From Mycobacterium vicinigordonae (GTDB lineage Bacteria; Actinomycetota; Actinomycetes; Mycobacteriales; Mycobacteriaceae), in the NCBI RefSeq assembly GCF_013466425.1, contig NZ_CP059165.1, forward strand, positions 558,001 to 622,000: a stretch of DNA of 64,000 bases, given 5' to 3'. The notes beneath the pieces are model-generated. The model searched no databases, was not told the origin of the DNA, and saw only the letters and a program-made list of their open reading frames with translations. Shown piece by piece: positions 1 to 64,000 of this stretch. The position numbers and the translations under genes are program-made. Position 1 is the stretch's first letter; each line of letters starts with the position of its first letter.

Positions 1-56
1 ACTGAAACCGCACGATCGTCGTGTGCCACTGGTGCCTCCATCCGCCGTCAGCATAG

Positions 57-87
57 CGGCGGCACTGAAAGGCGCCTTTCGCCGCCG
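57..87. promoter_or_regulatory. Nested inverted repeat upstream of the CoA ligase (operator or terminator)
   Basis: Bases 67-80 (GAAAGGCGCCTTTC) form a perfect 14-base palindrome. It is flanked by outer arms CGGCGGC (57-63) and GCCGCCG (81-87), so 57-87 can fold into a long hairpin with a 3-nt bulge. A TAATAT hexamer, a plausible -10 box, starts at 91. The palindrome would therefore lie near the -35 region of a promoter for the ligase at 167, a typical operator position. There is no T-run, but it could also be the terminator of a gene left of the window. The role is inferred from position only. Confidence 0.45.
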
Positions 88-166
88 AGCTAATATCCCG
101 AAAAATTGACGATCATAAGAGAACAGACATATACTTTCGGCAACATCTGGCCGCGAAAGGTCGACT

Positions 167-1792
167 ATGTTCATGTCATCCACGGCGCACGTCGATACGT
201 TCTGTCGCGACCGCCTACCGCCGATGGACCAGTGGCCGGCGTTCGAGTTCACGTTGCCGGCACTGCGCTATCCAGAACGGCTAAACTGCGCAGTTGCCTT
301 GCTCGACGAAGTGGTCGAAACCCTGGGCGGTGCGCGGCCATGCGTAATCACCGCGGACGAAACCTGGTCCTACGCAGAAGTTTTACGGCGTGCCAACCAA
401 ATCGCGCAGGTACTCTGCGAAGACCTGGGGTTGGTTCCGGGTCAGCGAGTGATGCTGCGAGGGCCCAACAATCCGTGGCTAGTGGCTTGTTGGTTCGCGG
501 TCCTGAAAGCCGGTGCGGTGGTCGTCACGACAACACCGCTGCTGCGCAGCGGTGAACTACGTCAACTGATCGACGTCACCGCGCCCACGATCGCGATATC
601 CGACCACCGCTATAGCCGGGAAATGGTGGCCGCATTGGACGGCACGGGATCGGTTGTGGCTGTCCAGTATGGTAGCCGACTTGCCGACGACCTGATCATG
701 TTGGCGGCTAGGAAATCTGGCGCATTTGCCAACGTCGATACGGCTGCCGACGACGTCGCGTTGCTGGCGCCCACATCCGGTACCACCGGCGCAGCCAAAG
801 CCACCATGCAGTTTCACCGTGACGTGCTCGCCGTTGCGGACACCTTTGGTGCCGGCGTGGTAGGCGCAACCCCCGAAGACGTCTTCACCGGAACTCCGTC
901 GCTTGCCTTCACTTACGGGCTGGGGGCGTTGCTGGTCATCCCGCTGCGAATTGGAGCAGCTACCGTACTGCTGGAGAAACCGACGACTGATGCCATCGTC
1001 TGCGCAGTAGCCAAACTCGGAGCGACGATCCTATTCACAGCGCCCACTGCGTACCGAACACTGATTCGAGAAGGCAAGGCGTCGGCCCTAGCTGGTGTGC
1101 GGCGCTGTATGTCAGCGGGCGAGCATCTACCGGAATGGGTGTGGCACAAGTTTTTCGAGCAATCCGGTCTCCCGATCTTCGATGGACTCGGTTCGACCGA
1201 GATGATGCACGTATTCATCTCGGCGACTCCGGGCAGCGTCAAGCCGGGTTCGACCGGTCGGGTGGTGCCTGGCTATCGCGCCGAGATCGTCGACAGCCAG
1301 GGGTGTCCGGTGGGCAACGGGATCCCCGGCCGTCTTGCCGTGATCGGGCCAACGGGATGTCGGTACCTTGCGGACGCGCGACAGCGTGACTACGTGCAGC
1401 ACGGCTGGAATATCACCGGCGACATTTACCTTCGTGACCAAGACGGCTACTTCTGGTATCAGGGTCGCAGCGACGACATGATCGTGTCGTCCGGCTACAA
1501 CATCTCCGGTGTCGAAATTGAACAGGCGATGGAGAGCCATCCCGACGTAGTCGAGTGCGCGGTTACCGGAAAACCGGACCGCGATCGGGGAATGGTGGTT
1601 CACGCCACAGTGGTGTTGCAGGCTGGAATCGACGGAGACGCTGACACGGTGCAGCGGTTACAGTCTCACGTCAAGCAACTGCTAGCGCCCTACAAATATC
1701 CCCGCAGCGTCGAGTTCACCGATTCGCTGCCCCGAACCGCGACGGGCAAGGTCAAACGATCGCAGTTACGCGGGAAGGACGAGGCCGGTTGA
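167..1792 (+). CDS. 2-aminobenzoate (anthranilate)-CoA ligase-like AMP-forming ligase
   Basis: A 541-residue ANL-superfamily ligase, predicted to turn an aromatic acid, ATP and CoA into the aryl-CoA thioester in the cytoplasm. Visible motifs are the ATP loop TSGTTGAAKA (about residues 203-212), the hinge-region block GRSDDMIVSSGYNISG (about 435-455) and the C-terminal TATGK lysine motif. The N-terminus (AHVDTF..DRLPP..QWP, YPERLNCA) resembles, from memory, 2-aminobenzoate-CoA ligases more than fatty acyl ligases. GAAAGG lies about 6 nt before ATG 167; ATG 173 is an alternative start. It is followed after 81 bp by the monooxygenase/OYE gene, the usual partner of this ligase in the aryl-CoA epoxidation/reduction route. 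Anthranilate and salicylate cannot be told apart by eye. Confidence 0.85.
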   Translation: MFMSSTAHVDTFCRDRLPPMDQWPAFEFTLPALRYPERLNCAVALLDEVVETLGGARPCVITADETWSYAEVLRRANQIAQVLCEDLGLVPGQRVMLRGPNNPWLVACWFAVLKAGAVVVTTTPLLRSGELRQLIDVTAPTIAISDHRYSREMVAALDGTGSVVAVQYGSRLADDLIMLAARKSGAFANVDTAADDVALLAPTSGTTGAAKATMQFHRDVLAVADTFGAGVVGATPEDVFTGTPSLAFTYGLGALLVIPLRIGAATVLLEKPTTDAIVCAVAKLGATILFTAPTAYRTLIREGKASALAGVRRCMSAGEHLPEWVWHKFFEQSGLPIFDGLGSTEMMHVFISATPGSVKPGSTGRVVPGYRAEIVDSQGCPVGNGIPGRLAVIGPTGCRYLADARQRDYVQHGWNITGDIYLRDQDGYFWYQGRSDDMIVSSGYNISGVEIEQAMESHPDVVECAVTGKPDRDRGMVVHATVVLQAGIDGDADTVQRLQSHVKQLLAPYKYPRSVEFTDSLPRTATGKVKRSQLRGKDEAG

Positions 1793-1873
1793 TGAGTTAT
1801 CCCGATTGATGCGATCGGCGTCAAACCTCGTCTACTGCAACGGATAATGCTCGACTTCAACGGAGATGAAACT

Positions 1874-4267
1874 GTGCAAATCGCGATAATCGGCGGGGGA
1901 CCCGGTGGCCTGTACTTTGCCGCCTTGGTCAAACAACTGAATCCGCATCACCAGGTGACGGTCTGGGAGCGCAACGCTGCCGACGACACTTTCGGCTTCG
2001 GAGTAGTGTTCAGCGATGAGACGCTCGACGGTATCGCACTGGCCGACACCGCGGTTTATCGGCAGATGGAGCGTGAATTCGCCCGATGGGAAGACATCGA
2101 TATTCATCTACGGGGTACCGCCCACACCTCCGGTGGTCACGGATTCGCGGCCATGAGCCGCAAGCGACTGTTGTGCATCTTGCAGGCGCGCTGCCATGAA
2201 CTTGGCGTGCAGGTGCACTTCAACCGGGAGGCTCCGCCTGTCGAAGAACTCATGGCCACAGCCGATTTGGTGGTCGCAGCCGATGGTGTCAATTCCGCGA
2301 CACGGAACCGCTATTCCGACGAGTTCGGGACGACGCTGGAAAACGGCAAGAACAAGTACATCTGGCTGGGTACCGACAGGGTGTTCGAGGCCTTCACCTT
2401 CGTCATTCGTGAAGAATCCTGCGGGGTAATGCAGGTGCACGCCTATCCCTATGGGCCGGACGGGAGCACCGTCATCGTCGAGATGCGTGACGAAGTCTGG
2501 CGCCGTGGCGGATTCGACCAGTCGCCCGATCACCCACTCGCGCCAGGCGAGAGCGACGAACGTTCGATTTCGATGCTCGGCGGTGTGCTCGGGGACGTCA
2601 TCGGAGATCACCGCGTACTACTCAACAACTCCCGCTGGTCTAACTTCACGACCGTGCGCAATCGCGTTTGGCGGCACGGCAATCTCGTACTGCTGGGCGA
2701 CGCCGCCCACACCGCCCACTTCTCCATCGGGTCGGGTACGAAACTGGCCATGGAAGATGCGTTGACGCTGGCCGCCTGCCTGCACGAACATCCGGAGCTC
2801 GAAGACGTCCTGCAATCCTATGAGTCGGAGCGCAGGCCAGTCGTCGAATCCACCCAACGCGCGGCTCAAGCCAGCCTGGAGTGGTTCGAAAACATTGCGC
2901 AGTACGTTCACCAGGATCCGCGTCAGTTTGCTTTCAATATCCTGACACGGAGTCGTCGCATCACCCACGAGAACCTGCGAACAAGAGACCCTCGATTCAC
3001 CGAACACACGGAGGTCTGGTACGCCGAAGAACAAGTGCGCCAGCACCATCACGACGAGCCGGCATTCGTCAGCCCGCCGATGTTCCAGCCGTACAGTGTG
3101 CGCGGACTGAGGTTGAAAAATCGGGTGCTGGTCTCCTCAATGGATATGTATTGTTCGGCTAACGGTGTTCCGGGTGACTTTCACCTCGTCCATCTGGGCA
3201 GCAAGGCGCTCGGAGGAGCGGCGCTGGTAATGACCGAGATGGTGTGCGTGTCTCCGATCGGGCGGATCACACCGGGATGCGCCGGTCTCTATACAGCAGA
3301 GCAGGAGAGGTCGTGGCGGCGAATCGTCGACTTCGTTCATGCGCAGAGTGACGCGAAAATCGGTGTGCAACTAGGTCATTCCGGCCGTAAGGGATCCACA
3401 AGAGTGATGTGGGAGGGTATCGATGAGCCCCTGTCGGCAGGAAACTGGCGGATCATCGCACCCTCGCCGTTGAAGTACGGACCCGACAACCAAACGCCTC
3501 GGGAAGTTACCCGCGCCGATCTCGACCAAATTGCAGAACAATTCGTAGATGCTGCCGCTGCGGCCGCTCGCGCGGGCTTCGATCTACTGGAATTGCATTG
3601 TGCCCACGGCTATCTGCTTTCGTCATTCCTTTCCCCGCTCTCGAACATTCGCACTGACGAGTACGGTGGATGCTTGGACAACCGACTACGCTTCCCGCTG
3701 CGCGTTTTCGACGCTGTCCGCGATGTCTGGCCATCGGAACGCCCCATGTCGGTGCGGATTTCAGCGACCGATTGGGCACCCGGAGGAATCGGGATAGACG
3801 ACGCCGTAGAGGTGGCACGTGCTTTTGCCGAACATGGCGCGGACATTATCAACGTCTCGACTGGCCAAGTGGTTAAGGACGAAGCACCTGCATACGGGCG
3901 GAGCTACCAGACACCTTTTGCCGACCGCATCCGGAACGAAGTAGGTTCCGCGTACCGGACCGGTGTTGTCGCGGTGGGAGCGATTTCGTCATACGACGAC
4001 GCCAACTCGGTGCTGCTCGCCGGGCGCGCCGACTTGGTGGCCATTGGGCGCACCCATCTCTACGACCCGCACTGGACCCTGCATGCGGCGGCCGACCAGG
4101 ACTACAGCGGGCCGGGCAGCGACTGGATCGAGCAGTTCAAAGCCGGCAGCCGCAAGCCGCCGACCGGCAACACCGAGAAGCCGCGTCCGCGCCTGGAACT
4201 CATGCGTAACAACATCGCGTCGCCGCCGCCCCGGCGGTGGACGCCGGCAACGATGAGTAGCTCGTGA
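1874..4267 (+). CDS. Bifunctional aryl-CoA monooxygenase / old-yellow-enzyme reductase (2-aminobenzoyl-CoA monooxygenase/reductase or salicylyl-CoA 5-hydroxylase type)
   Basis: A fusion of an N-terminal FAD monooxygenase (residues 1 to about 390: dinucleotide motif GGGPGG near the start, LLGDAAHTAHFSIGSG for the second FAD contact) and a C-terminal old-yellow-enzyme flavin reductase (from about 403: FQPYSVRGLRLKNR, QLGHSGRKG, HCAHGYLLSSFLSPLSN). Known enzymes with this arrangement hydroxylate and reduce 2-aminobenzoyl-CoA, or 5-hydroxylate salicylyl-CoA; length (797 residues) fits. I chose GTG 1874 because GGAGA sits 7 nt upstream and the protein then begins directly with the Rossmann strand MQIAIIGGGPGG, as in the family; the longer ATG 1847 start adds nine residues with no support. 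It is probably co-transcribed with the ligase 81 bp upstream. Confidence 0.88.
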   Translation: MQIAIIGGGPGGLYFAALVKQLNPHHQVTVWERNAADDTFGFGVVFSDETLDGIALADTAVYRQMEREFARWEDIDIHLRGTAHTSGGHGFAAMSRKRLLCILQARCHELGVQVHFNREAPPVEELMATADLVVAADGVNSATRNRYSDEFGTTLENGKNKYIWLGTDRVFEAFTFVIREESCGVMQVHAYPYGPDGSTVIVEMRDEVWRRGGFDQSPDHPLAPGESDERSISMLGGVLGDVIGDHRVLLNNSRWSNFTTVRNRVWRHGNLVLLGDAAHTAHFSIGSGTKLAMEDALTLAACLHEHPELEDVLQSYESERRPVVESTQRAAQASLEWFENIAQYVHQDPRQFAFNILTRSRRITHENLRTRDPRFTEHTEVWYAEEQVRQHHHDEPAFVSPPMFQPYSVRGLRLKNRVLVSSMDMYCSANGVPGDFHLVHLGSKALGGAALVMTEMVCVSPIGRITPGCAGLYTAEQERSWRRIVDFVHAQSDAKIGVQLGHSGRKGSTRVMWEGIDEPLSAGNWRIIAPSPLKYGPDNQTPREVTRADLDQIAEQFVDAAAAAARAGFDLLELHCAHGYLLSSFLSPLSNIRTDEYGGCLDNRLRFPLRVFDAVRDVWPSERPMSVRISATDWAPGGIGIDDAVEVARAFAEHGADIINVSTGQVVKDEAPAYGRSYQTPFADRIRNEVGSAYRTGVVAVGAISSYDDANSVLLAGRADLVAIGRTHLYDPHWTLHAAADQDYSGPGSDWIEQFKAGSRKPPTGNTEKPRPRLELMRNNIASPPPRRWTPATMSSS

Positions 4268-4424
4268 AGCCGCGGCGGCGGCGGGGGCTTGCTCCGCTGA
4301 ACGCGACCATTATCGCAAGGCGCTCGCGCTGCTTCCCCTCGCAGGTACACTGCACGGGATGCGACCTTGACGGCGCTACTAGCCGCAGGTCGCCGCAGTA
4401 GAGCCGGGCTGAGGGTGCGACAAC

Positions 4425-6725
4425 GTGAGACGGTGCGAAGGCAATCTGCCCGCTGAGGTCACCGACTTTATTGGTCGGCGTCGTGAACTAGCGAGTTTGC
4501 GCGCGCAGCTTGCCAATTCGCGCCTAATGACGTTGACGGGCGCTGGTGGGGTCGGAAAGACGCGGATGGCCCTTGAAGTCGCCCGCGATGTGCAGCGCGC
4601 ATTCCACGACGGCACGTGGTTCGTCGAATTGGCGGCTTTGCAGGATGCTGCATTGGTGGCTGACGCGGTGGCCGACGCATTGGGGGTGATCAAGCACACC
4701 ACGCGGTCGCCGCTGCTGCAGCTACAACGTCACCTGGAGAACAAACATCTTCTGGTCATCCTGGATAACTGCGAGCATCTCAGTGACTCGTGCGCGCAAT
4801 TAGTCAGTGCGCTGCTGCGCACGTCACCGAACTTGCACATCCTGGTCACCAGTCGTCATTCGCTTGGTGTGTTCGGGGAACAGATCTTCACGGTGCCGCC
4901 CATGTCGACACCCAGTTCGGCCACCGATCTCGACGCGTCGTCGTTAGATCGTTTCGATTCGGTGGCGCTGCTGTGTGCCCGCGCCTCCGATTGCGGGTCG
5001 GGGTTCGTGGTCACCGACGAGAACAGCAGGTTGGTGGCTCGGCTGTGTGAACGTCTCGACGGCATACCGTTGGCTATCGAACTCGCGGCCGCGCGGCTGC
5101 GAACGCTCACTGTTGCCGATGTCCTGGAGCGACTGGACCGTCGGTTTCAGTTGCTTACCGCCGGCGACAGCTCGGCTCTACCGCGACATCAGACACTGCA
5201 GGCGCTGATCGACTGGAGTCATGCGCTGTGCTCAACGAGCGAGCAACGGTTATGGGCGCAATTGTCGGTGTTCGCCGGCAGCTTCGACCTGGCTGCCGTA
5301 GAAACAGTATGCGACGGACCGGATTTCGCCGCCGACGAACTTGTCGACCTTGTTGATGCGCTGGTCCGTAAGTCGATTCTGATCGCGGAGCCCGGTAGGG
5401 ATCGTAAACGATATCGGCTATTGGAAACCGTTCGCGAACATGGCGCGGCGCGGCTTGCGACAGCCGACCGCGATCGCCTCGAGGAGGCACACCGCGAATA
5501 CTTTTGCGCGGTTGCGCAGCGCAGCCTCGCCGAATGGTGCGGACCCGAACAAGCGGACTGGCTGGTCCGGCTTCGGGAAGACTTCGCCAACCTACGTAGC
5601 GCGCTTGACAGCTATTTGGAATCGGGATTCGTCAACGAGGCATGTGCGTTGGCCTCAGCGCTGCAATGGTATTGGATTGCCGGGGGCAACATCGGTGAAG
5701 GTCGCCGTTGGCTCGGTGAGGCACTGCGGATCGCCGACGCCAGACCCGCGAGCCTTGCACAGGGCCGCGCCATGTGGGTCGACGCGTACCTGGCGCTGCT
5801 ACGAGGGGAGCTGGCAGACGCCCAAAGCCGACTCGATCAAGTCGAACATCTTGATCGGGGCTTTCAGATGCCGGCCGGCGCAGTGGCGCAACTGCGTGGC
5901 ATGGCTGCCCTGTTCCACGGCGATCTGGTACGCGCGCGTGGACACTACGAAAACGCGCTGGCCGATTATGAAGAACGCGACGATGGTGTGGCCGCACTGT
6001 ACATGTTGTTTCAACTGGCCGTGGTCTACGTGTTCGCCGGGAACCACGACAAAGCCGCTGCGCTCTGCGAACTTTCAATTCGGCTGAGCGGGCGGTACGG
6101 CGACCGATGGGGCGCGTCGTACACGCTGTGGGCACTGGCGTTGAACAAGTGGACCGTTGGCGACTACCGCGGTGCGGAACAACTGGCCCGGGAAAGCCTC
6201 AAGGTGAAACAAGAGTACGGGGATCACCTTGGCGTCGCGCATATGGTCGAGATGCTTTCGTGGATCGCGGTGTCCGACCGACGTTTCGAGGACGGCGCGC
6301 GTCTGCAGGGTGAGGCCAATGCGGTGTGGGACAGCCTGGGAACGTCGATGGGCAGGTTTGGCAGGCACTTGGCCGAATGCCATCTGAGTACCGAGGCAAG
6401 CCTTCGCCAGGCGCTTGGCGTGCGAGTGGCGGATTCCCTGATCGGGGCCGGGAACCAGATCCCCGGCGGTGCCCTCGCCCTGGGTACCGACAGGCCACCC
6501 GACGCTGCCGAGCCAGCAGTCCCCGCGCGGCTGACCCCGCGGGAAATCGAGGTCGCCACCCTCGTGGCGCGTGGCATGACCAACCGCGAAATCGGCGTTC
6601 AACTGGTGTTGTCCAGCCGCACCATCGATAGTCATGTACAGCACATCCTGACCAAACTCGGATTCAACGGACGCAGCCAGATTGCGGGCTGGGTTGTCGG
6701 CCAACAAAAGCTCGATGCAGTGTGA
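4425..6725 (+). CDS. LuxR-family regulator with N-terminal AAA/NB-ARC-like ATPase
   Basis: A 766-residue regulator. A P-loop GAGGVGKT is at residues 39-46, a Walker-B-like strand LLVILDNCEHL at about 116-126, a long helical TPR-like middle follows, and a LuxR helix-turn-helix begins LTPREIEVATLVARGMTNREIG at residue 703. It resembles the ATPase-LuxR portion of mycobacterial Rv0890c/Rv1358-type proteins but has no adenylate-cyclase domain. Such proteins usually sense an effector through the ATPase/TPR part. The GTG start has GAGGG about 9 nt upstream; an in-frame ATG further up is blocked by a stop. Its position, 157 bp after the aryl-CoA gene and convergent with the lipase, makes it a candidate regulator of the catabolic genes; that link is inference. 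Confidence 0.85.
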   Translation: MRRCEGNLPAEVTDFIGRRRELASLRAQLANSRLMTLTGAGGVGKTRMALEVARDVQRAFHDGTWFVELAALQDAALVADAVADALGVIKHTTRSPLLQLQRHLENKHLLVILDNCEHLSDSCAQLVSALLRTSPNLHILVTSRHSLGVFGEQIFTVPPMSTPSSATDLDASSLDRFDSVALLCARASDCGSGFVVTDENSRLVARLCERLDGIPLAIELAAARLRTLTVADVLERLDRRFQLLTAGDSSALPRHQTLQALIDWSHALCSTSEQRLWAQLSVFAGSFDLAAVETVCDGPDFAADELVDLVDALVRKSILIAEPGRDRKRYRLLETVREHGAARLATADRDRLEEAHREYFCAVAQRSLAEWCGPEQADWLVRLREDFANLRSALDSYLESGFVNEACALASALQWYWIAGGNIGEGRRWLGEALRIADARPASLAQGRAMWVDAYLALLRGELADAQSRLDQVEHLDRGFQMPAGAVAQLRGMAALFHGDLVRARGHYENALADYEERDDGVAALYMLFQLAVVYVFAGNHDKAAALCELSIRLSGRYGDRWGASYTLWALALNKWTVGDYRGAEQLARESLKVKQEYGDHLGVAHMVEMLSWIAVSDRRFEDGARLQGEANAVWDSLGTSMGRFGRHLAECHLSTEASLRQALGVRVADSLIGAGNQIPGGALALGTDRPPDAAEPAVPARLTPREIEVATLVARGMTNREIGVQLVLSSRTIDSHVQHILTKLGFNGRSQIAGWVVGQQKLDAV

Positions 6726-6746
6726 CCACAGTCGCCGGGGCTGCCT

Positions 6747-8075
6747 TCACTGGCCCTCGATCGCCGAGCAGTTCGGCGTGGTCGGGACCCGGTTGAACCG
6801 GTCGGCAATCCACTGCATGGACCTCTCGCCGTCGACAAAGTAGGTCAGCAGGTGATTGGTGTCCGTCTTGTTGAGGAATGGCGGCTGCTCGTTCGTCCAG
6901 AACTCCACGTCGGCGCCTTTGGCACACCAGTCGAGGCCGAGCTGCTTGGCCCCAGCCCACGGAACGAACGGGTCGTAGCGGTTGGAGTCGATGAACACCG
7001 GCGCGGTTGGCTTCAGGGTTCCCAGGCGCTGGGCGGCGAGGATTTCCTTGAGCGGCGAGGACCCCATCAGCTCGCCGAGGTCGGTGTTGAAATACGGTGC
7101 GATATGGCGAAATCCGAAGCTGGCAATTGTTTCGACCAGACACATCACCTGAGTGCGCTGGACGAGTTCGACACCACGTTCGGTCAGGGTGCCCATGAGC
7201 GGACCGGCTACCTCGGGATACGCCGCGGCGACGCCGTTAAGTAGATAACCCAAGGAACCCACCAGCATGCTGCCGTCGGCGAAGGGCATGATCTGGGACA
7301 AATCAGCAGGGGGTGCACCGGCCCAGGCGCCCACCACGTCGAGGTCCGGGGCATACGAGGGGGCCAGCTCGGCGGCCGAGGCAGACGCTTCGCCTCCTTG
7401 CGAATAGCCCCAAAATGCCACCGGCCCTTGGTGGTTAAGGGAAGTACCCGGAAGTCGCATAGCTGCCCGCGCCGCATCGATGAGGACGTGGCCCTGGGAA
7501 ACCCGGTTCATGAAAGGTTGTATCTTGCCTGGGACTCCAAGCCCCTCATAGTCGGTCACCACAATCGCAAATCCGCGTGCGACCATCGTCGCGATGAAGG
7601 TCTCTTCAAAGTTGAACATCAGATCGAAACCTGAATTGCCTACCGAAGCGTGTATCCCCTGATTGAACAATCGGGATGGGGCACATTGCTCCCCGAGGCC
7701 GTACGGCAACGTCCCGAACGCGATGAGGGGACGCGGTCCGTTGCCGGGCCACGGGTTTTCCGGCTCGAGGTACGTGCCGGTGACGGCCACCGGATTCCCG
7801 CGAGTATCGGTGCTGCGGTACATGAGACGTGTCCCGGCCGCCATGAGCGCACCTAGCTGCCCAGATGGCTCCAGTACCAATCTGCTAGGCTCACTTCGGA
7901 TTACATCACCGGGTACACCCGCGGGGAGGGGGTCGGGTGGCGTGTAGAACTCCTGGTACTGGGACTCATCGGCATGTGCGGTCGGCGTCGCGTCGACGCC
8001 GCAGAACCCACTGAAAGCGACAACCGCCAAAGACACGAATGTCATTGACCACCGCCGGATTGGACGGGGCGTCAT
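6747..8075 (-). CDS. Secreted lipase of the LIP (fungal-type secretory lipase) family
   Basis: A 442-residue alpha/beta hydrolase with a Sec signal peptide (basic start, hydrophobic core about residues 12-26, then a PTAHADE cleavage region), so probably exported. The nucleophile elbow is GYSQGG (Ser225); the likely acid and base are Asp368 (in DSNRYDPFVPW) and His408 (in DTNHLL). This matches the LIP family (Pfam PF03583), which mycobacteria carry in several copies. It lies 168 bp downstream of the Rieske oxygenase on the same strand and ends 21 bp from the LuxR regulator (convergent). A link to the aromatic pathway is unclear: it could hydrolyse an esterified substrate outside the cell or be unrelated. 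Confidence 0.87.
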   Translation of the reverse strand: MTPRPIRRWSMTFVSLAVVAFSGFCGVDATPTAHADESQYQEFYTPPDPLPAGVPGDVIRSEPSRLVLEPSGQLGALMAAGTRLMYRSTDTRGNPVAVTGTYLEPENPWPGNGPRPLIAFGTLPYGLGEQCAPSRLFNQGIHASVGNSGFDLMFNFEETFIATMVARGFAIVVTDYEGLGVPGKIQPFMNRVSQGHVLIDAARAAMRLPGTSLNHQGPVAFWGYSQGGEASASAAELAPSYAPDLDVVGAWAGAPPADLSQIMPFADGSMLVGSLGYLLNGVAAAYPEVAGPLMGTLTERGVELVQRTQVMCLVETIASFGFRHIAPYFNTDLGELMGSSPLKEILAAQRLGTLKPTAPVFIDSNRYDPFVPWAGAKQLGLDWCAKGADVEFWTNEQPPFLNKTDTNHLLTYFVDGERSMQWIADRFNRVPTTPNCSAIEGQ

Positions 8076-8243
8076 GGTTATATCCTCTCGGTGTCGAAAT
8101 CAGTCCAAGCCACTTGGCGCCCGGCCTGTGCGGCGATGGGGGTCCAGTCGCGTCTCACCCACCCGCGAAAGTTGTTGAAAAAGAATATTGATTACTGCGT
8201 GAACACAGCAGGGTGATGCTGGCCAGGCGGCAATGTGCCGTTG

Positions 8244-9401
8244 CTAGGGCGCCGCGATACCGCTGGCGTGGTTTGAGGCCAGTTGGCGCCACTTGGTTAT
8301 GCACATGTCCGGCGGGAATAGATGTTCGTTTGCCCAGCCGTCGTGGTCGCGGTAGAACTCTTCTTGCGCTTCGCGTGCCCAGACGTCATCGTCGTTGAAA
8401 CCGTGTAATGCCAAATCGCGCCACTTGGACTCGAATTCGCTTTTGTAGGAGGCAATGTCGTCTGCTGAACGTACTCTGCGCTGTAGCACCTGGAAGTATT
8501 CGTGACTGGTGGCCGTGATGGGAACGTAGAACTCGTATTGGATCAATGAGGGGTCAGGGAATGGATCCACCTTCAGCACCCCCGGCAGCCAGACACTGAC
8601 CTGAGCGGCCACCAGCTTCTCGTCACCGGTTAGTTCGCAGCGCAGCACGGGCTCGCCGCCTAGCCGTGCCTCGAAAACCGGCTGGTAGTTCTGCGCCAGG
8701 TTGTCGACGACACCTTTAGGCCAACCCTCGGAATGCACGCTCATGGCGCCCCGGTCGGCCGGCACGAATCCGAATGGCAGCGCGAGGTTGTTCTGTTGAA
8801 CCAGTGGGGAATTACGGTGCATGAAGATGTGCGTAGTGTCGAAGCCGTTCTCCACACCGAGCCGCCAGTTGGAGGCCACAGTGCGGCGAATCCCGAGGCA
8901 ATGAGTGTCGGAATCCAAGAATCCAGGTGGCACATCGTGGCTGAGGTCGTGGGGTTCAGCGTCGCCGACGAACACGAACACCAGTCCCTGGCGTTCGGTC
9001 ACGGGATACACAGGCACCGAGACCTGACCGATTATCGGCGAGTTAGGCGAAGTCAACACATCGCAGAGTTCTCCATCTTCCAGGCGATAAGTCCAGCCGT
9101 GGTACCAACACGAAACCGTGCCCTTGGCAAAACACAGCGGTTGTGCAGAGAACTTGACCCCACGGTGTGCGCACCGATCGGCGATCGCTCTGACCTGCCC
9201 GTCGCTGCGCGTCAACAGGATTCGTCGACCCAACAGTGTCACCGTCGCGAAGTCGTCCTCTGCCACCTCGTGGCTGAACAGGACCGGGTGCCAGTGGTTG
9301 CTGAATCCATATTCGGCTTGCAGGTAGCGCGGCCACTTCGAAGCCCCAACCGAACCTCCAGCGCCCGTAGCCGCATCAACGCGTTCATCAGCCGAAGTCA
9401 C
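8244..9401 (-). CDS. Rieske non-haem iron oxygenase, carbazole 1,9a-dioxygenase (CarAa)-like
   Basis: Terminal oxygenase component of a ring-hydroxylating dioxygenase. The Rieske [2Fe-2S] ligands are visible as CAHRG and CWYHGW, the mononuclear-iron ligands as NGFDTTHIFMH (Asp, His, His), with the third carboxylate in GFNDDDVWAREA. From memory, these and SVWLPGVLKVDPFP, NHWHPVLFS and the C-terminal KWRQLASNHASGI follow CarAa of carbazole degraders closely along the whole length. No ferredoxin or reductase gene is in the window. Start: AAGGAG directly abuts ATG 9410, too close to serve it, but lies 9 nt from GTG 9401, which I chose. An ORF start at 9521 is unsupported. The gene follows IclR and the Lrp-like gene on the same strand. 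Substrate not proven. Confidence 0.85.
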   Translation of the reverse strand: MTSADERVDAATGAGGSVGASKWPRYLQAEYGFSNHWHPVLFSHEVAEDDFATVTLLGRRILLTRSDGQVRAIADRCAHRGVKFSAQPLCFAKGTVSCWYHGWTYRLEDGELCDVLTSPNSPIIGQVSVPVYPVTERQGLVFVFVGDAEPHDLSHDVPPGFLDSDTHCLGIRRTVASNWRLGVENGFDTTHIFMHRNSPLVQQNNLALPFGFVPADRGAMSVHSEGWPKGVVDNLAQNYQPVFEARLGGEPVLRCELTGDEKLVAAQVSVWLPGVLKVDPFPDPSLIQYEFYVPITATSHEYFQVLQRRVRSADDIASYKSEFESKWRDLALHGFNDDDVWAREAQEEFYRDHDGWANEHLFPPDMCITKWRQLASNHASGIAAP

Positions 9402-9590
9402 TACACTCATCTCCTTGCGCTCGGCGCTAACTCGTGGCCAGGTCACTATCCCCACCCGCGCCGGCAGCCGCATCCGCTGAAATACTGAATTCCCTACCGA
9501 AGCGGCATTGCGTATGGGCAACGGTATGACTTCAACACCGCCGCCAGTCGACGAACGAGATACGTGGCGGATGACGGATGCGGAAGTGCT

Positions 9591-9869
9591 TCAGTCCGCG
9601 CCGATGGAGAACATTGCTTCGAGATCCATCCGCGAGTACGCGCGAAAGGCGATGTGAGTCCGAGTATCGAGCACATGCGGGAGCTTCGAGATCTCGCTTG
9701 TCACCAGCTCCGCGACGCGGTCGAACTCAGCGACCCGAAGGACGGCGATGACGTCGAATTCGCCGGTAACCGAGTACACCTCGCTGATGCCGCCGATATC
9801 GGTCAGCGCCTCGGCCAACTCGGCGACTCCTTGTTTGGCAGCGACGATCATTACGAATGCGGTGATCAT
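9591..9869 (-). CDS. Stand-alone Lrp/AsnC ligand-binding (RAM) domain protein
   Basis: A 92-residue protein (MITAFVMIVAAKQGVAEL ..) matching only the effector-binding alpha/beta domain of Lrp/AsnC regulators, with no DNA-binding domain. Typical features are the GVAELAEALTDIGGISEVYSV core and GEFDVIAVLRV strand. Such mini-proteins bind amino acids or related small molecules and may modulate partner regulators or enzymes. AGGAAGG lies about 5 nt before ATG 9869; the longer upstream frame has non-protein-like composition and is rejected. It starts 16 bp after the IclR gene and precedes the Rieske gene on the same strand, so it is probably one transcript with both. An anthranilate-like ligand is a guess. 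Confidence 0.8.
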   Translation of the reverse strand: MITAFVMIVAAKQGVAELAEALTDIGGISEVYSVTGEFDVIAVLRVAEFDRVAELVTSEISKLPHVLDTRTHIAFRAYSRMDLEAMFSIGAD

Positions 9870-9885
9870 GCCGAACCTTCCTAGC

Positions 9886-10746
9886 TCACTCGTATCGCGG
9901 TTGCGGTTTCGGTTTGCGGTGGGACGGATTTGCTGGGATGCTATCTGACGGATCGGGCCGCCAGCACCGAATGCCGTCTCCGGCCGGCCGCAGAGTGCGG
10001 CCGATGGCGTGCGCCGTGCTGTACACCGCCGAAGCGACCTGGCGCACATTCATCTTCCCCGACCATCCCGCCGCCGAAATCGCCGCCACCGGATTGTCCC
10101 GGGTGTCGCGGATAACTGTTGCGACGCAGACGATCCCGGGGCCAGACTCTTCATGGTCCACCGCTATACCTGTCGTCGCTACGCGGGCGAGCTGCCGCCT
10201 CAGCAATCCGGGCTGCCGGATCGTACGTGGCCCCAGGCTGGGTAGACCTGTGGCGACGAGTTCGTCGACTACTCGCGCTGGCGAGGCAGCCAACAGCGCC
10301 TTACCGACACCGGTTGCGTGCGCTGGCAACCGTCCACCTACCCGCGACGGCAACTGAGGGCCACCCAATCTCGGCAGTATCTCGAGATAGAGCACATCCG
10401 CCCCGTCGAGCACAGCCAGATGAATTGTCTGCTGCGTGGTTGCGTAGAGATCAGTGAGCAGCGGCATCGCAGCATCGAGCGGGAACCTCGGCTGCCAAGC
10501 GCGGGAACCCCACTGGAAGACCTGTAGCCCCAGGGTGACTCCCCCGGCGTGCCGGTCGAGCAATCCCGCGGGGATCATATCCCTGACCAGGCGCCCCACC
10601 GTAGAGGGCGGTAAGCCAGTGTACCGCGCGAGTTCGCGTATCCCACAAGGCGTTTCGAAGTGGTACAACGCAGCGATGATCTGTGTCATCCGGTGGATCA
10701 CCGAGGTGGCCGGTTGGGTTTTGGTGTGCCACTCTGCGGGACGCAT
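9886..10746 (-). CDS. IclR-family transcriptional regulator
   Basis: A winged-helix N-terminal domain (IIAALYHFETPCGIRELARYTGLPPSTVGRLV) is followed by the IclR effector-binding domain (HLAVLDGADVLYLEIL, PAHATGVGKALLA, GIAVDHEESGPGIVCVA). IclR proteins commonly control aromatic catabolic operons through a small ligand. It is divergent from the hydratase-dehydrogenase-aldolase operon, with about 100 bp between starts, and upstream of the Lrp-like and Rieske genes, so it can plausibly govern both directions. I chose ATG 10746 (286 residues); a TTG at 10803 would add 19 residues. The C-terminus is a proline- and basic-rich tail (about 30 residues) beyond the usual family end. Confidence 0.87.
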   Translation of the reverse strand: MRPAEWHTKTQPATSVIHRMTQIIAALYHFETPCGIRELARYTGLPPSTVGRLVRDMIPAGLLDRHAGGVTLGLQVFQWGSRAWQPRFPLDAAMPLLTDLYATTQQTIHLAVLDGADVLYLEILPRLGGPQLPSRVGGRLPAHATGVGKALLAASPARVVDELVATGLPSLGPRTIRQPGLLRRQLARVATTGIAVDHEESGPGIVCVATVIRDTRDNPVAAISAAGWSGKMNVRQVASAVYSTAHAIGRTLRPAGDGIRCWRPDPSDSIPANPSHRKPKPQPRYE

Positions 10747-10757
10747 TGCTTCAGTAT

Positions 10758-10772
10758 CCGCGGTCGCCGCGG
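10758..10772. promoter_or_regulatory. Candidate IclR operator in the divergent intergenic region
   Basis: CCGCGG (10758-10763) and CCGCGG (10767-10772) form an inverted repeat with a 3-nt centre, just upstream of the chosen iclR-type start and within the divergent region facing the hydratase gene. If the longer TTG start of the regulator is real, the repeat would be coding. It is GC-rich, so chance occurrence is possible. Confidence 0.25.
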
Positions 10773-10847
10773 CACGGTTACCTTTATGGGCCACTTTTTT
10801 CAATTTCCCACCCGCACAGCAGCACCCGTAGAAGCCTCGAGGTGCAT

Positions 10848-11690
10848 GTGAGCGGGAGCGTGGAATACGGTGCCGATACCAGCACGCGGGGGAATCTCCG
10901 GGACCCTGCCGTACGGGCCGCCGCCGACCGGTTATGGTGTGCCTCTCATACGCGTCGGCCCACCGCCCCGATACGGACCGTCATCGGTGCCCACTCCATC
11001 GACGCTGCATACGCGGTTCAGCAGGAACTCGTTGCACGCCGAGTCGCCGCCGGCGGGGTCGTCGTTGGGCGCAAGATCGGCCTCACATCGCCAGCAGTGC
11101 AGCAGCAGCTCGGTGTCGACCAACCCGACTTCGGGGTGCTGCTTGCGGATATGGATATCTCGGCATCGGGTGTGGTGCCTGCCGACCTGTTACTGCAGCC
11201 CAGAGCGGAGGCCGAAATTGCCTTCGCGCTGAAGAACGACCTCACTGACCCGGATGATCCGAAACGTATCCGCGCTGCGATTGACTATGCCGTCGGCGCA
11301 GTGGAGATTGTTGACAGCCGGATCTCCGACTGGGATCTGAGCATCGCCGACACCATCGCGGACAATGCGTCGAGTGGACTGTTCGTCCTGGGTGAGCGGC
11401 GACTGCCTATCGCGGAGCTCGATACCCGGGGAGTCGTAATGCGGATGTACGCCAACGACAGGTTGGCTTCCCAGGGAGTCGGCACTGCATGTCTGGGCGA
11501 CCCCCTTGCTGCGTTGGCCTGGCTGGCGAGCACCGCCGCCGCCTTCGGCGATCCGCTGCGGGCCGGCCAGCTGGTGCTGTCCGGGGCATTGGGGCCCATG
11601 GTCCTCACACCTGCGGGCACCCATATCCGGGCTGAAATCGGCGCATTGGGAACGGTTTCCGTCCTCTTCTCACCCGGAGGCCAGCGATGA
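10848..11690 (+). CDS. mhpD: 2-hydroxypenta-2,4-dienoate (2-keto-4-pentenoate) hydratase
   Basis: Adds water to 2-hydroxypenta-2,4-dienoate to give 4-hydroxy-2-oxovalerate, the first step after meta-cleavage and hydrolysis of an aromatic ring. Family blocks [24 protein letters not shown] and [12 protein letters not shown] are clear. The upstream part of the open frame (from 10683) overlaps the IclR gene antisense and is not protein-like; I chose GTG 10848, preceded by GAGGTG, giving 280 residues (the family is about 260-270). It overlaps the next gene by 4 bp (ATGA), so translation is coupled. Mycobacteria also carry hsaE for cholesterol catabolism; this is a separate paralogue in a different context. 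Confidence 0.88.
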
Positions 11691-12646
11691 AGAGAACGAA
11701 AGTCGCGGTGCTCGGTTCAGGCAATATCGGCACCGACCTGATGATAAAGATCCTCTGTTCCGCAGAGCTCCTCGAGGTGGCCGCAATGGTGGGGATCGAC
11801 ACCGCATCTGACGGTCTCGCCCGGGCCGCTCGGTCCGGAATACCTATCACTCACCGTGGCGTCGAAGGACTTATCGCCATGCCTGGATTCGCCGACATCG
11901 ATATTGTTTGTGACGCCACATCCGCCGCCGCCCACCGCGCCAATGCCGCCGCCCTGGCGCCTTACGGGAAAACACTGATCGACCTGACACCGGCGGCGAT
12001 TGGTCCTTTCGTAGTGCCGTCGGTGAACCTGCACGCACATCTGGAGGCCGGGGCGACCAATCTGAATATGGTCACCTGCGGGGGACAGGCCACCATTCCG
12101 ATAGTTGCGGCGGTGGCGGACGTGACAACCGTGCACTATGCCGAGATCGTGGCCTGCATTGCAGCCAAATCGGCAGGTCCCGGGACTCGCGCCAATATCG
12201 ATGAGTTTACCGAAACTACCTCGCGCGCAATCGAAACCGTCGGCTGCGCAAGACGCGGAAAGGCCATCATCATCCTGAATCCCGCAGAGCCTCCTCTGAT
12301 GATGCGCGACACCGTCCTCTGCCTGATCGGTGCGGCGGACCACGACGCGGTCACGGCGTCGATCGAGGCCATGATCGCCAGGGTCGCTGCCTACGTGCCC
12401 GGCTACCGCCTCAAACAGCCTGTGCAGTTCACCCCGCTGGGCCAGGACTACCCCGTCGACACCCTGGTGTCGTGCGACACCGCGTTAGTACGTACCAAGG
12501 TGTCGGTATTCATCGAGGTAGAAGGCGCTGCGCAGTACCTGCCCGCCTATGCCGGCAACCTCGACATCATGACCTCGGCAGCCTTACAGGTCGCCGAATC
12601 AGTTGCCCGGCGTCGTCATCGTTCGGCACTGTCAGCGGATGCCTGA
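11687..12646 (+). CDS. mhpF: Acetaldehyde dehydrogenase (acylating)
   Basis: A 319-residue NAD-dependent enzyme that converts acetaldehyde, channelled from the aldolase, to acetyl-CoA. The N-terminal Rossmann motif is GSGNIGTDL, and the catalytic cysteine lies in [12 protein letters not shown]. Family blocks [17 protein letters not shown] and [16 protein letters not shown] are present. GGAGG lies about 6 nt before ATG 11687. Four-base overlap with the hydratase upstream and TGATG overlap with the aldolase downstream show a tightly coupled operon; aldolase and dehydrogenase of this type form a channelling complex. It is paralogous to HsaG. Confidence 0.93.
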
Positions 12647-13767
12647 TGGAAAACAAGCTCTACATCCAAGACGTGACTCTGCGCGACGGCATGCACGCCA
12701 TCCGGCATCGCATCGGTCGGCGTGACGTCGCCCGCATCGCGGGCGCGCTCGACTCAGCGGGCGTCGATGCCATCGAGGTCGCGCACGGCGACGGCTTGGC
12801 CGGCGGTTCCCTGACCTACGGTCCCGGCAGCCACACAGACTGGCAATGGATAGAGGCGGCCGTCGACGCGGTCGATGGCGCGGTGATTACTACGCTGCTG
12901 CTGCCCGGCATCGGCACCATATCCGAACTCAAGCGTGCGCACGCGCTGGGTGTTGCTTCGATCCGGATCGCTACGCATTGCACCGAGGCCGACATATCCG
13001 CTCAGCACATAGCCACCGCCCGCGAGCTCGGAATGGATGTGGCCGGCTTCCTGATGATGAGTCACATGGCCGAACCAGCCCGGTTGGCCACTCAGGCCAA
13101 AATGATGGAATCCTATGGTGCTCACTGCGTTTACGTCACTGATTCCGGAGGAAGGCTCACTATGGATGGTGTTCGAGACCGGATACGGGCCTTCCGCGAC
13201 GTACTTGATCTGAACACCGAGGTCGGCATACATGCCCACCAGAACTTGAGCTTGGCCGTGGCCAATAGCGTTGTTGCGGTCGAAGAGGGTGTCGCACGCG
13301 TCGATGCCTCCCTGGCTGGCCAGGGGGCGGGCGCCGGAAATACTTCCATTGAAGCGTTTGTCGCCGTTGCCGACTTGCTGGGCTGGCGGCACGGTTGCGA
13401 CTTGTTCGCACTTCAGGATGCGGCCGAAGGCCTGGTCCGGCCGTTGCGAGATCGGCCGGTGCAGGTCGATCGTGAGACGCTCACGCTCGGTTACGCGGGC
13501 GTCTACTCATCGTTCCTGCGCCATGCCGAAACTGCCTCGCGCACCTATGGTGTCGACGCCCGCAGTTTGCTGTTGGAGGTGGGTCGCCGCGGCCTGGTGG
13601 GTGGCCAGGAAGACATGATCGTCGACATCGCACTGGATCTGCTGGCCGGTGAGGCGGGGACTTTTGCCCGCAACGCATGGACAGTAGAAGATCAGTTCCA
13701 GATGCGCACCCGCCGTTGGGGTTCCAGGAACAGCGCATCGTCCTCGGACACCTCGAACGCCTCGTAG
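12646..13767 (+). CDS. mhpE: 4-hydroxy-2-oxovalerate aldolase with extended C-terminus
   Basis: A 373-residue HMGL-like TIM-barrel class II aldolase that splits 4-hydroxy-2-oxovalerate into pyruvate and acetaldehyde. The start of the barrel ([10 protein letters not shown]), the metal-site [13 protein letters not shown] and the conserved [13 protein letters not shown] and [11 protein letters not shown] blocks are intact. The ATG overlaps the dehydrogenase stop (TGATG). Known members are about 335-350 residues; here the last 20-25 residues (Arg/Ser-rich, from about QMRTRRWG) are encoded on the opposite strand of the zmp1 3' end, with a 76-bp antisense overlap. This suggests that the native stop was lost when the block became joined to zmp1; activity should not be affected because the core is complete. 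Confidence 0.92.
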
Positions 13768-15677
13768 AACGCGTCGACGTTTCGGATCACGCCATTGCAG
13801 CGAAACTCCGGCGGCGAGTGCGGATCCACTGCCAGCCGGCGAATCGCCTCGGCGTCACGGGATTTCGTACGCCACACCTGGGCCCAGCCGAAGAACACCC
13901 GCTGCACGCCGGTCAATCCGTCGATCACCGGTGCGGGCTCACCGTTCAATGACAACTGGTAGGCCAGCAGCGCGATGGACAGCCCGCCCAGGTCGCCGAT
14001 GTTCTCGCCGACGGTGAAAGCGCCATTCACATGGTGGCTGCCGTCGAGCTCGCGCGGCGTGTACGCCTCGTACTGCTCGATCAACGCCTTGGTCCGGGCG
14101 CCGAACTCAGTGCGGTCGTCGTCGGTCCACCAATCGACAAGGTTGCCGTCGCCGTCATACTTGGCACCCTGGTCGTCGAATCCGTGCCCGATCTCGTGCC
14201 CGATCACAGCACCGATCCCACCGTAGTTGGCGGCGTCGTCGGCGTCGGCATCGAAGAACGGCGGCTGCAGAATGGCTGCGGGAAAGACGATTTCGTTCAT
14301 ACCCGGGTTGTAGTAGGCGTTGACGGTCTGCGGCGTCATGAACCACTCATCCCGGTCCACCGGCCCCCCTAACTTGGCCAGCTCGCGGTCGTGGTTGACG
14401 GCATAACCGCGCTGGAAGTTGCCGTACAGATCGTCTCGGTCGATGACCAGCGCGGAGTAGTCGCGCCAGGACACCGGGTACCCCACCTTCGCGGTGAACT
14501 TGGACAGCTTCTTCAACGCCCGCTGCCGGGTCTCTGGCGTCATCCAATCCAGGTCGCTGATGCTGATCCGGTACGCCTCCTGCAGATTCTCCACCAGCTT
14601 GTCGATGCGCGCCTTGGCGTCCGGCGGGAAATGCTTTGCCACGTAGAGCTTTCCGACGGCATCGCCCATCAACGTCTCGACCAGGGCGACCGCCCGCTTC
14701 CAACGGTCCCGAATCTGCTCGGTACCGGTCAGCCGGCGGCCGTAGAAGTCGAAGTCGGCGTCGACCATCTCCTTGGTCAGCCACGGTGACCGAGCCCGGA
14801 TTAACCGCCAGCGCGCCCATGCCTTCCAGTCTTCAAACTCCTCGCTATCCCAGAGCGCCGAAAACGCGGTGAGATAATCGGGTTGGCGGACAACCACTTC
14901 GGCCACCGCCTCCGGTGCGGTTCCCAGTCCGGCCGCCCAGCCGGACCAGTCGAAACCCGCGCCTTGGGTCTGCAGATCGGCGAAAGTGCGCAGGTTGTAG
15001 GTGAGTTCGGCGTCGCGCCGCTTGACCACATCCCAATGTGCGGCAGCCAGTTTGCTTTCCAGGGCCACGATGCGGGCCGCCGTTTCGGCGTGGTCGTCCC
15101 TGCTGCCGCCGAACACCAGAGCGAACATGCGGGCGATGTGGCCCGGATAGGCCTCGAGCACCGCGGCGTGTTGCTCGTCACGGTAGTACGACTCGTCGGG
15201 CAGTCCGATCCCGGACTGACTGAAGTGTGCCAGGTAGCGGTTGGAATTCTTCGAGTCGGTGTCGACGTAAATCCCGACGCCGCCGCCCACCCCGGTGCGC
15301 TGCAGTGCACCGATCACCGCCGCCAGGACGGTGCGGTTGGCCGCACCGTCGACGACGGCCAGCTCGTCATGCAACGGTTGCAAACCGCGGTGCTCGACAG
15401 TCTCCTCATCGAGGAAGCTGGCGTAGAGGTCACCGATACGCTGCTCGTCGGTGCCGCCGGCTGCTTGGCTTGCGCTGGCTTGGATGATCAGGTCGCGCAC
15501 CTGCTCCTCGGCGCGGTCGAACAGCGTCCGAAAGGCACCGTCGGTGGCGCGGTCGGCCGGGATGTCGTACTCGGACAACCAGCGGCCGTTCACATGACCG
15601 AAGAGGTCGTCCTGGGGGCGGGCGGCGGGGTCGACGTAGCTCAGGTCGATGCCCGAGCGGATTGCCTCTACTGTCAC
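13692..15677 (-). CDS. zmp1: Zinc metalloprotease Zmp1 (M13/neprilysin family)
   Basis: A 661-residue M13 endopeptidase, orthologous to Rv0198c (663 aa). The zinc site HEIGH is at residues 494-498, the third-ligand motif GENIGDLGG follows, and the substrate-binding NAYYNP and C-terminal arginine/tryptophan region (RRVRIW) are present. In M. tuberculosis Zmp1 is secreted without a classical signal peptide and affects inflammasome activation and phagosome maturation. I chose GTG 15677, preceded by AAGGA, because the protein then begins .. [26 protein letters not shown] as in the orthologue; the open frame to 15965 overlaps the divergent omamA coding region. Its last 76 bp overlap the aldolase gene antisense. 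Confidence 0.96.
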
Positions 15678-15719
15678 CCCGCCATCCTTCCACCTTGTTT
15701 CGGGTGCGACGATCGGGCC

Positions 15720-16424
15720 ATGTCTGACCTGGAGAAAACCGAGAAGCCGTCGGACGACGAACCCGACCAACCCGACGACCGTGCCGACGTCGGCGAAGGT
15801 TCCGACCGCGCTGGCGACACCGAGGACGCTGACGAGGACGCCGAAGACGCTGACGAAGACGACACCGACGAAGCGATGATCTCCGGCTACGGCATTGGAT
15901 CGGCCGTGCTGGGCCTGGTGTCGGTGGCAGCCGTGGTCCTCGGTGTGCTCATCTGGACCAGCCACCGCGACGACTCCGGCGAGCGCGCCTACCTGACCAG
16001 GGTCATGCAGGCGGCCAGCGACTGGTCCAACGTGCTAATCAACATGAACACCAGCAACCTCGACGCCAGCCTGCAGCGACTGCACGAAGGAACGGTCGGC
16101 GACCTCAACACCGACTTCGAAGCGGCTATCCAGGACTACCGAAAGCTCGCGCAGAAACTGCAGGCCAAGAGCAGCGGGCAGGTGGCGGCGGTGGCCATCG
16201 ACACCGTGCACCGCGACCTGGACACGGTGCCCGGCTCGCCGCGACCGGTGGTGACAACCAAACTGCCCGCGTTCGCCACCCGCACCGACTCGGTGCTCGT
16301 CGTCGCGACGTCGGTCGCAGAGAATATCGGAGGAAAACCGCAGGTGGTCCAGTGGAATCTGCGGCTGGACGTCTCACAGATCGACGGCAAGCTGATGATC
16401 TCCGGCCTGGAGTCGCTGCGATGA
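15720..16424 (+). CDS. omamA: Mce-associated membrane protein OmamA (Rv0199 orthologue)
   Basis: A 234-residue protein with an acidic, low-complexity cytoplasmic N-terminus (about 55 residues of Glu/Asp/Thr/Ala), one transmembrane helix (about residues 62-82, IGSAVLGLVSVAAVVLGVLI) and an extracytoplasmic NTF2-like Mce-associated domain. Rv0199 (OmamA) stabilises Mce1 and Mce4 lipid importers in M. tuberculosis and supports cholesterol uptake. ATG 15720 lies 42 bp from the divergent zmp1 start; the longer open frame starting at 14883 is the antisense of zmp1. It overlaps the next gene by 4 bp (ATGA). Confidence 0.92.
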   Translation: MSDLEKTEKPSDDEPDQPDDRADVGEGSDRAGDTEDADEDAEDADEDDTDEAMISGYGIGSAVLGLVSVAAVVLGVLIWTSHRDDSGERAYLTRVMQAASDWSNVLINMNTSNLDASLQRLHEGTVGDLNTDFEAAIQDYRKLAQKLQAKSSGQVAAVAIDTVHRDLDTVPGSPRPVVTTKLPAFATRTDSVLVVATSVAENIGGKPQVVQWNLRLDVSQIDGKLMISGLESLR

Positions 16425-17110
16425 GGAACGCGTGGCGGCTGGTGGTCTTCGACATCCTGGCGCCGCTGGCCGCCATCGCCGCGCTCGGCGCTATTGGGGT
16501 GGTGCTGGAATGGCCGAAGTGGTGGGTGGCGGTCGGCACAGCGCTGGCGCTGCTGATCGTGCAGGGCGTGCTGGTCAACTTATGGCTGTTGCGCCGCGAC
16601 GCCGTCAGCGTGGGAACCGACGACGACGCGCCCGGCCTGCGCCTGGCCGTCGTCTTGCTGGCCGCGGCGGCGCTGTGCGCAGCGGTGATCACCGGCTACA
16701 CGCACTGGACCAGCAAGGACGACGACTTCAAACGGAACTCGGTGGCGGTGGTACAGGTCGCCACCACGGTGGCCGAAGCCATCACGTCACTCTCGCCCAC
16801 GGATCCGAGCGCCTCCATTGACCGGGCCGCGTCGCTGATGGTGCCCGAACAGGCGACCAAGTTCAAAGAGGGATACGGCAAGACCACCGCCGATCTGGTG
16901 CAGCGCAAGGTGACAGCCCAGGCCGCCACGATGGCCGCCGGCGTCGAGGCGATGGGCCCGACGGCGGCCCGGGTCGCGGTGGTCATGCGGGTCACCCAGA
17001 ACGAGCCCGGCAAGCCACCCAACTCGCAGCCGGTTGCCCTGCTGGTGGCGCTGACCAAGCACGGCAACGACTGGCTGGTGCAGGATGTGCTGCCGATCAG
17101 CGCCCGCTGA
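16421..17110 (+). CDS. omamB: Mce-associated membrane protein OmamB (Rv0200 orthologue)
   Basis: A 229-residue membrane protein with three likely transmembrane segments in the N-terminal half (about residues 8-28, 35-55 and 72-92) and an extracytoplasmic Mce-associated domain (SKDDDFKRNSVAVVQVATTVAEAI .., GNDWLVQDVLPI). It is the partner of OmamA: the start codon overlaps the omamA stop (ATGA), so the two are translationally coupled. It is inferred to assist Mce transporter assembly from orthology to Rv0200. Confidence 0.9.
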   Translation: MRNAWRLVVFDILAPLAAIAALGAIGVVLEWPKWWVAVGTALALLIVQGVLVNLWLLRRDAVSVGTDDDAPGLRLAVVLLAAAALCAAVITGYTHWTSKDDDFKRNSVAVVQVATTVAEAITSLSPTDPSASIDRAASLMVPEQATKFKEGYGKTTADLVQRKVTAQAATMAAGVEAMGPTAARVAVVMRVTQNEPGKPPNSQPVALLVALTKHGNDWLVQDVLPISAR

Positions 17111-17112
17111 GG

Positions 17113-17634
17113 CTAAGCGTCAGGCGGTCGCTCGTTCTTCACCCGGACGAAGCGGTCGGACAGTCGTCGCATCCGGATCATCAGCGAGGCCGATGGGCTG
17201 ACACTGCCGTCGAGATAGGCGGCGAGGTCGTTGACGGATACCCCGATACGCGATGCGAATTCCTGCTGAGCCAGACCACAACGGTCCATCAGCAGATTGA
17301 CATGACGGGCCACCTCGGCACGCTCGTTGGCCTCCAGGTGGGCGCGGGCGCGTTCAAGGACCTCCCACAACGCTTTGGCGATGCCGACCGGACGAGATCC
17401 CCCCAAAATCTCCTCGACCTGGCGCGCAGTGCGGCCGTAGGGATCGCGTTTGAGCGCGGCGGCGATCCGCTTCCAGGTGCCGATTTCGCCGCCTTGCAGC
17501 GCCGAACGGATGGCGGCGGTGGACCAGAACTCGACCGGCTGCGGGTCGGCGTCGGGAACTGCGCCGGGTCGGGGCGTGCGGCCCCGGCCGTGCGGAGCGG
17601 GCGCGGCTTTCCGCTGGTCGGCAGCCAACGTCAC
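17113..17634 (-). CDS. Conserved hypothetical with XRE-like helix-turn-helix (Rv0201c orthologue)
   Basis: A 173-residue soluble protein with an N-terminal charged linker and a C-terminal Cro/XRE-like helix-turn-helix (GLAQQEFASRIGVSVNDLAA, about residues 119-138). It is probably a DNA-binding protein. GTG 17634 overlaps the mmpL11 stop (GTGA), so it is co-transcribed and coupled with mmpL11, and it ends 2 bp from the omamB stop (convergent). Regulation of mmpL11 by this product is a reasonable but untested idea. Confidence 0.82.
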   Translation of the reverse strand: MTLAADQRKAAPAPHGRGRTPRPGAVPDADPQPVEFWSTAAIRSALQGGEIGTWKRIAAALKRDPYGRTARQVEEILGGSRPVGIAKALWEVLERARAHLEANERAEVARHVNLLMDRCGLAQQEFASRIGVSVNDLAAYLDGSVSPSASLMIRMRRLSDRFVRVKNERPPDA

Positions 17635-20561
17635 CTCGCCTCCTCCAACATCGCCACAGCCACTGACAGGCAGCGCTGCCTCACTTCCTCCCAGTCTGCC
17701 GGTGCGTCCGGGTCTGTCTCGACCTCAAGGTCGCACGGGTCCGGATCTGCCAGGCGGCGGACCAGCTGGGTGGCCATACCGTGCCGCTGCGAGTTGGGAG
17801 GCTGACAACAGTAATAGTTATCCATCCCGGCCAGCACCGCGGCAACGGCCTCGGGTTCCATCACCTTCACCATGTCAGCAAAATCGGCGTAATCGGACCG
17901 GGTGTTACGGGTCATGATCAGGTAGCCCTTGAGGCGCAGCGCTTCGGCCCCGGTCGGGATCTGCAGCCGATCGCCGGTGGGCAGCTGGACGTTGGTTGTC
18001 TCCACCGGGCTGCGCCGCCGGTAGGTGGGTCCAGATTTCCTGCCTTTGCGGTCCAGGGCATCCAGGGCCACCGACAGCCGGCCGCGCCACAACGTCACCG
18101 GGTGTACCGGACGATCGGTCCATGCCATGGCCTTAGCAATGCCGGTACGGTAGGCCAGGCCGACCTTTCCGACCGGACCCGAGGCAACGGCCAAGGCTTC
18201 AGTTTCGGCATCAGCCAAATCCCGATCAGACCCATTGCGCTCGCAGCCGCTGAATGCGAATGGGTCGGCGACGCAAATAGTCTGGGGCGCAAGGTGTTTG
18301 AACTTTGCAGCCGACTTGATCACCATGCGCAGATCGGCGCTGGGCGCGATCGCCGCAGTGATGTCCTCAGGGATGACGACGACACCGCCGAGGTCGACGT
18401 CGGGCAGCGGACGGTCAAAGTCGACCGACGGCAGGATCCGGCCCAACCAGGCCGGCAGCCACCAGTTCCACTTGGCGAACATCGCCATCAGCGCCGGCAC
18501 CAGGACCAGTCGCACCACGGTGGCGTCAACGGCAATCGCCACGGCACACGCGACGCCGATCTCGGCAACCAGCGGCATTCCCGCGAACGCGAAGCCGCAA
18601 AACACCGCGATCATGATCAGCGCGGCGCTGGTAATAGTGCGTGCGCTGGTACTGACGCCGTAAGCGACCGCGTCCCGGGTATGACCGGTTTGCAGGAAAC
18701 GCTCCCGGATCCGCGTCAACAGGAAGATCTCGTAGTCCATCGATAACCCGAATGTCATCGCCAGGACCAGCGGCGGCACCGTGCTGTCGATCGACGGCAG
18801 GTGCGGGAAACCCAGCGCCTGCGCCCAGCCCCACTGGAAAACCATCACCAGGGAGCCATACGCGGCCGCCACCGACAGCAGCGTCATCAGCACGCCCTTG
18901 AGGGCCAGCAATACCGAGTGCACCGAGAGCAGCAGCATGACGAAGGCGATCAGCGCGACGAAGCCGAGCACCAGCGGCTGGGTTTCGGCGACCCGGTTGT
19001 CGAAGTCCTTGATCAGCGCGGTCGATCCGCCGACGGAAACGTCGACGTCCGCGTTGACACCGGGGAGCTCATGGCGCATCCAGTCGACGGTGTGCCGCGC
19101 ACGCATGTCCTCGGGATCGACCGACAGCACCGCCGACAACAGCGCACTGTTCTTGTCCTCCGCGAACGCTGGAGGGGCGACCGAGGCGACGTTGGGCGCC
19201 TGCATCATCTTCTGCCGGACGGCGGCGACCGTCGCGGCGTGCTCCGGTGCGGTCGCATCCGCGTCGGGAAAGGCGACGATAACCTGGACCGGTCCCAGCG
19301 CACCCGGTCCGAGCGCCTCAGCGGCGGCCGCTACGCCGGCGCGGATCTCATGGCTCGAGTCGAACTGGCGCAGCAGGCTGTTGCCCAACACCATCGAGGT
19401 GGCCGGCGCGGCCATGAGCAGCAGCAGGGCCGAGGCCGCGAGCGCCGAGATCCAGGGCCGGCGCATCACCCAGCCGACCCAGCGGGTCCAGAACCGCGAC
19501 ACCGTGCTCTCCGGTCGGCGCGACCAGTGCAGCAGCGCCGACCGCTTGGCCGCGGCCCGCGAGAAGGTGGCCAACAACGCCGGCGTCAGAGTCGTCGATG
19601 TCAGCATGGCGACCGCGACTGCCAGGATCGCGCCGGTGGCCATCGAGCGCAGTGCCGGGGTGTTGATGACGTAGGTGCCGGTGAGCGAGGCGATGACGGT
19701 CAGGCCGGACAACACCACCGCCAACCCGGAGGTGGCCATGGCCGCGTCCACCGCTTCTTTGGGCTGGCGGCCGGCGCGCAATTCCTCGCGGAAACGCATC
19801 AGGATGAACAGCGAATAGTCGACGGCCAGCGCGATGCCGAACATGGACACAGTCGACGTCACGAAGACCGAGATCGTGGTGTAACTGGACAGCAGATAGA
19901 CCAGTCCCATCGTCACGACGACGGTGCAGATGCCCAACGCCAGTGGGATCGTCGCGGCTGCCAGCGAACCGAAGACCGCCAAAAGCACGATCAGGATAAT
20001 CGGGAGGTTCCATTCCTCGGCCTTGGCGATGTCGTGCTTGGTGTTGGCCGCCGCGGCCGCGGAAAGCGCTCCCTGACCGATGACGTAGAGCCGCACATGA
20101 CCGTTGGCGGTCTGGCCGGAGCGGTCGTCCTGGACGCCGATCCGCTGTCGCAGCTTCTTGGCCACATCGCTGGTGCCGGGGTTGCGGACGTCCAGATGCA
20201 GGGTCACCACATAGGGCCGGTCGGGTTGCGGCGGGCGTTGGGTGGGGTTGGGCACTTCGCTAACGCCCGGCAGCTCGCCGGCAATGTGCCGCAGATCGGT
20301 GACCGCGTCGTCGATGTCCTGGTAGGTGGCGTCGGCACGGGGAGCCGCCACCAGCGCCAGCGGGGACGAGCCCTGGTCGGGGTATTGCGCGACGAGCTGG
20401 TCGTGCACGGCCAGCGACTGAGAACCGGCAACCTCGAACCCGCCGCCGGTCAGATTGCCCGACTGCGTCATCGCCAGATACACCGCCGGAACCAACGCGA
20501 GCAGCCAGCCTGTGAAAACAAACCAGCGGAACCTGCGTAGGTTACGGCTCAGCCGCATCAT
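17631..20561 (-). CDS. mmpL11: RND-family lipid transporter MmpL11
   Basis: A 976-residue MmpL transporter (Rv0202c orthologue, 966 aa). An N-terminal transmembrane helix is followed by a periplasmic porter domain, a bundle of five helices, a second porter domain (residues about 390-560) and a second helix bundle, then a cytoplasmic C-terminal tail of about 250 residues. RND proton-relay motifs GIALAVDYSLFILMRFREE and GLSMDYEIFLLTRIRE are present. MmpL11 exports mycolate-containing wax esters and long-chain triacylglycerols for biofilm walls, and is also linked to haem uptake with Rv0203. It has tandem ATG codons (20561, 20558). It is divergent from the Rv0203 gene across about 250 bp. Confidence 0.96.
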   Translation of the reverse strand: MMRLSRNLRRFRWFVFTGWLLALVPAVYLAMTQSGNLTGGGFEVAGSQSLAVHDQLVAQYPDQGSSPLALVAAPRADATYQDIDDAVTDLRHIAGELPGVSEVPNPTQRPPQPDRPYVVTLHLDVRNPGTSDVAKKLRQRIGVQDDRSGQTANGHVRLYVIGQGALSAAAAANTKHDIAKAEEWNLPIILIVLLAVFGSLAAATIPLALGICTVVVTMGLVYLLSSYTTISVFVTSTVSMFGIALAVDYSLFILMRFREELRAGRQPKEAVDAAMATSGLAVVLSGLTVIASLTGTYVINTPALRSMATGAILAVAVAMLTSTTLTPALLATFSRAAAKRSALLHWSRRPESTVSRFWTRWVGWVMRRPWISALAASALLLLMAAPATSMVLGNSLLRQFDSSHEIRAGVAAAAEALGPGALGPVQVIVAFPDADATAPEHAATVAAVRQKMMQAPNVASVAPPAFAEDKNSALLSAVLSVDPEDMRARHTVDWMRHELPGVNADVDVSVGGSTALIKDFDNRVAETQPLVLGFVALIAFVMLLLSVHSVLLALKGVLMTLLSVAAAYGSLVMVFQWGWAQALGFPHLPSIDSTVPPLVLAMTFGLSMDYEIFLLTRIRERFLQTGHTRDAVAYGVSTSARTITSAALIMIAVFCGFAFAGMPLVAEIGVACAVAIAVDATVVRLVLVPALMAMFAKWNWWLPAWLGRILPSVDFDRPLPDVDLGGVVVIPEDITAAIAPSADLRMVIKSAAKFKHLAPQTICVADPFAFSGCERNGSDRDLADAETEALAVASGPVGKVGLAYRTGIAKAMAWTDRPVHPVTLWRGRLSVALDALDRKGRKSGPTYRRRSPVETTNVQLPTGDRLQIPTGAEALRLKGYLIMTRNTRSDYADFADMVKVMEPEAVAAVLAGMDNYYCCQPPNSQRHGMATQLVRRLADPDPCDLEVETDPDAPADWEEVRQRCLSVAVAMLEEAR

Positions 20562-20811
20562 GAACTGCTGGATTTCTCGACTCCCCGTGTTCCTTGCCCA
20601 GCGCCTGACCGCGAGCCTACTCCTGCGTTCAAAGCCTGCTTATCGGTTCCTGAGCTGCGACGACAGCCGTTCGCTCGGATCGTTGTGAAGTCGTGATCGG
20701 CGGTGCGAACTGGCACCGCAGTGGGCTGGATGGCAGGATGTCGAATGGCCGCGCAGGCATTGGGGGGACTTGTGCCGGCGGCCTCTGTGCGAATCCTGGA
20801 GGAGTGATCCG

Positions 20812-21312
20812 ATGAAGCCAACCAGTGCGATCGTGCGCCGCGGCCTGTTTGTCGCTGTGGCGGCGTTGACAGGCGGCTTCATCGGCGCCCCCACCGCCTC
20901 GGCGTCACCGGATCCGTGCGCGGCCAGCGAGGTGGCCCGCACCATCGGCACGGTCGCCAAGCAAACTGGCGACTACCTGGACTCACATGAGGACACCAAC
21001 AAGGCGTTGACGGCCGCGATGCAGGAGCCCACGGGTCCGCAGTCGGCGGCGACCCTAAAGGCGTACTTCGAGGCCAACCCGAAGGTCGCGCTGGACCTGC
21101 AGGGGCTGGCCAACCCGCTCAACAAGCTGGGCACGCAGTGCAAGCTGCCTATCACACTGCCGCAGGCGCTCAGCCTGATCCAAGCTGCTCAAGGCGGCGG
21201 ACTGCCCAGTGTGCCCGGGTTGCCCGGCGGTGGGACCCCAGCGGCAGGGACGCCGGCAAGTCCGCTCGGCGGGGCTGGGCCACTGCCCGGACCCAAACCG
21301 AACAACGGCTAG
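20812..21312 (+). CDS. Exported haem-binding protein (Rv0203 orthologue)
   Basis: A 166-residue secreted protein with a signal peptide (hydrophobic core about 12-24, Ala-Ser-Ala cleavage near 31-33). The helical hemophore-like domain includes GDYLDSHEDT, carrying the Tyr and His that correspond to the haem-contacting Tyr59 and His63 of Rv0203, and two cysteines that could form a disulfide. Rv0203 (136 aa) carries haem and passes it to MmpL3 and MmpL11, both encoded here. The copy in this window adds a Gly/Pro-rich tail of about 35 residues. A strong Shine-Dalgarno (GGAGGAG) precedes ATG 20812. The gene ends overlapping Rv0204c by 4 bp, tail to tail. Confidence 0.9.
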   Translation: MKPTSAIVRRGLFVAVAALTGGFIGAPTASASPDPCAASEVARTIGTVAKQTGDYLDSHEDTNKALTAAMQEPTGPQSAATLKAYFEANPKVALDLQGLANPLNKLGTQCKLPITLPQALSLIQAAQGGGLPSVPGLPGGGTPAAGTPASPLGGAGPLPGPKPNNG

Positions 21313-22499
21313 GTGTGATCGGGCGGCGGTAACGGACCCTGTAGCGCAGTTTCCACCGGATCCTCGAAGGCTTGCCAGGCATTTAGGCCGTGGCCGCGCA
21401 ATCCCGGGTCAGTGGGTGGATCGTCGGCGTCGGACCCCGCGCCCTTATCGGTGCGGAACATCAGGAAGAACACCACCCAGCCGATCGCAGCGATGAACAG
21501 CCAGCTGATCAGTCGATAAATCAGCATGGCCGAGATGGCATTCGGAAGCGCCATCCCGCTGGACACCAGCCCGGGCACCAGCACCGCTTCCACCACCAGC
21601 AGCCCGCCGGGCATCAGCGGGATCGTCCCGACCGCACGCGCAGCGGCGTACGCGACCGTCAACCCGGCCACCGACGCGTGATCACCGGCAGCGTAGGCGG
21701 CGAAGCCCAGGCAGGCGACGTCGGCAACCCAGTTGAACAGCGACCAGCTGAACGCCGCACCCAGGTCGCGGCGGCTCAGGCTCACCGACTCGAGCTGCAT
21801 CAGGATCTCGCGCCACTTCGCCGCGCCGGTATCGGCCGGCCTGCCGCGAACCGAGTTGACCCACGACAGGACCTTGAGTCCGATGCCCTCGATCAGCTCC
21901 GGCCGCGACGCCACCGCCTGCGCCAACAGCAGCAGCACCACGAACCCGCCCAGGGTGAACAGCAACGTGAAGGGGTTGTTCTTGGCGCCCAGGAAGAACG
22001 CGCCGCCCAAACCCAGCACCGCCAGGCCCACCGCCTGCAGTGCCCCCGACATCACTAGCTGCCACGAGGCCACCACCGTCGAGGCGCCCCAGATGCGCTG
22101 CTGGCGCAGCAGGAACGTCGCCGAGATCACCGGGCCGCCGGGCAGCGTGGTGCTCAGTGAGTTCGCGGCGTAAAACGCTGCCTCCGAACGCAATTGCTTG
22201 ACATGCACACCGGCGGAGTTCAGCAGTGTGCGCTGAATCTGGGCGAAACTGTGCATCGACGCCGCCGCGGCAACCATCGCCGCGACCAGCCACCACCACT
22301 TGGCCTCGTACAAGCTGGTCCACGCCTTGGCCAACTGGTCACGCACCAACACGATCTCGACCACGAGCACCACGGCCACAACCGCAAGCACCGCCCACCG
22401 CAGCCACCAGTACCTGCCCCGCTGGGGCGCTTGCCTGCTGCGTGCCAGACTGCCCGGCCACCAATCCACGAGCTTGCGGGCCGCGGCGGTCGGTGACAT
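21309..22499 (-). CDS. UPF0104/LPG-synthase-type integral membrane protein (Rv0204c orthologue)
   Basis: A 396-residue protein with about eight transmembrane helices (first at about residues 33-55) of the lysylphosphatidylglycerol-synthase transmembrane-region family. Conserved motifs are NSLSTTLPGGPVISATFLLRQ and GTIPLMPGGLLVVEAVLVPG. The family moves or modifies lipids; the exact substrate for Rv0204c is unknown. The C-terminus is acidic and soluble. I chose ATG 22499; the open frame continues to 23060 but there it runs antisense to the Rv0205 coding region. Location between a haem carrier and MmpL3 suggests envelope function. Confidence 0.85.
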   Translation of the reverse strand: MSPTAAARKLVDWWPGSLARSRQAPQRGRYWWLRWAVLAVVAVVLVVEIVLVRDQLAKAWTSLYEAKWWWLVAAMVAAAASMHSFAQIQRTLLNSAGVHVKQLRSEAAFYAANSLSTTLPGGPVISATFLLRQQRIWGASTVVASWQLVMSGALQAVGLAVLGLGGAFFLGAKNNPFTLLFTLGGFVVLLLLAQAVASRPELIEGIGLKVLSWVNSVRGRPADTGAAKWREILMQLESVSLSRRDLGAAFSWSLFNWVADVACLGFAAYAAGDHASVAGLTVAYAAARAVGTIPLMPGGLLVVEAVLVPGLVSSGMALPNAISAMLIYRLISWLFIAAIGWVVFFLMFRTDKGAGSDADDPPTDPGLRGHGLNAWQAFEDPVETALQGPLPPPDHT

Positions 22500-22629
22500 C
22501 GAACTAGGGTAACCCTGCCTTGCGTGGACCCATCGGTGCACGTCGCTGACGTGTCGGGGTCGTTCTTGGGTCGTGACCGGATCGTGGCGGGCGTGTTTGC
22601 CAGCCGGATCGGCCGGATACGCTTGCCCC

Positions 22630-23766
22630 ATGTCCCTCGATGACGATGCGGTGAGTCCACTCGTACGGAAGACCGCTGCTTGGTCCTGGCGACTGTTGGT
22701 CATCGTTGCGGCCGGGGTAGCGCTGCTGTGGGTGGTGGAAAAGCTCGAGGTCATCGTAGTTCCGGTGCTGCTCGCGCTGATGTTCAGCGCGTTGTTGATG
22801 CCGTTGGTGGATTGGCTGGACACGCGGGGAGTGCCGCGCGGTGTCGCAGTGACGCTGGTGTTGCTGGCCGGCTTCGCGATCCTGGGCGGCATCCTGACGT
22901 TCGTCGTCAGCCAATTCATCGTCGGTCTGCCCGACCTGGTCACCCAGGTCGAGCACAGCATCGATTCCACTCGCAGATGGCTGATCGAAGGCCCGCTCCA
23001 TCTGCGCAGCGAACAGATCGACAACGCCGGTAACTCCGCGATCCAGGCGCTTCGCAACAATCAGGCGAAGCTGACCAGCGGCGCGTTGTCCACCGCAGCC
23101 ACCATCACCGAACTTGCTACCGCCGCAGTGCTAGTGCTGTTCACCCTCATCTTCTTCCTCTACGGGGGCCGCAACATCTGGCAGTACGTCGCCAAGATCG
23201 TGCCCGCGCACGTGCGGAACCGGGTCCACGAGGCCGGCCGCGCTGGATACGGCGCCCTGACCGGATATATCCGCGCCACTTTCCTGGTCGCGCTGACCGA
23301 CGCGGCCGGGGTTGGCGCGGGGTTGGCGATCATGGGTGTGCCGCTGGCGCTGCCGTTGGCCTCGCTGGTGTTCCTGGGTGCATTTGTCCCGCTGATCGGT
23401 GCGCTGGTCTCCGGCCTACTCGCGGTGGTGGTGGCATTGCTGGCCAAGGGCATCGTTTACGCCTTGCTCACCCTGGGCCTGCTGATCGTGGTCAACCAGC
23501 TCGAAGCGCATGTGCTGCAGCCGTTGGTAATGGGTCGCGCCGTCTCCATCCACCCGCTGGCTGTGGTGCTGGCCATCGCCACCGGGGGCGTGCTGGCCGG
23601 AATTGTCGGGGCTCTGCTGGCTGTGCCGACTGTGGCGTTCTTGAACAACGCCATGCAGGTGCTGTTGGCCAAGGACCCCGAGGCCGAGGCGGAGGAGCAG
23701 GCCGAGGGGGAAGTCGGCGCGATCGTGGCCGCGAAACCGGACAAACCGGACGAGGACGATAGCTAG
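22630..23766 (+). CDS. AI-2E/UPF0118-family membrane transporter (Rv0205 orthologue)
   Basis: A 378-residue protein with about eight transmembrane helices: two hairpins at the N-terminus (about 18-36 and 42-62), one at 70-92, an extracytoplasmic helical region (about 95-160), then the second half with [20 protein letters not shown] and [19 protein letters not shown], characteristic of the AI-2E transporter family (TqsA/YhhT). Family members export small molecules or exchange sodium and protons. The C-terminal 35 residues are acidic. It is divergent from Rv0204c (130 bp) and convergent with mmpL3. Confidence 0.9.
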
Positions 23767-23833
23767 CAGCGCGAGCGCCTATCTAACAGCCCGAGCCCGC
23801 TAGCTCTCGGCGCGAGCGACCTCGTATGTGCGT

Positions 23834-23860
23834 CAAAATGCGGCTTGGAGCGGCATTTTG
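23834..23860. terminator. Bidirectional hairpin between convergent Rv0205 and mmpL3 genes
   Basis: CAAAATGC (23834-23841) pairs with GCATTTTG (23853-23860) around an 11-nt loop, followed by a G-run on the plus strand. It sits midway in the 121-bp gap between two converging stops, so it can end transcription from either side. There is no long T-run, as is common for mycobacterial terminators. Confidence 0.55.
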
Positions 23861-23887
23861 GGGGCGCTCGCCGGCCAGGGCGAAAGC

Positions 23888-26752
23888 TTAGATCCGACGG
23901 CCCTCGCGGCGCAGCAGATCCTGAGCGGACAGCCCGCCGCCACCGGTACGTCGACGTCGCCCGGGATCCACCGCGCTCTCATCCTGGATACCGCGTGCGT
24001 TGAGCTTCTCGGTAGCGGTGTCGGAGTCGTTCTCCTCAGGTCGCTGGGCCGGCAGCGCAGCGGTCTTGTCGGCAGGATCGCCCGGCTCAGGTCTGGCGGT
24101 CGCCCGACCGCCCGCGGCAGGCATCTTGTTCGTCTCGCCCGCCGACGGCGGTGGTGTCGTCGCGGTCTTGGGTGCTGGGGCCCGCATCGGCGTGGTCGGG
24201 CGTGCGGGCACTGCAGGCGCCGGCCCATTGCGAGACGGACCACTCTGCGGCTTGGACAAACGCGTGGTCGGGGCGTCCGCCGGCTGGCTCGGCGGCTGAG
24301 CCCGGACCGGCACCTGCGGAGCGGCGGCGGGCCCGTTGGAGGCGGCGCCGAGCTCGGGCCGAGCGGCCGGGCGGGGCAGGGGCGCAGGGTGCGTAGGATC
24401 GTGCGGCGCCCGCGGGGTCGCGGCCACCAAGCCGGCAGTCACCGGCGGCCGCGCCTTGCTCGCCGGGCGTTTGCGCTCGTCGGGCAGCTGGATCTCGCCC
24501 AGCCCGATGCGGGTCTGCAGGCGTCGCATCCAGCGTGGCGCCCACCAGCAGTCGTCGCCGAGCAGCTTCATCACCGACGGCACCAGGAACATCCGGACCA
24601 CAGTGGCGTCCAGCAGCAGCGCCGCCATCAACCCGAACGCCAGGTATTTCATCATCACCAGGTCGGAGAACACGAACGATCCGGCGACAACCGCCAGAAC
24701 CAGCGCGGCGGCCGTGATCAACCGCCCAGTGGTGGCGGTACCGATCCGGATCGATTCCTGGGTGGACATCCCGTTCTCACGGGCCTCGACCATTCGAGAA
24801 ACTAAGAACACCTCGTAGTCGGTGGCCAGGCCGTAGCCGACTGCAACCACCAGCGCGATGATCACCACCATTAGCGGCGTAGGTGTGAAATTCAATAGCC
24901 CCGCGCCGTGTCCCTCGATGAATATCCAGGTCAGGATGCCCATCGTGGACCCCAGCGTCAGCACACTCATGACGGCCGCCTTGATCGGCAGCACCACCGA
25001 TCCGAACGCCAGGAACATCAACAACATGGTGGTGGTGATCAGCACGATCACCATCAGTGGCGCCTTATCCACCAGGCTGTGAATCGAGTCCTGTTCCAGC
25101 GCGGGCGTACCGCCCACATATATGTTGATGCCCTTGGGCGGCGTGATCGACCGCAGCTCGGCCAGCTTTTTGGCCGAATCAGCGGGGTTGGTCAGCGCGT
25201 TCTGCAGCACCCGCACCGACGGATCCTTCGAGGCGCCCGGTGCCTGAGACCGTTCTTGCCACATATTGGCCGGATTGTTGTCCTGCTCAATGAAACCGGT
25301 GATCGACATGGCCTTGGCGCGAACGTCGGCGACCTGCTGATCGGTCACCGGTTGATGGTTGGTCGACTGAATCACCAGCGTTAGCGGGTTGGTGCGGTAG
25401 CCGGGGAACAGCTTGTCGAAGTGCTCCTGGGCCTGGCGCGCCGCGTTATCCGGCGGCAGATACTTCTCGCTCATACCGCCCAGTGACATGTTGCCCAGCG
25501 GTATCCACAGCAGGATCATGCCGACGGCAATCGGGACGGCGAACGCCAGCGGGCGCTTCATCACGAAGTTCGTCAGCTTGCCCCAGAAGCCGGCCTCGAC
25601 CTCTTCGCGCGTCTTGGTCTTCTGCAGCCGGTCGGCCAGCCAGTTCAGGTAGGCCCGCGACACCTTCCAGTTCCGCAGGAACGGAACCCGGAACGCGGTC
25701 CGCACGCCCAGCGCGTCCACGTGCTTACCCAGCACACCCAGGCAGGCCGGCAGCAGGGTGATGGACAGGATCGCGGCCAGTGAAACAGCCGTGATCAGAG
25801 CATAGGTCAGCGACTTCACGAAACCCTGCGGCAACAGCAGCAGGCTGGCTCCCGACGCCGCGATCAGCACCGCCGAGAACACCACAGTGCGCCCGGCCGT
25901 CATCACCGTGCGTCTGACCGCCGCCTCGGTGTCGTAGCCCTCAGCGATCTCTTCTCGGAACCGACTGACCACGAATAGCCCGTAGTCCACCGCAATTCCC
26001 AGACCGATCAGCGAAACGACGGGCTGGGCGAAGAAGTGCACCGGGCCGAACATTGCGATCAATCGCAGGATGCCCGTCGAGCCGGCAATGCTCAGACCGC
26101 CGACCATGACCGGGAGGCAGGCGGCGACCGCGCCGCCGAAGACCAGGAACAACACCACCGCGACCATCGGCAGGGCCAACACCTCCATGCGGCGCTGGTC
26201 GGTGGCGATGGTGCCAGTCAGCGCGCTGGCGATCGGTTGCAGGCCGGCGAGCTGAACGGTGCCGCCATCCAACTTCTGCAGGGCCGGTTCGATGTCTTTG
26301 TAGTTGGTCAGGATGGTGTCGTCGTCGTCACCCTTGAGCGGAATGGAGACGAACGTGTAGCGCTTGTCGTCGGTGGCCATGCCCTTGATGACCGAGCTGG
26401 TGCTGTCGGGTGCGCGCAGGTAGCCGGCCCAGCCGAGCACCTGCTTGGGGTGGTCAGCGACGAACTGATTGAGTTCGTCGGTGATCTTCTTCGACCAGGC
26501 CGGGTCGGTGACCGTCTTGCCGTCGGGCGCTTTAAAGATGGCCACGATGTGGCCGGTTCGGTCGCGACCGTAGACCTTGTCGCCCAGGACCGACGCCTTG
26601 ACCGACTGACTGCCGTCGTCGTAGAAGCCGCTTTGCGTAACATGCTTACCGAGGCTGAGCCCGAAAATGCCGCCGGCCAGGCACAACGCCACCGTGACCC
26701 CGATTACGATGTACCGGAATCGGTACACAGTTCGACCCCACCAGGCGAACAC
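23888..26752 (-). CDS. mmpL3: Trehalose monomycolate transporter MmpL3
   Basis: A 954-residue essential RND transporter (Rv0206c orthologue, 944 aa) that flips trehalose monomycolate across the inner membrane. The proton-relay pairs Asp256-Tyr257 (GLGIAVDYGLF) and Asp645-Tyr646 (GYGLATDYEVF) have the same numbers as in M. tuberculosis. The start is the typical MFAWWGRTVYRFRY. Two periplasmic porter domains, two helix bundles and a long Pro/Ala/Arg-rich cytoplasmic C-terminal tail (about 200 residues) are visible. It lies 74 bp downstream of the Rv0207c gene on the same strand. Confidence 0.98.
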   Translation of the reverse strand: MFAWWGRTVYRFRYIVIGVTVALCLAGGIFGLSLGKHVTQSGFYDDGSQSVKASVLGDKVYGRDRTGHIVAIFKAPDGKTVTDPAWSKKITDELNQFVADHPKQVLGWAGYLRAPDSTSSVIKGMATDDKRYTFVSIPLKGDDDDTILTNYKDIEPALQKLDGGTVQLAGLQPIASALTGTIATDQRRMEVLALPMVAVVLFLVFGGAVAACLPVMVGGLSIAGSTGILRLIAMFGPVHFFAQPVVSLIGLGIAVDYGLFVVSRFREEIAEGYDTEAAVRRTVMTAGRTVVFSAVLIAASGASLLLLPQGFVKSLTYALITAVSLAAILSITLLPACLGVLGKHVDALGVRTAFRVPFLRNWKVSRAYLNWLADRLQKTKTREEVEAGFWGKLTNFVMKRPLAFAVPIAVGMILLWIPLGNMSLGGMSEKYLPPDNAARQAQEHFDKLFPGYRTNPLTLVIQSTNHQPVTDQQVADVRAKAMSITGFIEQDNNPANMWQERSQAPGASKDPSVRVLQNALTNPADSAKKLAELRSITPPKGINIYVGGTPALEQDSIHSLVDKAPLMVIVLITTTMLLMFLAFGSVVLPIKAAVMSVLTLGSTMGILTWIFIEGHGAGLLNFTPTPLMVVIIALVVAVGYGLATDYEVFLVSRMVEARENGMSTQESIRIGTATTGRLITAAALVLAVVAGSFVFSDLVMMKYLAFGLMAALLLDATVVRMFLVPSVMKLLGDDCWWAPRWMRRLQTRIGLGEIQLPDERKRPASKARPPVTAGLVAATPRAPHDPTHPAPLPRPAARPELGAASNGPAAAPQVPVRAQPPSQPADAPTTRLSKPQSGPSRNGPAPAVPARPTTPMRAPAPKTATTPPPSAGETNKMPAAGGRATARPEPGDPADKTAALPAQRPEENDSDTATEKLNARGIQDESAVDPGRRRRTGGGGLSAQDLLRREGRRI

Positions 26753-26826
26753 GTAAGCTCCTTACCGGATCTGTAACGACCCATGCATTGATCTGCACTG
26801 CTCTTCGATTTTCACCGACTCTCGCT

Positions 26827-27582
26827 CTATACCCGCGAGGTCAACAGCGAGGACAGCGGCCGGAATGGCTGCAGCCATGCTCCCTGCTCAGGTAGCGAAT
26901 CCAGGCCGATCCGCGGCAGTGGCTCCCGGAAAACACCCGCGATGTCCTCCAGGTCGACGAACTCCAAGCTATCCGACGCTAGCGCCCAACTAGCGTGTTC
27001 ACGAAATCCAAGCACTTGAACAGGGGTTCCGCCACGCGCCACCTCCTCGAGCGGCAACCGGAACGCCTGACCATCGGCGGACGCCACCATCAGCGCCGCC
27101 AGACCTTCCCGATACCGCAGTGCGATGTGTTCGAGCATGTCGCGATCGACGTCGCTGTCCTCATCGATCTTGGGTTTGGCGAACACCGCGAAGCCGACGT
27201 TGCGCAACGCGTCCACCCACGGGCGGACTACCTCGGCGCTACCAGGGGCGATGTTGGTGAAGACGGTGGCTTCCGGCTCGATCCGGACCTCGGGCTCGTC
27301 CGATATCTCCGACGCCACCTCGGTGGTGCGGGCCAGCAGCCAGCGGCCCAGCGCGTCGAACCGGGGCCGTTCCACCCCGGTCGGCCGGCGGCCCAGGATG
27401 GAGCCCAGCCCCATATCAAGGTTGGGGGCGTCCCACACCAGTAGCGCACGCTTCACTGGCTGTTGAACCGGGGAGGTGAACCCGGCGAGTCCCTCCTGCG
27501 TCAAATCACCTGCCGCCAGCATCGGGCGGGCCAGGGCTTCTGACGGTTGGGTCGTCAGATCTTTCGTTTCAGTCAGGCTCAT
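26827..27582 (-). CDS. NYN-domain protein (Rv0207c orthologue)
   Basis: A 251-residue protein of the NYN/PIN-like nuclease fold. ALLVWDAPNLDMGLGSIL carries the first acidic pair, and KPKIDEDSDVDRDMLEHI and ALMVASADGQAF carry the remaining conserved aspartates expected for a metal-dependent RNA-processing site. The ATG 27582 overlaps the trmB stop (TGATG), suggesting coupled translation; an in-frame start at 27603 is possible. Located between a tRNA methyltransferase gene and mmpL3. An RNA-related role is inferred from fold and neighbour. Confidence 0.85.
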   Translation of the reverse strand: MSLTETKDLTTQPSEALARPMLAAGDLTQEGLAGFTSPVQQPVKRALLVWDAPNLDMGLGSILGRRPTGVERPRFDALGRWLLARTTEVASEISDEPEVRIEPEATVFTNIAPGSAEVVRPWVDALRNVGFAVFAKPKIDEDSDVDRDMLEHIALRYREGLAALMVASADGQAFRLPLEEVARGGTPVQVLGFREHASWALASDSLEFVDLEDIAGVFREPLPRIGLDSLPEQGAWLQPFRPLSSLLTSRV

Positions 27583-28325
27583 CAGTATTCGCGCTTCTTC
27601 CATACGAACTCGCAGACGCTGCTGCCCGCTGCTTGGGCCTTCGTCTCGTACTTAGTGGTGGGACGAGTCACCGAGATCGGCAGCGCTTCGGCGCCTGGAT
27701 CAACACGCACCAGCCGTGGCTCGGAGTCGCCGACCAGCGCAATGTGTTCGGCGTAGCCAGGATGATCGGTCGCTGCGTGCAGCACACCACCAGGGAGTAG
27801 CCGGTCCGCGATCAGGGAAACCGTGCCCGTCTGGAGCAGCCGACGTTTGTGGTGGCGGGCCTTGGGCCAGGGGTCGGGGAAGAAGATCCGGACGCCGGTC
27901 AATGACGCTGGTGCGATCAGGTCTTGCAGTACATCGACCCCATTGCCGCGGATCAATCGGATATTGGTGACCCCCGCGTTGTCGATGGCGCACAGCAGCT
28001 GTGCCAGGCCCCGCCGGTAGATTTCCACGGCGATCACATCGATGTCGGGCTCGGCCTGCGCCATCGCCAGCGTCGACGTGCCGCTGCCACAACCGATCTC
28101 CACCACCAGCTGCGCGTCCCGGCCGAACCAGGCGCGCGTGTCCAGCGGCTCGTCGTCGTCGACTTGGCGGCCGAGCTGCGGAAACAGGCGTTCCCAGGTC
28201 TCTCGCTGAGCGTCGGACAGCGCGGAGCGCCGCGAGCGGAAACTGCTGGCTGGCAGATAACCCCAGGGCGCGTCGGGCCGTAACCCCACCCCGGGTTGCG
28301 CATGCATTTGTCCATGGTGGCCCAT
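27582..28325 (-). CDS. trmB: tRNA (guanine-N7)-methyltransferase TrmB
   Basis: A 247-residue SAM-dependent enzyme that forms m7G46 in tRNA. SAM motif VEIGCGSGTSTLAMA, catalytic-region motif FFPDPWPKARHHKRR and the C-terminal RPTTKYETKA block are intact. The start MGHHGQMHAQPGVGLRPD matches the M. tuberculosis orthologue (Rv0208c) from memory, so ATG 28325 is preferred over the open frame reaching 28619. It leads the trmB-Rv0207c(-mmpL3) minus-strand unit and is divergent from Rv0209. Confidence 0.95.
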   Translation of the reverse strand: MGHHGQMHAQPGVGLRPDAPWGYLPASSFRSRRSALSDAQRETWERLFPQLGRQVDDDEPLDTRAWFGRDAQLVVEIGCGSGTSTLAMAQAEPDIDVIAVEIYRRGLAQLLCAIDNAGVTNIRLIRGNGVDVLQDLIAPASLTGVRIFFPDPWPKARHHKRRLLQTGTVSLIADRLLPGGVLHAATDHPGYAEHIALVGDSEPRLVRVDPGAEALPISVTRPTTKYETKAQAAGSSVCEFVWKKREY

Positions 28326-28477
28326 GAACCGGGTATGTAGCCGCCTCTGGTCCAGATTGATACCCAACAGTTGCCTTCTGCTGGTAACACAGGGCACCGG
28401 CTCGCGGCCTGACAGCGACAATGCCACCATTCGGTGGGAGCTGTTGAGGGCTGTGCAGCAAGGGATAGGGGACACCG

Positions 28478-29455
28478 ATTTTCGTCGATGAGCTGACATC
28501 ATTCGCCCAGCAGGCCGCTGACCAGCGGATCGCGGACATCGCCGAGCGGCTCGCGGCCCCGGTCGTGGTGGCAGTCCGCGGACGCCCGGGTGTGGGCTGC
28601 AGCACCGTCGGCCGCGCACTCGAGTCCGCAGCTGCGGATATCCGGGTAAAAACGGGGGCAGGCGCGGCCGACCTGGACGTCCACGTGTTCGCCGAGGCGG
28701 TCAAACCGGAGGACGCGGGGACCTTGCGTCCCTGCCTGGCCGTGCTGAACAAAGCTGACGTGCTACTGGCCGGCGGCGGCACGTCGGACCCGTGGTGCGC
28801 CCGGTTCGCCGAGATACTCGGGGTGCCGGTGGTGGCGATGAGCGGGTTGCTGGCGGTGGCAGCGCTAGACGACGTTGATGCGCAGTGCTGGGCGGACCTG
28901 CAATCGTTGGCTGCCGACCCCGGCGCGTTGACCGGGTTGGACGGCTCCTTCGACGGTTTCCGGACTGCACCGTTAGTGGTGCCGTCGTCGGCACGAGACC
29001 GGTTGCTGCAGGTGCTCGACCTGTTCGGTATTGCGCTGACGGTGACCGCGCTGCGCCGCGACGCCGCACCGGCGCAGATCAGGGCGCTGTGGCGACGAGT
29101 CAGCGGCATCGACGCCGTGCTGCAGCAATTGCTGACCGCCGGCGCCGAGGTGCGCTACCGGCGGATGCTGCAGGCCGTCGGGGAGCTGGAGGCCCTCGCG
29201 GTGTCCGACGAAAGGGTCGATGCGTTCCTGTCCCGCGACGACACGGTAGCGGCGCGGATGGCGACCGCCCTGGACTTCGTCGACGCCTGCGGGCTGGACG
29301 CGGGCCCCGACGAGCCGCTGCGGCGCGCGTTGCACTGGCGGCGCCGCGCACCGCTCGGTGAGCTGCAGCGCACCTGCGCGGCCGACATAGTTCGAGGATC
29401 GCTTCGGCTGTGGGCGCAGACCGTCGCGACCCCGATGCGCGCGGTGTCCAAGTGA
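28478..29455 (+). CDS. Conserved hypothetical P-loop-like protein (Rv0209 orthologue), start uncertain
   Basis: An Ala/Leu-rich soluble protein with a Walker-A-like segment (VAVRGRPGVGCSTVGRAL) near its N-terminus and NKADVLL resembling a GTPase NKxD motif, so it may be a degenerate GTPase. The in-frame upstream stretch from 28469 encodes a protein-like helix (DELTSFAQQAADQRIADIAE) but contains no ATG, GTG or TTG; the first normal start, GTG 28565, would begin right at the P-loop strand. I placed the start at ATT 28478, preceded by an AGGG-rich site, with low certainty. It overlaps the next gene by 4 bp (GTGA), forming a two-gene unit. Confidence 0.72.
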   Translation: MFVDELTSFAQQAADQRIADIAERLAAPVVVAVRGRPGVGCSTVGRALESAAADIRVKTGAGAADLDVHVFAEAVKPEDAGTLRPCLAVLNKADVLLAGGGTSDPWCARFAEILGVPVVAMSGLLAVAALDDVDAQCWADLQSLAADPGALTGLDGSFDGFRTAPLVVPSSARDRLLQVLDLFGIALTVTALRRDAAPAQIRALWRRVSGIDAVLQQLLTAGAEVRYRRMLQAVGELEALAVSDERVDAFLSRDDTVAARMATALDFVDACGLDAGPDEPLRRALHWRRRAPLGELQRTCAADIVRGSLRLWAQTVATPMRAVSK

Positions 29456-30942
29456 GGCCCGAAGATGCGGCCGGCAGGGTCGACGCCCTGGTCGCCTCCA
29501 TCGCGCCGAAGTTGGCGGCACCCGTGGTCAATCGCCGGGAGGTGGTGCTAGTCGCCGGTCCGTGGCTGGCCGGGGTGACCGCGGTGGCCACCGCGCTGCG
29601 GCAACGGCTACCCCAACACAACTTCGTGGAGTCCACCGAACTCGAACCCGGTGCCGCACCCAAGGCGGTGGTTTTCGTGGTGTCCGCGGCCGCACCACTG
29701 ACCGATTCCGACTGCTCCCTGCTGGACGCCGCCGCCGAGAACACCGACGTGGTAGTGGCCGTAGTCGCCAAGATCGACGTGCACTACGCCTGGCGCGACG
29801 TGCTGGCCGACGACGAGGCCAAGCTGGCCCGGCATGCGCCGCGGTACGCCCGGGTGCCCTGGGTGGGTGCCGCCGCGGCGCCGGAGGTGGGCCCCCCGCA
29901 GGTTGACGACCTGATAGCGGCGGTGCAGGGGCAGCTCGCCGACTCTGACACTGCGCGGCGCAACCGGTTGCGGGCGTGGGAGTCGCGGCTGCAGAAGGCC
30001 GCGCAACGCTTCGATCGCGACGCCGACGGTGCCGGGCGACGGGCGCGAGTGGACTCGCTTCGCGAGGAACGCAGCGCCGCGTTGCGGCAGCGCCGACAAT
30101 CCAGGAGCGAGCGCTCGATCATGCTGCGCGGCCAGATTCAGCAGGCCCGGGTCCAGTTGTCCTACTTCGCCCGCAACCGGTGCTCGTCGGTGCGCACCGA
30201 ACTGCAGGAGGACATCGCGGGTTTGCCGCGCCGTGCCATGGCCGGGTTCGAGGCGGAGGTACGCCGCCGCCTTGAGGGGGTCGCCGGCGAGGTGGCCGCC
30301 GGCGTGGACAGCGACCTCGTCGAGGTCGCCCGACACGTTGGCGTACCCCTGGAGCTGCCCGCCGCCGAGCGGCCGACGGTGTCGCTGCCGGCCGCGCAAC
30401 TGAAGTCGCGGCGGTTGGAGACCAGGTTGTTGATGGTGTTCGGTGTGGCGTTCGGGCTCGGTGTCGCGTTGACGCTGAGCCGGGTGGTTGCCGGTCTGGC
30501 ACCGCGGCTACACCCCGGCCTGATGGCCGCCGGAATCGCCGGGTGCGCTGCGCTGGGATTGGCGATGGCCGCCTGGGTGGTGCACATCCGCACCTTGCTG
30601 GGCGATCGGGCGGCGCTGGACCGCTGGGTGGGGGAGGCGACGTCGTCGCTGCGATCGGTGCTCGAGCAAACGGTGGCCAGCCGGGTGGTGGTCGCCGAGT
30701 CGTTGCTGAGCACCGAGGTGACGGCCCACGACGAAGTGGAGAACGCCCGGGTAAACGACAAGGTCAGCCGGATCGACGGTGAACTGCGCGAGCACGCCCT
30801 GGCCGCCGCGCGGGCCGCCGCCGCGCGGGACCGGGAGATGCCGACGATCCAGGCCGCGCTGGACGCGGTGCGCGCAGAACTCGGCGATCCCAGCAGCGCG
30901 CCGATCGCCCCACATTCAGACGCAGGTAGCAACAGTTTTTGA
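29452..30942 (+). CDS. Conserved membrane-anchored GTPase-like protein (Rv0210 orthologue)
   Basis: A 496-residue protein. The N-terminal half looks like a degenerate P-loop NTPase (VLVAGPWLAGVTAVATAL; VVAVVAKIDVHY in place of NKxD), then an Arg/Glu-rich coiled coil (about 175-245), two transmembrane helices (about 325-345 and 353-375) and a C-terminal helical region rich in Glu/Arg. This resembles dynamin-like or septum-associated layouts but no function is established. GTG 29452 overlaps the upstream stop (GTGA). Length agrees with Rv0210 (492 aa). Confidence 0.83.
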   Translation: MRPEDAAGRVDALVASIAPKLAAPVVNRREVVLVAGPWLAGVTAVATALRQRLPQHNFVESTELEPGAAPKAVVFVVSAAAPLTDSDCSLLDAAAENTDVVVAVVAKIDVHYAWRDVLADDEAKLARHAPRYARVPWVGAAAAPEVGPPQVDDLIAAVQGQLADSDTARRNRLRAWESRLQKAAQRFDRDADGAGRRARVDSLREERSAALRQRRQSRSERSIMLRGQIQQARVQLSYFARNRCSSVRTELQEDIAGLPRRAMAGFEAEVRRRLEGVAGEVAAGVDSDLVEVARHVGVPLELPAAERPTVSLPAAQLKSRRLETRLLMVFGVAFGLGVALTLSRVVAGLAPRLHPGLMAAGIAGCAALGLAMAAWVVHIRTLLGDRAALDRWVGEATSSLRSVLEQTVASRVVVAESLLSTEVTAHDEVENARVNDKVSRIDGELREHALAAARAAAARDREMPTIQAALDAVRAELGDPSSAPIAPHSDAGSNSF

Positions 30943-31119
30943 TCTTCTGAATCGGTCTTGTGAGCAGTCTTATACCTGCCCAGGACTTCCCCCACAAGTG
31001 ATGCGCGATAACCTGTAACAAAGGGCCATCGCTGTGAGCAGCCACATGCGTTCGTGCCTACGGGACCAGAACAAACCGACAACCGCCGTTTACGTAGCAG
31101 CAGAATTCAGGAGAGTTCG

Positions 31120-32946
31120 ATGACCTCAGCAACCATTCCCGGCTTGGATACCGCACCCACGAAACACAAGGGGCTGCTGTCCTGGGTCGAGGAGGTTGCT
31201 GAGCTCACCCAGCCCGATCGGGTGGTGTTCACCGACGGCTCCGACGAGGAGTTCAAGCGGCTCTCCGAGCAACTGGTCGAGGCGGGTACGTTCCAGCGCC
31301 TCAACGAGGACAAGCACAAGAACTCCTTCCTGGCGCTGTCCGACCCGTCCGATGTCGCCCGGGTGGAGTCGCGGACCTTCATCTGCTCCGAGCGCGAAGT
31401 CGACGCTGGTCCGACCAACAACTGGTACGACCCGGCTGAGATGCGGGAGCTGATGACGGACCTCTACCGCGGGTGTATGCGCGGTCGCACCATGTACGTG
31501 GTGCCGTTCTGCATGGGTCCGCTGGGTGCCGAAGACCCGAAGCTGGGCGTGGAGATCACCGACTCCGAATACGTCGTAGTGTCCATGCGCACCATGACCC
31601 GGATGGGCAAGGCCGCGCTGGACAAGATCGGTGACGACGGATTTTTCGTCAAGGCGCTGCACTCGGTGGGTGCTCCGTTGGAGGACGGCCAGAAGGACGT
31701 GCCGTGGCCGTGCAACGAGACCAAGTACATCACCCACTTCCCCGAGACCCGCGAGATCTGGAGCTACGGGTCGGGCTACGGCGGCAACGCGCTGCTGGGT
31801 AAGAAGTGCTACTCGCTGCGGATCGCCTCGGCGATGGCCCACGACGAGGGCTGGCTGGCCGAGCACATGCTGATCCTCAAGCTGATCTCCCCAGAGAACA
31901 AGGCGTACTACTTCGCCGCGGCGTTCCCGTCGGCGTGTGGCAAGACCAACTTGGCGATGTTGCAGCCGACAATTCCGGGCTGGCGCGCCGAGACCCTCGG
32001 TGACGACATCGCCTGGATGCGGTTCGGCAAGGATGGCCGGCTCTACGCGGTCAACCCTGAGTTCGGTTTCTTCGGAGTGGCACCGGGCACCAACTGGAGC
32101 TCCAACCCCAACGCGATGAAGACCATCGAGGGCGGCAACACGGTCTTCACTAACGTCGCGCTGACCGACGACGGCGACGTGTGGTGGGAGGGCCTGGAAG
32201 GCGACCCGCAGCACCTGATCGACTGGAAGGGTCGCGACTGGACGCCCGAGTCGGGTGAGAAGGCCGCGCACCCCAATTCCCGCTATTGCACCCCGATGTC
32301 GCAGTGCCCGATCCTGGCCCCCGAGTGGGACGACCCGCAGGGCGTGCCCATCTCGGGCATCCTGTTCGGCGGTCGCCGCAAGACGACGGTGCCGCTGGTC
32401 ACCGAGGCCCGCGACTGGCAGCACGGCGTGTTCATCGGCGCCACCCTGGGCAGCGAGCAGACCGCCGCGGCCGAGGGCAAGGTCGGCAACGTGCGTCGCG
32501 ACCCGATGGCGATGCTGCCGTTCCTGGGCTACAACGTCGGCGACTACCTGGGCCACTGGATCGACCTGGGCAAGCAGGCCGACGAGTCCAAGCTGCCGAA
32601 GATCTTCTTCGTCAACTGGTTCCGCCGCGGCGACGACGGCCGCTTCCTCTGGCCGGGCTTCGGCGAGAACAGCCGGGTGCTCAAGTGGATCGTGGACCGC
32701 ATCGAGCACCGGGCCGGCGGCCGGACCACCCCGATCGGAACAGTCCCGTCCGCCGAGGACATGGACCTCGATGGACTGGATGTCGACGCCGCCGATGTGG
32801 CCGCAGCGCTGGCCGTCAACACCGAGGAGTGGCGCGAGGAGCTGCCGCTGATCGAGGAGTGGCTGGAGTTCGTCGGCGAGAAGCTGCCGACCGGCGTCAA
32901 GGATGAGTTCGACGCGCTCAAGGAGCGGCTGTCGCAGGCCGACTAG
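31120..32946 (+). CDS. pckA: Phosphoenolpyruvate carboxykinase (GTP)
   Basis: A 608-residue GTP-dependent PEPCK (Rv0211 orthologue, 606 aa) that interconverts oxaloacetate and PEP, the gateway of gluconeogenesis when mycobacteria grow on lipids. The P-loop with active-site cysteine, [12 protein letters not shown], puts Cys273 next to Gly274-Lys275-Thr276; Mn/GTP site blocks [24 protein letters not shown] and [14 protein letters not shown] are intact. AGGAGAG lies 4 nt before ATG 31120. It is followed by a strong hairpin terminator. The 177 bp upstream carries no evident gene. Confidence 0.98.
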
Positions 32947-32960
32947 GTCGCACACGCTGA

Positions 32961-33002
32961 CGCAAAGCACCCGCTTCCGGCTTGGGAAGCGGGTGCTTTG
33001 CG
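32961..33002 (+). terminator. Perfect 18-bp hairpin terminator of pckA
   Basis: The arms 32961-32978 (CGCAAAGCACCCGCTTCC) and 32985-33002 are exact reverse complements around a 6-nt loop (GGCTTG), 15 bp after the pckA stop. This is a very stable stem without a long T-run, typical of mycobacterial intrinsic terminators. Confidence 0.85.
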
Positions 33003-33140
33003 TTGGGGGAGTTTGTGGCGCGCGGCTGGGCCTCCGCAGCATAATCAGCTTTGCCAAATAATATTCTTTGGGCGACCAAACTCGTCAATCAGTGCCTTTG
33101 AACTGCGAATCTAAGGTGAGCCTACTTACAAAACCGATAG

Positions 33141-33170
33141 CGGTTCTAAGTTGCCAACACCTGAGAACCG
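33141..33170. promoter_or_regulatory. Inverted repeat upstream of the riboswitch
   Basis: CGGTTCT (33141-33147) and AGAACCG (33164-33170) are exact inverted repeats 16 nt apart, just before the riboswitch. In the 454-bp gap after pckA (32947-33400) this, the terminator, the riboswitch and a TAATAT hexamer at 33059 are the only structures seen. Role unknown; it could be a protein site or a leader hairpin. Confidence 0.3.
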
Positions 33171-33179
33171 GGTTAGCCT

Positions 33180-33325
33180 CAAACGCAGCGAAGGGGAGTA
33201 GTTCCAGATCGCCGCGCAGAGCCGGCGACTTGCGGATGGTCGACATACTGGCGATTTCGGCTTCGGCTGAGGTGCCCGGTCATCCACCGGAATGGTTTTC
33301 CGGCGAGCGAGACCTTCGGCCGACA
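33180..33325 (+). ncRNA. yybP-ykoY family manganese riboswitch
   Basis: The signature loop GGGGAGTAG (33193-33201) and the distal conserved parts GTCGACATACTG (33239-33250) and GCGAGCGAGACCTTCGG (33303-33319) occur in the order and spacing of known Mn2+-sensing yybP-ykoY RNAs. P1 closes perfectly: CGAAGG (33189-33194) with CCTTCG (33313-33318). The variable-length insert between the two loop strands can form further stems. The RNA lies about 75 nt ahead of a cation-exchanger gene (ATG 33401), the type of gene this riboswitch turns on when Mn2+ is high. The expression platform lies in 33326-33400, where GTCGG/CCGAC and GGATC/GATCC pairings near the GGGAGGA ribosome site are possible. Confidence 0.85.
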
Positions 33326-33400
33326 CAGCAACATCGTCGGTCCGAGGTCTCGCCGCGCGCCGACGGACCCGGATCGCCAAACCGGGAGGATCCACCGGAC

Positions 33401-34675
33401 ATGGCCCCGCTCGCCGACCGCCGCCGAACCCGGACGGCCGCGCACACACTGATCCGTTCCCTGCTCATCACCCTGCTGTTCATCACCCCCGCACTGGTAG
33501 CGCGCATCGCTGGACTGCACCCGGCACCAGTGGTGTCCCTGGTCAGCTACGGCGCAGCCGTCGTCGCCGCCAGCTTTCTACTCGCCTGGGCGGCCGAGGC
33601 CGCACAGATCGACGTGTCGGGAGGGCTCGCCATCGCAGTGCTCGCCCTGATTGCCGTGCTGCCGGAATACGCCGTCGACCTCTACTACGCCTACACCGCC
33701 GGGCACAACGCCGCCTACACCCAGTACGCGGCTGCCAACATGACCGGGTCGAACCGACTGCTGATGGGACTTGGCTGGCCGGTCGTGGTGCTGGTCGGAC
33801 TGTGGGTGGCGCGCCGGATCGTGCGCAAGGCCGACGGCATCACCCTCGAGCGCGGCAACCGCATCGAGCTCGGGTTCCTGCTGATCGCCGGCGTGGTCGC
33901 ATTCCTCGTCCCCCTAACCGGCCGCATCCACCTGACCCTCGGCATCGCGCTGCTGGGCTGGTTCGGGTTCTACCTCTACAAACTGACCCGCGGGGAGGTC
34001 GAGGAGCCGGAGCTGATCGGCACTGCCGCAGCGCTGGGCACCCTGCCGCGCCGGGCACGCCTGATCGTCGTCGGCACCATGTTCGCCTTCGCCGCCGCGG
34101 TAATTCTGGCCTCCGCGCAACCGTTCGCCGAGAGCATGATCGCCGCGGGTGACCAACTGGGCATCGACCGGTTCCTGCTGGTGCAGTGGCTGGCTCCGCT
34201 GGCCTCGGAGGCGCCGGAGTTCGTGATCGCCATCATCTTCGCCGCCCGCGGCAAGGGCACCGCGGCCATCGCGACGCTGATCTCGTCGAAAGTCAACCAG
34301 TGGACGCTGCTGATGGGATCGCTGCCGATCGCCCACCTGGCCGGCGGCGGCGGAACCAGCCTGGTGCTGGACGGCCGGCAGGTCGAGGAGATGCTGCTGA
34401 CCGCGACCCAGACCATGATGGGTGTGGCGCTGATCCTGGCACTGCGATTCCACCGCTACACGGCGTGGACGTTGTTGGCGTTGTTCGTCGCGCAGTTCCC
34501 GATCACCTCGACCGAGGGCCGGCTGGTGCTGAGCGCCGTCTATGCCGTGGTGGCGGTGGTCGCGTTGGTGGTGAACCGTCGCCACGTGTTGCCGACGCTG
34601 CGGGCGCCGTTCGCCCGCATCGAGGAGTCGCCGGAGCTGGTCGGGCGCACCGTGCGCGTCCTTGCGCGGAGCTAG
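33401..34675 (+). CDS. CaCA-superfamily cation (calcium/manganese) exchanger
   Basis: A 424-residue membrane protein with about ten or eleven transmembrane helices and two alpha-repeats of the sodium/calcium exchanger family: GGLAIAVLALIAVLPEYAVD in the first half and SEAPEFVIAIIFAARG, followed by SKVNQWTLLMG, in the second. The glutamates in LPE and SEAPE are expected cation ligands. ATG 33401 with GGGAGGA 10 nt upstream is chosen; the open frame upstream to 33068 is the riboswitch leader. Control by a Mn2+ riboswitch suggests it exports Mn2+ (or Ca2+/Mn2+), an inference. In H37Rv this place, between pckA and fadD4, holds nadR and Rv0213c. Confidence 0.88.
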   Translation: MAPLADRRRTRTAAHTLIRSLLITLLFITPALVARIAGLHPAPVVSLVSYGAAVVAASFLLAWAAEAAQIDVSGGLAIAVLALIAVLPEYAVDLYYAYTAGHNAAYTQYAAANMTGSNRLLMGLGWPVVVLVGLWVARRIVRKADGITLERGNRIELGFLLIAGVVAFLVPLTGRIHLTLGIALLGWFGFYLYKLTRGEVEEPELIGTAAALGTLPRRARLIVVGTMFAFAAAVILASAQPFAESMIAAGDQLGIDRFLLVQWLAPLASEAPEFVIAIIFAARGKGTAAIATLISSKVNQWTLLMGSLPIAHLAGGGGTSLVLDGRQVEEMLLTATQTMMGVALILALRFHRYTAWTLLALFVAQFPITSTEGRLVLSAVYAVVAVVALVVNRRHVLPTLRAPFARIEESPELVGRTVRVLARS

Positions 34676-34728
34676 TTCGCGTAGCGGCGCGAGACACCCG
34701 TCAAATCCGGGCATCGTAGAGTTCAGCC

Positions 34729-36252
34729 ATGCAGATCCGCTCGCACGCCGTGGCGCACCCCGACAAGCCCGCGGTTATCCTGTACCCCTCGGGCACGGTG
34801 GTGACGTTCGGAGACCTGGAGGCTCGTGCCAACCGGCTGGCGCATTTCTTTCGTCGGGCGGGCTTAACCGAGGGCGATGCCGTCGCGATCCTGATGGAGA
34901 ACAACGAGCACATCCACGCGGTGATGTGGGCGGCGCGGCGCAGCGGGCTGTACTACGTGCCGATCAACACCCATCTGACCGCAGCCGAAGCGGCCTACAT
35001 CGTCGACAACAGCAACGCCAAGGCCATCGTCGGGTCCCAGGCGCTGCGCGATGTCTGCGCCGGCCTGGGCGAGCACTTGCCCGGCGGGCTGCCGCAGCTG
35101 CTGCTGATCGCGGACGGTTCGCTTCAGGGTTGGCAGCGCTACCCGGAATGCGTTGCCGGGCAACCAGATACGCCGATCGATGATGAGATCGAGGGTGATC
35201 TGCTGCAGTATTCGTCGGGAACCACCGGCCGACCGAAGGGCATCAAGCGCGAATTGCCGCACGTCCCACCGGAAGACGCGCCGGGCATGATGTCGGCGCT
35301 GGTCGGTTTCTGGATGGACCCTTCGACGGTGTACCTGAGCCCGGCGCCGCTGTACCACACCGCGCCCTCGGTGTGGTCGATGACCGTGCAGGCCGCCGGT
35401 CTCACCACCGTGGTGATGGAGAAATTCGACGCCGAAGGGACACTGCGCGCAATCCAGAGCTACGGCGTGACACACGGCCAGTTCGTGCCGGCCATGTTCG
35501 TGCGGATGCTGAAACTGCCTGATGCGGTGCGTGATTCATACGACCTGTCCACCCTGAAGCGGGTCATGCACGCCGCGGCCCCCTGTCCGGTGCAGATTAA
35601 GAAGCAGATGATCGACTGGTGGGGGCCGATCGTTGACGAGTACTACGCGTCCTCGGAGGCGATCGGCTCGACACTGATCACCGCCGAAGAATGGCTGGCA
35701 CATCCGGGCTCGGTGGGCAGGCCCATGATGGGCGCCTTACACATCCTCGACGAGGACGGCAACGAACTGCCGCCGGGCCAGCCGGGCGAGATCTACTTCG
35801 AAGGCGGATACTCGTTCGAGTACCTCAACGACCCGTCCAAGACCGCGTCATCGCGCGACAAACACGGGTGGATGACCGTCGGCGACATCGGCTACCTCGA
35901 CGAGGAAGGCTATCTGTACCTGACCGACCGTCGCCATCACATGATTATCTCCGGCGGGGTGAACATCTATCCCCAGGAGACCGAGAACCTGCTTGTCACT
36001 CATCCAAAAGTGATGGACGCTGCGGTCTTCGGCGTCCCGGACGACGAGATGGGTCAGCGGGTGATGGCGGCGGTGCAGACCGTCGACCCCGACGACGCCA
36101 CCGACGCGTTCGGCGAGGAGTTGCTGGCCTGGTTGCGCGAAAAGCTGTCCCACTTCAAGTGTCCTCGCTCCATCGCGTTCGAAAAGGCGTTGCCGCGCAC
36201 CGATACCGGCAAGCTCTACAAGAACGAGCTGGTCGAGAAGTATTCGGTGTGA
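34729..36252 (+). CDS. fadD4: Fatty-acid-CoA ligase FadD4
   Basis: A 507-residue ANL-family acyl-CoA synthetase (Rv0214 orthologue by position and type). ATP loop YSSGTTGRPKGIK starts at residue 161; GWMTVGDIGYLDEEGYLYLTDR and the hinge/CoA region MIISGGVNIYPQETEN are intact; the catalytic C-terminal lysine is in PRTDTGKLYK. It activates a carboxylic acid to its CoA ester for beta-oxidation or lipid building. Substrate is not known. The crotonase gene begins 3 bp after the stop, so the two form an operon. Confidence 0.93.
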   Translation: MQIRSHAVAHPDKPAVILYPSGTVVTFGDLEARANRLAHFFRRAGLTEGDAVAILMENNEHIHAVMWAARRSGLYYVPINTHLTAAEAAYIVDNSNAKAIVGSQALRDVCAGLGEHLPGGLPQLLLIADGSLQGWQRYPECVAGQPDTPIDDEIEGDLLQYSSGTTGRPKGIKRELPHVPPEDAPGMMSALVGFWMDPSTVYLSPAPLYHTAPSVWSMTVQAAGLTTVVMEKFDAEGTLRAIQSYGVTHGQFVPAMFVRMLKLPDAVRDSYDLSTLKRVMHAAAPCPVQIKKQMIDWWGPIVDEYYASSEAIGSTLITAEEWLAHPGSVGRPMMGALHILDEDGNELPPGQPGEIYFEGGYSFEYLNDPSKTASSRDKHGWMTVGDIGYLDEEGYLYLTDRRHHMIISGGVNIYPQETENLLVTHPKVMDAAVFGVPDDEMGQRVMAAVQTVDPDDATDAFGEELLAWLREKLSHFKCPRSIAFEKALPRTDTGKLYKNELVEKYSV

Positions 36253-36255
36253 CCG

Positions 36256-37185
36256 ATGTTCCGGGTGGTCGACTTGTCCAACCCGCCGGATATCGACGTG
36301 GCGTGGCCGCCCGGCGTGATCGTGGCGTACGGGCCGTTGGTCGATGAATTTTGGCTTGAGGCAGCAACTTTCACATTGAGCGAGAGACCTTGCCCTGATC
36401 GGCGGGTCGTTACCGTGGCTTCGGTGCCGCAGGCGTTGACCGAACTCGCCCAGCGGTATGAACGGTGGCCGCAGGCCGGCGCGGTCTGCGATGACGTGCT
36501 GCGCAGCCTGGACCCGGCGGGGCCGACGGCGGCCGGATTGGTCACCGAGTCGCTGGCCTACTCGACACTGCAGGCCGGCCCGGAGTTCGCGCGCTGGCTA
36601 TCCGAACGCGGCCCAGCTCAGTCGCCGACCACCGCCGACCCGGTTGTGGCACAACGAGATGGCGATGTACTCCGGGTCACCTTCAACCGGCCGGCACGGC
36701 ACAACGCGTTCTCCACCGACATGCGGGGGGCGCTACTCGAGGCGCTGGCCGTTGCTCAATTGGATACGTCGGTAGCTGCCGTGGTGCTGAACGGTAACGG
36801 TCCGTCGTTCTGCAGTGGCGGTGACCTCGCCGAATTCGGCAGCTTTGCCGACCCGGCCAGCGCCCACCTGGCCCGCACTAGACACAGCCCGGCCATGGTG
36901 CTCGACGAGCTGACCAGCCGGCTCGGGCGGTCATGTCGGGCACAGGTGCACGGACAGGTGCTGGGAAGCGGGCTGGAGATGGCCGCATTCTGCGGATATG
37001 TGGTGGCGCAGCGAGATTCGGTGTTCGGCCTACCGGAGCTCAGCTTAGGGCTGATCCCCGGTGCGGGTGGCACGGTCAGCGTCACACGGCGGATCGGACG
37101 TTGGCGCACCGCGTATCTGGTGCTCTCCGGTCGCACCATCGACGTGCCGACCGCCCTGGACTGGGGCTTGGTGGACGCCGTCTGA
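36256..37185 (+). CDS. Enoyl-CoA hydratase/isomerase (crotonase) with N-terminal extension
   Basis: A 309-residue protein. The C-terminal about 185 residues are a crotonase domain: substrate-binding FNRPARHNAFSTDM, oxyanion-hole GPSFCSGGDLAEF, and both catalytic glutamates are present (GSGLEMA and FGLPELSLGLIPGAGGT). The first about 120 residues are a separate region seen in some mycobacterial crotonases and of unknown role. It follows fadD4 with a 3-bp gap and ends 2 bp from the convergent fadE3 gene. Together with FadD4 and FadE3 it would supply activation, dehydrogenation and hydration of one acyl chain. This gene is not in the H37Rv order as I remember it. Confidence 0.88.
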   Translation: MFRVVDLSNPPDIDVAWPPGVIVAYGPLVDEFWLEAATFTLSERPCPDRRVVTVASVPQALTELAQRYERWPQAGAVCDDVLRSLDPAGPTAAGLVTESLAYSTLQAGPEFARWLSERGPAQSPTTADPVVAQRDGDVLRVTFNRPARHNAFSTDMRGALLEALAVAQLDTSVAAVVLNGNGPSFCSGGDLAEFGSFADPASAHLARTRHSPAMVLDELTSRLGRSCRAQVHGQVLGSGLEMAAFCGYVVAQRDSVFGLPELSLGLIPGAGGTVSVTRRIGRWRTAYLVLSGRTIDVPTALDWGLVDAV

Positions 37186-37187
37186 AA

Positions 37188-38345
37188 TCAGATTCCGCCG
37201 CGGGAAACCAGTTGTGAAGCAATGACATTGCGCTGTATTTCATTGGTGCCCTCGCCGACGATCATCAGCGGCGCATCGCGGAAGTAACGTTCTACGTCGT
37301 ATTCGGTGGAGTAGCCGTAGCCGCCGTGGATCCGCACCGCGTTCAGCGCGATCTCCATAGCCACTTCTGAGGCGAACAGCTTGGCCATTCCGGCCTCCAT
37401 GTCGCAGCGCTGGCCGCTGTCGTACCGTTCGGCGGCATAACGGGTCAATTGGCGAGCCGCGGTGAGTTTGGTTGCCATGTCGGCCAGATAGTTACCGACG
37501 GACTGATGCTTCCAGATGGGCTGGCCGAAACTCTCGCGCTGCTGCGCGTACTCGAGCGCGTCTTCCAGCGCGGCCGTGGCCACCCCCAGCGCCCGCGCCG
37601 CCACCTGGATGCGACCCGTCTCGAGGCCCTTCATCATCTGCGAGAAGCCTTGTCCGGGTTCGGCGCCCAGGATGGCTGACACCGGAACCCGGAAGCCGTC
37701 GAAGGAAAGCTCGCACGTCTCGACGCCCTTATAGCCCAACTTGGGCAGGTCGCGGGAGACCGTCAAACCCTGGCCGTGCTCGACCAGAAGCACCGAGATG
37801 CCCTTATGGCGCGGGCTGGCGTTCGGGTCGGTCTTGGCCAGCAGCGCAATCAAGCCGGACCGGCGGGCGTTGGAAATCCAGGTCTTGGAACCGCTGACCA
37901 CCAACGTGTCGGAGCCGTCGGGCAGGGCCGTCGTCGACATGTTCTGCAGATCCGAACCGCCGCCGGGTTCGGTCAGCGCCATCGTGGCGCGCAGCTCCCC
38001 GGTGGCCATCGGCGGCAGGTACTTTCGTTTCTGCTCCTCGGTGCCGAACAAACCCAGCAGCTTGGCCACCACCGTGTGCCCACCCATCGCACCGGCCAGG
38101 CTCATCCAGCCGCGCGCCAGCTCCTGGGTGACTTGGACGTAGCAGGGCATCGAGACCGGTGAGCCGCCGTACTCCTCCTCAATGGCCAGCCCGTAGATGC
38201 CGATGCGCTTCATCTGCTCGATCCACTGCTGCGGGTAGGCGTTGGCGTGTTCCACCTCGCGGACTGTCGGTTTCACGTCGCGGTCGATGAACGCACGCAC
38301 GGTGGCGACCAGCATCGCTTCGTCGTCGTCGAGTTCAATGCTCAC
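37188..38345 (-). CDS. fadE3: Acyl-CoA dehydrogenase FadE3
   Basis: A 385-residue FAD-dependent acyl-CoA dehydrogenase (Rv0215c orthologue). Family signatures ALTEPGGGSDLQNM (FAD/substrate), QRESFGQPIWKHQ and the C-terminal IHGGYGYSTEYDVERYFRDA are intact; the catalytic base glutamate is in VGEGTNEIQR. GTG 38345 has GAGAGG 9 nt upstream; ATG 38369 would add eight residues. It forms the first oxidation step of a fatty-acid-like substrate. It is divergent from the Rv0216 gene, sharing a region with a striking inverted repeat. Confidence 0.93.
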   Translation of the reverse strand: MSIELDDDEAMLVATVRAFIDRDVKPTVREVEHANAYPQQWIEQMKRIGIYGLAIEEEYGGSPVSMPCYVQVTQELARGWMSLAGAMGGHTVVAKLLGLFGTEEQKRKYLPPMATGELRATMALTEPGGGSDLQNMSTTALPDGSDTLVVSGSKTWISNARRSGLIALLAKTDPNASPRHKGISVLLVEHGQGLTVSRDLPKLGYKGVETCELSFDGFRVPVSAILGAEPGQGFSQMMKGLETGRIQVAARALGVATAALEDALEYAQQRESFGQPIWKHQSVGNYLADMATKLTAARQLTRYAAERYDSGQRCDMEAGMAKLFASEVAMEIALNAVRIHGGYGYSTEYDVERYFRDAPLMIVGEGTNEIQRNVIASQLVSRGGI

Positions 38346-38387
38346 TTGATACGGCCTCTCGGTCGGCATTTCTCGGGGCGGTCGGAG

Positions 38388-38433
38388 GTGAATCTCCCGA
38401 CGCAAAATCGGCATGTAGCGTCGGGAGATTCAC
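38388..38433. promoter_or_regulatory. Perfect 16-bp inverted repeat in the fadE3-Rv0216 divergent region
   Basis: GTGAATCTCCCGACGC (38388-38403) recurs as its exact reverse complement at 38418-38433, with a 14-nt spacer. It lies just upstream of both divergent starts, so it could be a shared operator or a leader hairpin. The following 38437-38518 is very G/T-rich on the plus strand, with several GGG runs. Confidence 0.5.
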
Positions 38434-38554
38434 TCTCGGCGGGTGGGTGTCGGGCGGTTGACGCGGTGGGTGGTGGGGCGGATGGGTGTGGTTGACGAGG
38501 TGCGTGGCGGGGTGGTGTAACCCTCGTCCAGACAGCCTGCCAGCATGTGGATTC

Positions 38555-39553
38555 GTGACTAACGGGTATACGGGCATCCGGTCGGGCGGGCCCTACTTCG
38601 ACGACCTCTCGGTTGGCCAGGTGTTCGACTGGGCGCCCTCGGTGACCCTGACACCCGGGTTGGCCGCCGCCCACCAGGCGATCGTGGGGGACCGGTTGCG
38701 GCTGGCCCTGGACGCCGATCTGAGCGCCGCGGTAACAGGCGCTCCGGCGGCTCTGGCCCATCCGGGGCTGGTGTGCGACGTGGCGATCGGGCAGTCGACT
38801 TTGGCCACCCAGCGAGTCAAAGCCAATCTGTTCTATCGAGGGCTCACCTTCCACCGGTTCCCGGTGCTCGGCGACACCCTCTACACCCGCACCGAAGTTG
38901 TCGGCATGCGCGCCAATGCGGCAAAGCCCGGCCGGGCACCCACCGGACTGGCGGCGCTGCGGATGACCACCATCGACCAGGCCGACCAGTTGGTGCTGGA
39001 CTTCTACCGCTGCGCGATGCTGCCGGCCAGCCCGGACTGGCAGGGCACCGACCGGGCCGACGACTTGTCCGTAATCGGTGCCGACGCGGCGCCGCCGGCA
39101 GAACCGCCGACCGATTCCTGGGACGCCGACGCATTTCGGCGCCGGGTACCCGGCCCGCACTTCGACCCCGCGATCGCCGGTGCAGTGTTGCACAGCACTG
39201 CCGACGTGGTCAGCAGCGCCGCCGAGCTTGCCCGCATCACACTGAATATTGCTGCTACTCACCACGATTCGAGGGTCAGCGGGCAGCGCCTGGTGTACGG
39301 CGGACACACGATTGGCCTGGCCTTCGCCCAGGCCAACCGGCTGCTGCCCAACCTGGTGACGGTGCTGGGCTGGAAATCCTGCGATCACACCGGGCCGGTC
39401 CGGGAAGGCGACACCTTGTACAGCGAGCTGCACGTCGAGTCCGCTTCCGACGGTGTGCTGGGGCTGCGGTCGCTGGTGTACGCGGTCAGCGACGCGGCCG
39501 GTGAGCCGGACCGCCACGTGCTGGACTGGCATTTCAGCGCACTGCAGTTCTGA
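38555..39553 (+). CDS. Double-hotdog (MaoC/R-hydratase-like) protein, Rv0216 orthologue
   Basis: A 332-residue protein built of two hotdog folds; the M. tuberculosis orthologue (337 aa) has a solved structure of this type. The first half (GPYFDDLSVGQVF .. HPGLVCDVAIGQSTLATQRV .. LFYRGLTFHRFPVLGDTLYTR) and second half (VYGGHTIGLAFAQANRLLP .. VREGDTLYSELHV) show the paired design. The family hydrates or dehydrates acyl-CoA thioesters, but exact activity is not shown here. GTG 38555 is chosen by agreement with orthologue length; 23 upstream codons are non-coding-like. Confidence 0.9.
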   Translation: MTNGYTGIRSGGPYFDDLSVGQVFDWAPSVTLTPGLAAAHQAIVGDRLRLALDADLSAAVTGAPAALAHPGLVCDVAIGQSTLATQRVKANLFYRGLTFHRFPVLGDTLYTRTEVVGMRANAAKPGRAPTGLAALRMTTIDQADQLVLDFYRCAMLPASPDWQGTDRADDLSVIGADAAPPAEPPTDSWDADAFRRRVPGPHFDPAIAGAVLHSTADVVSSAAELARITLNIAATHHDSRVSGQRLVYGGHTIGLAFAQANRLLPNLVTVLGWKSCDHTGPVREGDTLYSELHVESASDGVLGLRSLVYAVSDAAGEPDRHVLDWHFSALQF

Positions 39554-39613
39554 GTTATTGCAGGTCGACCACCCGGGCCCGCTGCTGGACCGGGGCGGTC
39601 GGCCTGCCCGTCT

Positions 39614-42600
39614 CTAGGGGCTCCCCGCCTTACCGGTGCTACCGACCGCACCCGGGTTGCCGGCGTTGCCGGTGCCGTCGCCGCTGCCGCCGGCGCCGCC
39701 GTTGCCCGCGGTGCCGCCACTGCCGCCGGTGCCGCCGCCGGTCCCGTTGCCGCCGTCGCCGCCGCTGGGACCCTTGCCGCCGTCGCCGCCGTTGCCGTTG
39801 GAACCGGAAGCCGCGTTGCCGCCGCCACCACCGGTCTGACCGCTAACGGCACTGCCTCCGGCGCCCCCGCCGCCGCCGCTGCCCGCGGCACCCGGATTGC
39901 CGGAGACGGAGCTGCCGCCGGTGCTGCCCGCGCCCCCGGCGCCGCCCTTGCCACCGGTGCCGCTGGCACCGCCTGTACCACCGTTGGGGTGGCTCACCGT
40001 GCTGTTGCCAGTAGCGCCGTTGCCACCGGTGCCGGGTGCCCCGCCGGCACCGCCGGTTCCGCCGGTTCCACCGGCCCCGCCATTGCCGCTGCCCAGGGCG
40101 TTGCCCCCGTTACCCGCGGCCCCGCCCGTCCCACCGACTCCGCCGTTGCCGCCCTTGCCGCCGGTGCCGTCGTTGAATGCGAACGTGGAGTCACCCGCGG
40201 TGCCGTTGCCGCCCTGGCCGCCATTGCCGGCGGTACCGCCGTTGCCGCCGTTGCCGCCATCACCGGAGATCGAACCGCCGTTGCCGCCCTTGCCGCCCGC
40301 GCCGCCGGACCCGCCGGTCATGCCGGAGTTTCCATCGGTACCGGCGCCGGAGACGGGGGTGGCGTTCGCGCCAGTCGCACCGTTGCCGCCGTTGCCGCCG
40401 TTGCCGCCGTTGCCGACGTTGCCGCCGTTGCCGCCGTCGCCGCCCGCGGTGCCGCTGGCGCCGGCTGCGGTGGGACTGAAGCCCTTTCCGCCGCCGCCGC
40501 CGTTACCGGCCGGCGTCGTCACCGCGGCACCGGCGGTGCCGTTGACACCCGCGCCGACGCCGGCGTTGCCGACACCGGCCGTGCCACCGGAGCCTGCGGT
40601 GCCGGCATCGCCGCCATCGCCGCCCCTGGCGCCGGGACTGCTGGCGCTGGTGGAGTCTCCGCCCTTGCCGCCGTCGCCAGGAGTTCCGGCGTTGCCGCCG
40701 TTTCCGCCCGATCCGCCGAAGCCCTGGGTGCCCGAGGTGACAGTGCCCGCGGCACCGCCGTTACCGCCCGCGCCGCCGTTGGCGCCGCTTCCGCCGTTAC
40801 CACCGGCCTGACCAGGGTTGCCGTCGATGCCGGCGCCGCCGGTGCCCCCGTTACCGCCGTTGCCACCCGCACCGCCGCTGCCGCTGTTACCGGAGACGGT
40901 GCCGCCGGCACCGCCGTTACCGCCGGTGCCACCCTTGCCGCCGGCCGTACCACTGGTTCCGGACGCGCCCGGGCCGGTGCCGTTGACGCCGTTGGTGCCG
41001 TTGGCCGCGTTGCCGCCGGCGCCGCCATTGCCACCCGTGCCGTAGGTGCCGCCGTTGCCGCCGGTACCGCCATTGCCGCCGTCGGCGCCGGCGACGGTAC
41101 CGGTGGAAGCGTCGTAGCCGTTGCCGCCGTTACCGCCGTTGCCGACGGTGCCCAGCGGTGTTCCGTTGGTTCCGGCGGTGCCGTTGGCGGCCTGGTTGGC
41201 GCCGTTCCCGTCGGTGCCGCCGATGCCGGTCGCGCCGGCCTTGCCGACGTAAGCGGTGCCGCCGTTGCCGCCGTTACCGCCATTGGGGTTGGTGACGGTG
41301 CCGTTCGCGCCGTTGCCGCCGTCACCGGGGGTACCGCCGTTGGCGCCGTCGCCCGCGTTCCCGCCCTTGCCGCCCGCTCCCACGGTTCCGCTCGGTGCCG
41401 CGCCGCCCTTGCCGCCGTTGCCACCGGCGCCGCCGTCGCCGCCCGCACCGCCGTTACCGCCGTTCTGGGCGGAGCCGATGCCGGTGCCGTACTGGTTGAC
41501 GTCGGTGACACCGTTGCCGCCGCGGACGCCGTTGCCGCCCGCGGTGCCATTGCCACCATTGCCGCCGTAGCCACCGGTGCCGCCGTTGCCGCCGTCCACA
41601 CCGCCGCTGCCGCCGTTACCGCCTGCGCCGCCAGCGCCGCCGGTGTGGCCATCGGTACCGTTGCCGCCGAGCGCCGCGGCGTTGGTGCCGCTCACCGTCG
41701 CCGAGGCGCCGTTGCCACCGTTGCCGCCATTGCCACCGTCGCCGATCCGGCCGCCGGCGCCGCCGTTGCCGCCGGACCCGCCAACCTGGCTCGGGGTGAG
41801 GGCGTTGTAGCCGTTACCGCCCTGGCCGCCGTTGCCGTTCGGGATGTTCACCGACGCACCGGCGTTGCCGTTGCTGCCAGTGGTCGACCCGGCACCCCCG
41901 CTGCCGCCCGCTCCGGCCGTTCCGGCGTTGCCACCGGCGCCGCCGTTGCCGCCGTTGCGGAAGTTCTGGGTGCCGTTCGCGCCGGCTCCGCCGTCACCGG
42001 CCGCTCCGGCGTTGCCACCGTTACCGCCGCTGCCGCCCGCGCCGGCCGCCGCCTGAGCGCCGCCGCCGCCCGCCGCCTTACCGCCGACGCCACCGGCGCC
42101 ACCAGCTCCGCCTTGGGCACCGCTGCCGCCGTTGCCACCGTTCTGACCGCCGCCGACGCCGTTGCCCTGGCCGTAGTCTTGCCCAGCGACACCGTACTTG
42201 CCGACGACGCCGTTGCCGCCGTTGCCGCCGTCGGCGCCCGCCCCGCCGGCACCGCCGACGCCACCCGCGCCAGCCGCGGTTCCGCCGTTGCCGCCGGCAC
42301 CGCCGGCACCGCCGGCACCACCGACTTGACCGCTGGTACCACTGTCGCCGGGGTTGGTTCCGTTGACGCCGTTGGCTCCGGCCGCGCCGTTGCCGCCGGC
42401 ACCGCCGGTGCCGCCGTTGCCGTGGTCACCGCCGTCGCCGCCGTTACCGCCGATGCCGCCGCTGGCGCCCGGGGTAGTGGGGCTGAATCCTGCCCCGCCG
42501 GTGCCGCCGGCCCCGCCGGCGGTGCTGGTGTTCGAGACACCGGCCGAACCGTTGGCGCCGGGGGTGCTGCCCGCGCCACCCTTGCCGCCGGTACCCACCG

Positions 42601-45600
42601 TGATGCCGGTGTCGCCGCCGTGGCCGCCGTTACCGCCGGTGGTGTGCGTTGCGTCGCCGGCAGCGCCGGTGCCGCCGGCGCCGCCCAGGCCGGGGGTCCC
42701 GCCCTGTCCGCCGTTGCCGCCGTTGCCCCTGGTGCCATTAGTGACGGTTCCAGCGTCACCGGCCTGACCACCGGTCCCGCCCGCGCCACCATTGCCGCCG
42801 TCGCCGCCGTTGCCGAGGCTGACCGGGTCGCTCCAATCGCCGGTGGCGCCCTTACCGCCGGTGCCGCCGGTGCCGCCCACACCGCCGTCACCACCGTTGC
42901 CGCTGTTGCCGCTCACCCAGCCGCCGTTGCCGCCCTTGCCGCCGTCGCCGCCGGTGCCGCCGGTTCCGCCGTCGGCGCCCTTGCCGGTGGTCGGGAAAGT
43001 GCCGTCGGCGCCGGTGACGCCGGTACCGCCCTGGCCGCCGTGGCCGCCGTTGCCGCCGTTGCCGTAGGCACCGGCGTCGCCGCCGTCGCCACCGCTGTAG
43101 CCCTTAGCGCCGGCGCCAGGCACGCCGAAGGCGTCGCCGCCGTCGCCGCCGTCACCCCGCTGCGTTCCCGGGCTCACCAGTTGCCCGTCAATACCCGTCT
43201 GACCTGTATTGCCCGAGCCGGCGGTTCCCGTTCCGGGTGTGCCTGCGGCCCCACCCTTGCCCGGGTTGCCTCCGGCGCCGCCGTCGCCGCCGCCGAGGAA
43301 GCCGTCGCCGCCGGCGCCGCCCTGGCCGGCGGTGCCGCCGTTGCCACCGCTGCCGGCGTTACCGCCGACACCAGCCGGGTTGTTCCAGCCGCTGCCGCCG
43401 GTGCCGCCGTTGGCACCGCTGCCTGCGTTGCCGCCCGCCCCGGCGTAGCCGTTGTAGATACCGCTCTTACCGCCGGCCCCACCGTCGCCGCCGTTGCCGC
43501 CGGCCTGACCATTAGTTCCGTTCGGGTTCGTGGCGGAATCGCCGTTCGTGCCATTCGCGCCGACGACGCCGTTGCCGCCGTCACCGCCGTTGCCGCCGTT
43601 GCCGTAGTTGCCGCCGTCGCCGCCGGCGCCACCCTGGCCGCCGTTCGCGCCAGGGGTCGTCGGGTTGTAGCCGTCGCCGCCGTCGCCGCCGTTACCGCCG
43701 ATGCCGGTGGGCGTGTGGCCGACGTTGCCGCCGACTCCGTTCGTGCCAGTGGTGGAGCCGGTGCCGCCGGTGCCGCCCGGGCCGCCGCCCGCACCGGCGC
43801 CGGGGTTGCCGCCCTTGCCGCCGTGACCGCCGTCGGGGTTGGACTTGGTGCCGTCGGCGCCGCGGCCGCCGTTACCTTGCTGGCCGCCGTCGCCGCCGTC
43901 GCCACCACCACCCGCGTTGCCCCCGGCCCCGGAGGTGCTACCCGCGCCGCCCTTGCCGCCGTCGCCGCCCTTGCCGCCGTCGCCGCCACTGCCGCCATTG
44001 CCGGCGTCCTGGCCGCCGCCGATGCCGTTGCCGTAGGCATCGGTGTTCGCTACACCGTTGGCGCCGTTAGCCCCGGCCCCGCCGGTACCGCCGTCGCCGC
44101 CGTGGCCCCCGGTCCCTGCCGCGCCGCCGGCGCCCTGGGTGCCCTGGAAGCCGTACAGACCCGCGGTGCCGGCCGCGCCCCCATCGCCGCCGTCGCCGCC
44201 CTTGCCGCCCGCACCGCCGATGCCGCCGGATTGGCCGCTGTTGGCGCCCTGGCCGTTGCTGACGTAGCCGGCGGCACCGGTGCCGCCGTTCCCGCCGTCG
44301 CCGCCGCCGCCGCCGACGCCGCCCTGGCCGCCCGCGCCGCCGTTACCCAGCATGGTGCCGGCGTTGCCGCCGGCGCCGCCGCGGCCACCCGCGCCGCCGG
44401 CCTGTCCGGCAGTGCCGTTGATGTTGTTGGCGGAGCCGCTGATGCCGTTCGTGCCGTCGGTGCCGGCCGCGCCGTTCCCGCCGGCGCCACCGTCGCCGCC
44501 GCTGCCGTAGCTGCCACCGTTGCCGCCGTGGCCACCCTGACCGCCGGCAGCACCAGGCGCCGTGGCCGTGTAGCCCGCGCCGCCGTGCCCGCCGTTGCCG
44601 GCCGGAGTGGTGGGCACCGAACCGTCGCTGCCGTCGTTGCCAGCCGTGGAGCCGCTACCGCCGGTGCCGCCGCCGCCTGCCTTGCCCGGGCTGCCGCCGT
44701 TGCCGCCGGCCCCGCCCGTGGTGTAGGTGGCGGTACCTGTGGCACCACTACCGCCATCACCGGGCGTGCCGGCGTTCCCGCCGACACCCGCATTGCCGCC
44801 GACGGCGGTGCTGCCGTTGCTGGCACCGTTCTGGCCGGCGCCGCCGACGCCGCCGTTACCACCGTCTCCGCCGTCGGCGCCGCTGCCGCCGTTGCCACCG
44901 TTCTCGCCGCCGCCAATGCCATTGTTGTAGAGGTTCGAACCGGATTGCCCGTCGCGGCCGGTCCAACCGGTGCCGCCGGTGCCGCCATTGGCGCCGGTGC
45001 CCGCCGCCCCGCCGTTACCGCCGTGCTGGCCAGCGCCCTGACCGATGCCGCCGGCACCGCCGTTGCCACCCGAACCGCCGGCCTGGCCGTCGGTGCCGTT
45101 GGGGTTCGCCGCGGTGCCGTTGACACCGTTGGCGCCGGCTATGCCCTGACCGCCGGCACCGCCATCGCCGCCGTTGCCCTGCGAGCCGCCGTTACCGCCG
45201 GCGCCGCCATTCCCGCCGCTGGATCCAGCGGCGGCAGAGGTGTAACCCGCACCGCCCTTGCCGCCGTTGCCGGCCGACCCGCTGACCGAGGCGCCTGCGC
45301 TGCCGGCGTTGCCAGCGGTGCCACCGGTCCCGCCGGTGCCCGCCGCGCCGGCCGTGCCGCCCGCACCTGCCTTGCCGACGTTGCCGCCGTTGCCGCCGTT
45401 GCCGCCGTTGATGTAAGCGGAGGTGCCGTCCGCGCCGTTACCGCCGTCGCCCGGCCGTCCCGCGTTGCCACCGTTGCTGGCGTTACCGCCGTTACCGTTT
45501 GCGCCTGCGCTGGCGCCGGTGCCGCCGGCCGCGCCACCGTTGCCGCCGGTGCCGCCGTTGCCGCCGGTGCCGCCGTTGCCGCCGGTGCCGCCGTTGTAGC

Positions 45601-48600
45601 CACCGCCATTGTTGCCGGCGGTGTTGTTGACGCCCGAGATGCCGTCGGCGCCCCTGGCGCCGGTACCGCCGTTGCCCGCGGTTCCGGCCGAGCCACCGTT
45701 GCCCGCGTTACCGCCGTTGCCCGCGGTGCCGCCGCTGCCGCCGGACGCGCCGCCAGCCCCGCCGTTACCACCGGCGCCGCCGCTGCCCGCGTTGCCGCCG
45801 CGCTGACCGTCCAGGCCCGGACCGCTGGTGTTTGCGCCGCTGGCACCGTCGAGGCCGTTGCCGCCGTTACCGCCGGTGCCGCCGCTGCCGCCAGCGCCGC
45901 CGTTGCCGCCCATGCCGCTGCCGCTACGGGCGCCACCCTGTCCGCCGGCGCCACCGTTGCCGCCGCGCTGGCCGATGCTGCCATCCGGGTTCGCTGAATT
46001 GACGCCATCAGCGCCTCGCGCACCGGTCGCGCCGTTACCACCATCGCCACCATTGCCACCATTGGCGCCGCCACCGGCGCTGCCTGCCTTGCCGGCCCCG
46101 GTGCCCGTGGTGGAACCGCTGGAGTTTGCGCCACCGGCTCCAGCGGTCCCCACGGCGCCAGCGGCACCACCCTTACCGCCCTTACCGCCGTCGATGTTGG
46201 CGGTGTTCGCGACGCCGTCGGCACCAGTTCCGCCATCGCCACCAGCGCCGGCGTTACCGCCATTGCCGCCGGTGCCACCGGTCCCGTTGCCCGCGTAGGT
46301 GGTGCCATTGCCATTCAGGCCGCCCGCGCCGGCTTTACCACCGGCCCCGCCGGTGCCACCGCCGCCGCCGTTGCCGCCATTGGCGGCTCCGCCCAAACCA
46401 TTGGCCGTGGTAACCCCGGCCTTACCGTCGACGCCCTGAGCGCCGTACCCGCCGGCCCCGGCGTTGCCGCCGTTGCCTCCGTTGGAACCGGCCGCAGCCA
46501 CACCGTTGGCTGCGGCGGACGCGGTGTTGTCGCCGTTGAGGCCCTTGGCGCCGCCGTTACCGCCGTTGGCGCCGTTACCACCGATTCCGCCGTTGCCGCC
46601 CTTGGCGCCATCACCGACACCGGTGCCGTAGTTGACTCCGGTGACGCCGTTGGCGCCGGCCGCCCCGGCGCCGCCCTTACCCGCCGTCCCAGCCGCGCCA
46701 CCGTTTCCACCGGCCCCGCCCGCACCGGTGGTGCCGGTGGCCCCGCCGGCTGCGCCGCCCTTACCGCCGGCGCCACCGTTACCACCAGCGCCAGCGTCGC
46801 CACCCTTCTGGCCGGCGTTGCCTACGCCATTGGCGCCGGTGCCGGTTGCATCCGCACCGTTGGCACCGCTGCCGCCGGCCCCGCCGACACCACCCTTGCC
46901 GCCGGCGCCGCCGTTGCCGTCGTGGATGGCAGAGCCGGTGCCGCTACGAGCACCACCCTGTCCGCCGTCGCCGCCCTTGCCGCCGTTGGTGCCTGCGGTG
47001 CCGCTGTCTCCGGGGTTGAGGCCGTTGGTGCCTGCGGTGCCGTCGGCGCCGTTACCGCCGCCGCCGCCGTTACCGCCGTTGGCGCCGGCACCGCTGAGGG
47101 CCTGGCCGGGGTTGCCGCCCGGGCCGGTCCCGCCGGCGCCGCCGGCACCGACTGTGCCGGCGTTGCCGCCGCGGCCGCCTTTGCCGCCGTCGATCGATCC
47201 GGTGGAAGCGGTGGTGCCATTAGCGCCGTGTCCGCCGTCGCCGCCGGCGCCGGCGTTGCCACCCACACCACCGGCCCCGCCCGCACCCTGCACCGCGCCG
47301 TCGGCGCCGCCTCCACCGACGGTGGTGCCTTTAAGACCGTGCGTGCCGCCGGAGCCGCCATTACCGCCGGTGCCGCCGGCGCCGCCGTTGCCGCCGTCCT
47401 GGGCGCCGCCGATCCCGTTGCTGTACTGGTTGGCGGCTTCGACTCCGTCAGCGCCCTTGGCGCCGGCCCCGCCGTTGCCGCCGGCCCCGCCGGCCCCACC
47501 GCTGGAGGCGTTGCCGCCGTTACCGTTGGTGCCCACGCTGGCGCCCGCACCGCCGGCCGCGCCACCGTTGCCACCGTTGCCGCCGTTGGCGCCGGCCCCA
47601 CCATTACCGCCGTTACCACCGTTTTGGCCGCCACCGACACCGGTGTTGTAGGCATTTTGCCCAGCCACCCCGGCCGCGCCGGTGACACCGACCCCGCCCT
47701 TGCCGGCCGTGCCCGCGTTACCACCGTTACCGGCCGCCCCGCCATTGCCGGCCGTGCCCGCCACGCCGCCGCCGGTACCGCCGCCACCGGCGGCACCGCC
47801 CTGGCCGCCGTTGCCGCCCTTACCGCCGGCCCCGGCGTTACCGCCGTCCTGACCGGCGCCGATCCCGTTGCCGTAATTCTGCGTGGACCCGTCATGGCCA
47901 TCGGCCCCCGAACCGCCCTGGCCGCCGCCGCCGCCCTGACCGCCGGCACCGCCGGCACCGCCATGGGTCTGCACCCCCGCCGGAGTCTGCGACCCACTGG
48001 CCGCCCCACCGGCGCCACCCTGACCACCGTTACCGCCACCGGCGCCCGCAGTGCCACTGACACCCGCGTTGACGCCGTTGATGCCCGCGGCGCCCTCAGC
48101 GCCATTACCGCCGCCACCACCATTACCGCCATTAGCACCGAAGCCCGAGTTAGCCTGACCGCCGCCGGCGTTGGCGCCGCCGACGCCGACCGCGCCGGCG
48201 TTACCGCCGGCCCCGCCCTTACCACCATCGAGATTGGCGGTTCCGGCGATGCCATTGGCGCCGCGGCCGCCGTCACCGGCGATGCCCGCGTTGCCGCCCA
48301 CACCACCGGCTGCGTTGGCACCGTTAGCGCCGGGCGTGGCCGAGCCGCCGAAGGCCTGACCGCCGGTGCCGGAGGCGCCACCGGCTCCGCCGGTACCGCC
48401 GGCACCGCCGGTACCGCCGTCCTGACCGCCGCCCACACCGTTGCCGTACTGGCTGGACCCGGCCACCCCATTGGCTCCGGTAGCGCCGGCACCGCCGCCA
48501 CCACCCGCGCCACCGGTGCCGCCACCGCTGGCGTTGCCACCGTTTCCGTAGGCCCCGGTGCTGCCGCCGGTGCCGCTTCCTGCGGCCCCGCCTTTGCCGC

Positions 48601-51600
48601 CGTTGCCGCCGTCGGCGCCGGCCCCGCCAGCCCCGCCGTTGCCGCCGTTCTGACCACCACCGATACCGGTGCTGTAGGCGTTTTGCCCAGTCACACCGGC
48701 CGCACCGTTGGCTCCGGCGCCGCCCTTGCCGGCCGTGCCCGCGTCGCCGCCATTACCGGCGGCACCGCCGCTACCTGCGCTGCCCGCGACACCACCACCG
48801 GTGCCACCGCTGCCGGCGTCACCGCCCTGCCCGCCATCACCACCGGTACCACCGGCACCAGCGTTACCGCCGTTTTGTCCGTTGCCCCCCGGGCCGCTCA
48901 GCGCCGAACCGCTGGCCCCGGCCAAACCGCTGCCGCCCTTACCGCCGACCCCGCCCTTGCCGCCGGCACCACCATTACCGCCATGCGTGGTGACCCCGGC
49001 CGCGTCCTTGCTGCCGCTGGCCGCACCGCCGGCACCACCCTGACCGCCCTTGCCGCCGTTGGTGCCTGCGGTGCCGCTGTCGCCGGGGTTGAGGCCGTTG
49101 GTGCCTGCGGTGCCGTCGGCGCCGTTGCCGCCGCCGCCGCCGTTACCGCCGTTGGCGCCGGCACCGCTGAGGGCCTGGCCGGGGTTGCCGCCCGGGCCGT
49201 TACCGCCGGCGCCGCCGGCACCGACTGTGCCGGCGTTGCCGCCGCGGCCGCCTTTGCCGCCGTCGATCGATCCGGTGGAAGCGGTGGTGCCATTAGCGCC
49301 GTGTCCGCCGTCGCCGCCGGCGCCGGCGTTGCCACCCACACCACCGGCCCCGCCCGCACCCTGGGTGGCCGTGGTGAGCCCGTTGCCGTCCTTGCCGGCG
49401 GTGCCGCCGTTGCCACCCGCACCGCCGGTACCACCGGCACCGCCGTTACCGCCGTCCTGACCGCCGCCCACACCGTTGCCGTACTGGCTGGACCCGGCCA
49501 CCCCATTGGCTCCGGTAACGCCCGCACCGCCGGCACCACCTGCGCCGCCCGCACCGCCGTTGCTAGCGTTGCCGCCGGTCCCGTAGCCGCCGGCGCTGGC
49601 TCCGGCGCCCTTGCCCGCGAGCCCGGCCGCGCCGCCGTTGCCGCCATTGGCGCCCTTACCACCGGCCCCGCCGTTGCCGCCGTTCTGACCACCACCAACA
49701 CCGGTGCCATATTCGTCGACACCCGCAACGCCGTCGGATCCGCTGGCACCGGCCCCGCCCTTGCCGGCCGTCCCCGCGTCGCCGCCAATACCGCCAGCCC
49801 CGCCGCTACCCGCGCTGCCCGCGACACCCCCACCGGTGCCACCGCCGCCGGCGTCACCGCCCTGCCCGCCGCTGCCGCCGTTGCCTCCGGCGCCGGCGCT
49901 ACCACCGGTCTGTCCGGCACTGACGCCATTGCCGTACTGGTTAACGCCGCGCACTCCGTTGTTGCCGTCGAGCCCGCTACCGCCGGTGCCACCGGCACCA
50001 CCTTTGCCGCCGGCGCCGCCGTTGCCGCCGTGCGTTTGCAGTCCGGCCGATGTCTGGCTCCCGCTGGCGGTGCCGCCCGCCCCGCCGGCGCCGCCGCTGC
50101 CCCCGTCGGTTCCGGTGGTGCCGCCGTCGCCCGGGTTGAGGCCGCTCTTGCCGGCGATGCCATTGGCGCCATCTCCGCCGGCGCCACCGCTACCGCCGTT
50201 GGCTCCGAACCCGGTGTTGCCCGCCGCTCCGACGTTGGGGTCGAGGGGGTTAGTGCTGCCCGCAGCGTTGGCCCCGCCAGCTCCCGCGGTGCCCACAGCG
50301 CCGGCGTCGCCGCCTCTACCGCCGTCACCACCGTTGAGGTTGGCGGTGTTGGCGATACCGTCCGCACCCCTGCCACCGTTGCCGCCGACTCCGGCCGCCC
50401 CGCCGTTGCCGCCCTTACCGCCGGTACCGTCGCTGGCGTGGGTGGTGGTACCGGCATTGAGGCCGCCCGCCCCCGCCTTTCCACCCGCTCCACCGGTCCC
50501 GCCGCCACCGCCGTCACCGCCGTCGGTGCCCGCACCGAGCCCATTTGCTGTGGTTACCCCGGCCGTGCCGTCGACACCGTTCGCGCCGCTACCGCCGGCG
50601 CCCGCGTTGCCGCCGTCGCCGCCGTTGCTGCCGGCCGCACCCAGTCCGTTGGCCGCACTTGAGGTGCTGCCGTCACCGTTAAGGCCGGCCCCGCCCCCGG
50701 TACCGCCGCGGGCGCCGTTACCGCCGGTCCCGCCGGCCCCACCCTTGCCGCCGTCACCGACACCCGTGCCGTAATTCACGCCGGTGACGCCGTTGGCTCC
50801 GGCCGCACCGCTACCACCGTTACCCGCCGTACCGGCAGCCCCGCCATTACCGCCCGCACCGCCGGCACCCACCGCGCCGACACTGCCGCCGTGCGAACCC
50901 GCACCGCCGGCAGCACCACCCTTACCGCCGCTACCGCCGTCACCGCCGGCCCCGGCATTACCGCCGGTCTCGCCCGCGTTACCCACGCCCGCTGCCGTCG
51001 TGCCCGTCGCGTCCGCACCAGTTACGCCCGAACCGCCGGTACCACCGACACCGCCGGTGCCGCCGGCCCCGCCCGTACCGCCGCTGGTGCCGGCCCGGCC
51101 GGCCGCGCCTCCCTGACCGCCGTTACCGCCGTTGCCACCTCGTTGCGCGTCGCCGCCACTGGCTCCGGCGCCGACACCGTTGATGCCATTGGCCCCGACG
51201 GCGCCGTTACCGCCGGTGCCACCGTTACCGCCATTGACGCCATGGCCGTCTTGGCCGTTTACGACGGGGCCGATGCCGTTGTCGCCGCCCAGGCCCTTCA
51301 GGCCGGCCAGTCCAGCGCTTCCGCCTTTACCACCGTCGGAACCATCGATGTGCGCAGCGGTGCCGTTAGCACCGCGACCGCCATTCCCGGCCGCGCCGGC
51401 ATCGCCGCCGTTGCCGCCGATTCCATTGGTGCCCGCCTTGGCGGTGTTGCCCAGGTGGTCGGTGCCGCCCGCTCCGCCTGCTCCACCGTGGCCGCCGTCG
51501 GCGCCACTGCCGCCGTTGCCGCCGTTGCCGCCGTTCACACCGGCGACGGAGCTGTCCTGACCGTTGACACCATTGCCGCCGGCACCGCCAGTGCCGCCGT

Positions 51601-53713
51601 TGCCGCCGGCCCCACCGACGCCGCCGGTGCCAGCGATGGAACCACCCTTGCCGCCGTATCCACCCGCGCCGCCGGTACCGCCGGCAGTACCGTCGGTGCC
51701 GCTGTCGCCCGCGTTGACGCCGTTGACGCCGGCCTTGCCGGACGCCCCGTTTCCGCCGGCGCCGCCCGCGCCACCGTTGCCGTAATTGCCGCCGTTACCG
51801 CCGTGGCCACCGTCGCCGCCGCTGGCGCCGGCAACCGAGCCGGTCGCCGCGTCGTAACCAGCACCGCCATTACCGCCGTTGCCGCCTGTGCCGGTGCCGG
51901 CGGTGCCGGCAGCGCCGTGCTTACCGATGACCGACCCGTAGCCTCCGGTACCGCCGGTGGCGGCGCCGGCGCCGTTGTTACCGCCGTTACCGCCGTTGCC
52001 GCCGTTGGGGCTGAACGCGTTGCCGGCAGCGCCGTTGCCGCCGTTGCCGCCGATGCCTCCGGTGCCGCCGTCACCGCCGTTGCCGCCCCGGCCGAGGATG
52101 CCGTTCTCGCCGAACAGCAAACCGCCCCGCCCACCCGCACCACCATTGCCGCCGTTGCCACCGAGAGCGCCGGTGCCGCCGTCGCCGCCGTCTTGGCCGT
52201 CCCCGCTGGGGTAAGTGCCGTCAGCGCCGTTGGCTCCGGAGGTGCCGGTGCCGCCCTTGCCACCCATGCCGCCGTTGCCGCCGTTGCCGCCGTCGCTGAA
52301 CAGCAGGCCGCCGCGACCGCCCGCGCCGCCGTCGCCGCCGTTCCCGCCATTGACGCCGGTGCTGCCGATGCCACCGTTGCCGCCGTCGCCGCCTACCCCA
52401 CCGTTGCCGTACAACCACCCGCCGTTGCCGCCGCCGCCGCCAGTGCCGCCGTTGTTCCCGGCGCCGCTGGCGCCCCCGGCTCCACCGGCACCGCCGGTGC
52501 CCAGCAGCCAACCGGCGTTACCGCCCCGACCGCCGGTACCGCCAATCTTCGCCCCGGTTCCACCGGTACCGCCCGCTCCACCGGGGCCGTAGAAGCCGCC
52601 GGTGCCGCCGGCCCCACCGAGGCCACCGCTGTCGGTGGTGCCAATACCGCCGATGCCGCCCGCTCCACCGGATCCACCTGACAGCCACCCGGCGTCGCCA
52701 CCGGATCCACCGGAACCGCCGGTGCCTGCGCTGCCACCGGAACCGCCGGCGCCACCTGCGCCCGCGAGCAGCCCGCCGTGGCCGCCGTCGCCTCCGACAC
52801 CACCGAAACCGCCCGAGGGTCCGGTGCCGCCGGCCCCGCCGGCACCGCCCGAGCTGATCAGCCAGGCATCGCCGCCGTGCCCACCGGTGCCGCTGAGACC
52901 TGTTGGACTGGTGTTGGCCCCGCCGGCCCCGCCGGCGCCACCGTCGCCGTAGATCCATCCACCCTGGCCGCCGGCGCCACCCGATCCGCCATTGGCGCCG
53001 GAACCGCCAGCCCCACCGGTGCCACCGGAACCGATCAGCCAGGCCCGGCCGCCCGCACCACCGATGCCGCCGGTCCCCAGCCCGTTGAGGTTGGGGCCGC
53101 CAATTCCGCCCGAGCCGCCGCTGCCGTACAACCAGCCGCCGTTGCCGCCGCGCCCTCCGGCGCCGCCGTTAGCGGTGGTCGACGCGCCGCCTGCCCCGCC
53201 TGCCCCGCCATTGCCGATCAATCCCGCGTTTCCGCCTGCCCCGCCGGCCTGCCCGGCGGCGCCGCCGGCACCCGCACCACCGTTGCCGATCAGCAACCCG
53301 CCGTCCCCGCCGGCCTGGCCGGGCAGTGACCCGTTGGCGCCGTTGCCGATCAGCGGACGGCCGAGCAACACCTGGGTAGGCGTGTTGATGACACCCAGCA
53401 CGGCCTGTCCGAGCCCCTCGAGTGGCGCCGCGCTGGCGGCCTCGGCCAGCGAGTAGGAACCGGCGCCGGCCGCCAGGTTCTGCATGAACTGTTGGTGGAA
53501 GGCCGCCGCCTGGGCGCTCATGTCTTGGTAGGCCTGGCCGTAGTTGCCGAACAGCGCCGCGATGGCGGCGGACACCTCGTCTTGCGCCGCGACGACCAGG
53601 CTGGTGGTGGAGGCTGCCGCGGTTGCGTTGGCCGATTCCAGCGTGGCCCCGATGCCCGCCAGATCTGAAGCCGCGGCTGACAACACGTCCGGCGCTGCAA
53701 TGAAGTACGACAT
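39614..53713 (-). CDS. Giant PE_PGRS protein (4699 residues)
   Basis: The N-terminal PE domain (residues 1-93, [22 protein letters not shown] in place of the usual PE at positions 8-9) carries the ESX secretion motif YxxxE (YSLAE, 87-91). The GRPLIGNG linker (118-125) is followed by about 4570 residues of Gly-Gly-X repeats and no distinct C-terminal domain. Residues to about 500 have ordinary PGRS blocks with hydrophobic inserts (WLYG, WLIG, GGLLFG); the rest is a different Gly/Asn/Ala array with recurring Tyr-containing motifs such as [16 protein letters not shown]. It is expected to be exported by ESX-5 to the cell surface, as known for PE_PGRS proteins; function unknown. The reading frame is unbroken for 14.1 kb. 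Its length is far beyond the largest H37Rv PE_PGRS I know of (about 1900 residues). Confidence 0.93.
46971..47290. repeat. Long direct repeat, copy A, inside the giant PE_PGRS
   Basis: A 320-bp stretch nearly identical to 49044-49363, with only about four mismatches and no gaps, 2073 bp (691 codons) apart and in the same frame. It encodes the [24 protein letters not shown] block. The high nucleotide identity in a gene whose other repeats are only protein-level similar points to recent duplication or gene conversion. Confidence 0.88.
48412..48482. repeat. 71-bp exact direct repeat, copy A
   Basis: Identical to 49447-49517, offset 1035 bp (345 codons), half the spacing of the 320-bp repeat pair. 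It encodes the Tyr-containing [15 protein letters not shown] block and marks a higher-order period of about 345 residues. Confidence 0.85.
49044..49363. repeat. Long direct repeat, copy B, inside the giant PE_PGRS
   Basis: Second copy of the 320-bp repeat at 46971-47290. The right-hand flank diverges sharply after 49363, so the repeat edge is well defined there. Confidence 0.88.
49447..49517. repeat. 71-bp exact direct repeat, copy B
   Basis: Second copy of 48412-48482, in the same frame of the giant PE_PGRS gene. Confidence 0.85.
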
Positions 53714-53734
53714 CGGGAACCGCCCACTATTAGG

Positions 53735-53755
53735 ACACGACCTCTGAGGTCGTGT
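53735..53755. promoter_or_regulatory. 10-bp-arm palindrome upstream of the giant PE_PGRS start
   Basis: ACACGACCTC (53735-53744) is followed, after a single base, by its exact reverse complement (53746-53755), 22 bp upstream of the ATG. The equivalent place before the second PE_PGRS keeps only the right arm core (GAGGTCGTG), so the full palindrome is particular to the giant gene. Either an operator or a leader hairpin close to the ribosome site. Confidence 0.5.
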
Positions 53756-53800
53756 GCAGTCCCCCGGTCATGATGATCGGCCAAGCCGATACGAACCATA
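53746..53800 (-). promoter_or_regulatory. Conserved PE_PGRS upstream element, copy 1
   Basis: This segment and 56720-56776 share GAGGTCGTG, AGTCCCCCGGTCATG, and an inverted repeat TCGGC-YAA-GCCGA followed by TACGAAC, at the same distance (about 30-90 bp) from each PE_PGRS start. Copy 1 has the inverted repeat at 53776-53790 with 6-bp arms. The rest of the 260-bp gap (53801-53973) holds no gene. Confidence 0.6.
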
Positions 53801-53973
53801 GCTTGTTTTACGTGTGTACAAACCTAAATCGTGAAAAAGGCGCTTAACTCATCCAAATAGTCCGGTGAAGTGGCTCATATCACACTTCAGCAAGGCTTAA
53901 AGCGCATTGACACCACCAGGTTCGCTGTTCCTGTGGGCCATGGGCGTCCGGAGGTACCGGGATCAGCTACGTG

Positions 53974-56691
53974 TCAGCCAGTAGGTCCTGTCGCACCGGG
54001 TTGGCCGAAGATCCCGCCGCGGCCACCGCCGCCGCCGGTCCCCCCGGCGCCATCCGGCGAACCCTTACCCCCGGCGCCGCCCGCACCGCCGCTCCCGCCA
54101 TTGCCAATGAAGGTCGCGTTGCCGCCGGTGCCGCCGCCCCCGCCGGGTCCGCCGACGTTGGTGTTGAGGTTCTCACCGCCGGCGCCCCCGGCCCCGCCTT
54201 GGCCACCGCTGCCGAAGATAAATCCACTATTGCCGGCCGCACCGCCGTGCCCGCCCACCGCGCCGGCGCCAGCGGCGTTGCCCCCGGTACCGCCCGCTCC
54301 GCCGGCGCCACCGGCGCCGCCATTGCCCAGCAGCAGCGTCGACGCGCCGAGGCCGCCTGCCCCGCCGGCCCCGCCGGCCTTACCAAGCGCGCCAATGCCG
54401 CCGTCGCCGCCGGTGCCGCCCGCCGCGCCATTGCCATAGATGAATCCGCTGGCACCGGCATTACCGCCCCGCCCACCGGCACCGGCCGCCGAGCTGGACC
54501 CGGCCTGCCCACCGTGCCCCCCGTGTCCGCCTGCTCCACCGCTGCCAAGCAGCACCGCCCTGCCGCCGGTCCCGCCGGCCCCACCGCCACCGCCGGTAGC
54601 ACCGCCGTTGCCACCGCTACCGCCGGCGCCGCCATGACCCCAAATCCAGCCCGCGTCGCCGCCCACGCCACCGCCGCCGCCGTCACCGGAACCAAGGCCG
54701 CTGCCACCGGCCCCGCCGTGGCCGCCAAAGCCGAATAGCAGTCCGGCGTCGCCGCCATTACCGCCGTACCAGCCGTTTCCGTCCGCAATTGTCGCGACGC
54801 CATTGCTGCCGGTGCCGCCGTGGCCGCCGTTGCCGAGCAGCCAGGCCCTGCCGCCGTCACCGCCGTTGGACGGTAGTTCGACGCCGCCGTCGCCGCCGTT
54901 TCCGCCGTTGCCGAACAGCAAGCCGCCGTTGGCCCCGGGGTGACCCGTGCCGCCGTCTCCGCCGTTGCCGATCAGCAGACCCGCACGGCCGGCCGTGCCG
55001 CCGATGACGCCATTACCGCCGTTCCCACCATTGCCCAGCAGATAGGCATTACCGCCGCCGCCGCCAATCCCATCTCCGATGCCCGAGACGCCGGCTCCGC
55101 CGCTGCCGCCGTAGCCGCCGTTGCCGTAGAGCAACCCGCCGTTTCCGCCGTTCGCGCCGTTGCCGGTCACGCCGCCGCCGGTGGCGCTGCCGCCGCTGCC
55201 GCCGTGGCCGCCGTGGCCGATGAGCCAGGCACTCCCGGCGGTGCCGCCGCTACCGGCGGCGCCGGTGGCGAAGGTAGTAGAACCGCCATCGCCGCCGGAT
55301 CCGCCCAAACCGAACAGGAATCCTGCATTGGCGGCGGTTCCTCCGGCGCCGCCGTAGCCACCCACGCTGGAGCCGCCGGATCCGCCGTTACCGCCGTTGC
55401 CGAGCAGCCAGGCGGTCCCACCCGACCCGCCCGCGCCGCCGTTGCCGTTGCCGCCGAAGCTGTTGCCGCCCGCCCCGCCGGCTCCGCCGCTGCCGAGCAG
55501 CACTCCGGCGGTGCCGCCTGCCCCGCCGGCGCCGCCAAAGCCGCTCATGCTGTTGCCACCTGCACCGCCGGCGCCACCCATGCCGATCAGCCAGGCCGCG
55601 CCGCCGTCGCCGCCCGCGCCAGCGTTGGCGGCCACGCTGGTGCCGCCGGCCCCGCCGTGCCCGCCGTTGCCCAGCAGCCACGCGTTTCCGCCGACCCCGC
55701 CGGCGCCACCGGCCCCGGCACCGGTGGCGTTGCCGCCGTTGCCGCCAGCTCCCGCGTTACCCAAGAACAATCCGTTGCCGCCGTCACCGCCTGCGCCGGC
55801 CGCCCCAACGCCAGTGGCGTCACCGCCCTGACCGCCGGAACCGGCGGTGCCCAGCAGCCATCCGGTACCGCCGTCGCCGCCGCTCCCACCGGCTGCGCCG
55901 GTACCGCCACCGCCGCCGCCACCACCATTTCCCCACAACAGCCCGGAACTTCCGCCGTCCCCACCGGCGGCACCGGCGCCGCTCACGCTCGATCCGCCGC
56001 CCCCGCCGGCTCCACCGCTGCCGATCAGCCTGGCGCTACCGCCAAGTCCACCGATGCCGCCATAGCCAGAGCCCGTGCTGGCCCCGCCCGCGCCACCGGC
56101 ACCACCGTTGCCCCACAGCCATCCGCCGTTGCCACCGGCGCCACCGGCGCCCGCGGAGCCGTTCGCGGAGTTTCCCCCGATGCCGCCTGCCCCGCCGTTG
56201 CCGATCAGTCCGGCCGAGCCGCCGGCCCCACCGGCCTGGCCGGCCGCGCCGGAGCCGCCCTTGCCGCCGTTTCCATACAGGTAACCGCCGGGTTTGCCGG
56301 CTGCACCGGTCCCGTCGGCACCATTGGCGCCATCGCCGATGAGGGGGCGGCCGAACAGAGTATTGGTAGGCCAGTTGATCACGTCGAGCAACGGCTGCAG
56401 GGGGGAGGCGGCCGCGGCTTCGGCGAGGGCATAGGAGTTTGCGCTCGCCGACAGTGTCTGGACTATCCGGCTGTGAAAGTCCGCAGCTTGGGCGCTTAAT
56501 GCCTGGTAGGTCTGGCCGTGATCGGCGAAGAGCGCCGCGATGGCCGTGGACACCTCGTCTTGAGCGGCGGCGACCAGGTAGGTGGTCGAGGACGCCGCGG
56601 CGGTGTTCGCCGTTTCCAGCGCAGTCTGCAGGCCAGCCAGATTTGACGCCGCGACCGTCAGCGCCTCTGGCGCTGCGAGGAGATAAGACAT
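53974..56691 (-). CDS. PE_PGRS family protein (905 residues)
   Basis: PE domain [20 protein letters not shown] (residues 1-93) with YxxxE secretion motif (YALAE), [11 protein letters not shown] linker, then about 780 residues of canonical PGRS repeats rich in WLLGNGGxGGxGG-type blocks with regular hydrophobic inserts ([16 protein letters not shown]). It ends [11 protein letters not shown]. This is the ordinary PE_PGRS type and contrasts with the tract of the giant neighbour. It lies upstream of the giant gene on the same strand, 260 bp away, each with its own conserved upstream element. Surface-exposed or secreted through ESX-5 by family knowledge. Confidence 0.95.
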
Positions 56692-56719
56692 TCGGGAACC
56701 GTCCTAGGTCTCGACCGTT

Positions 56720-56776
56720 GAGGTCGTGGTTCAAGTCCCCCGGTCATGCTGCTCGGCTAAGCCGATACGAACAATA
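56720..56776 (-). promoter_or_regulatory. Conserved PE_PGRS upstream element, copy 2
   Basis: Second copy of the element described at 53746-53800; here the inverted repeat is TCGGC (56753-56757), TAA, GCCGA (56761-56765), then TACGAAC. It probably contains the promoter and leader of the 905-residue PE_PGRS. The remaining bases to the CoA-transferase start (56937) show no gene. Confidence 0.6.
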
Positions 56777-56936
56777 ACCCGTTTTTGGTCTCAACAGACT
56801 GAATTTCTGTCAAATTCGCATGAACCATGCAGATAGTTTCTGCACATCGGTGCTCGCCGTACCCTGGTCGGTTGCCGATGGGACCCACTATCGGCCCCGT
56901 TTCCGGCCCGCCTGGACGGCGCGCAACCATGGAGGG

Positions 56937-58094
56937 GTGAGGTCGCAGCGCGCCAACGCGGAATGGACCGGGGCGTGGGCGAAAAGCGGGTTGGCCTACC
57001 TGACGGGGCCGCCCGACGGTGCCCCCGATTTCTCTCGTGCATGCGTGCTCGAACGGGCCCAGCGGATCGCCCCTGATGCGGCCACCCTGCTCACCGGCCG
57101 GGCCGGGCTGCTGGGGCTGACCCGCGGCGGCCGGGTATCGGCCGGTGGCGCCACCCGGCTGCTCGAGTGCCGCGATGGCTGGTGCGCGATCACCCTCTCA
57201 CGCCCCGATGATGTGGCTGCGCTCTCGGCGCTGCTATGCGACGACGACGTTCCCGACGATCCGTGGCCGGTCCTACGGCGCTGGGCGGAACGGCTCCCGA
57301 TGGCCGAGATCGTCGAGCGCGCCGAACTACTCGACATCCCCGCGGCCGCCCTGGGCGAGGCCACCGCGGCAGCACCGGTGCGACGCCGGATCAGCGCACC
57401 AGCGCCGGCGCGCCCGGCGGCCGGTTTGTTGGTGGCCGACCTGTCCTCGTTGTGGGCCGGTCCGCTGAGCGGGTACCTGCTGGCCCGGGCAGGCGCGACC
57501 GTCATCAAGGTGGAAAGCCCGCGCCGGCCCGACGGCACCCGCGCCGGCGAGCACGCCTTCTTTGACTGGATCAACGCGGGCAAACTGTCCTGCTGCCTGG
57601 ATTTCGACCGACAGGCCGACGAGCTGCGCGAGCTGCTGACGCTCGCCGACATCGTGATCGAGAGTTCGCGCCCCGACGGGTTGCTGCGACGCCACCTGGG
57701 GCCCGACGATCTGCGCTCGCGGGCGGGCCGGATCTGGGTGCGCATCCGCGGCCACGATTCCCGACGGCCGGCCTTCGGGGACGACGCGGCCGTGGCCGGT
57801 GGTCTGGTTGGTCGTGGTCCGGTGTTCTGCGGCGACGCGATCGCCGACCCGTTGACCGGACTCGAGGTATTCCGCTCGGTGACCGAATCGCTGTCGCGTG
57901 GTGGCGGTGAGCTGATCGAGGTCTGCATGGCTGCCGTCGCGGCGACGTATGCCGCGCTACCCACCGGGCCGGCGGTGCTAGAGCTGCCGGCGCCCGCGCC
58001 GTCCGCCCCGCCCGTCGTCGGCAAGGCCGCCGCCCTCGGTGCCGATAACGATGCGGTGCGGAACCTGGTCGCGAAAAGGCGTTGTCCATGTTGA
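56937..58094 (+). CDS. CaiB/BaiF family (family III) CoA-transferase-like protein
   Basis: About 385 residues. The typical family block VADLSSLWAGPLSGYLLARAGATVIKVESP, then ADIVIESSRPDGLL and GDDAAVAGGLVG..GPVFCGDAIADPLTG, belongs to family III CoA transferases, where an aspartate carries the CoA ester. This block, usually near the N-terminus, begins only around residue 165, after a region starting AEWTGAWAKSGLAYLTG, and the usual C-terminal part is short. It may therefore be a rearranged or partial family member. GTG 56937 is preferred over ATG 56820 because the intervening 39 residues are not protein-like; its ribosome site is poor. The downstream amidohydrolase overlaps its stop by 7 bp. 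Confidence 0.78.
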   Translation: MRSQRANAEWTGAWAKSGLAYLTGPPDGAPDFSRACVLERAQRIAPDAATLLTGRAGLLGLTRGGRVSAGGATRLLECRDGWCAITLSRPDDVAALSALLCDDDVPDDPWPVLRRWAERLPMAEIVERAELLDIPAAALGEATAAAPVRRRISAPAPARPAAGLLVADLSSLWAGPLSGYLLARAGATVIKVESPRRPDGTRAGEHAFFDWINAGKLSCCLDFDRQADELRELLTLADIVIESSRPDGLLRRHLGPDDLRSRAGRIWVRIRGHDSRRPAFGDDAAVAGGLVGRGPVFCGDAIADPLTGLEVFRSVTESLSRGGGELIEVCMAAVAATYAALPTGPAVLELPAPAPSAPPVVGKAAALGADNDAVRNLVAKRRCPC

Positions 58095-59389
58095 TCCAGC
58101 GGGCCACATTGCTGGACGGGTCCGATGTCGATATCCGGGTCGGCGCGCGAGTCGAGGAGGTAGGGCGGGGCCTATCACCACGGCGCGGGGAAGGTGTACT
58201 GGACGCTGGCGGGGGAACGGTGCTGCCCGGGCTGCACGACCACCACGTGCACCTGCGTTCGGCGGCCGCGGCGCTGGATTCACTGTCGGTCGGCCCGCCG
58301 GCGGTACACACCAAAGAACAGTTGGCGCACGCATTGTCGACGGCCGTGCCAGGCCCGGACGGCTGGATCCGCGCCGTCGGTTACCACGAGTCGGTCGCCG
58401 GAGAGCTAAACCGGGCCACCCTGGACGCCGTGTTGGCCAACATTCCAGTGCGCATTCAGCACCGCAGCGGGGTGCTGTGGATGCTCAATTCCGCCGCGCT
58501 GGGGCGGGTCGGGCTTGCCGCGCATCCCGATGGCCGCCTGCGCAGCGCCGACCCGTGGTCGCAGGTGCTGCAGCAGCGCGAAACTGATCTGGCCGAGCTG
58601 AGTCGGCGCATCACCGCAACAGGCGTCACCGGTGTCACCGACGCCACTCCGGATGTTGATGCCGCAGAACTGATCTCGCTGATGATGGCGCACCGCAGCG
58701 GAGAGTTCCGGCCTGGCATCCGGCTATTGTCGCCCGGTAAGCGGATCCTGCATGACGATGGTCTGGATCTGGATGCGCTGGCGCAGTGGATCGGTGAGCG
58801 GCACGCGCTGGGCCAGCCGGTCGCCGTGCACTGCGTGACAGCGGCCCAACTCGTCGTGACCATCGCGGCGTTGCGCATGGCCGGCAGCCACCCATTCGAT
58901 CGGATCGAACACGCCGCCGTCGTCCCCGACGACACCATCGCGGATTTGGCCGATTTGGGTGTCACCGTGGTGACACAGCCCAATTTCGTTGCCGAGCGCG
59001 GTGATCAGTACCTGACGGACGTCCCCGCGCATGAGCATGATCAGTTGTGGCGGGTCGCGTCGCTGGTGGATGCGAAGATCCCGGTTGCGTTCTCGACGGA
59101 CATGCCATTCGGGAACGGCGACCCATGGACGGCGATGCGGGCGGCCGTTTCGCGAGCCACGCGCAGCGGCGCTGTCCTGAACGCGGGCGAATGTGTGTCG
59201 GGGCGAACGGCTTTGACGATGTTTTTGGGCTGGCCAGATCGGCCGGACCGGCCGCGCACGGTCGAGATCGGGGAGCCAGGCGATCTGTGCGTGCTCGCCG
59301 AACCGCCCGCCGTAGTGCTGTCCGAGTTGGATGCCACACTGGTGGCGGCTACCCTGATCAGGGGTGAAATCGTCTATTTCGCAATGTGA
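58088..59389 (+). CDS. Amidohydrolase-superfamily metal-dependent hydrolase
   Basis: A 433-residue protein. Metal-site motifs of the amidohydrolase fold are present: HDHHVH (first HxH), VAVHCVTAAQL, FDRIEHAAV and FSTDMPFG (final Asp). The layout resembles the YtcJ-like amidohydrolase-3 group, which hydrolyses amides, carbamates or cyclic ureas; the substrate is unknown. ATG 58088 overlaps the CoA-transferase stop, so the two genes are co-translated and probably act in one pathway. It ends overlapping lipW by 16 bp, tail to tail. Not in the H37Rv order as I remember it. Confidence 0.86.
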   Translation: MLIQRATLLDGSDVDIRVGARVEEVGRGLSPRRGEGVLDAGGGTVLPGLHDHHVHLRSAAAALDSLSVGPPAVHTKEQLAHALSTAVPGPDGWIRAVGYHESVAGELNRATLDAVLANIPVRIQHRSGVLWMLNSAALGRVGLAAHPDGRLRSADPWSQVLQQRETDLAELSRRITATGVTGVTDATPDVDAAELISLMMAHRSGEFRPGIRLLSPGKRILHDDGLDLDALAQWIGERHALGQPVAVHCVTAAQLVVTIAALRMAGSHPFDRIEHAAVVPDDTIADLADLGVTVVTQPNFVAERGDQYLTDVPAHEHDQLWRVASLVDAKIPVAFSTDMPFGNGDPWTAMRAAVSRATRSGAVLNAGECVSGRTALTMFLGWPDRPDRPRTVEIGEPGDLCVLAEPPAVVLSELDATLVAATLIRGEIVYFAM

Positions 59390-60282
59390 TTCGTCAGAGC
59401 GGGCCGCAAGGCATCGCACTGCATCGCGAAGAACTGTTGTGAGATGCCGACTTTCGGGGCCACCAGGTCGAAGCCGTGAAATGCGCCAGGAATTGTTTGG
59501 AGTTGGCAGGGTACGCCGGCTTCGGTGAGCCGCCGTGCGTATTCGATGTCCTCGTCGTGGAACAGGTCGTGAGTTCCGACGCCGATCCAGGCCGGCGGCA
59601 ACCCGCTCAGATCGCCGCGCCGCGCCGGGACCGCGACCGCTGGGTCGGCGCTGCCCAGATACGAGGTCCAGCCGAAGCGGTTGGCTACCGGGTCCCACAA
59701 CCGGAAATTCGGATTGGCCGGCGCTGCGGCGCTGCGGTCGTCGAGCATCGGGTAGACCAGCAGCTGAAAGGCGGGCGTGATCTCGCCACGGTCGCGGGCC
59801 AGCAGCGCCAGCGCTGCCGCCAGGCCGCCGCCTGCACTGGCCCCGCCGATGGCTACCCGGTCGCGGTCCACCGCGGGGAGTGCGGCCATCCACTGCAGCA
59901 CGGCATAGCAGTCCTCGAGCGGCGCGGGATAAGGGTGCTCGGGGGCTAGCCGGTACTCGACTGATGCCACGGTGATGCCCAGCCGCCTGCTGAACCCCAG
60001 GCACAGCTGGTCGTCCTGTTGCGCTGAGCCCAGCACGTAGCCGCCGCCGTGGATCCACAGCAGTGCTGGGCCCGGCTCGGCGGCGTTGAGGGGGCGGTAT
60101 AGCCGCGCGCCCGCACCGGACGGCAGGGTCAGTACCTCGACGCCTTTGGGTGTCCGGCCCAGCCGGGTGCGCAGCCCCATCAGGGCGCGCATTAGCGGCA
60201 ACGTGCGGGGGCTGGCCAGCCGAGCCGGGGCAAATCGCGCAATATGGCGCAGATCTGGGTGGAAGTCTGCGGTGCCTGTCAT
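59374..60282 (-). CDS. lipW: Esterase/lipase LipW (HSL family)
   Basis: A 302-residue alpha/beta hydrolase, the same length as LipW (Rv0217c). The oxyanion-hole HGGG is in LLWIHGGGYVLG, the nucleophile elbow is GGASAGGG, the acid is in GTHDLFHDED and the catalytic His in GAFHGFD: the hormone-sensitive-lipase pattern. No signal peptide, so probably cytoplasmic. ATG 60282 is chosen; an upstream TTG would add five residues. It is divergent from lipC. Confidence 0.94.
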   Translation of the reverse strand: MTGTADFHPDLRHIARFAPARLASPRTLPLMRALMGLRTRLGRTPKGVEVLTLPSGAGARLYRPLNAAEPGPALLWIHGGGYVLGSAQQDDQLCLGFSRRLGITVASVEYRLAPEHPYPAPLEDCYAVLQWMAALPAVDRDRVAIGGASAGGGLAAALALLARDRGEITPAFQLLVYPMLDDRSAAAPANPNFRLWDPVANRFGWTSYLGSADPAVAVPARRGDLSGLPPAWIGVGTHDLFHDEDIEYARRLTEAGVPCQLQTIPGAFHGFDLVAPKVGISQQFFAMQCDALRPALTNHIAK

Positions 60283-60353
60283 GGGACCAGTATCCAAGTC
60301 GCCGACCGGCAGCTATCAGACGGGTGTTCCGCCGACCGGCACTTGGACGAATT

Positions 60354-60367
60354 CTGTTGTTCAACAG
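60354..60367. promoter_or_regulatory. Operator-like palindrome 1 in the lipW-lipC divergent region
   Basis: CTGTTG (60354-60359), TT, CAACAG (60362-60367). It contains the half-site pair TGTTG..CAACA also found at 60420-60434. Both lie in the 388-bp gap between the divergent lipW and lipC starts; the rest of the gap (60283-60670) shows only a 10-bp direct repeat GCCGACCGGC (60301-60310, 60331-60340) and no gene. Confidence 0.45.
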
Positions 60368-60419
60368 CAGATTTCGTAGGCCGCCTGTCGCGCAGATGGC
60401 GGTTCTGATAGACCGGTAT

Positions 60420-60434
60420 TGTTGCACCGCAACA
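60420..60434. promoter_or_regulatory. Operator-like palindrome 2 in the lipW-lipC divergent region
   Basis: TGTTGC (60420-60425), ACC, GCAACA (60429-60434): perfect 6-bp arms with the same TGTTG/CAACA half-sites as palindrome 1, 66 bp away. Two similar sites in a divergent promoter suggest a shared repressor, possibly TetR-like. Confidence 0.45.
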
Positions 60435-60670
60435 GGTTTGGCTAATTTATGCGGAACGTAACGGAGGTCGTCGTCATTGTGTTGTCCGTACTGCGAGGCG
60501 GCCCGATGAACAGGGAGCCGTTCGACGGCATCGCTGGCAAATATAAGAATGACCGTGATTAGGTAAATTAACCCGTGAAGCAAGCTCGTCGACACGGGCT
60601 TTCGTGCCGACTGCTCGCAAACCCGAGAATTGCTGGGTTATTACCGGCCGGTAGGGGTACGCTCCCCTCC

Positions 60671-61870
60671 ATGGCGGCGACTGGACAGTCCAAATCCTGC
60701 GCCAAGTGGATGTTGCGGGCGGGGCCCGCGGACTACCTGCTGGCACTCAGTCGTGCGGGGGCGTCGCTACCGGTGATCGGAAAGCATCTCGAACCCCTGG
60801 GCACCGTCACCGCGATGAGCGTGTGGGGCATGCGCTTCGCACCCGAACTGATGTCCGCCACCGCCAAGGGCCGGCTCGCCCCCGGCAGCGCCGAGGTGCG
60901 GCGCCGCGAACGGGAGAGCACTAACGACGTCTCGGTCGCCGCCCTGCGCGGGACCGTCTCGCCCGAGGAACTGGAGCAGCAGTGGCCGGCCGCCGACCGT
61001 AGGCCGCCGTTCTGGGAGGCGCTGCGACGCAGCAAGTACCTGCACCGCCGCGGCGTGCACTACGGCGACAACCCCGCCCAGACGCTGGACGTGTGGCGGC
61101 GCAAGGATCTGCCTGCCGAACCAGCGCCGGTGCTGATCTTCGTGCCGGGCGGCGCCTGGGTGCACGGCAGTACGGCCATGCAGGGCACCGCCCTGATGTC
61201 GCGGCTCGCCGAGCAGGGCTGGGTGTGCCTGGCAATCAACTACCGGGTGTCGCCGCACAACCGCTGGCCCCGCCACATCACCGACGTCAAGACCGCCATC
61301 GCCTGGGCGCGCGCCAATGTCGACAAGTTCGGCGGCGACCGCAGTTTCGTCGCGGTCGCGGGATGCTCAGCCGGCGGTCACCTGGCCGCGCTGGCCGGCC
61401 TCACCGACGACGACCCGAATTACCAGGCGAAACTGCCCGAGGGCGCCGACAGTTCGGTGGACGCGGTGGTCGGCATCTACGGCCGCTACTGCTGGGAGGA
61501 CCGCTCCACGCCTGAGCGTGAACGGTTCGTCCAGTTCCTCGAGCGGGTGGTGGTCCAGCGTTCGATCGCCCGCAATCCCGACGTGTTCCGCGCCGCTTCG
61601 CCGATTGCGCGCGTGCACCGAAATGCGCCGCCGTTCTTGGTGATTCACGGCAGCAGGGACAACGTGATCCCGGTGGCGCAGGCGCGGAGCTTCGTCGAGC
61701 GGCTGCGGTCGGTGTCGACGTCGCTGGTCAACTATGTGGAGCTGCCCGGTGCCGGTCACGGCTTCGATATGACCGACGGCCCCCGGGCCGGCGCGATGGC
61801 CCACGCCACCGCCCTGTTCCTCAATCAGGTGCACCGCACCCGGACGCAGTTCGCCAAAGAGGTTATCTGA
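60671..61870 (+). CDS. lipC: Esterase/lipase LipC
   Basis: A 399-residue alpha/beta hydrolase that aligns, from memory, closely with LipC (Rv0220, 403 aa) over its whole length: PADYLLALSRAG, PVLIFVPGGAWVHGS (oxyanion region), VAGCSAGGHL (nucleophile Ser), IHGSRDNVIPV (acid) and GAGHGFD (His). LipC of M. tuberculosis is a cell-surface esterase. ATG 60671 is preceded by AGGGG about 13 nt upstream, which can pair with CCCCT (60664-60668) in a small hairpin. It lies 43 bp ahead of the acyltransferase gene, in a lipC-Rv0221-echA1 unit. Confidence 0.95.
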   Translation: MAATGQSKSCAKWMLRAGPADYLLALSRAGASLPVIGKHLEPLGTVTAMSVWGMRFAPELMSATAKGRLAPGSAEVRRRERESTNDVSVAALRGTVSPEELEQQWPAADRRPPFWEALRRSKYLHRRGVHYGDNPAQTLDVWRRKDLPAEPAPVLIFVPGGAWVHGSTAMQGTALMSRLAEQGWVCLAINYRVSPHNRWPRHITDVKTAIAWARANVDKFGGDRSFVAVAGCSAGGHLAALAGLTDDDPNYQAKLPEGADSSVDAVVGIYGRYCWEDRSTPERERFVQFLERVVVQRSIARNPDVFRAASPIARVHRNAPPFLVIHGSRDNVIPVAQARSFVERLRSVSTSLVNYVELPGAGHGFDMTDGPRAGAMAHATALFLNQVHRTRTQFAKEVI

Positions 61871-61913
61871 GGGCGGGCCGATTGTAGGGTCGCGCTATGG
61901 GTAGGGGACTGCG

Positions 61914-63323
61914 GTGAAACGGCTCACCGGCTGGGATGCGGTGTTGCTGTACAGCGAAACGCCGAACGTGCACATGCACACCATCAAGGTCGCCGTCATC
62001 GAACTCGACGCGGGCAGTCGCAACTTCACCATCGACGCATTCCGCCAGGTCATTGCGGGCCGGATGGACAAGCTGGTCCCGCTCGGCTACCAGCTGATCG
62101 ACGTGCCGTACAAGTTCCACCACCCCATGTGGCGAGAGAACTGCGAGGTCGACTTCGAGTACCACGTGCGGCCGTGGCGGTTGCCGGCGCCGGGTGGGCG
62201 CCGCGAACTCGACGCGGCGATCGGGGAGATCGCCGGCACTCCGCTGGATCGTGCCCACCCGCTATGGGAGATGTATTTCGTCGAGGGTCTGGCCAACGAC
62301 CGGATCGCGGTGGTGCTCAAGATCCATCACGCTCTGGCTGACGGCGTTGCGTCGGCGAATCTGATGGCCCACGGCATGGATCTGATGCCGACGCCGCAGT
62401 CCGACTCGTACCAACCCGATCCAGCGCCTACCAAACGGGAGCTGATGAGCACGGCATTTGTCGACCATTTGCGGCACATCAGGCGCATCCCGGGAACCGT
62501 CGCCTACACCGCGCAGGGTATCCGCCGGGTGCGACGCAGCTCGCGCAAGCTGTCGCCGGAACTCACCCGGCCGGTCGACCCGCCGCCGTCGTTCATGAAC
62601 CACTTGCTGACCCCGGAACGCAGGTTCGCCACCGCGACGCTGGCGCTGGCCGATGTGAAGGAGACGAGCAAGAAGCTCGGGGTGACGATCAACGACATGG
62701 TCCTAGCGATCTCCAGCGGCGCACTGCGTAGCTTGCTGTTGCGTTACGACGGCAAGGCTGAGCCGCTGCTGGCGTCGGTGCCGGTGGCGTACGACTTCTC
62801 CCCGGAACGGATCTCCGGCAATCACTTCAGCGGGATGATGGTCGCGATTCCGACCGATGTCGACGACCCGCTGCGCCGGGTGCAGGCCGCGCACGACAAC
62901 GCGGTCTCGGCCAAGGAGAGCCACCAGTTGCTGGGGCCGGAACTGATCAGCCGCTGGGCGGCGTACTGGCCGCCGACTGCTACCCAGGCCATGTTCCGGT
63001 GGCTGTCGAGCCGGGATGGGCAGAACAAGGTGCTCAACCTGAACATCTCCAATGTTCCGGGTCCCCGCGAGCGTGGACGGGTGGGGGGCGCGCTGGTCAC
63101 CGAGATTTATTCGGTTGGGCCGCTGACCGCGGGCAGTGGTTTGAACATCACCGTGTGGAGTTACGTCGATCAGCTCAACATCTCGGTGCTGGCCGATGGT
63201 GCGACGCTCGACGACCCGCACGAGGTTACCGCGGCGATGATCACGGATTTTGTCGAGATACGCAGGGCGGCAGGGCTTTCCGAGGAGCTGACGGTGGTCG
63301 CCGAGGCGATGCCCCAAGCTTGA
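61914..63323 (+). CDS. Wax-ester synthase/diacylglycerol acyltransferase (Rv0221 orthologue)
   Basis: A 469-residue WS/DGAT enzyme, the same length as Rv0221. Active-site HHxxxDG is at His138-His139-Ala-Leu-Ala-Asp143-Gly144 (KIHHALADGV). Start MKRLTGWDAVLLYSETPNVHMHT is typical, and the C-terminal NLNISNVPGPRE and SYVDQLNISVLADGATLDDP blocks are intact. It transfers an acyl group from acyl-CoA to diacylglycerol or a fatty alcohol, forming storage triacylglycerol or wax ester. The GTG start at 61914 has a GGGG-rich ribosome site. Neighbouring lipC suggests a turnover pair for esters. Confidence 0.95.
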   Translation: MKRLTGWDAVLLYSETPNVHMHTIKVAVIELDAGSRNFTIDAFRQVIAGRMDKLVPLGYQLIDVPYKFHHPMWRENCEVDFEYHVRPWRLPAPGGRRELDAAIGEIAGTPLDRAHPLWEMYFVEGLANDRIAVVLKIHHALADGVASANLMAHGMDLMPTPQSDSYQPDPAPTKRELMSTAFVDHLRHIRRIPGTVAYTAQGIRRVRRSSRKLSPELTRPVDPPPSFMNHLLTPERRFATATLALADVKETSKKLGVTINDMVLAISSGALRSLLLRYDGKAEPLLASVPVAYDFSPERISGNHFSGMMVAIPTDVDDPLRRVQAAHDNAVSAKESHQLLGPELISRWAAYWPPTATQAMFRWLSSRDGQNKVLNLNISNVPGPRERGRVGGALVTEIYSVGPLTAGSGLNITVWSYVDQLNISVLADGATLDDPHEVTAAMITDFVEIRRAAGLSEELTVVAEAMPQA

Positions 63324-63398
63324 CGACGGCCTGGCCCCGCCCAGGTTTACACCCACCGGTCGGTTCGTCACGCGGCGTGACCGTTACCATCTCGCTTT

Positions 63399-64000
63399 GT
63401 GAGCGACGAAGCTGCTGAATCCGAAGTCCTGGTCGAACAGCGCGACCGGATCCTGGTCATTACCATCAACCGCCCCAAAGCCAAGAATGCCGTTAATTCC
63501 GCGGTGTCCCACGGGCTGGCCGACGCCATGGACCGGCTCGACGGCGATGCCGGACTGTCGGTGGCCATCCTGACCGGTGCGGGTGGTTCGTTTTGCGCGG
63601 GCATGGACCTCAAGGCCTTCGCCCGCGGCGAGCTACCCATCGTCAAAGGCCGTGGCATGGGGTTCACCGAGCGCCCGCCGGAGAAGCCGCTGATTGCCGC
63701 GGTAGAGGGCTATGCGCTGGCTGGTGGCACCGAGCTCGCGTTGGCCACGGATTTGATTGTGGCGGCAAAGGATTCGGCGTTCGGGATCCCGGAGGTCAAG
63801 CGCGGCCTGGTGGCCGGCGGCGGGGGATTGCTGCGGCTGCCCGAGCGTATCCCGTACGCGATTGCCATGGAGTTGGCGCTGACCGGTGACAACCTATCCG
63901 CCGAGCGCGCGCATGAGCTGGGTCTGGTGAACGTGCTGGCCGAGCCGGGCGGAGCGCTGGACGCCGCGCTCGCGCTGGCCGAGAAGATCGCTGCCAACGG
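63399..64000 (+). CDS. echA1: Enoyl-CoA hydratase EchA1 (partial, cut by window end)
   Basis: The N-terminal 200 residues of a crotonase (Rv0222 orthologue by context; 262 aa there). INRPKAKNAVNSAVSHGL (substrate), GSFCAGMDLKAF (oxyanion hole), GYALAGGTELALATDLIVAA and FGIPEVKRGLVAGGGGLLRLP are present; the first catalytic glutamate is conserved (GGTELA) and the second position is Glu in PEVKRG. GTG 63399 begins VSDEAAESEVLVEQRD. There is no stop before base 64000, so the gene continues outside the window. It follows the acyltransferase by 75 bp. Confidence 0.92.
   Translation, partial: MSDEAAESEVLVEQRDRILVITINRPKAKNAVNSAVSHGLADAMDRLDGDAGLSVAILTGAGGSFCAGMDLKAFARGELPIVKGRGMGFTERPPEKPLIAAVEGYALAGGTELALATDLIVAAKDSAFGIPEVKRGLVAGGGGLLRLPERIPYAIAMELALTGDNLSAERAHELGLVNVLAEPGGALDAALALAEKIAAN

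What the first reader, a model, noticed from the sequence alone, without database searches (positions are those of the whole stretch)
167..13767. Carbazole/dibenzofuran-like two-branch catabolic island in a Mycobacterium
A CarAa-like angular dioxygenase sits between an aryl-CoA ligase plus monooxygenase/OYE pair and a complete 2-hydroxypentadienoate hydratase-dehydrogenase-aldolase operon. Known chemistry: angular dioxygenation, meta-cleavage and hydrolysis of carbazole yield anthranilate plus 2-hydroxypenta-2,4-dienoate; dibenzofuran yields salicylate plus the same C5 acid. The island encodes enzymes that would process both products, through the aryl-CoA route rather than the usual AntABC/catechol route. 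This combination of an angular oxygenase, hybrid CoA epoxidation and an Mhp-type lower pathway appears unusual and, to my knowledge, undescribed in mycobacteria. The ring-cleavage dioxygenase, HOPDA hydrolase and electron-transfer proteins are missing from the window.
Basis: partly seen in the sequence, partly recalled or inferred. Interest (0 to 1): 0.85.

Follow-up and report, generated by a model that had tools for sequence, protein, structure and literature searches.

The report
Carbazole-degrading gene island in mycobacteria
This mycobacterial chromosome carries a 22.8-kb gene block, absent from the same spot in close relatives, that encodes relatives of the known carbazole-pathway enzymes and is predicted to break carbazole (a nitrogen-containing coal-tar compound) down to anthranilate and then, likely as a coenzyme-A thioester, to ordinary metabolites: a route reported in a few other bacteria but not found for mycobacteria in the papers searched here.

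Summary
The finding is real and reaches beyond the window. CarAa-like oxygenase, CoA ligase, fused monooxygenase/reductase and hydratase-dehydrogenase-aldolase operon are as described. The genes reported missing lie 5-9 kb left of base 1: CarC, CarBa/CarBb, Rieske ferredoxin and reductase, followed in the same tight run by two acyl-CoA dehydrogenases, an enoyl-CoA hydratase, an SDR and RidA. The whole is a 22,790-bp block (C1:548904-571693) between two genes that are direct neighbours in six relatives. Of 396 sampled genomes of the genus, all 5 with a close CarAa also carry the fused anthraniloyl-CoA enzyme, against 2 of the other 391. CarAa keeps the metal ligands and 18 of 20 checked positions of pCAR1 CarAa and is 70% identical to the Nocardioides enzyme (PDB 3GCF). 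Best reading: carbazole to anthranilate plus a C5 acid, anthranilate by the CoA route. The dibenzofuran/salicylate branch is not supported. The combination is already known (Erythrobacter KY5, Thalassococcus S3; a review adds Nocardioides), so this is a mycobacterial variant of a known kind. Particular here: car and CoA genes in one run, a conserved LuxR-type regulator, and an Mce importer in four of five islands, though not this one.

The parts
1..13693 (.). window part of the inserted island; the whole is 22,790 bp, genome C1:548904-571693 (C1 = window coordinate + 558000), and begins 9,097 bases left of the window on locus L009. Island genes left of the window, all + except the last, in C1 coordinates: carC 549149-549985, carBa 549982-550275, carBb 550268-551089, carAc 551136-551477, carAd 551513-552754, acyl-CoA dehydrogenase 552807-553958, enoyl-CoA hydratase 553955-554788, acyl-CoA dehydrogenase 554785-556005, SDR 556002-556772, RidA 556769-557191, PaaX-family regulator 557178-557963 (minus)
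   Evidence: homology to the flanks in seven relatives stops at L009 10870-10903 and resumes at window 13689-13696; GC 0.622 against 0.66 in the 5-kb flanks. Genes: carC alpha/beta hydrolase, HsaD/BphD-like below cut-offs, 47% to pCAR1 CarC; carBa no Pfam hit, 36% over 45 aa to pCAR1 CarBa, same place in 5 of 5 islands; carBb PF02900 4e-29; carAc PF00355 7e-19; carAd PF07992 7e-63; dehydrogenases PF00441, PF02770, PF02771; hydratase NF006107 377 bits, cut-off 330; SDR PF00106; RidA PF01042 3e-17; PaaX PF20803, PF08223, PF07848, TIGR02277 151 bits, below its cut-off of 265
167..1792 (+). predicted anthranilate-CoA ligase
   Evidence: TIGR02262 subfamily, below cut-off (336 of 375); 54% over 539 aa to Rue61a ARUE_113p00220, whose activity was assayed (PMC3534580 passages)
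1847..4267 (+). fused anthraniloyl-CoA monooxygenase/reductase (ACMR)
   Evidence: NF006101 over cut-off; 65% over 799 aa to the Rue61a plasmid protein
4425..6725 (+). LuxR-type regulator with NTPase and TPR domains
   Evidence: PF00196, PF13401, PF13424; a relative lies within 2.7 kb of carAa in all 5 islands
6747..8075 (-). secreted-lipase-like protein; role in the island unclear
   Evidence: PF03583 2e-53; no copy at 45% or more in the stretches fetched from the six other ACMR genomes; a 58% copy lies about 8 kb from the 42% CarAa-like gene of G156
8244..9401 (-). carAa-like terminal oxygenase; opposite strand to the rest of car, unlike in the other four genomes
   Evidence: PF11723 3e-79; 3GCF 639 bits; metal ligands and most checked positions conserved
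9886..10803 (-). IclR-family regulator, predicted for the C5 operon
   Evidence: PF01614 4e-31; divergent from the hydratase here and in G218; no copy at 45% or more seen in the other stretches
10848..11690 (+). 2-hydroxypenta-2,4-dienoate hydratase (carD/mhpD type)
   Evidence: NF008461 270 bits, cut-off 350; 43% to pCAR1 CarD
11687..12646 (+). acylating acetaldehyde dehydrogenase (carF type)
   Evidence: TIGR03215 436 bits, cut-off 282
12646..13767 (+). 4-hydroxy-2-oxovalerate aldolase (carE type); its last residues run across the right junction into the 3' end of the flanking peptidase gene
   Evidence: TIGR03217 535 bits, cut-off 286; C-terminal comparison and junction sequences

Best explanation
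The window's left end holds the right-hand 13.7 kb of a 22.8-kb chromosomal gene block, lacking in close relatives, whose enzymes are predicted to degrade carbazole to anthranilate plus a C5 acid and likely to take anthranilate on as its coenzyme-A thioester. Predicted order of work: CarAa with ferredoxin CarAc and reductase CarAd dioxygenates carbazole at positions 1 and 9a, giving 2'-aminobiphenyl-2,3-diol; CarBaBb opens the hydroxylated ring; CarC hydrolyses the product to anthranilate and 2-hydroxypenta-2,4-dienoate. Hydratase, aldolase and acylating dehydrogenase turn the C5 acid into pyruvate and acetyl-CoA. The ligase makes anthraniloyl-CoA; [quoted passage not shown] RidA likely hydrolyses the enamine and releases ammonium; the enoyl-CoA hydratase, two acyl-CoA dehydrogenases and SDR likely open and shorten the ring by beta-oxidation-like steps. 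A PaaX-family repressor (perhaps sensing anthraniloyl-CoA), a LuxR-type and an IclR-type protein are predicted regulators. Shown: gene content, order, intact frames, conservation, empty site in relatives. Inferred: all substrates, products, inducers and the order of the ring-opening steps.
For: Gene content. CarAa: PF11723 and Rieske domains, 70% identical to the Nocardioides carbazole dioxygenase; Rieske Cys/His, iron ligands H183/H187/D333, F275 and Q282 unchanged from pCAR1 CarAa, I262 to V as in Nocardioides (the iron ligands are named in PMC3423008 passages; the other position numbers are recalled; 262, 275 and 282 vary among the mutant PDB chains aligned). It is the only PF11723 gene in this genome. 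Anthranilate branch: ACMR 65% and ligase 54% identical to the Arthrobacter Rue61a plasmid genes; that ligase was assayed, and that strain grows on anthranilate but not salicylate. Linkage: 5 of 5 genomes with CarAa at 74% or more have ACMR against 2 of the other 391 (Fisher p 2.7e-10, not corrected for kinship); in all five both lie within about 40 kb. carC to ridA is one ten-gene run with gaps of 52 bp or less and six of nine joints overlapping. dN/dS 0.06-0.27 for ten genes in two comparisons. Empty site: six relatives have the flanking genes 11-111 bp apart.
Against: No growth, expression or enzyme data for this strain or any relative here. CarBa rests on position and weak similarity. The ligase, hydratase, hydrolase, reductase and PaaX protein score below the curated cut-offs of their best named models. 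NCBI names the fused protein family after salicylyl-CoA, not anthraniloyl-CoA. In Rue61a itself anthraniloyl-CoA was seen in anthranilate-grown but not in oxoquinaldine-grown cells. The genome holds 13 other ring-hydroxylating oxygenases of PF00848; none passes the anthranilate-dioxygenase model TIGR03228, and the AndAc model was not tried. The window's own place inside the actinobacterial CarAa group has modest support (90/80 to 93/99). Synonymous changes are near saturation, so dN/dS is rough. Three of the five carriers (G076, G164, G364) are close to each other (Mce proteins 88-96% identical), so the independent cases are about three.
Confidence: 0.8

Rival explanations
1. The real substrate is another angularly attacked or 2-aminophenyl compound (a substituted carbazole, a carbazole alkaloid, or another N-heterocycle) that also yields anthranilate; carbazole would be a side substrate.
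For: Nothing in sequence fixes the exact substrate. Other ACMR clusters sit beside quinaldine genes (Rue61a), an alkylquinolone gene (BG43 aqdC1) and tryptophan/kynurenine genes (NJ-530, Sagittula), so this module is joined to several upper pathways.
Against: 18 of 20 checked CarAa positions match pCAR1 CarAa, and CarBaBb, CarC and a C5 pathway are what carbazole needs. An M. novocastrense protein at 60% identity shows that changes at 275 and 282 occur; the window has none.
Confidence: 0.13
2. Dibenzofuran or a dioxin-like ether is attacked, giving salicylate, which the ligase and fused monooxygenase process as salicylyl-CoA to gentisyl-CoA.
For: The fused protein's NCBI family is named salicylyl-CoA 5-hydroxylase/oxidoreductase; a Kordiimonas carbazole dioxygenase also acts on dibenzofuran (PMC10992316 passages).
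Against: No gentisate-type dioxygenase among the 20 island proteins scanned. RidA would have no nitrogen to release. The reductase fusion fits dearomatisation of anthraniloyl-CoA. The closest assayed system grows on anthranilate, not salicylate. The IC177 enzyme prefers carbazole over dibenzofuran (PMC10992316 passages).
Confidence: 0.04
3. Upper (car) and CoA modules are neighbours by chance and serve separate substrates.
For: The CoA module occurs without car in G132 and G277.
Against: They share one gap-poor ten-gene run here, and the same gene order in G218 at 54-76% identity; in three further genomes ACMR lies about 24 kb from carAa. No anthranilate 1,2-dioxygenase reaches the TIGR03228 cut-off in this genome.
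Confidence: 0.03

Closest known systems
car(N) cluster of Nocardioides aromaticivorans IC177 (carRAaCBaBbAcAd with carDFE)
   Same: Class IIB make-up (Rieske ferredoxin, glutathione-reductase-type reductase); order C-Ba-Bb-Ac-Ad; overlapping starts and stops; CarAa 70% identical (layout from PMC10992316 passages)
   Different: carAa is split off, on the other strand, about 13.5 kb from carAd; LuxR- and PaaX-type regulators lie in the island; anthraniloyl-CoA genes follow carAd directly. The IC177 genome itself was not compared
car plus anthraniloyl-CoA genes of Thalassococcus sp. S3 and Erythrobacter sp. KY5
   Same: Carbazole upper pathway with a CoA route for anthranilate in place of anthranilate dioxygenase (part 1 of 2 of each announcement read)
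   Different: Marine alphaproteobacteria, other car types and gene orders; S3 uses another extradiol enzyme; the review says KY5 has no carAc in or near its cluster
pCAR1 of Pseudomonas resinovorans CA10
   Same: CarAa 47%, CarC 47%, CarD 43%, CarF 62%, CarE 66%, CarBb 33%, CarAc 33% identical; C5 lower pathway nearby
   Different: Its reductase gave no match to the window's; a ring-hydroxylating dioxygenase lies near by, which is AntABC by recall and matches the catechol route given for CA10 in the review
Anthraniloyl-CoA genes of Arthrobacter sp. Rue61a plasmid pAL1
   Same: Ligase, fused ACMR, RidA and PaaX neighbours at 54, 65, 52 and 47-49% identity
   Different: Upper pathway is for quinaldine; beside them lie a fumarylacetoacetate-hydrolase-family protein, cupin and thioesterase instead of enoyl-CoA hydratase, SDR and acyl-CoA dehydrogenases
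2-aminobenzoyl-CoA pathway of Azoarcus evansii
   Same: Ligase, then monooxygenase/reductase, then beta-oxidation-type enzymes (PMC4539516 passages)
   Different: No carbazole upper pathway is described there; its sequences were not compared here

Membership tests
Carbazole 1,9a-dioxygenase terminal oxygenase (CarAa) | Rieske domain plus PF11723 catalytic domain | tested here: met
Carbazole 1,9a-dioxygenase terminal oxygenase (CarAa) | Rieske Cys/His set and iron ligands H183, H187, D333 (J3 numbering) | tested here: met
   iron ligands named in PMC3423008 passages; Rieske positions recalled
Carbazole 1,9a-dioxygenase terminal oxygenase (CarAa) | Closer to characterised carbazole enzymes than to other PF11723 oxygenases | tested here: met
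   639 bits to 3GCF against 285 to 2-oxoquinoline 8-monooxygenase 1Z01; in the tree, in an 18-row actinobacterial group with Nocardioides and Janibacter (93/99), apart from the rows at 34-40% identity. 1Z01 is not in the tree; the window's exact place is weakly supported
Carbazole 1,9a-dioxygenase terminal oxygenase (CarAa) | Angular dioxygenation of carbazole | not testable with these tools
   needs enzyme assay
car gene cluster, class IIB (IC177 type) | Rieske-type ferredoxin and glutathione-reductase-type reductase | tested here: met
car gene cluster, class IIB (IC177 type) | CarBa and CarBb ring-cleavage pair and CarC hydrolase | tested here: met
   CarBa weak by sequence, placed by position and conservation in 5 of 5 islands
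car gene cluster, class IIB (IC177 type) | carAa heads the cluster, order Aa-C-Ba-Bb-Ac-Ad | tested here: not met
   carAa lies apart on the opposite strand; the order C-Ba-Bb-Ac-Ad is kept
Anthraniloyl-CoA (2-aminobenzoyl-CoA) pathway | aryl-CoA ligase beside a fused FAD monooxygenase/OYE protein | tested here: met
Anthraniloyl-CoA (2-aminobenzoyl-CoA) pathway | anthranilate as the ligase substrate | not testable with these tools
   inferred from 54% identity to an assayed ligase
Salicylate via gentisyl-CoA | gentisate-type dioxygenase in the cluster | tested here: not met
   none among the 20 island proteins scanned; the rest of the genome was not searched for one
2-hydroxypentadienoate lower pathway (CarDFE/MhpDFE) | hydratase, acylating acetaldehyde dehydrogenase and aldolase together | tested here: met
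   dehydrogenase and aldolase over curated cut-offs, hydratase below

The most novel reading that the evidence does not exclude
Mycobacteria hold a home-grown carbazole mineralisation system in which a dedicated Mce-type envelope importer, otherwise known for lipids and sterols, brings in a polyaromatic N-heterocycle, and in which a RidA protein is the dedicated deaminase that frees ammonium from the dearomatised anthraniloyl-CoA. The importer sits between carAa and the C5 operon in four of five islands and near the CoA genes in the two car-less genomes; this strain's island has lost it or never had it.
Probability: 0.25. Interest if true: 0.65.

Novelty: new variant of a known kind. Interest (0 to 1): 0.47.

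Why it matters
If right, some mycobacteria can use carbazole by a route that avoids catechol, and the island is shared by M. triplex and, in decayed form, M. genavense (both known as opportunists, recalled), which points to a past or present environmental life on aromatic N-heterocycles. It also gives a small conserved gene set (ligase, ACMR, two acyl-CoA dehydrogenases, hydratase, SDR, RidA) with which the poorly resolved steps after anthraniloyl-CoA dearomatisation, above all the loss of nitrogen, can be tested directly. The Mce neighbours raise a testable case of Mce transport for a non-lipid aromatic.

Tried and rejected
Looked for plasmid carriage: the 8 plasmid records with a CarAa match are all under 54% identity and all in Proteobacteria. 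No recombinase is among the 20 island proteins scanned and no word over 8 bp is shared by the roughly 150-bp junction zones compared, so the way of entry is unknown. Looked for an own anthranilate dioxygenase: eight matches to TIGR03228, none over cut-off. Looked for a wider spread in the class: 8 of 394 genomes match, the window genome and 7 at 37-40% identity (query was the Nocardioides protein), so the sample holds no Nocardioides-type car and the statement that Nocardioides has the CoA cluster rests on the review. Considered the Mce block as car-specific: rejected in that simple form, because 39 of 396 genomes pass the same threshold, 35 of them without a close CarAa; only its place beside car or ACMR is special. 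Considered ACMR neighbourhoods as one uniform pathway: rejected, two kinds were seen. That a PaaX protein of Rue61a answers to anthraniloyl-CoA is recalled; the library did not return that paper. No structure prediction was run; homology was strong enough.

Rows dropped before counts: M. genavense CarAa from the tree, because no open frame over 300 residues matched; tblastn rows under 35% (except G156), 34%, 45% and 33% identity. The protein searches listed 120 of 438 and 120 of 7789.


Full report
What is there. The window is C1:558001-622000 of a complete 6.27-Mb single-contig genome. Two corrections: the 'monooxygenase/OYE pair' is one fused protein (806 residues as listed), and several listed ORFs start upstream of the likely gene start.

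The missing genes. They are there (locus L009): an HsaD/BphD-like hydrolase (CarC), a 97-residue CarBa-like protein, a LigB-type CarBb, a Rieske ferredoxin (CarAc) and a glutathione-reductase-type reductase (CarAd), then acyl-CoA dehydrogenase, enoyl-CoA hydratase, second acyl-CoA dehydrogenase, SDR, RidA, and a PaaX-type regulator divergent from the ligase. From carC to ridA ten genes follow each other with gaps of 52 bp or less, six of the nine joints overlapping by a few bases (coordinates, starts chosen by me). So upper-pathway and anthranilate-CoA genes plausibly form one transcript; that is inferred, not measured.

An inserted block. In six of the 40 relatives searched (G001, G006, G007, G010, G017, G023) the molybdopterin oxidoreductase and M13 peptidase genes that flank the island lie 11-111 bp apart; in G015 they are 2.4 kb apart; in the others one gene was not found, or the two lie on other contigs or far apart. 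In this genome 22.8 kb lies between them. DNA alignment to those seven puts the ends at L009 10870-10903 and window 13689-13696; with G006 the block is 22,790 bp, GC 0.622 against 0.66 on either side. No recombinase was among the proteins scanned and no repeat longer than 8 bp is shared by the junction zones. The aldolase frame has lost its usual end and runs about 75 bases across the right junction. Loss of the block in all those relatives is the less simple alternative and was not tested.

The oxygenase. Best solved relative is 3GCF, carbazole 1,9a-dioxygenase oxygenase, 639 bits, against 285 for 2-oxoquinoline 8-monooxygenase. Named proteins nearest in the large protein search (438 hits, 120 listed): Mycobacterium sp. 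663a-19 80%, M. holsaticum 79%, BiH015 76-78%, Pseudonocardia 73%, Nocardioides aromaticivorans 70%, Janibacter OC11 65%. The tree of 30 rows places it in an actinobacterial group with Nocardioides and Janibacter (93/99), away from pCAR1 and from the rows at 34-40% identity; support for its exact place is modest and no starred set of half the rows or fewer holds it. Of 20 positions looked at, the window differs from pCAR1 CarAa at 202 (L to F) and 262 (I to V; the Nocardioides enzyme has V as well).

The anthranilate branch. The fused protein passes the NF006101 cut-off and is 65% identical over 799 residues to the Arthrobacter Rue61a plasmid protein; the neighbouring ligase is 54% identical to ARUE_113p00220. 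PMC3534580 (passages) reports anthranilate-CoA ligase activity for that gene, anthraniloyl-CoA in anthranilate-grown cells (though not in oxoquinaldine-grown ones), growth on anthranilate and none on salicylate. PMC4539516 (passages) gives the Azoarcus scheme: ligase, monooxygenase/reductase, then beta-oxidation enzymes. No gentisate-type dioxygenase is among the island proteins.

Conservation. Among 396 genomes of the genus, six match CarAa at E 1e-60 or better: the window genome, G076, G164, G218 and G364 at 74% identity or more, and G156 at 42%. The loci that name M. genavense ATCC 51234, M. triplex DSM 44626 and Mycolicibacterium sp. BiH015 agree in contig lengths and positions with G076, G164 and G218. 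ACMR is in seven genomes: the five plus G132 and G277. Fisher p for 5 of 5 against 2 of 391 is 2.7e-10; kinship is not corrected for, and three carriers are close kin. G218 has the same order from carC through the CoA genes and LuxR to carAa, but with carAa in the common direction, a second carAa beyond carC, and the Mce block before the C5 operon. G364, G164 and G076 have the CoA genes as a separate block, ACMR about 24 kb from carAa, with Mce block and C5 operon between. The reversed carAa is seen only in the window. dN/dS for ten genes against G218 and G364 is 0.06-0.27, rough because synonymous sites are near saturation.

RidA. It is at 7 of 7 mycobacterial ACMR loci and annotated in 6 of the 7 plasmid regions I opened (not in Comamonas within 9 kb), out of 94 plasmid records with an ACMR match. 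The Rue61a paper cites hydrolytic deamination of the ACMR product without naming an enzyme. Hence the proposal that RidA does this step. A search for RidA with 2-aminobenzoyl-CoA or 'anthranilate degradation' listed four papers, none holding both RidA and 2-aminobenzoyl-CoA; that is a small search.

Mce. A block of Mce and MlaE-type genes lies between carAa and the C5 operon in G076, G164, G218 and G364, and is absent from the window's island. The nearest own proteins to one of its Mce subunits are 60-61% identical. The same type of Mce protein passes the threshold in 39 of 396 genomes, so the family is not car-specific; but in G132 and G277, which lack a close CarAa, it is again about 19 kb from ACMR.

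What is known. PMC6256505 (KY5) and PMC6624753 (S3), part 1 of 2 of each read, report carbazole genes with an anthranilate-CoA ligase or an anthraniloyl-CoA cluster. The review PMC10992316 (passages) adds that the aca cluster is in Nocardioides and describes the IC177 car cluster. So the combination is not new. Searches for carbazole with Mycobacterium, Mycolicibacterium or M. triplex terms listed no title or abstract start on a mycobacterial car/aca island; the papers listed were not opened for this, one search listed 20 of 23, and subscription journals are mostly not in that library.

Verdict. A real, intact, conserved carbazole island of known chemistry, absent from its site in close relatives, in a genus where the searched papers do not report it, with its own layout. 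Function is predicted, not shown.

Noticed in passing
L010 10039-19408 (genome C1:528039-537408), left of the window: A second lower-GC block: MiaB-like radical SAM protein, two methyltransferases, P450, SnoaL-like protein, LOG-type 'lysine decarboxylase', NUDIX and isopentenyl transferase, resembling a fas-type cytokinin cluster (resemblance recalled).
   Followed up: partly
L013, L034, L054 (M. genavense ATCC 51234, G076): Island copy looks decayed: two stops inside the carAa match, the LuxR gene in four pieces, ligase, acetaldehyde dehydrogenase and aldolase in two pieces each; draft-sequence error is not excluded.
   Followed up: partly
L052, L073 (G132); L051, L074 (G277): CoA module plus Mce block without car or C5 genes in the 40 kb read; in G132 beside it lie a 3-oxoadipyl-CoA-thiolase-like gene, a PaaF-like hydratase and a 3-hydroxyacyl-CoA dehydrogenase, hinting at the end of the pathway.
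   Followed up: partly
P0025, P0026, P0027 (Mycolicibacterium novocastrense): Three CarAa-like proteins, apparently on one 134,626-base contig, at 59-65% identity; P0025 has W at 275 and A at 282, so perhaps another substrate.
   Followed up: partly
L012 and L014 (BiH015, G218): Two diverged carAa copies, 77 and 76% identical to the window's, on either side of the car-CoA run.
   Followed up: no
L033 (G156): A 40-42% CarAa-like gene with a 58% relative of the window's lipase-like protein about 8 kb away and a 34% CarC-like gene, but no CarB or ACMR match in the 20 kb read.
   Followed up: no
window 39600-52500 and L009 1-3000: Window stretch whose + strand frames are rich in Arg and Cys, and an L009 stretch of about 77% GC, as expected opposite PE_PGRS-type genes (guess).
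   Followed up: no
genome C1:4734780 and C1:4742825: Two ring-hydroxylating oxygenase genes with identical scores 8 kb apart, apparently a recent duplication.
   Followed up: no
plasmid regions L055, L066-L071: ACMR neighbourhoods come in two kinds: FAH-family protein + cupin + thioesterase (4 of 7 opened) or enoyl-CoA hydratase + acyl-CoA dehydrogenase + SDR (3 of 7). In 4 of 7 the neighbours suggest anthranilate from quinaldine, alkylquinolone or tryptophan.
   Followed up: partly
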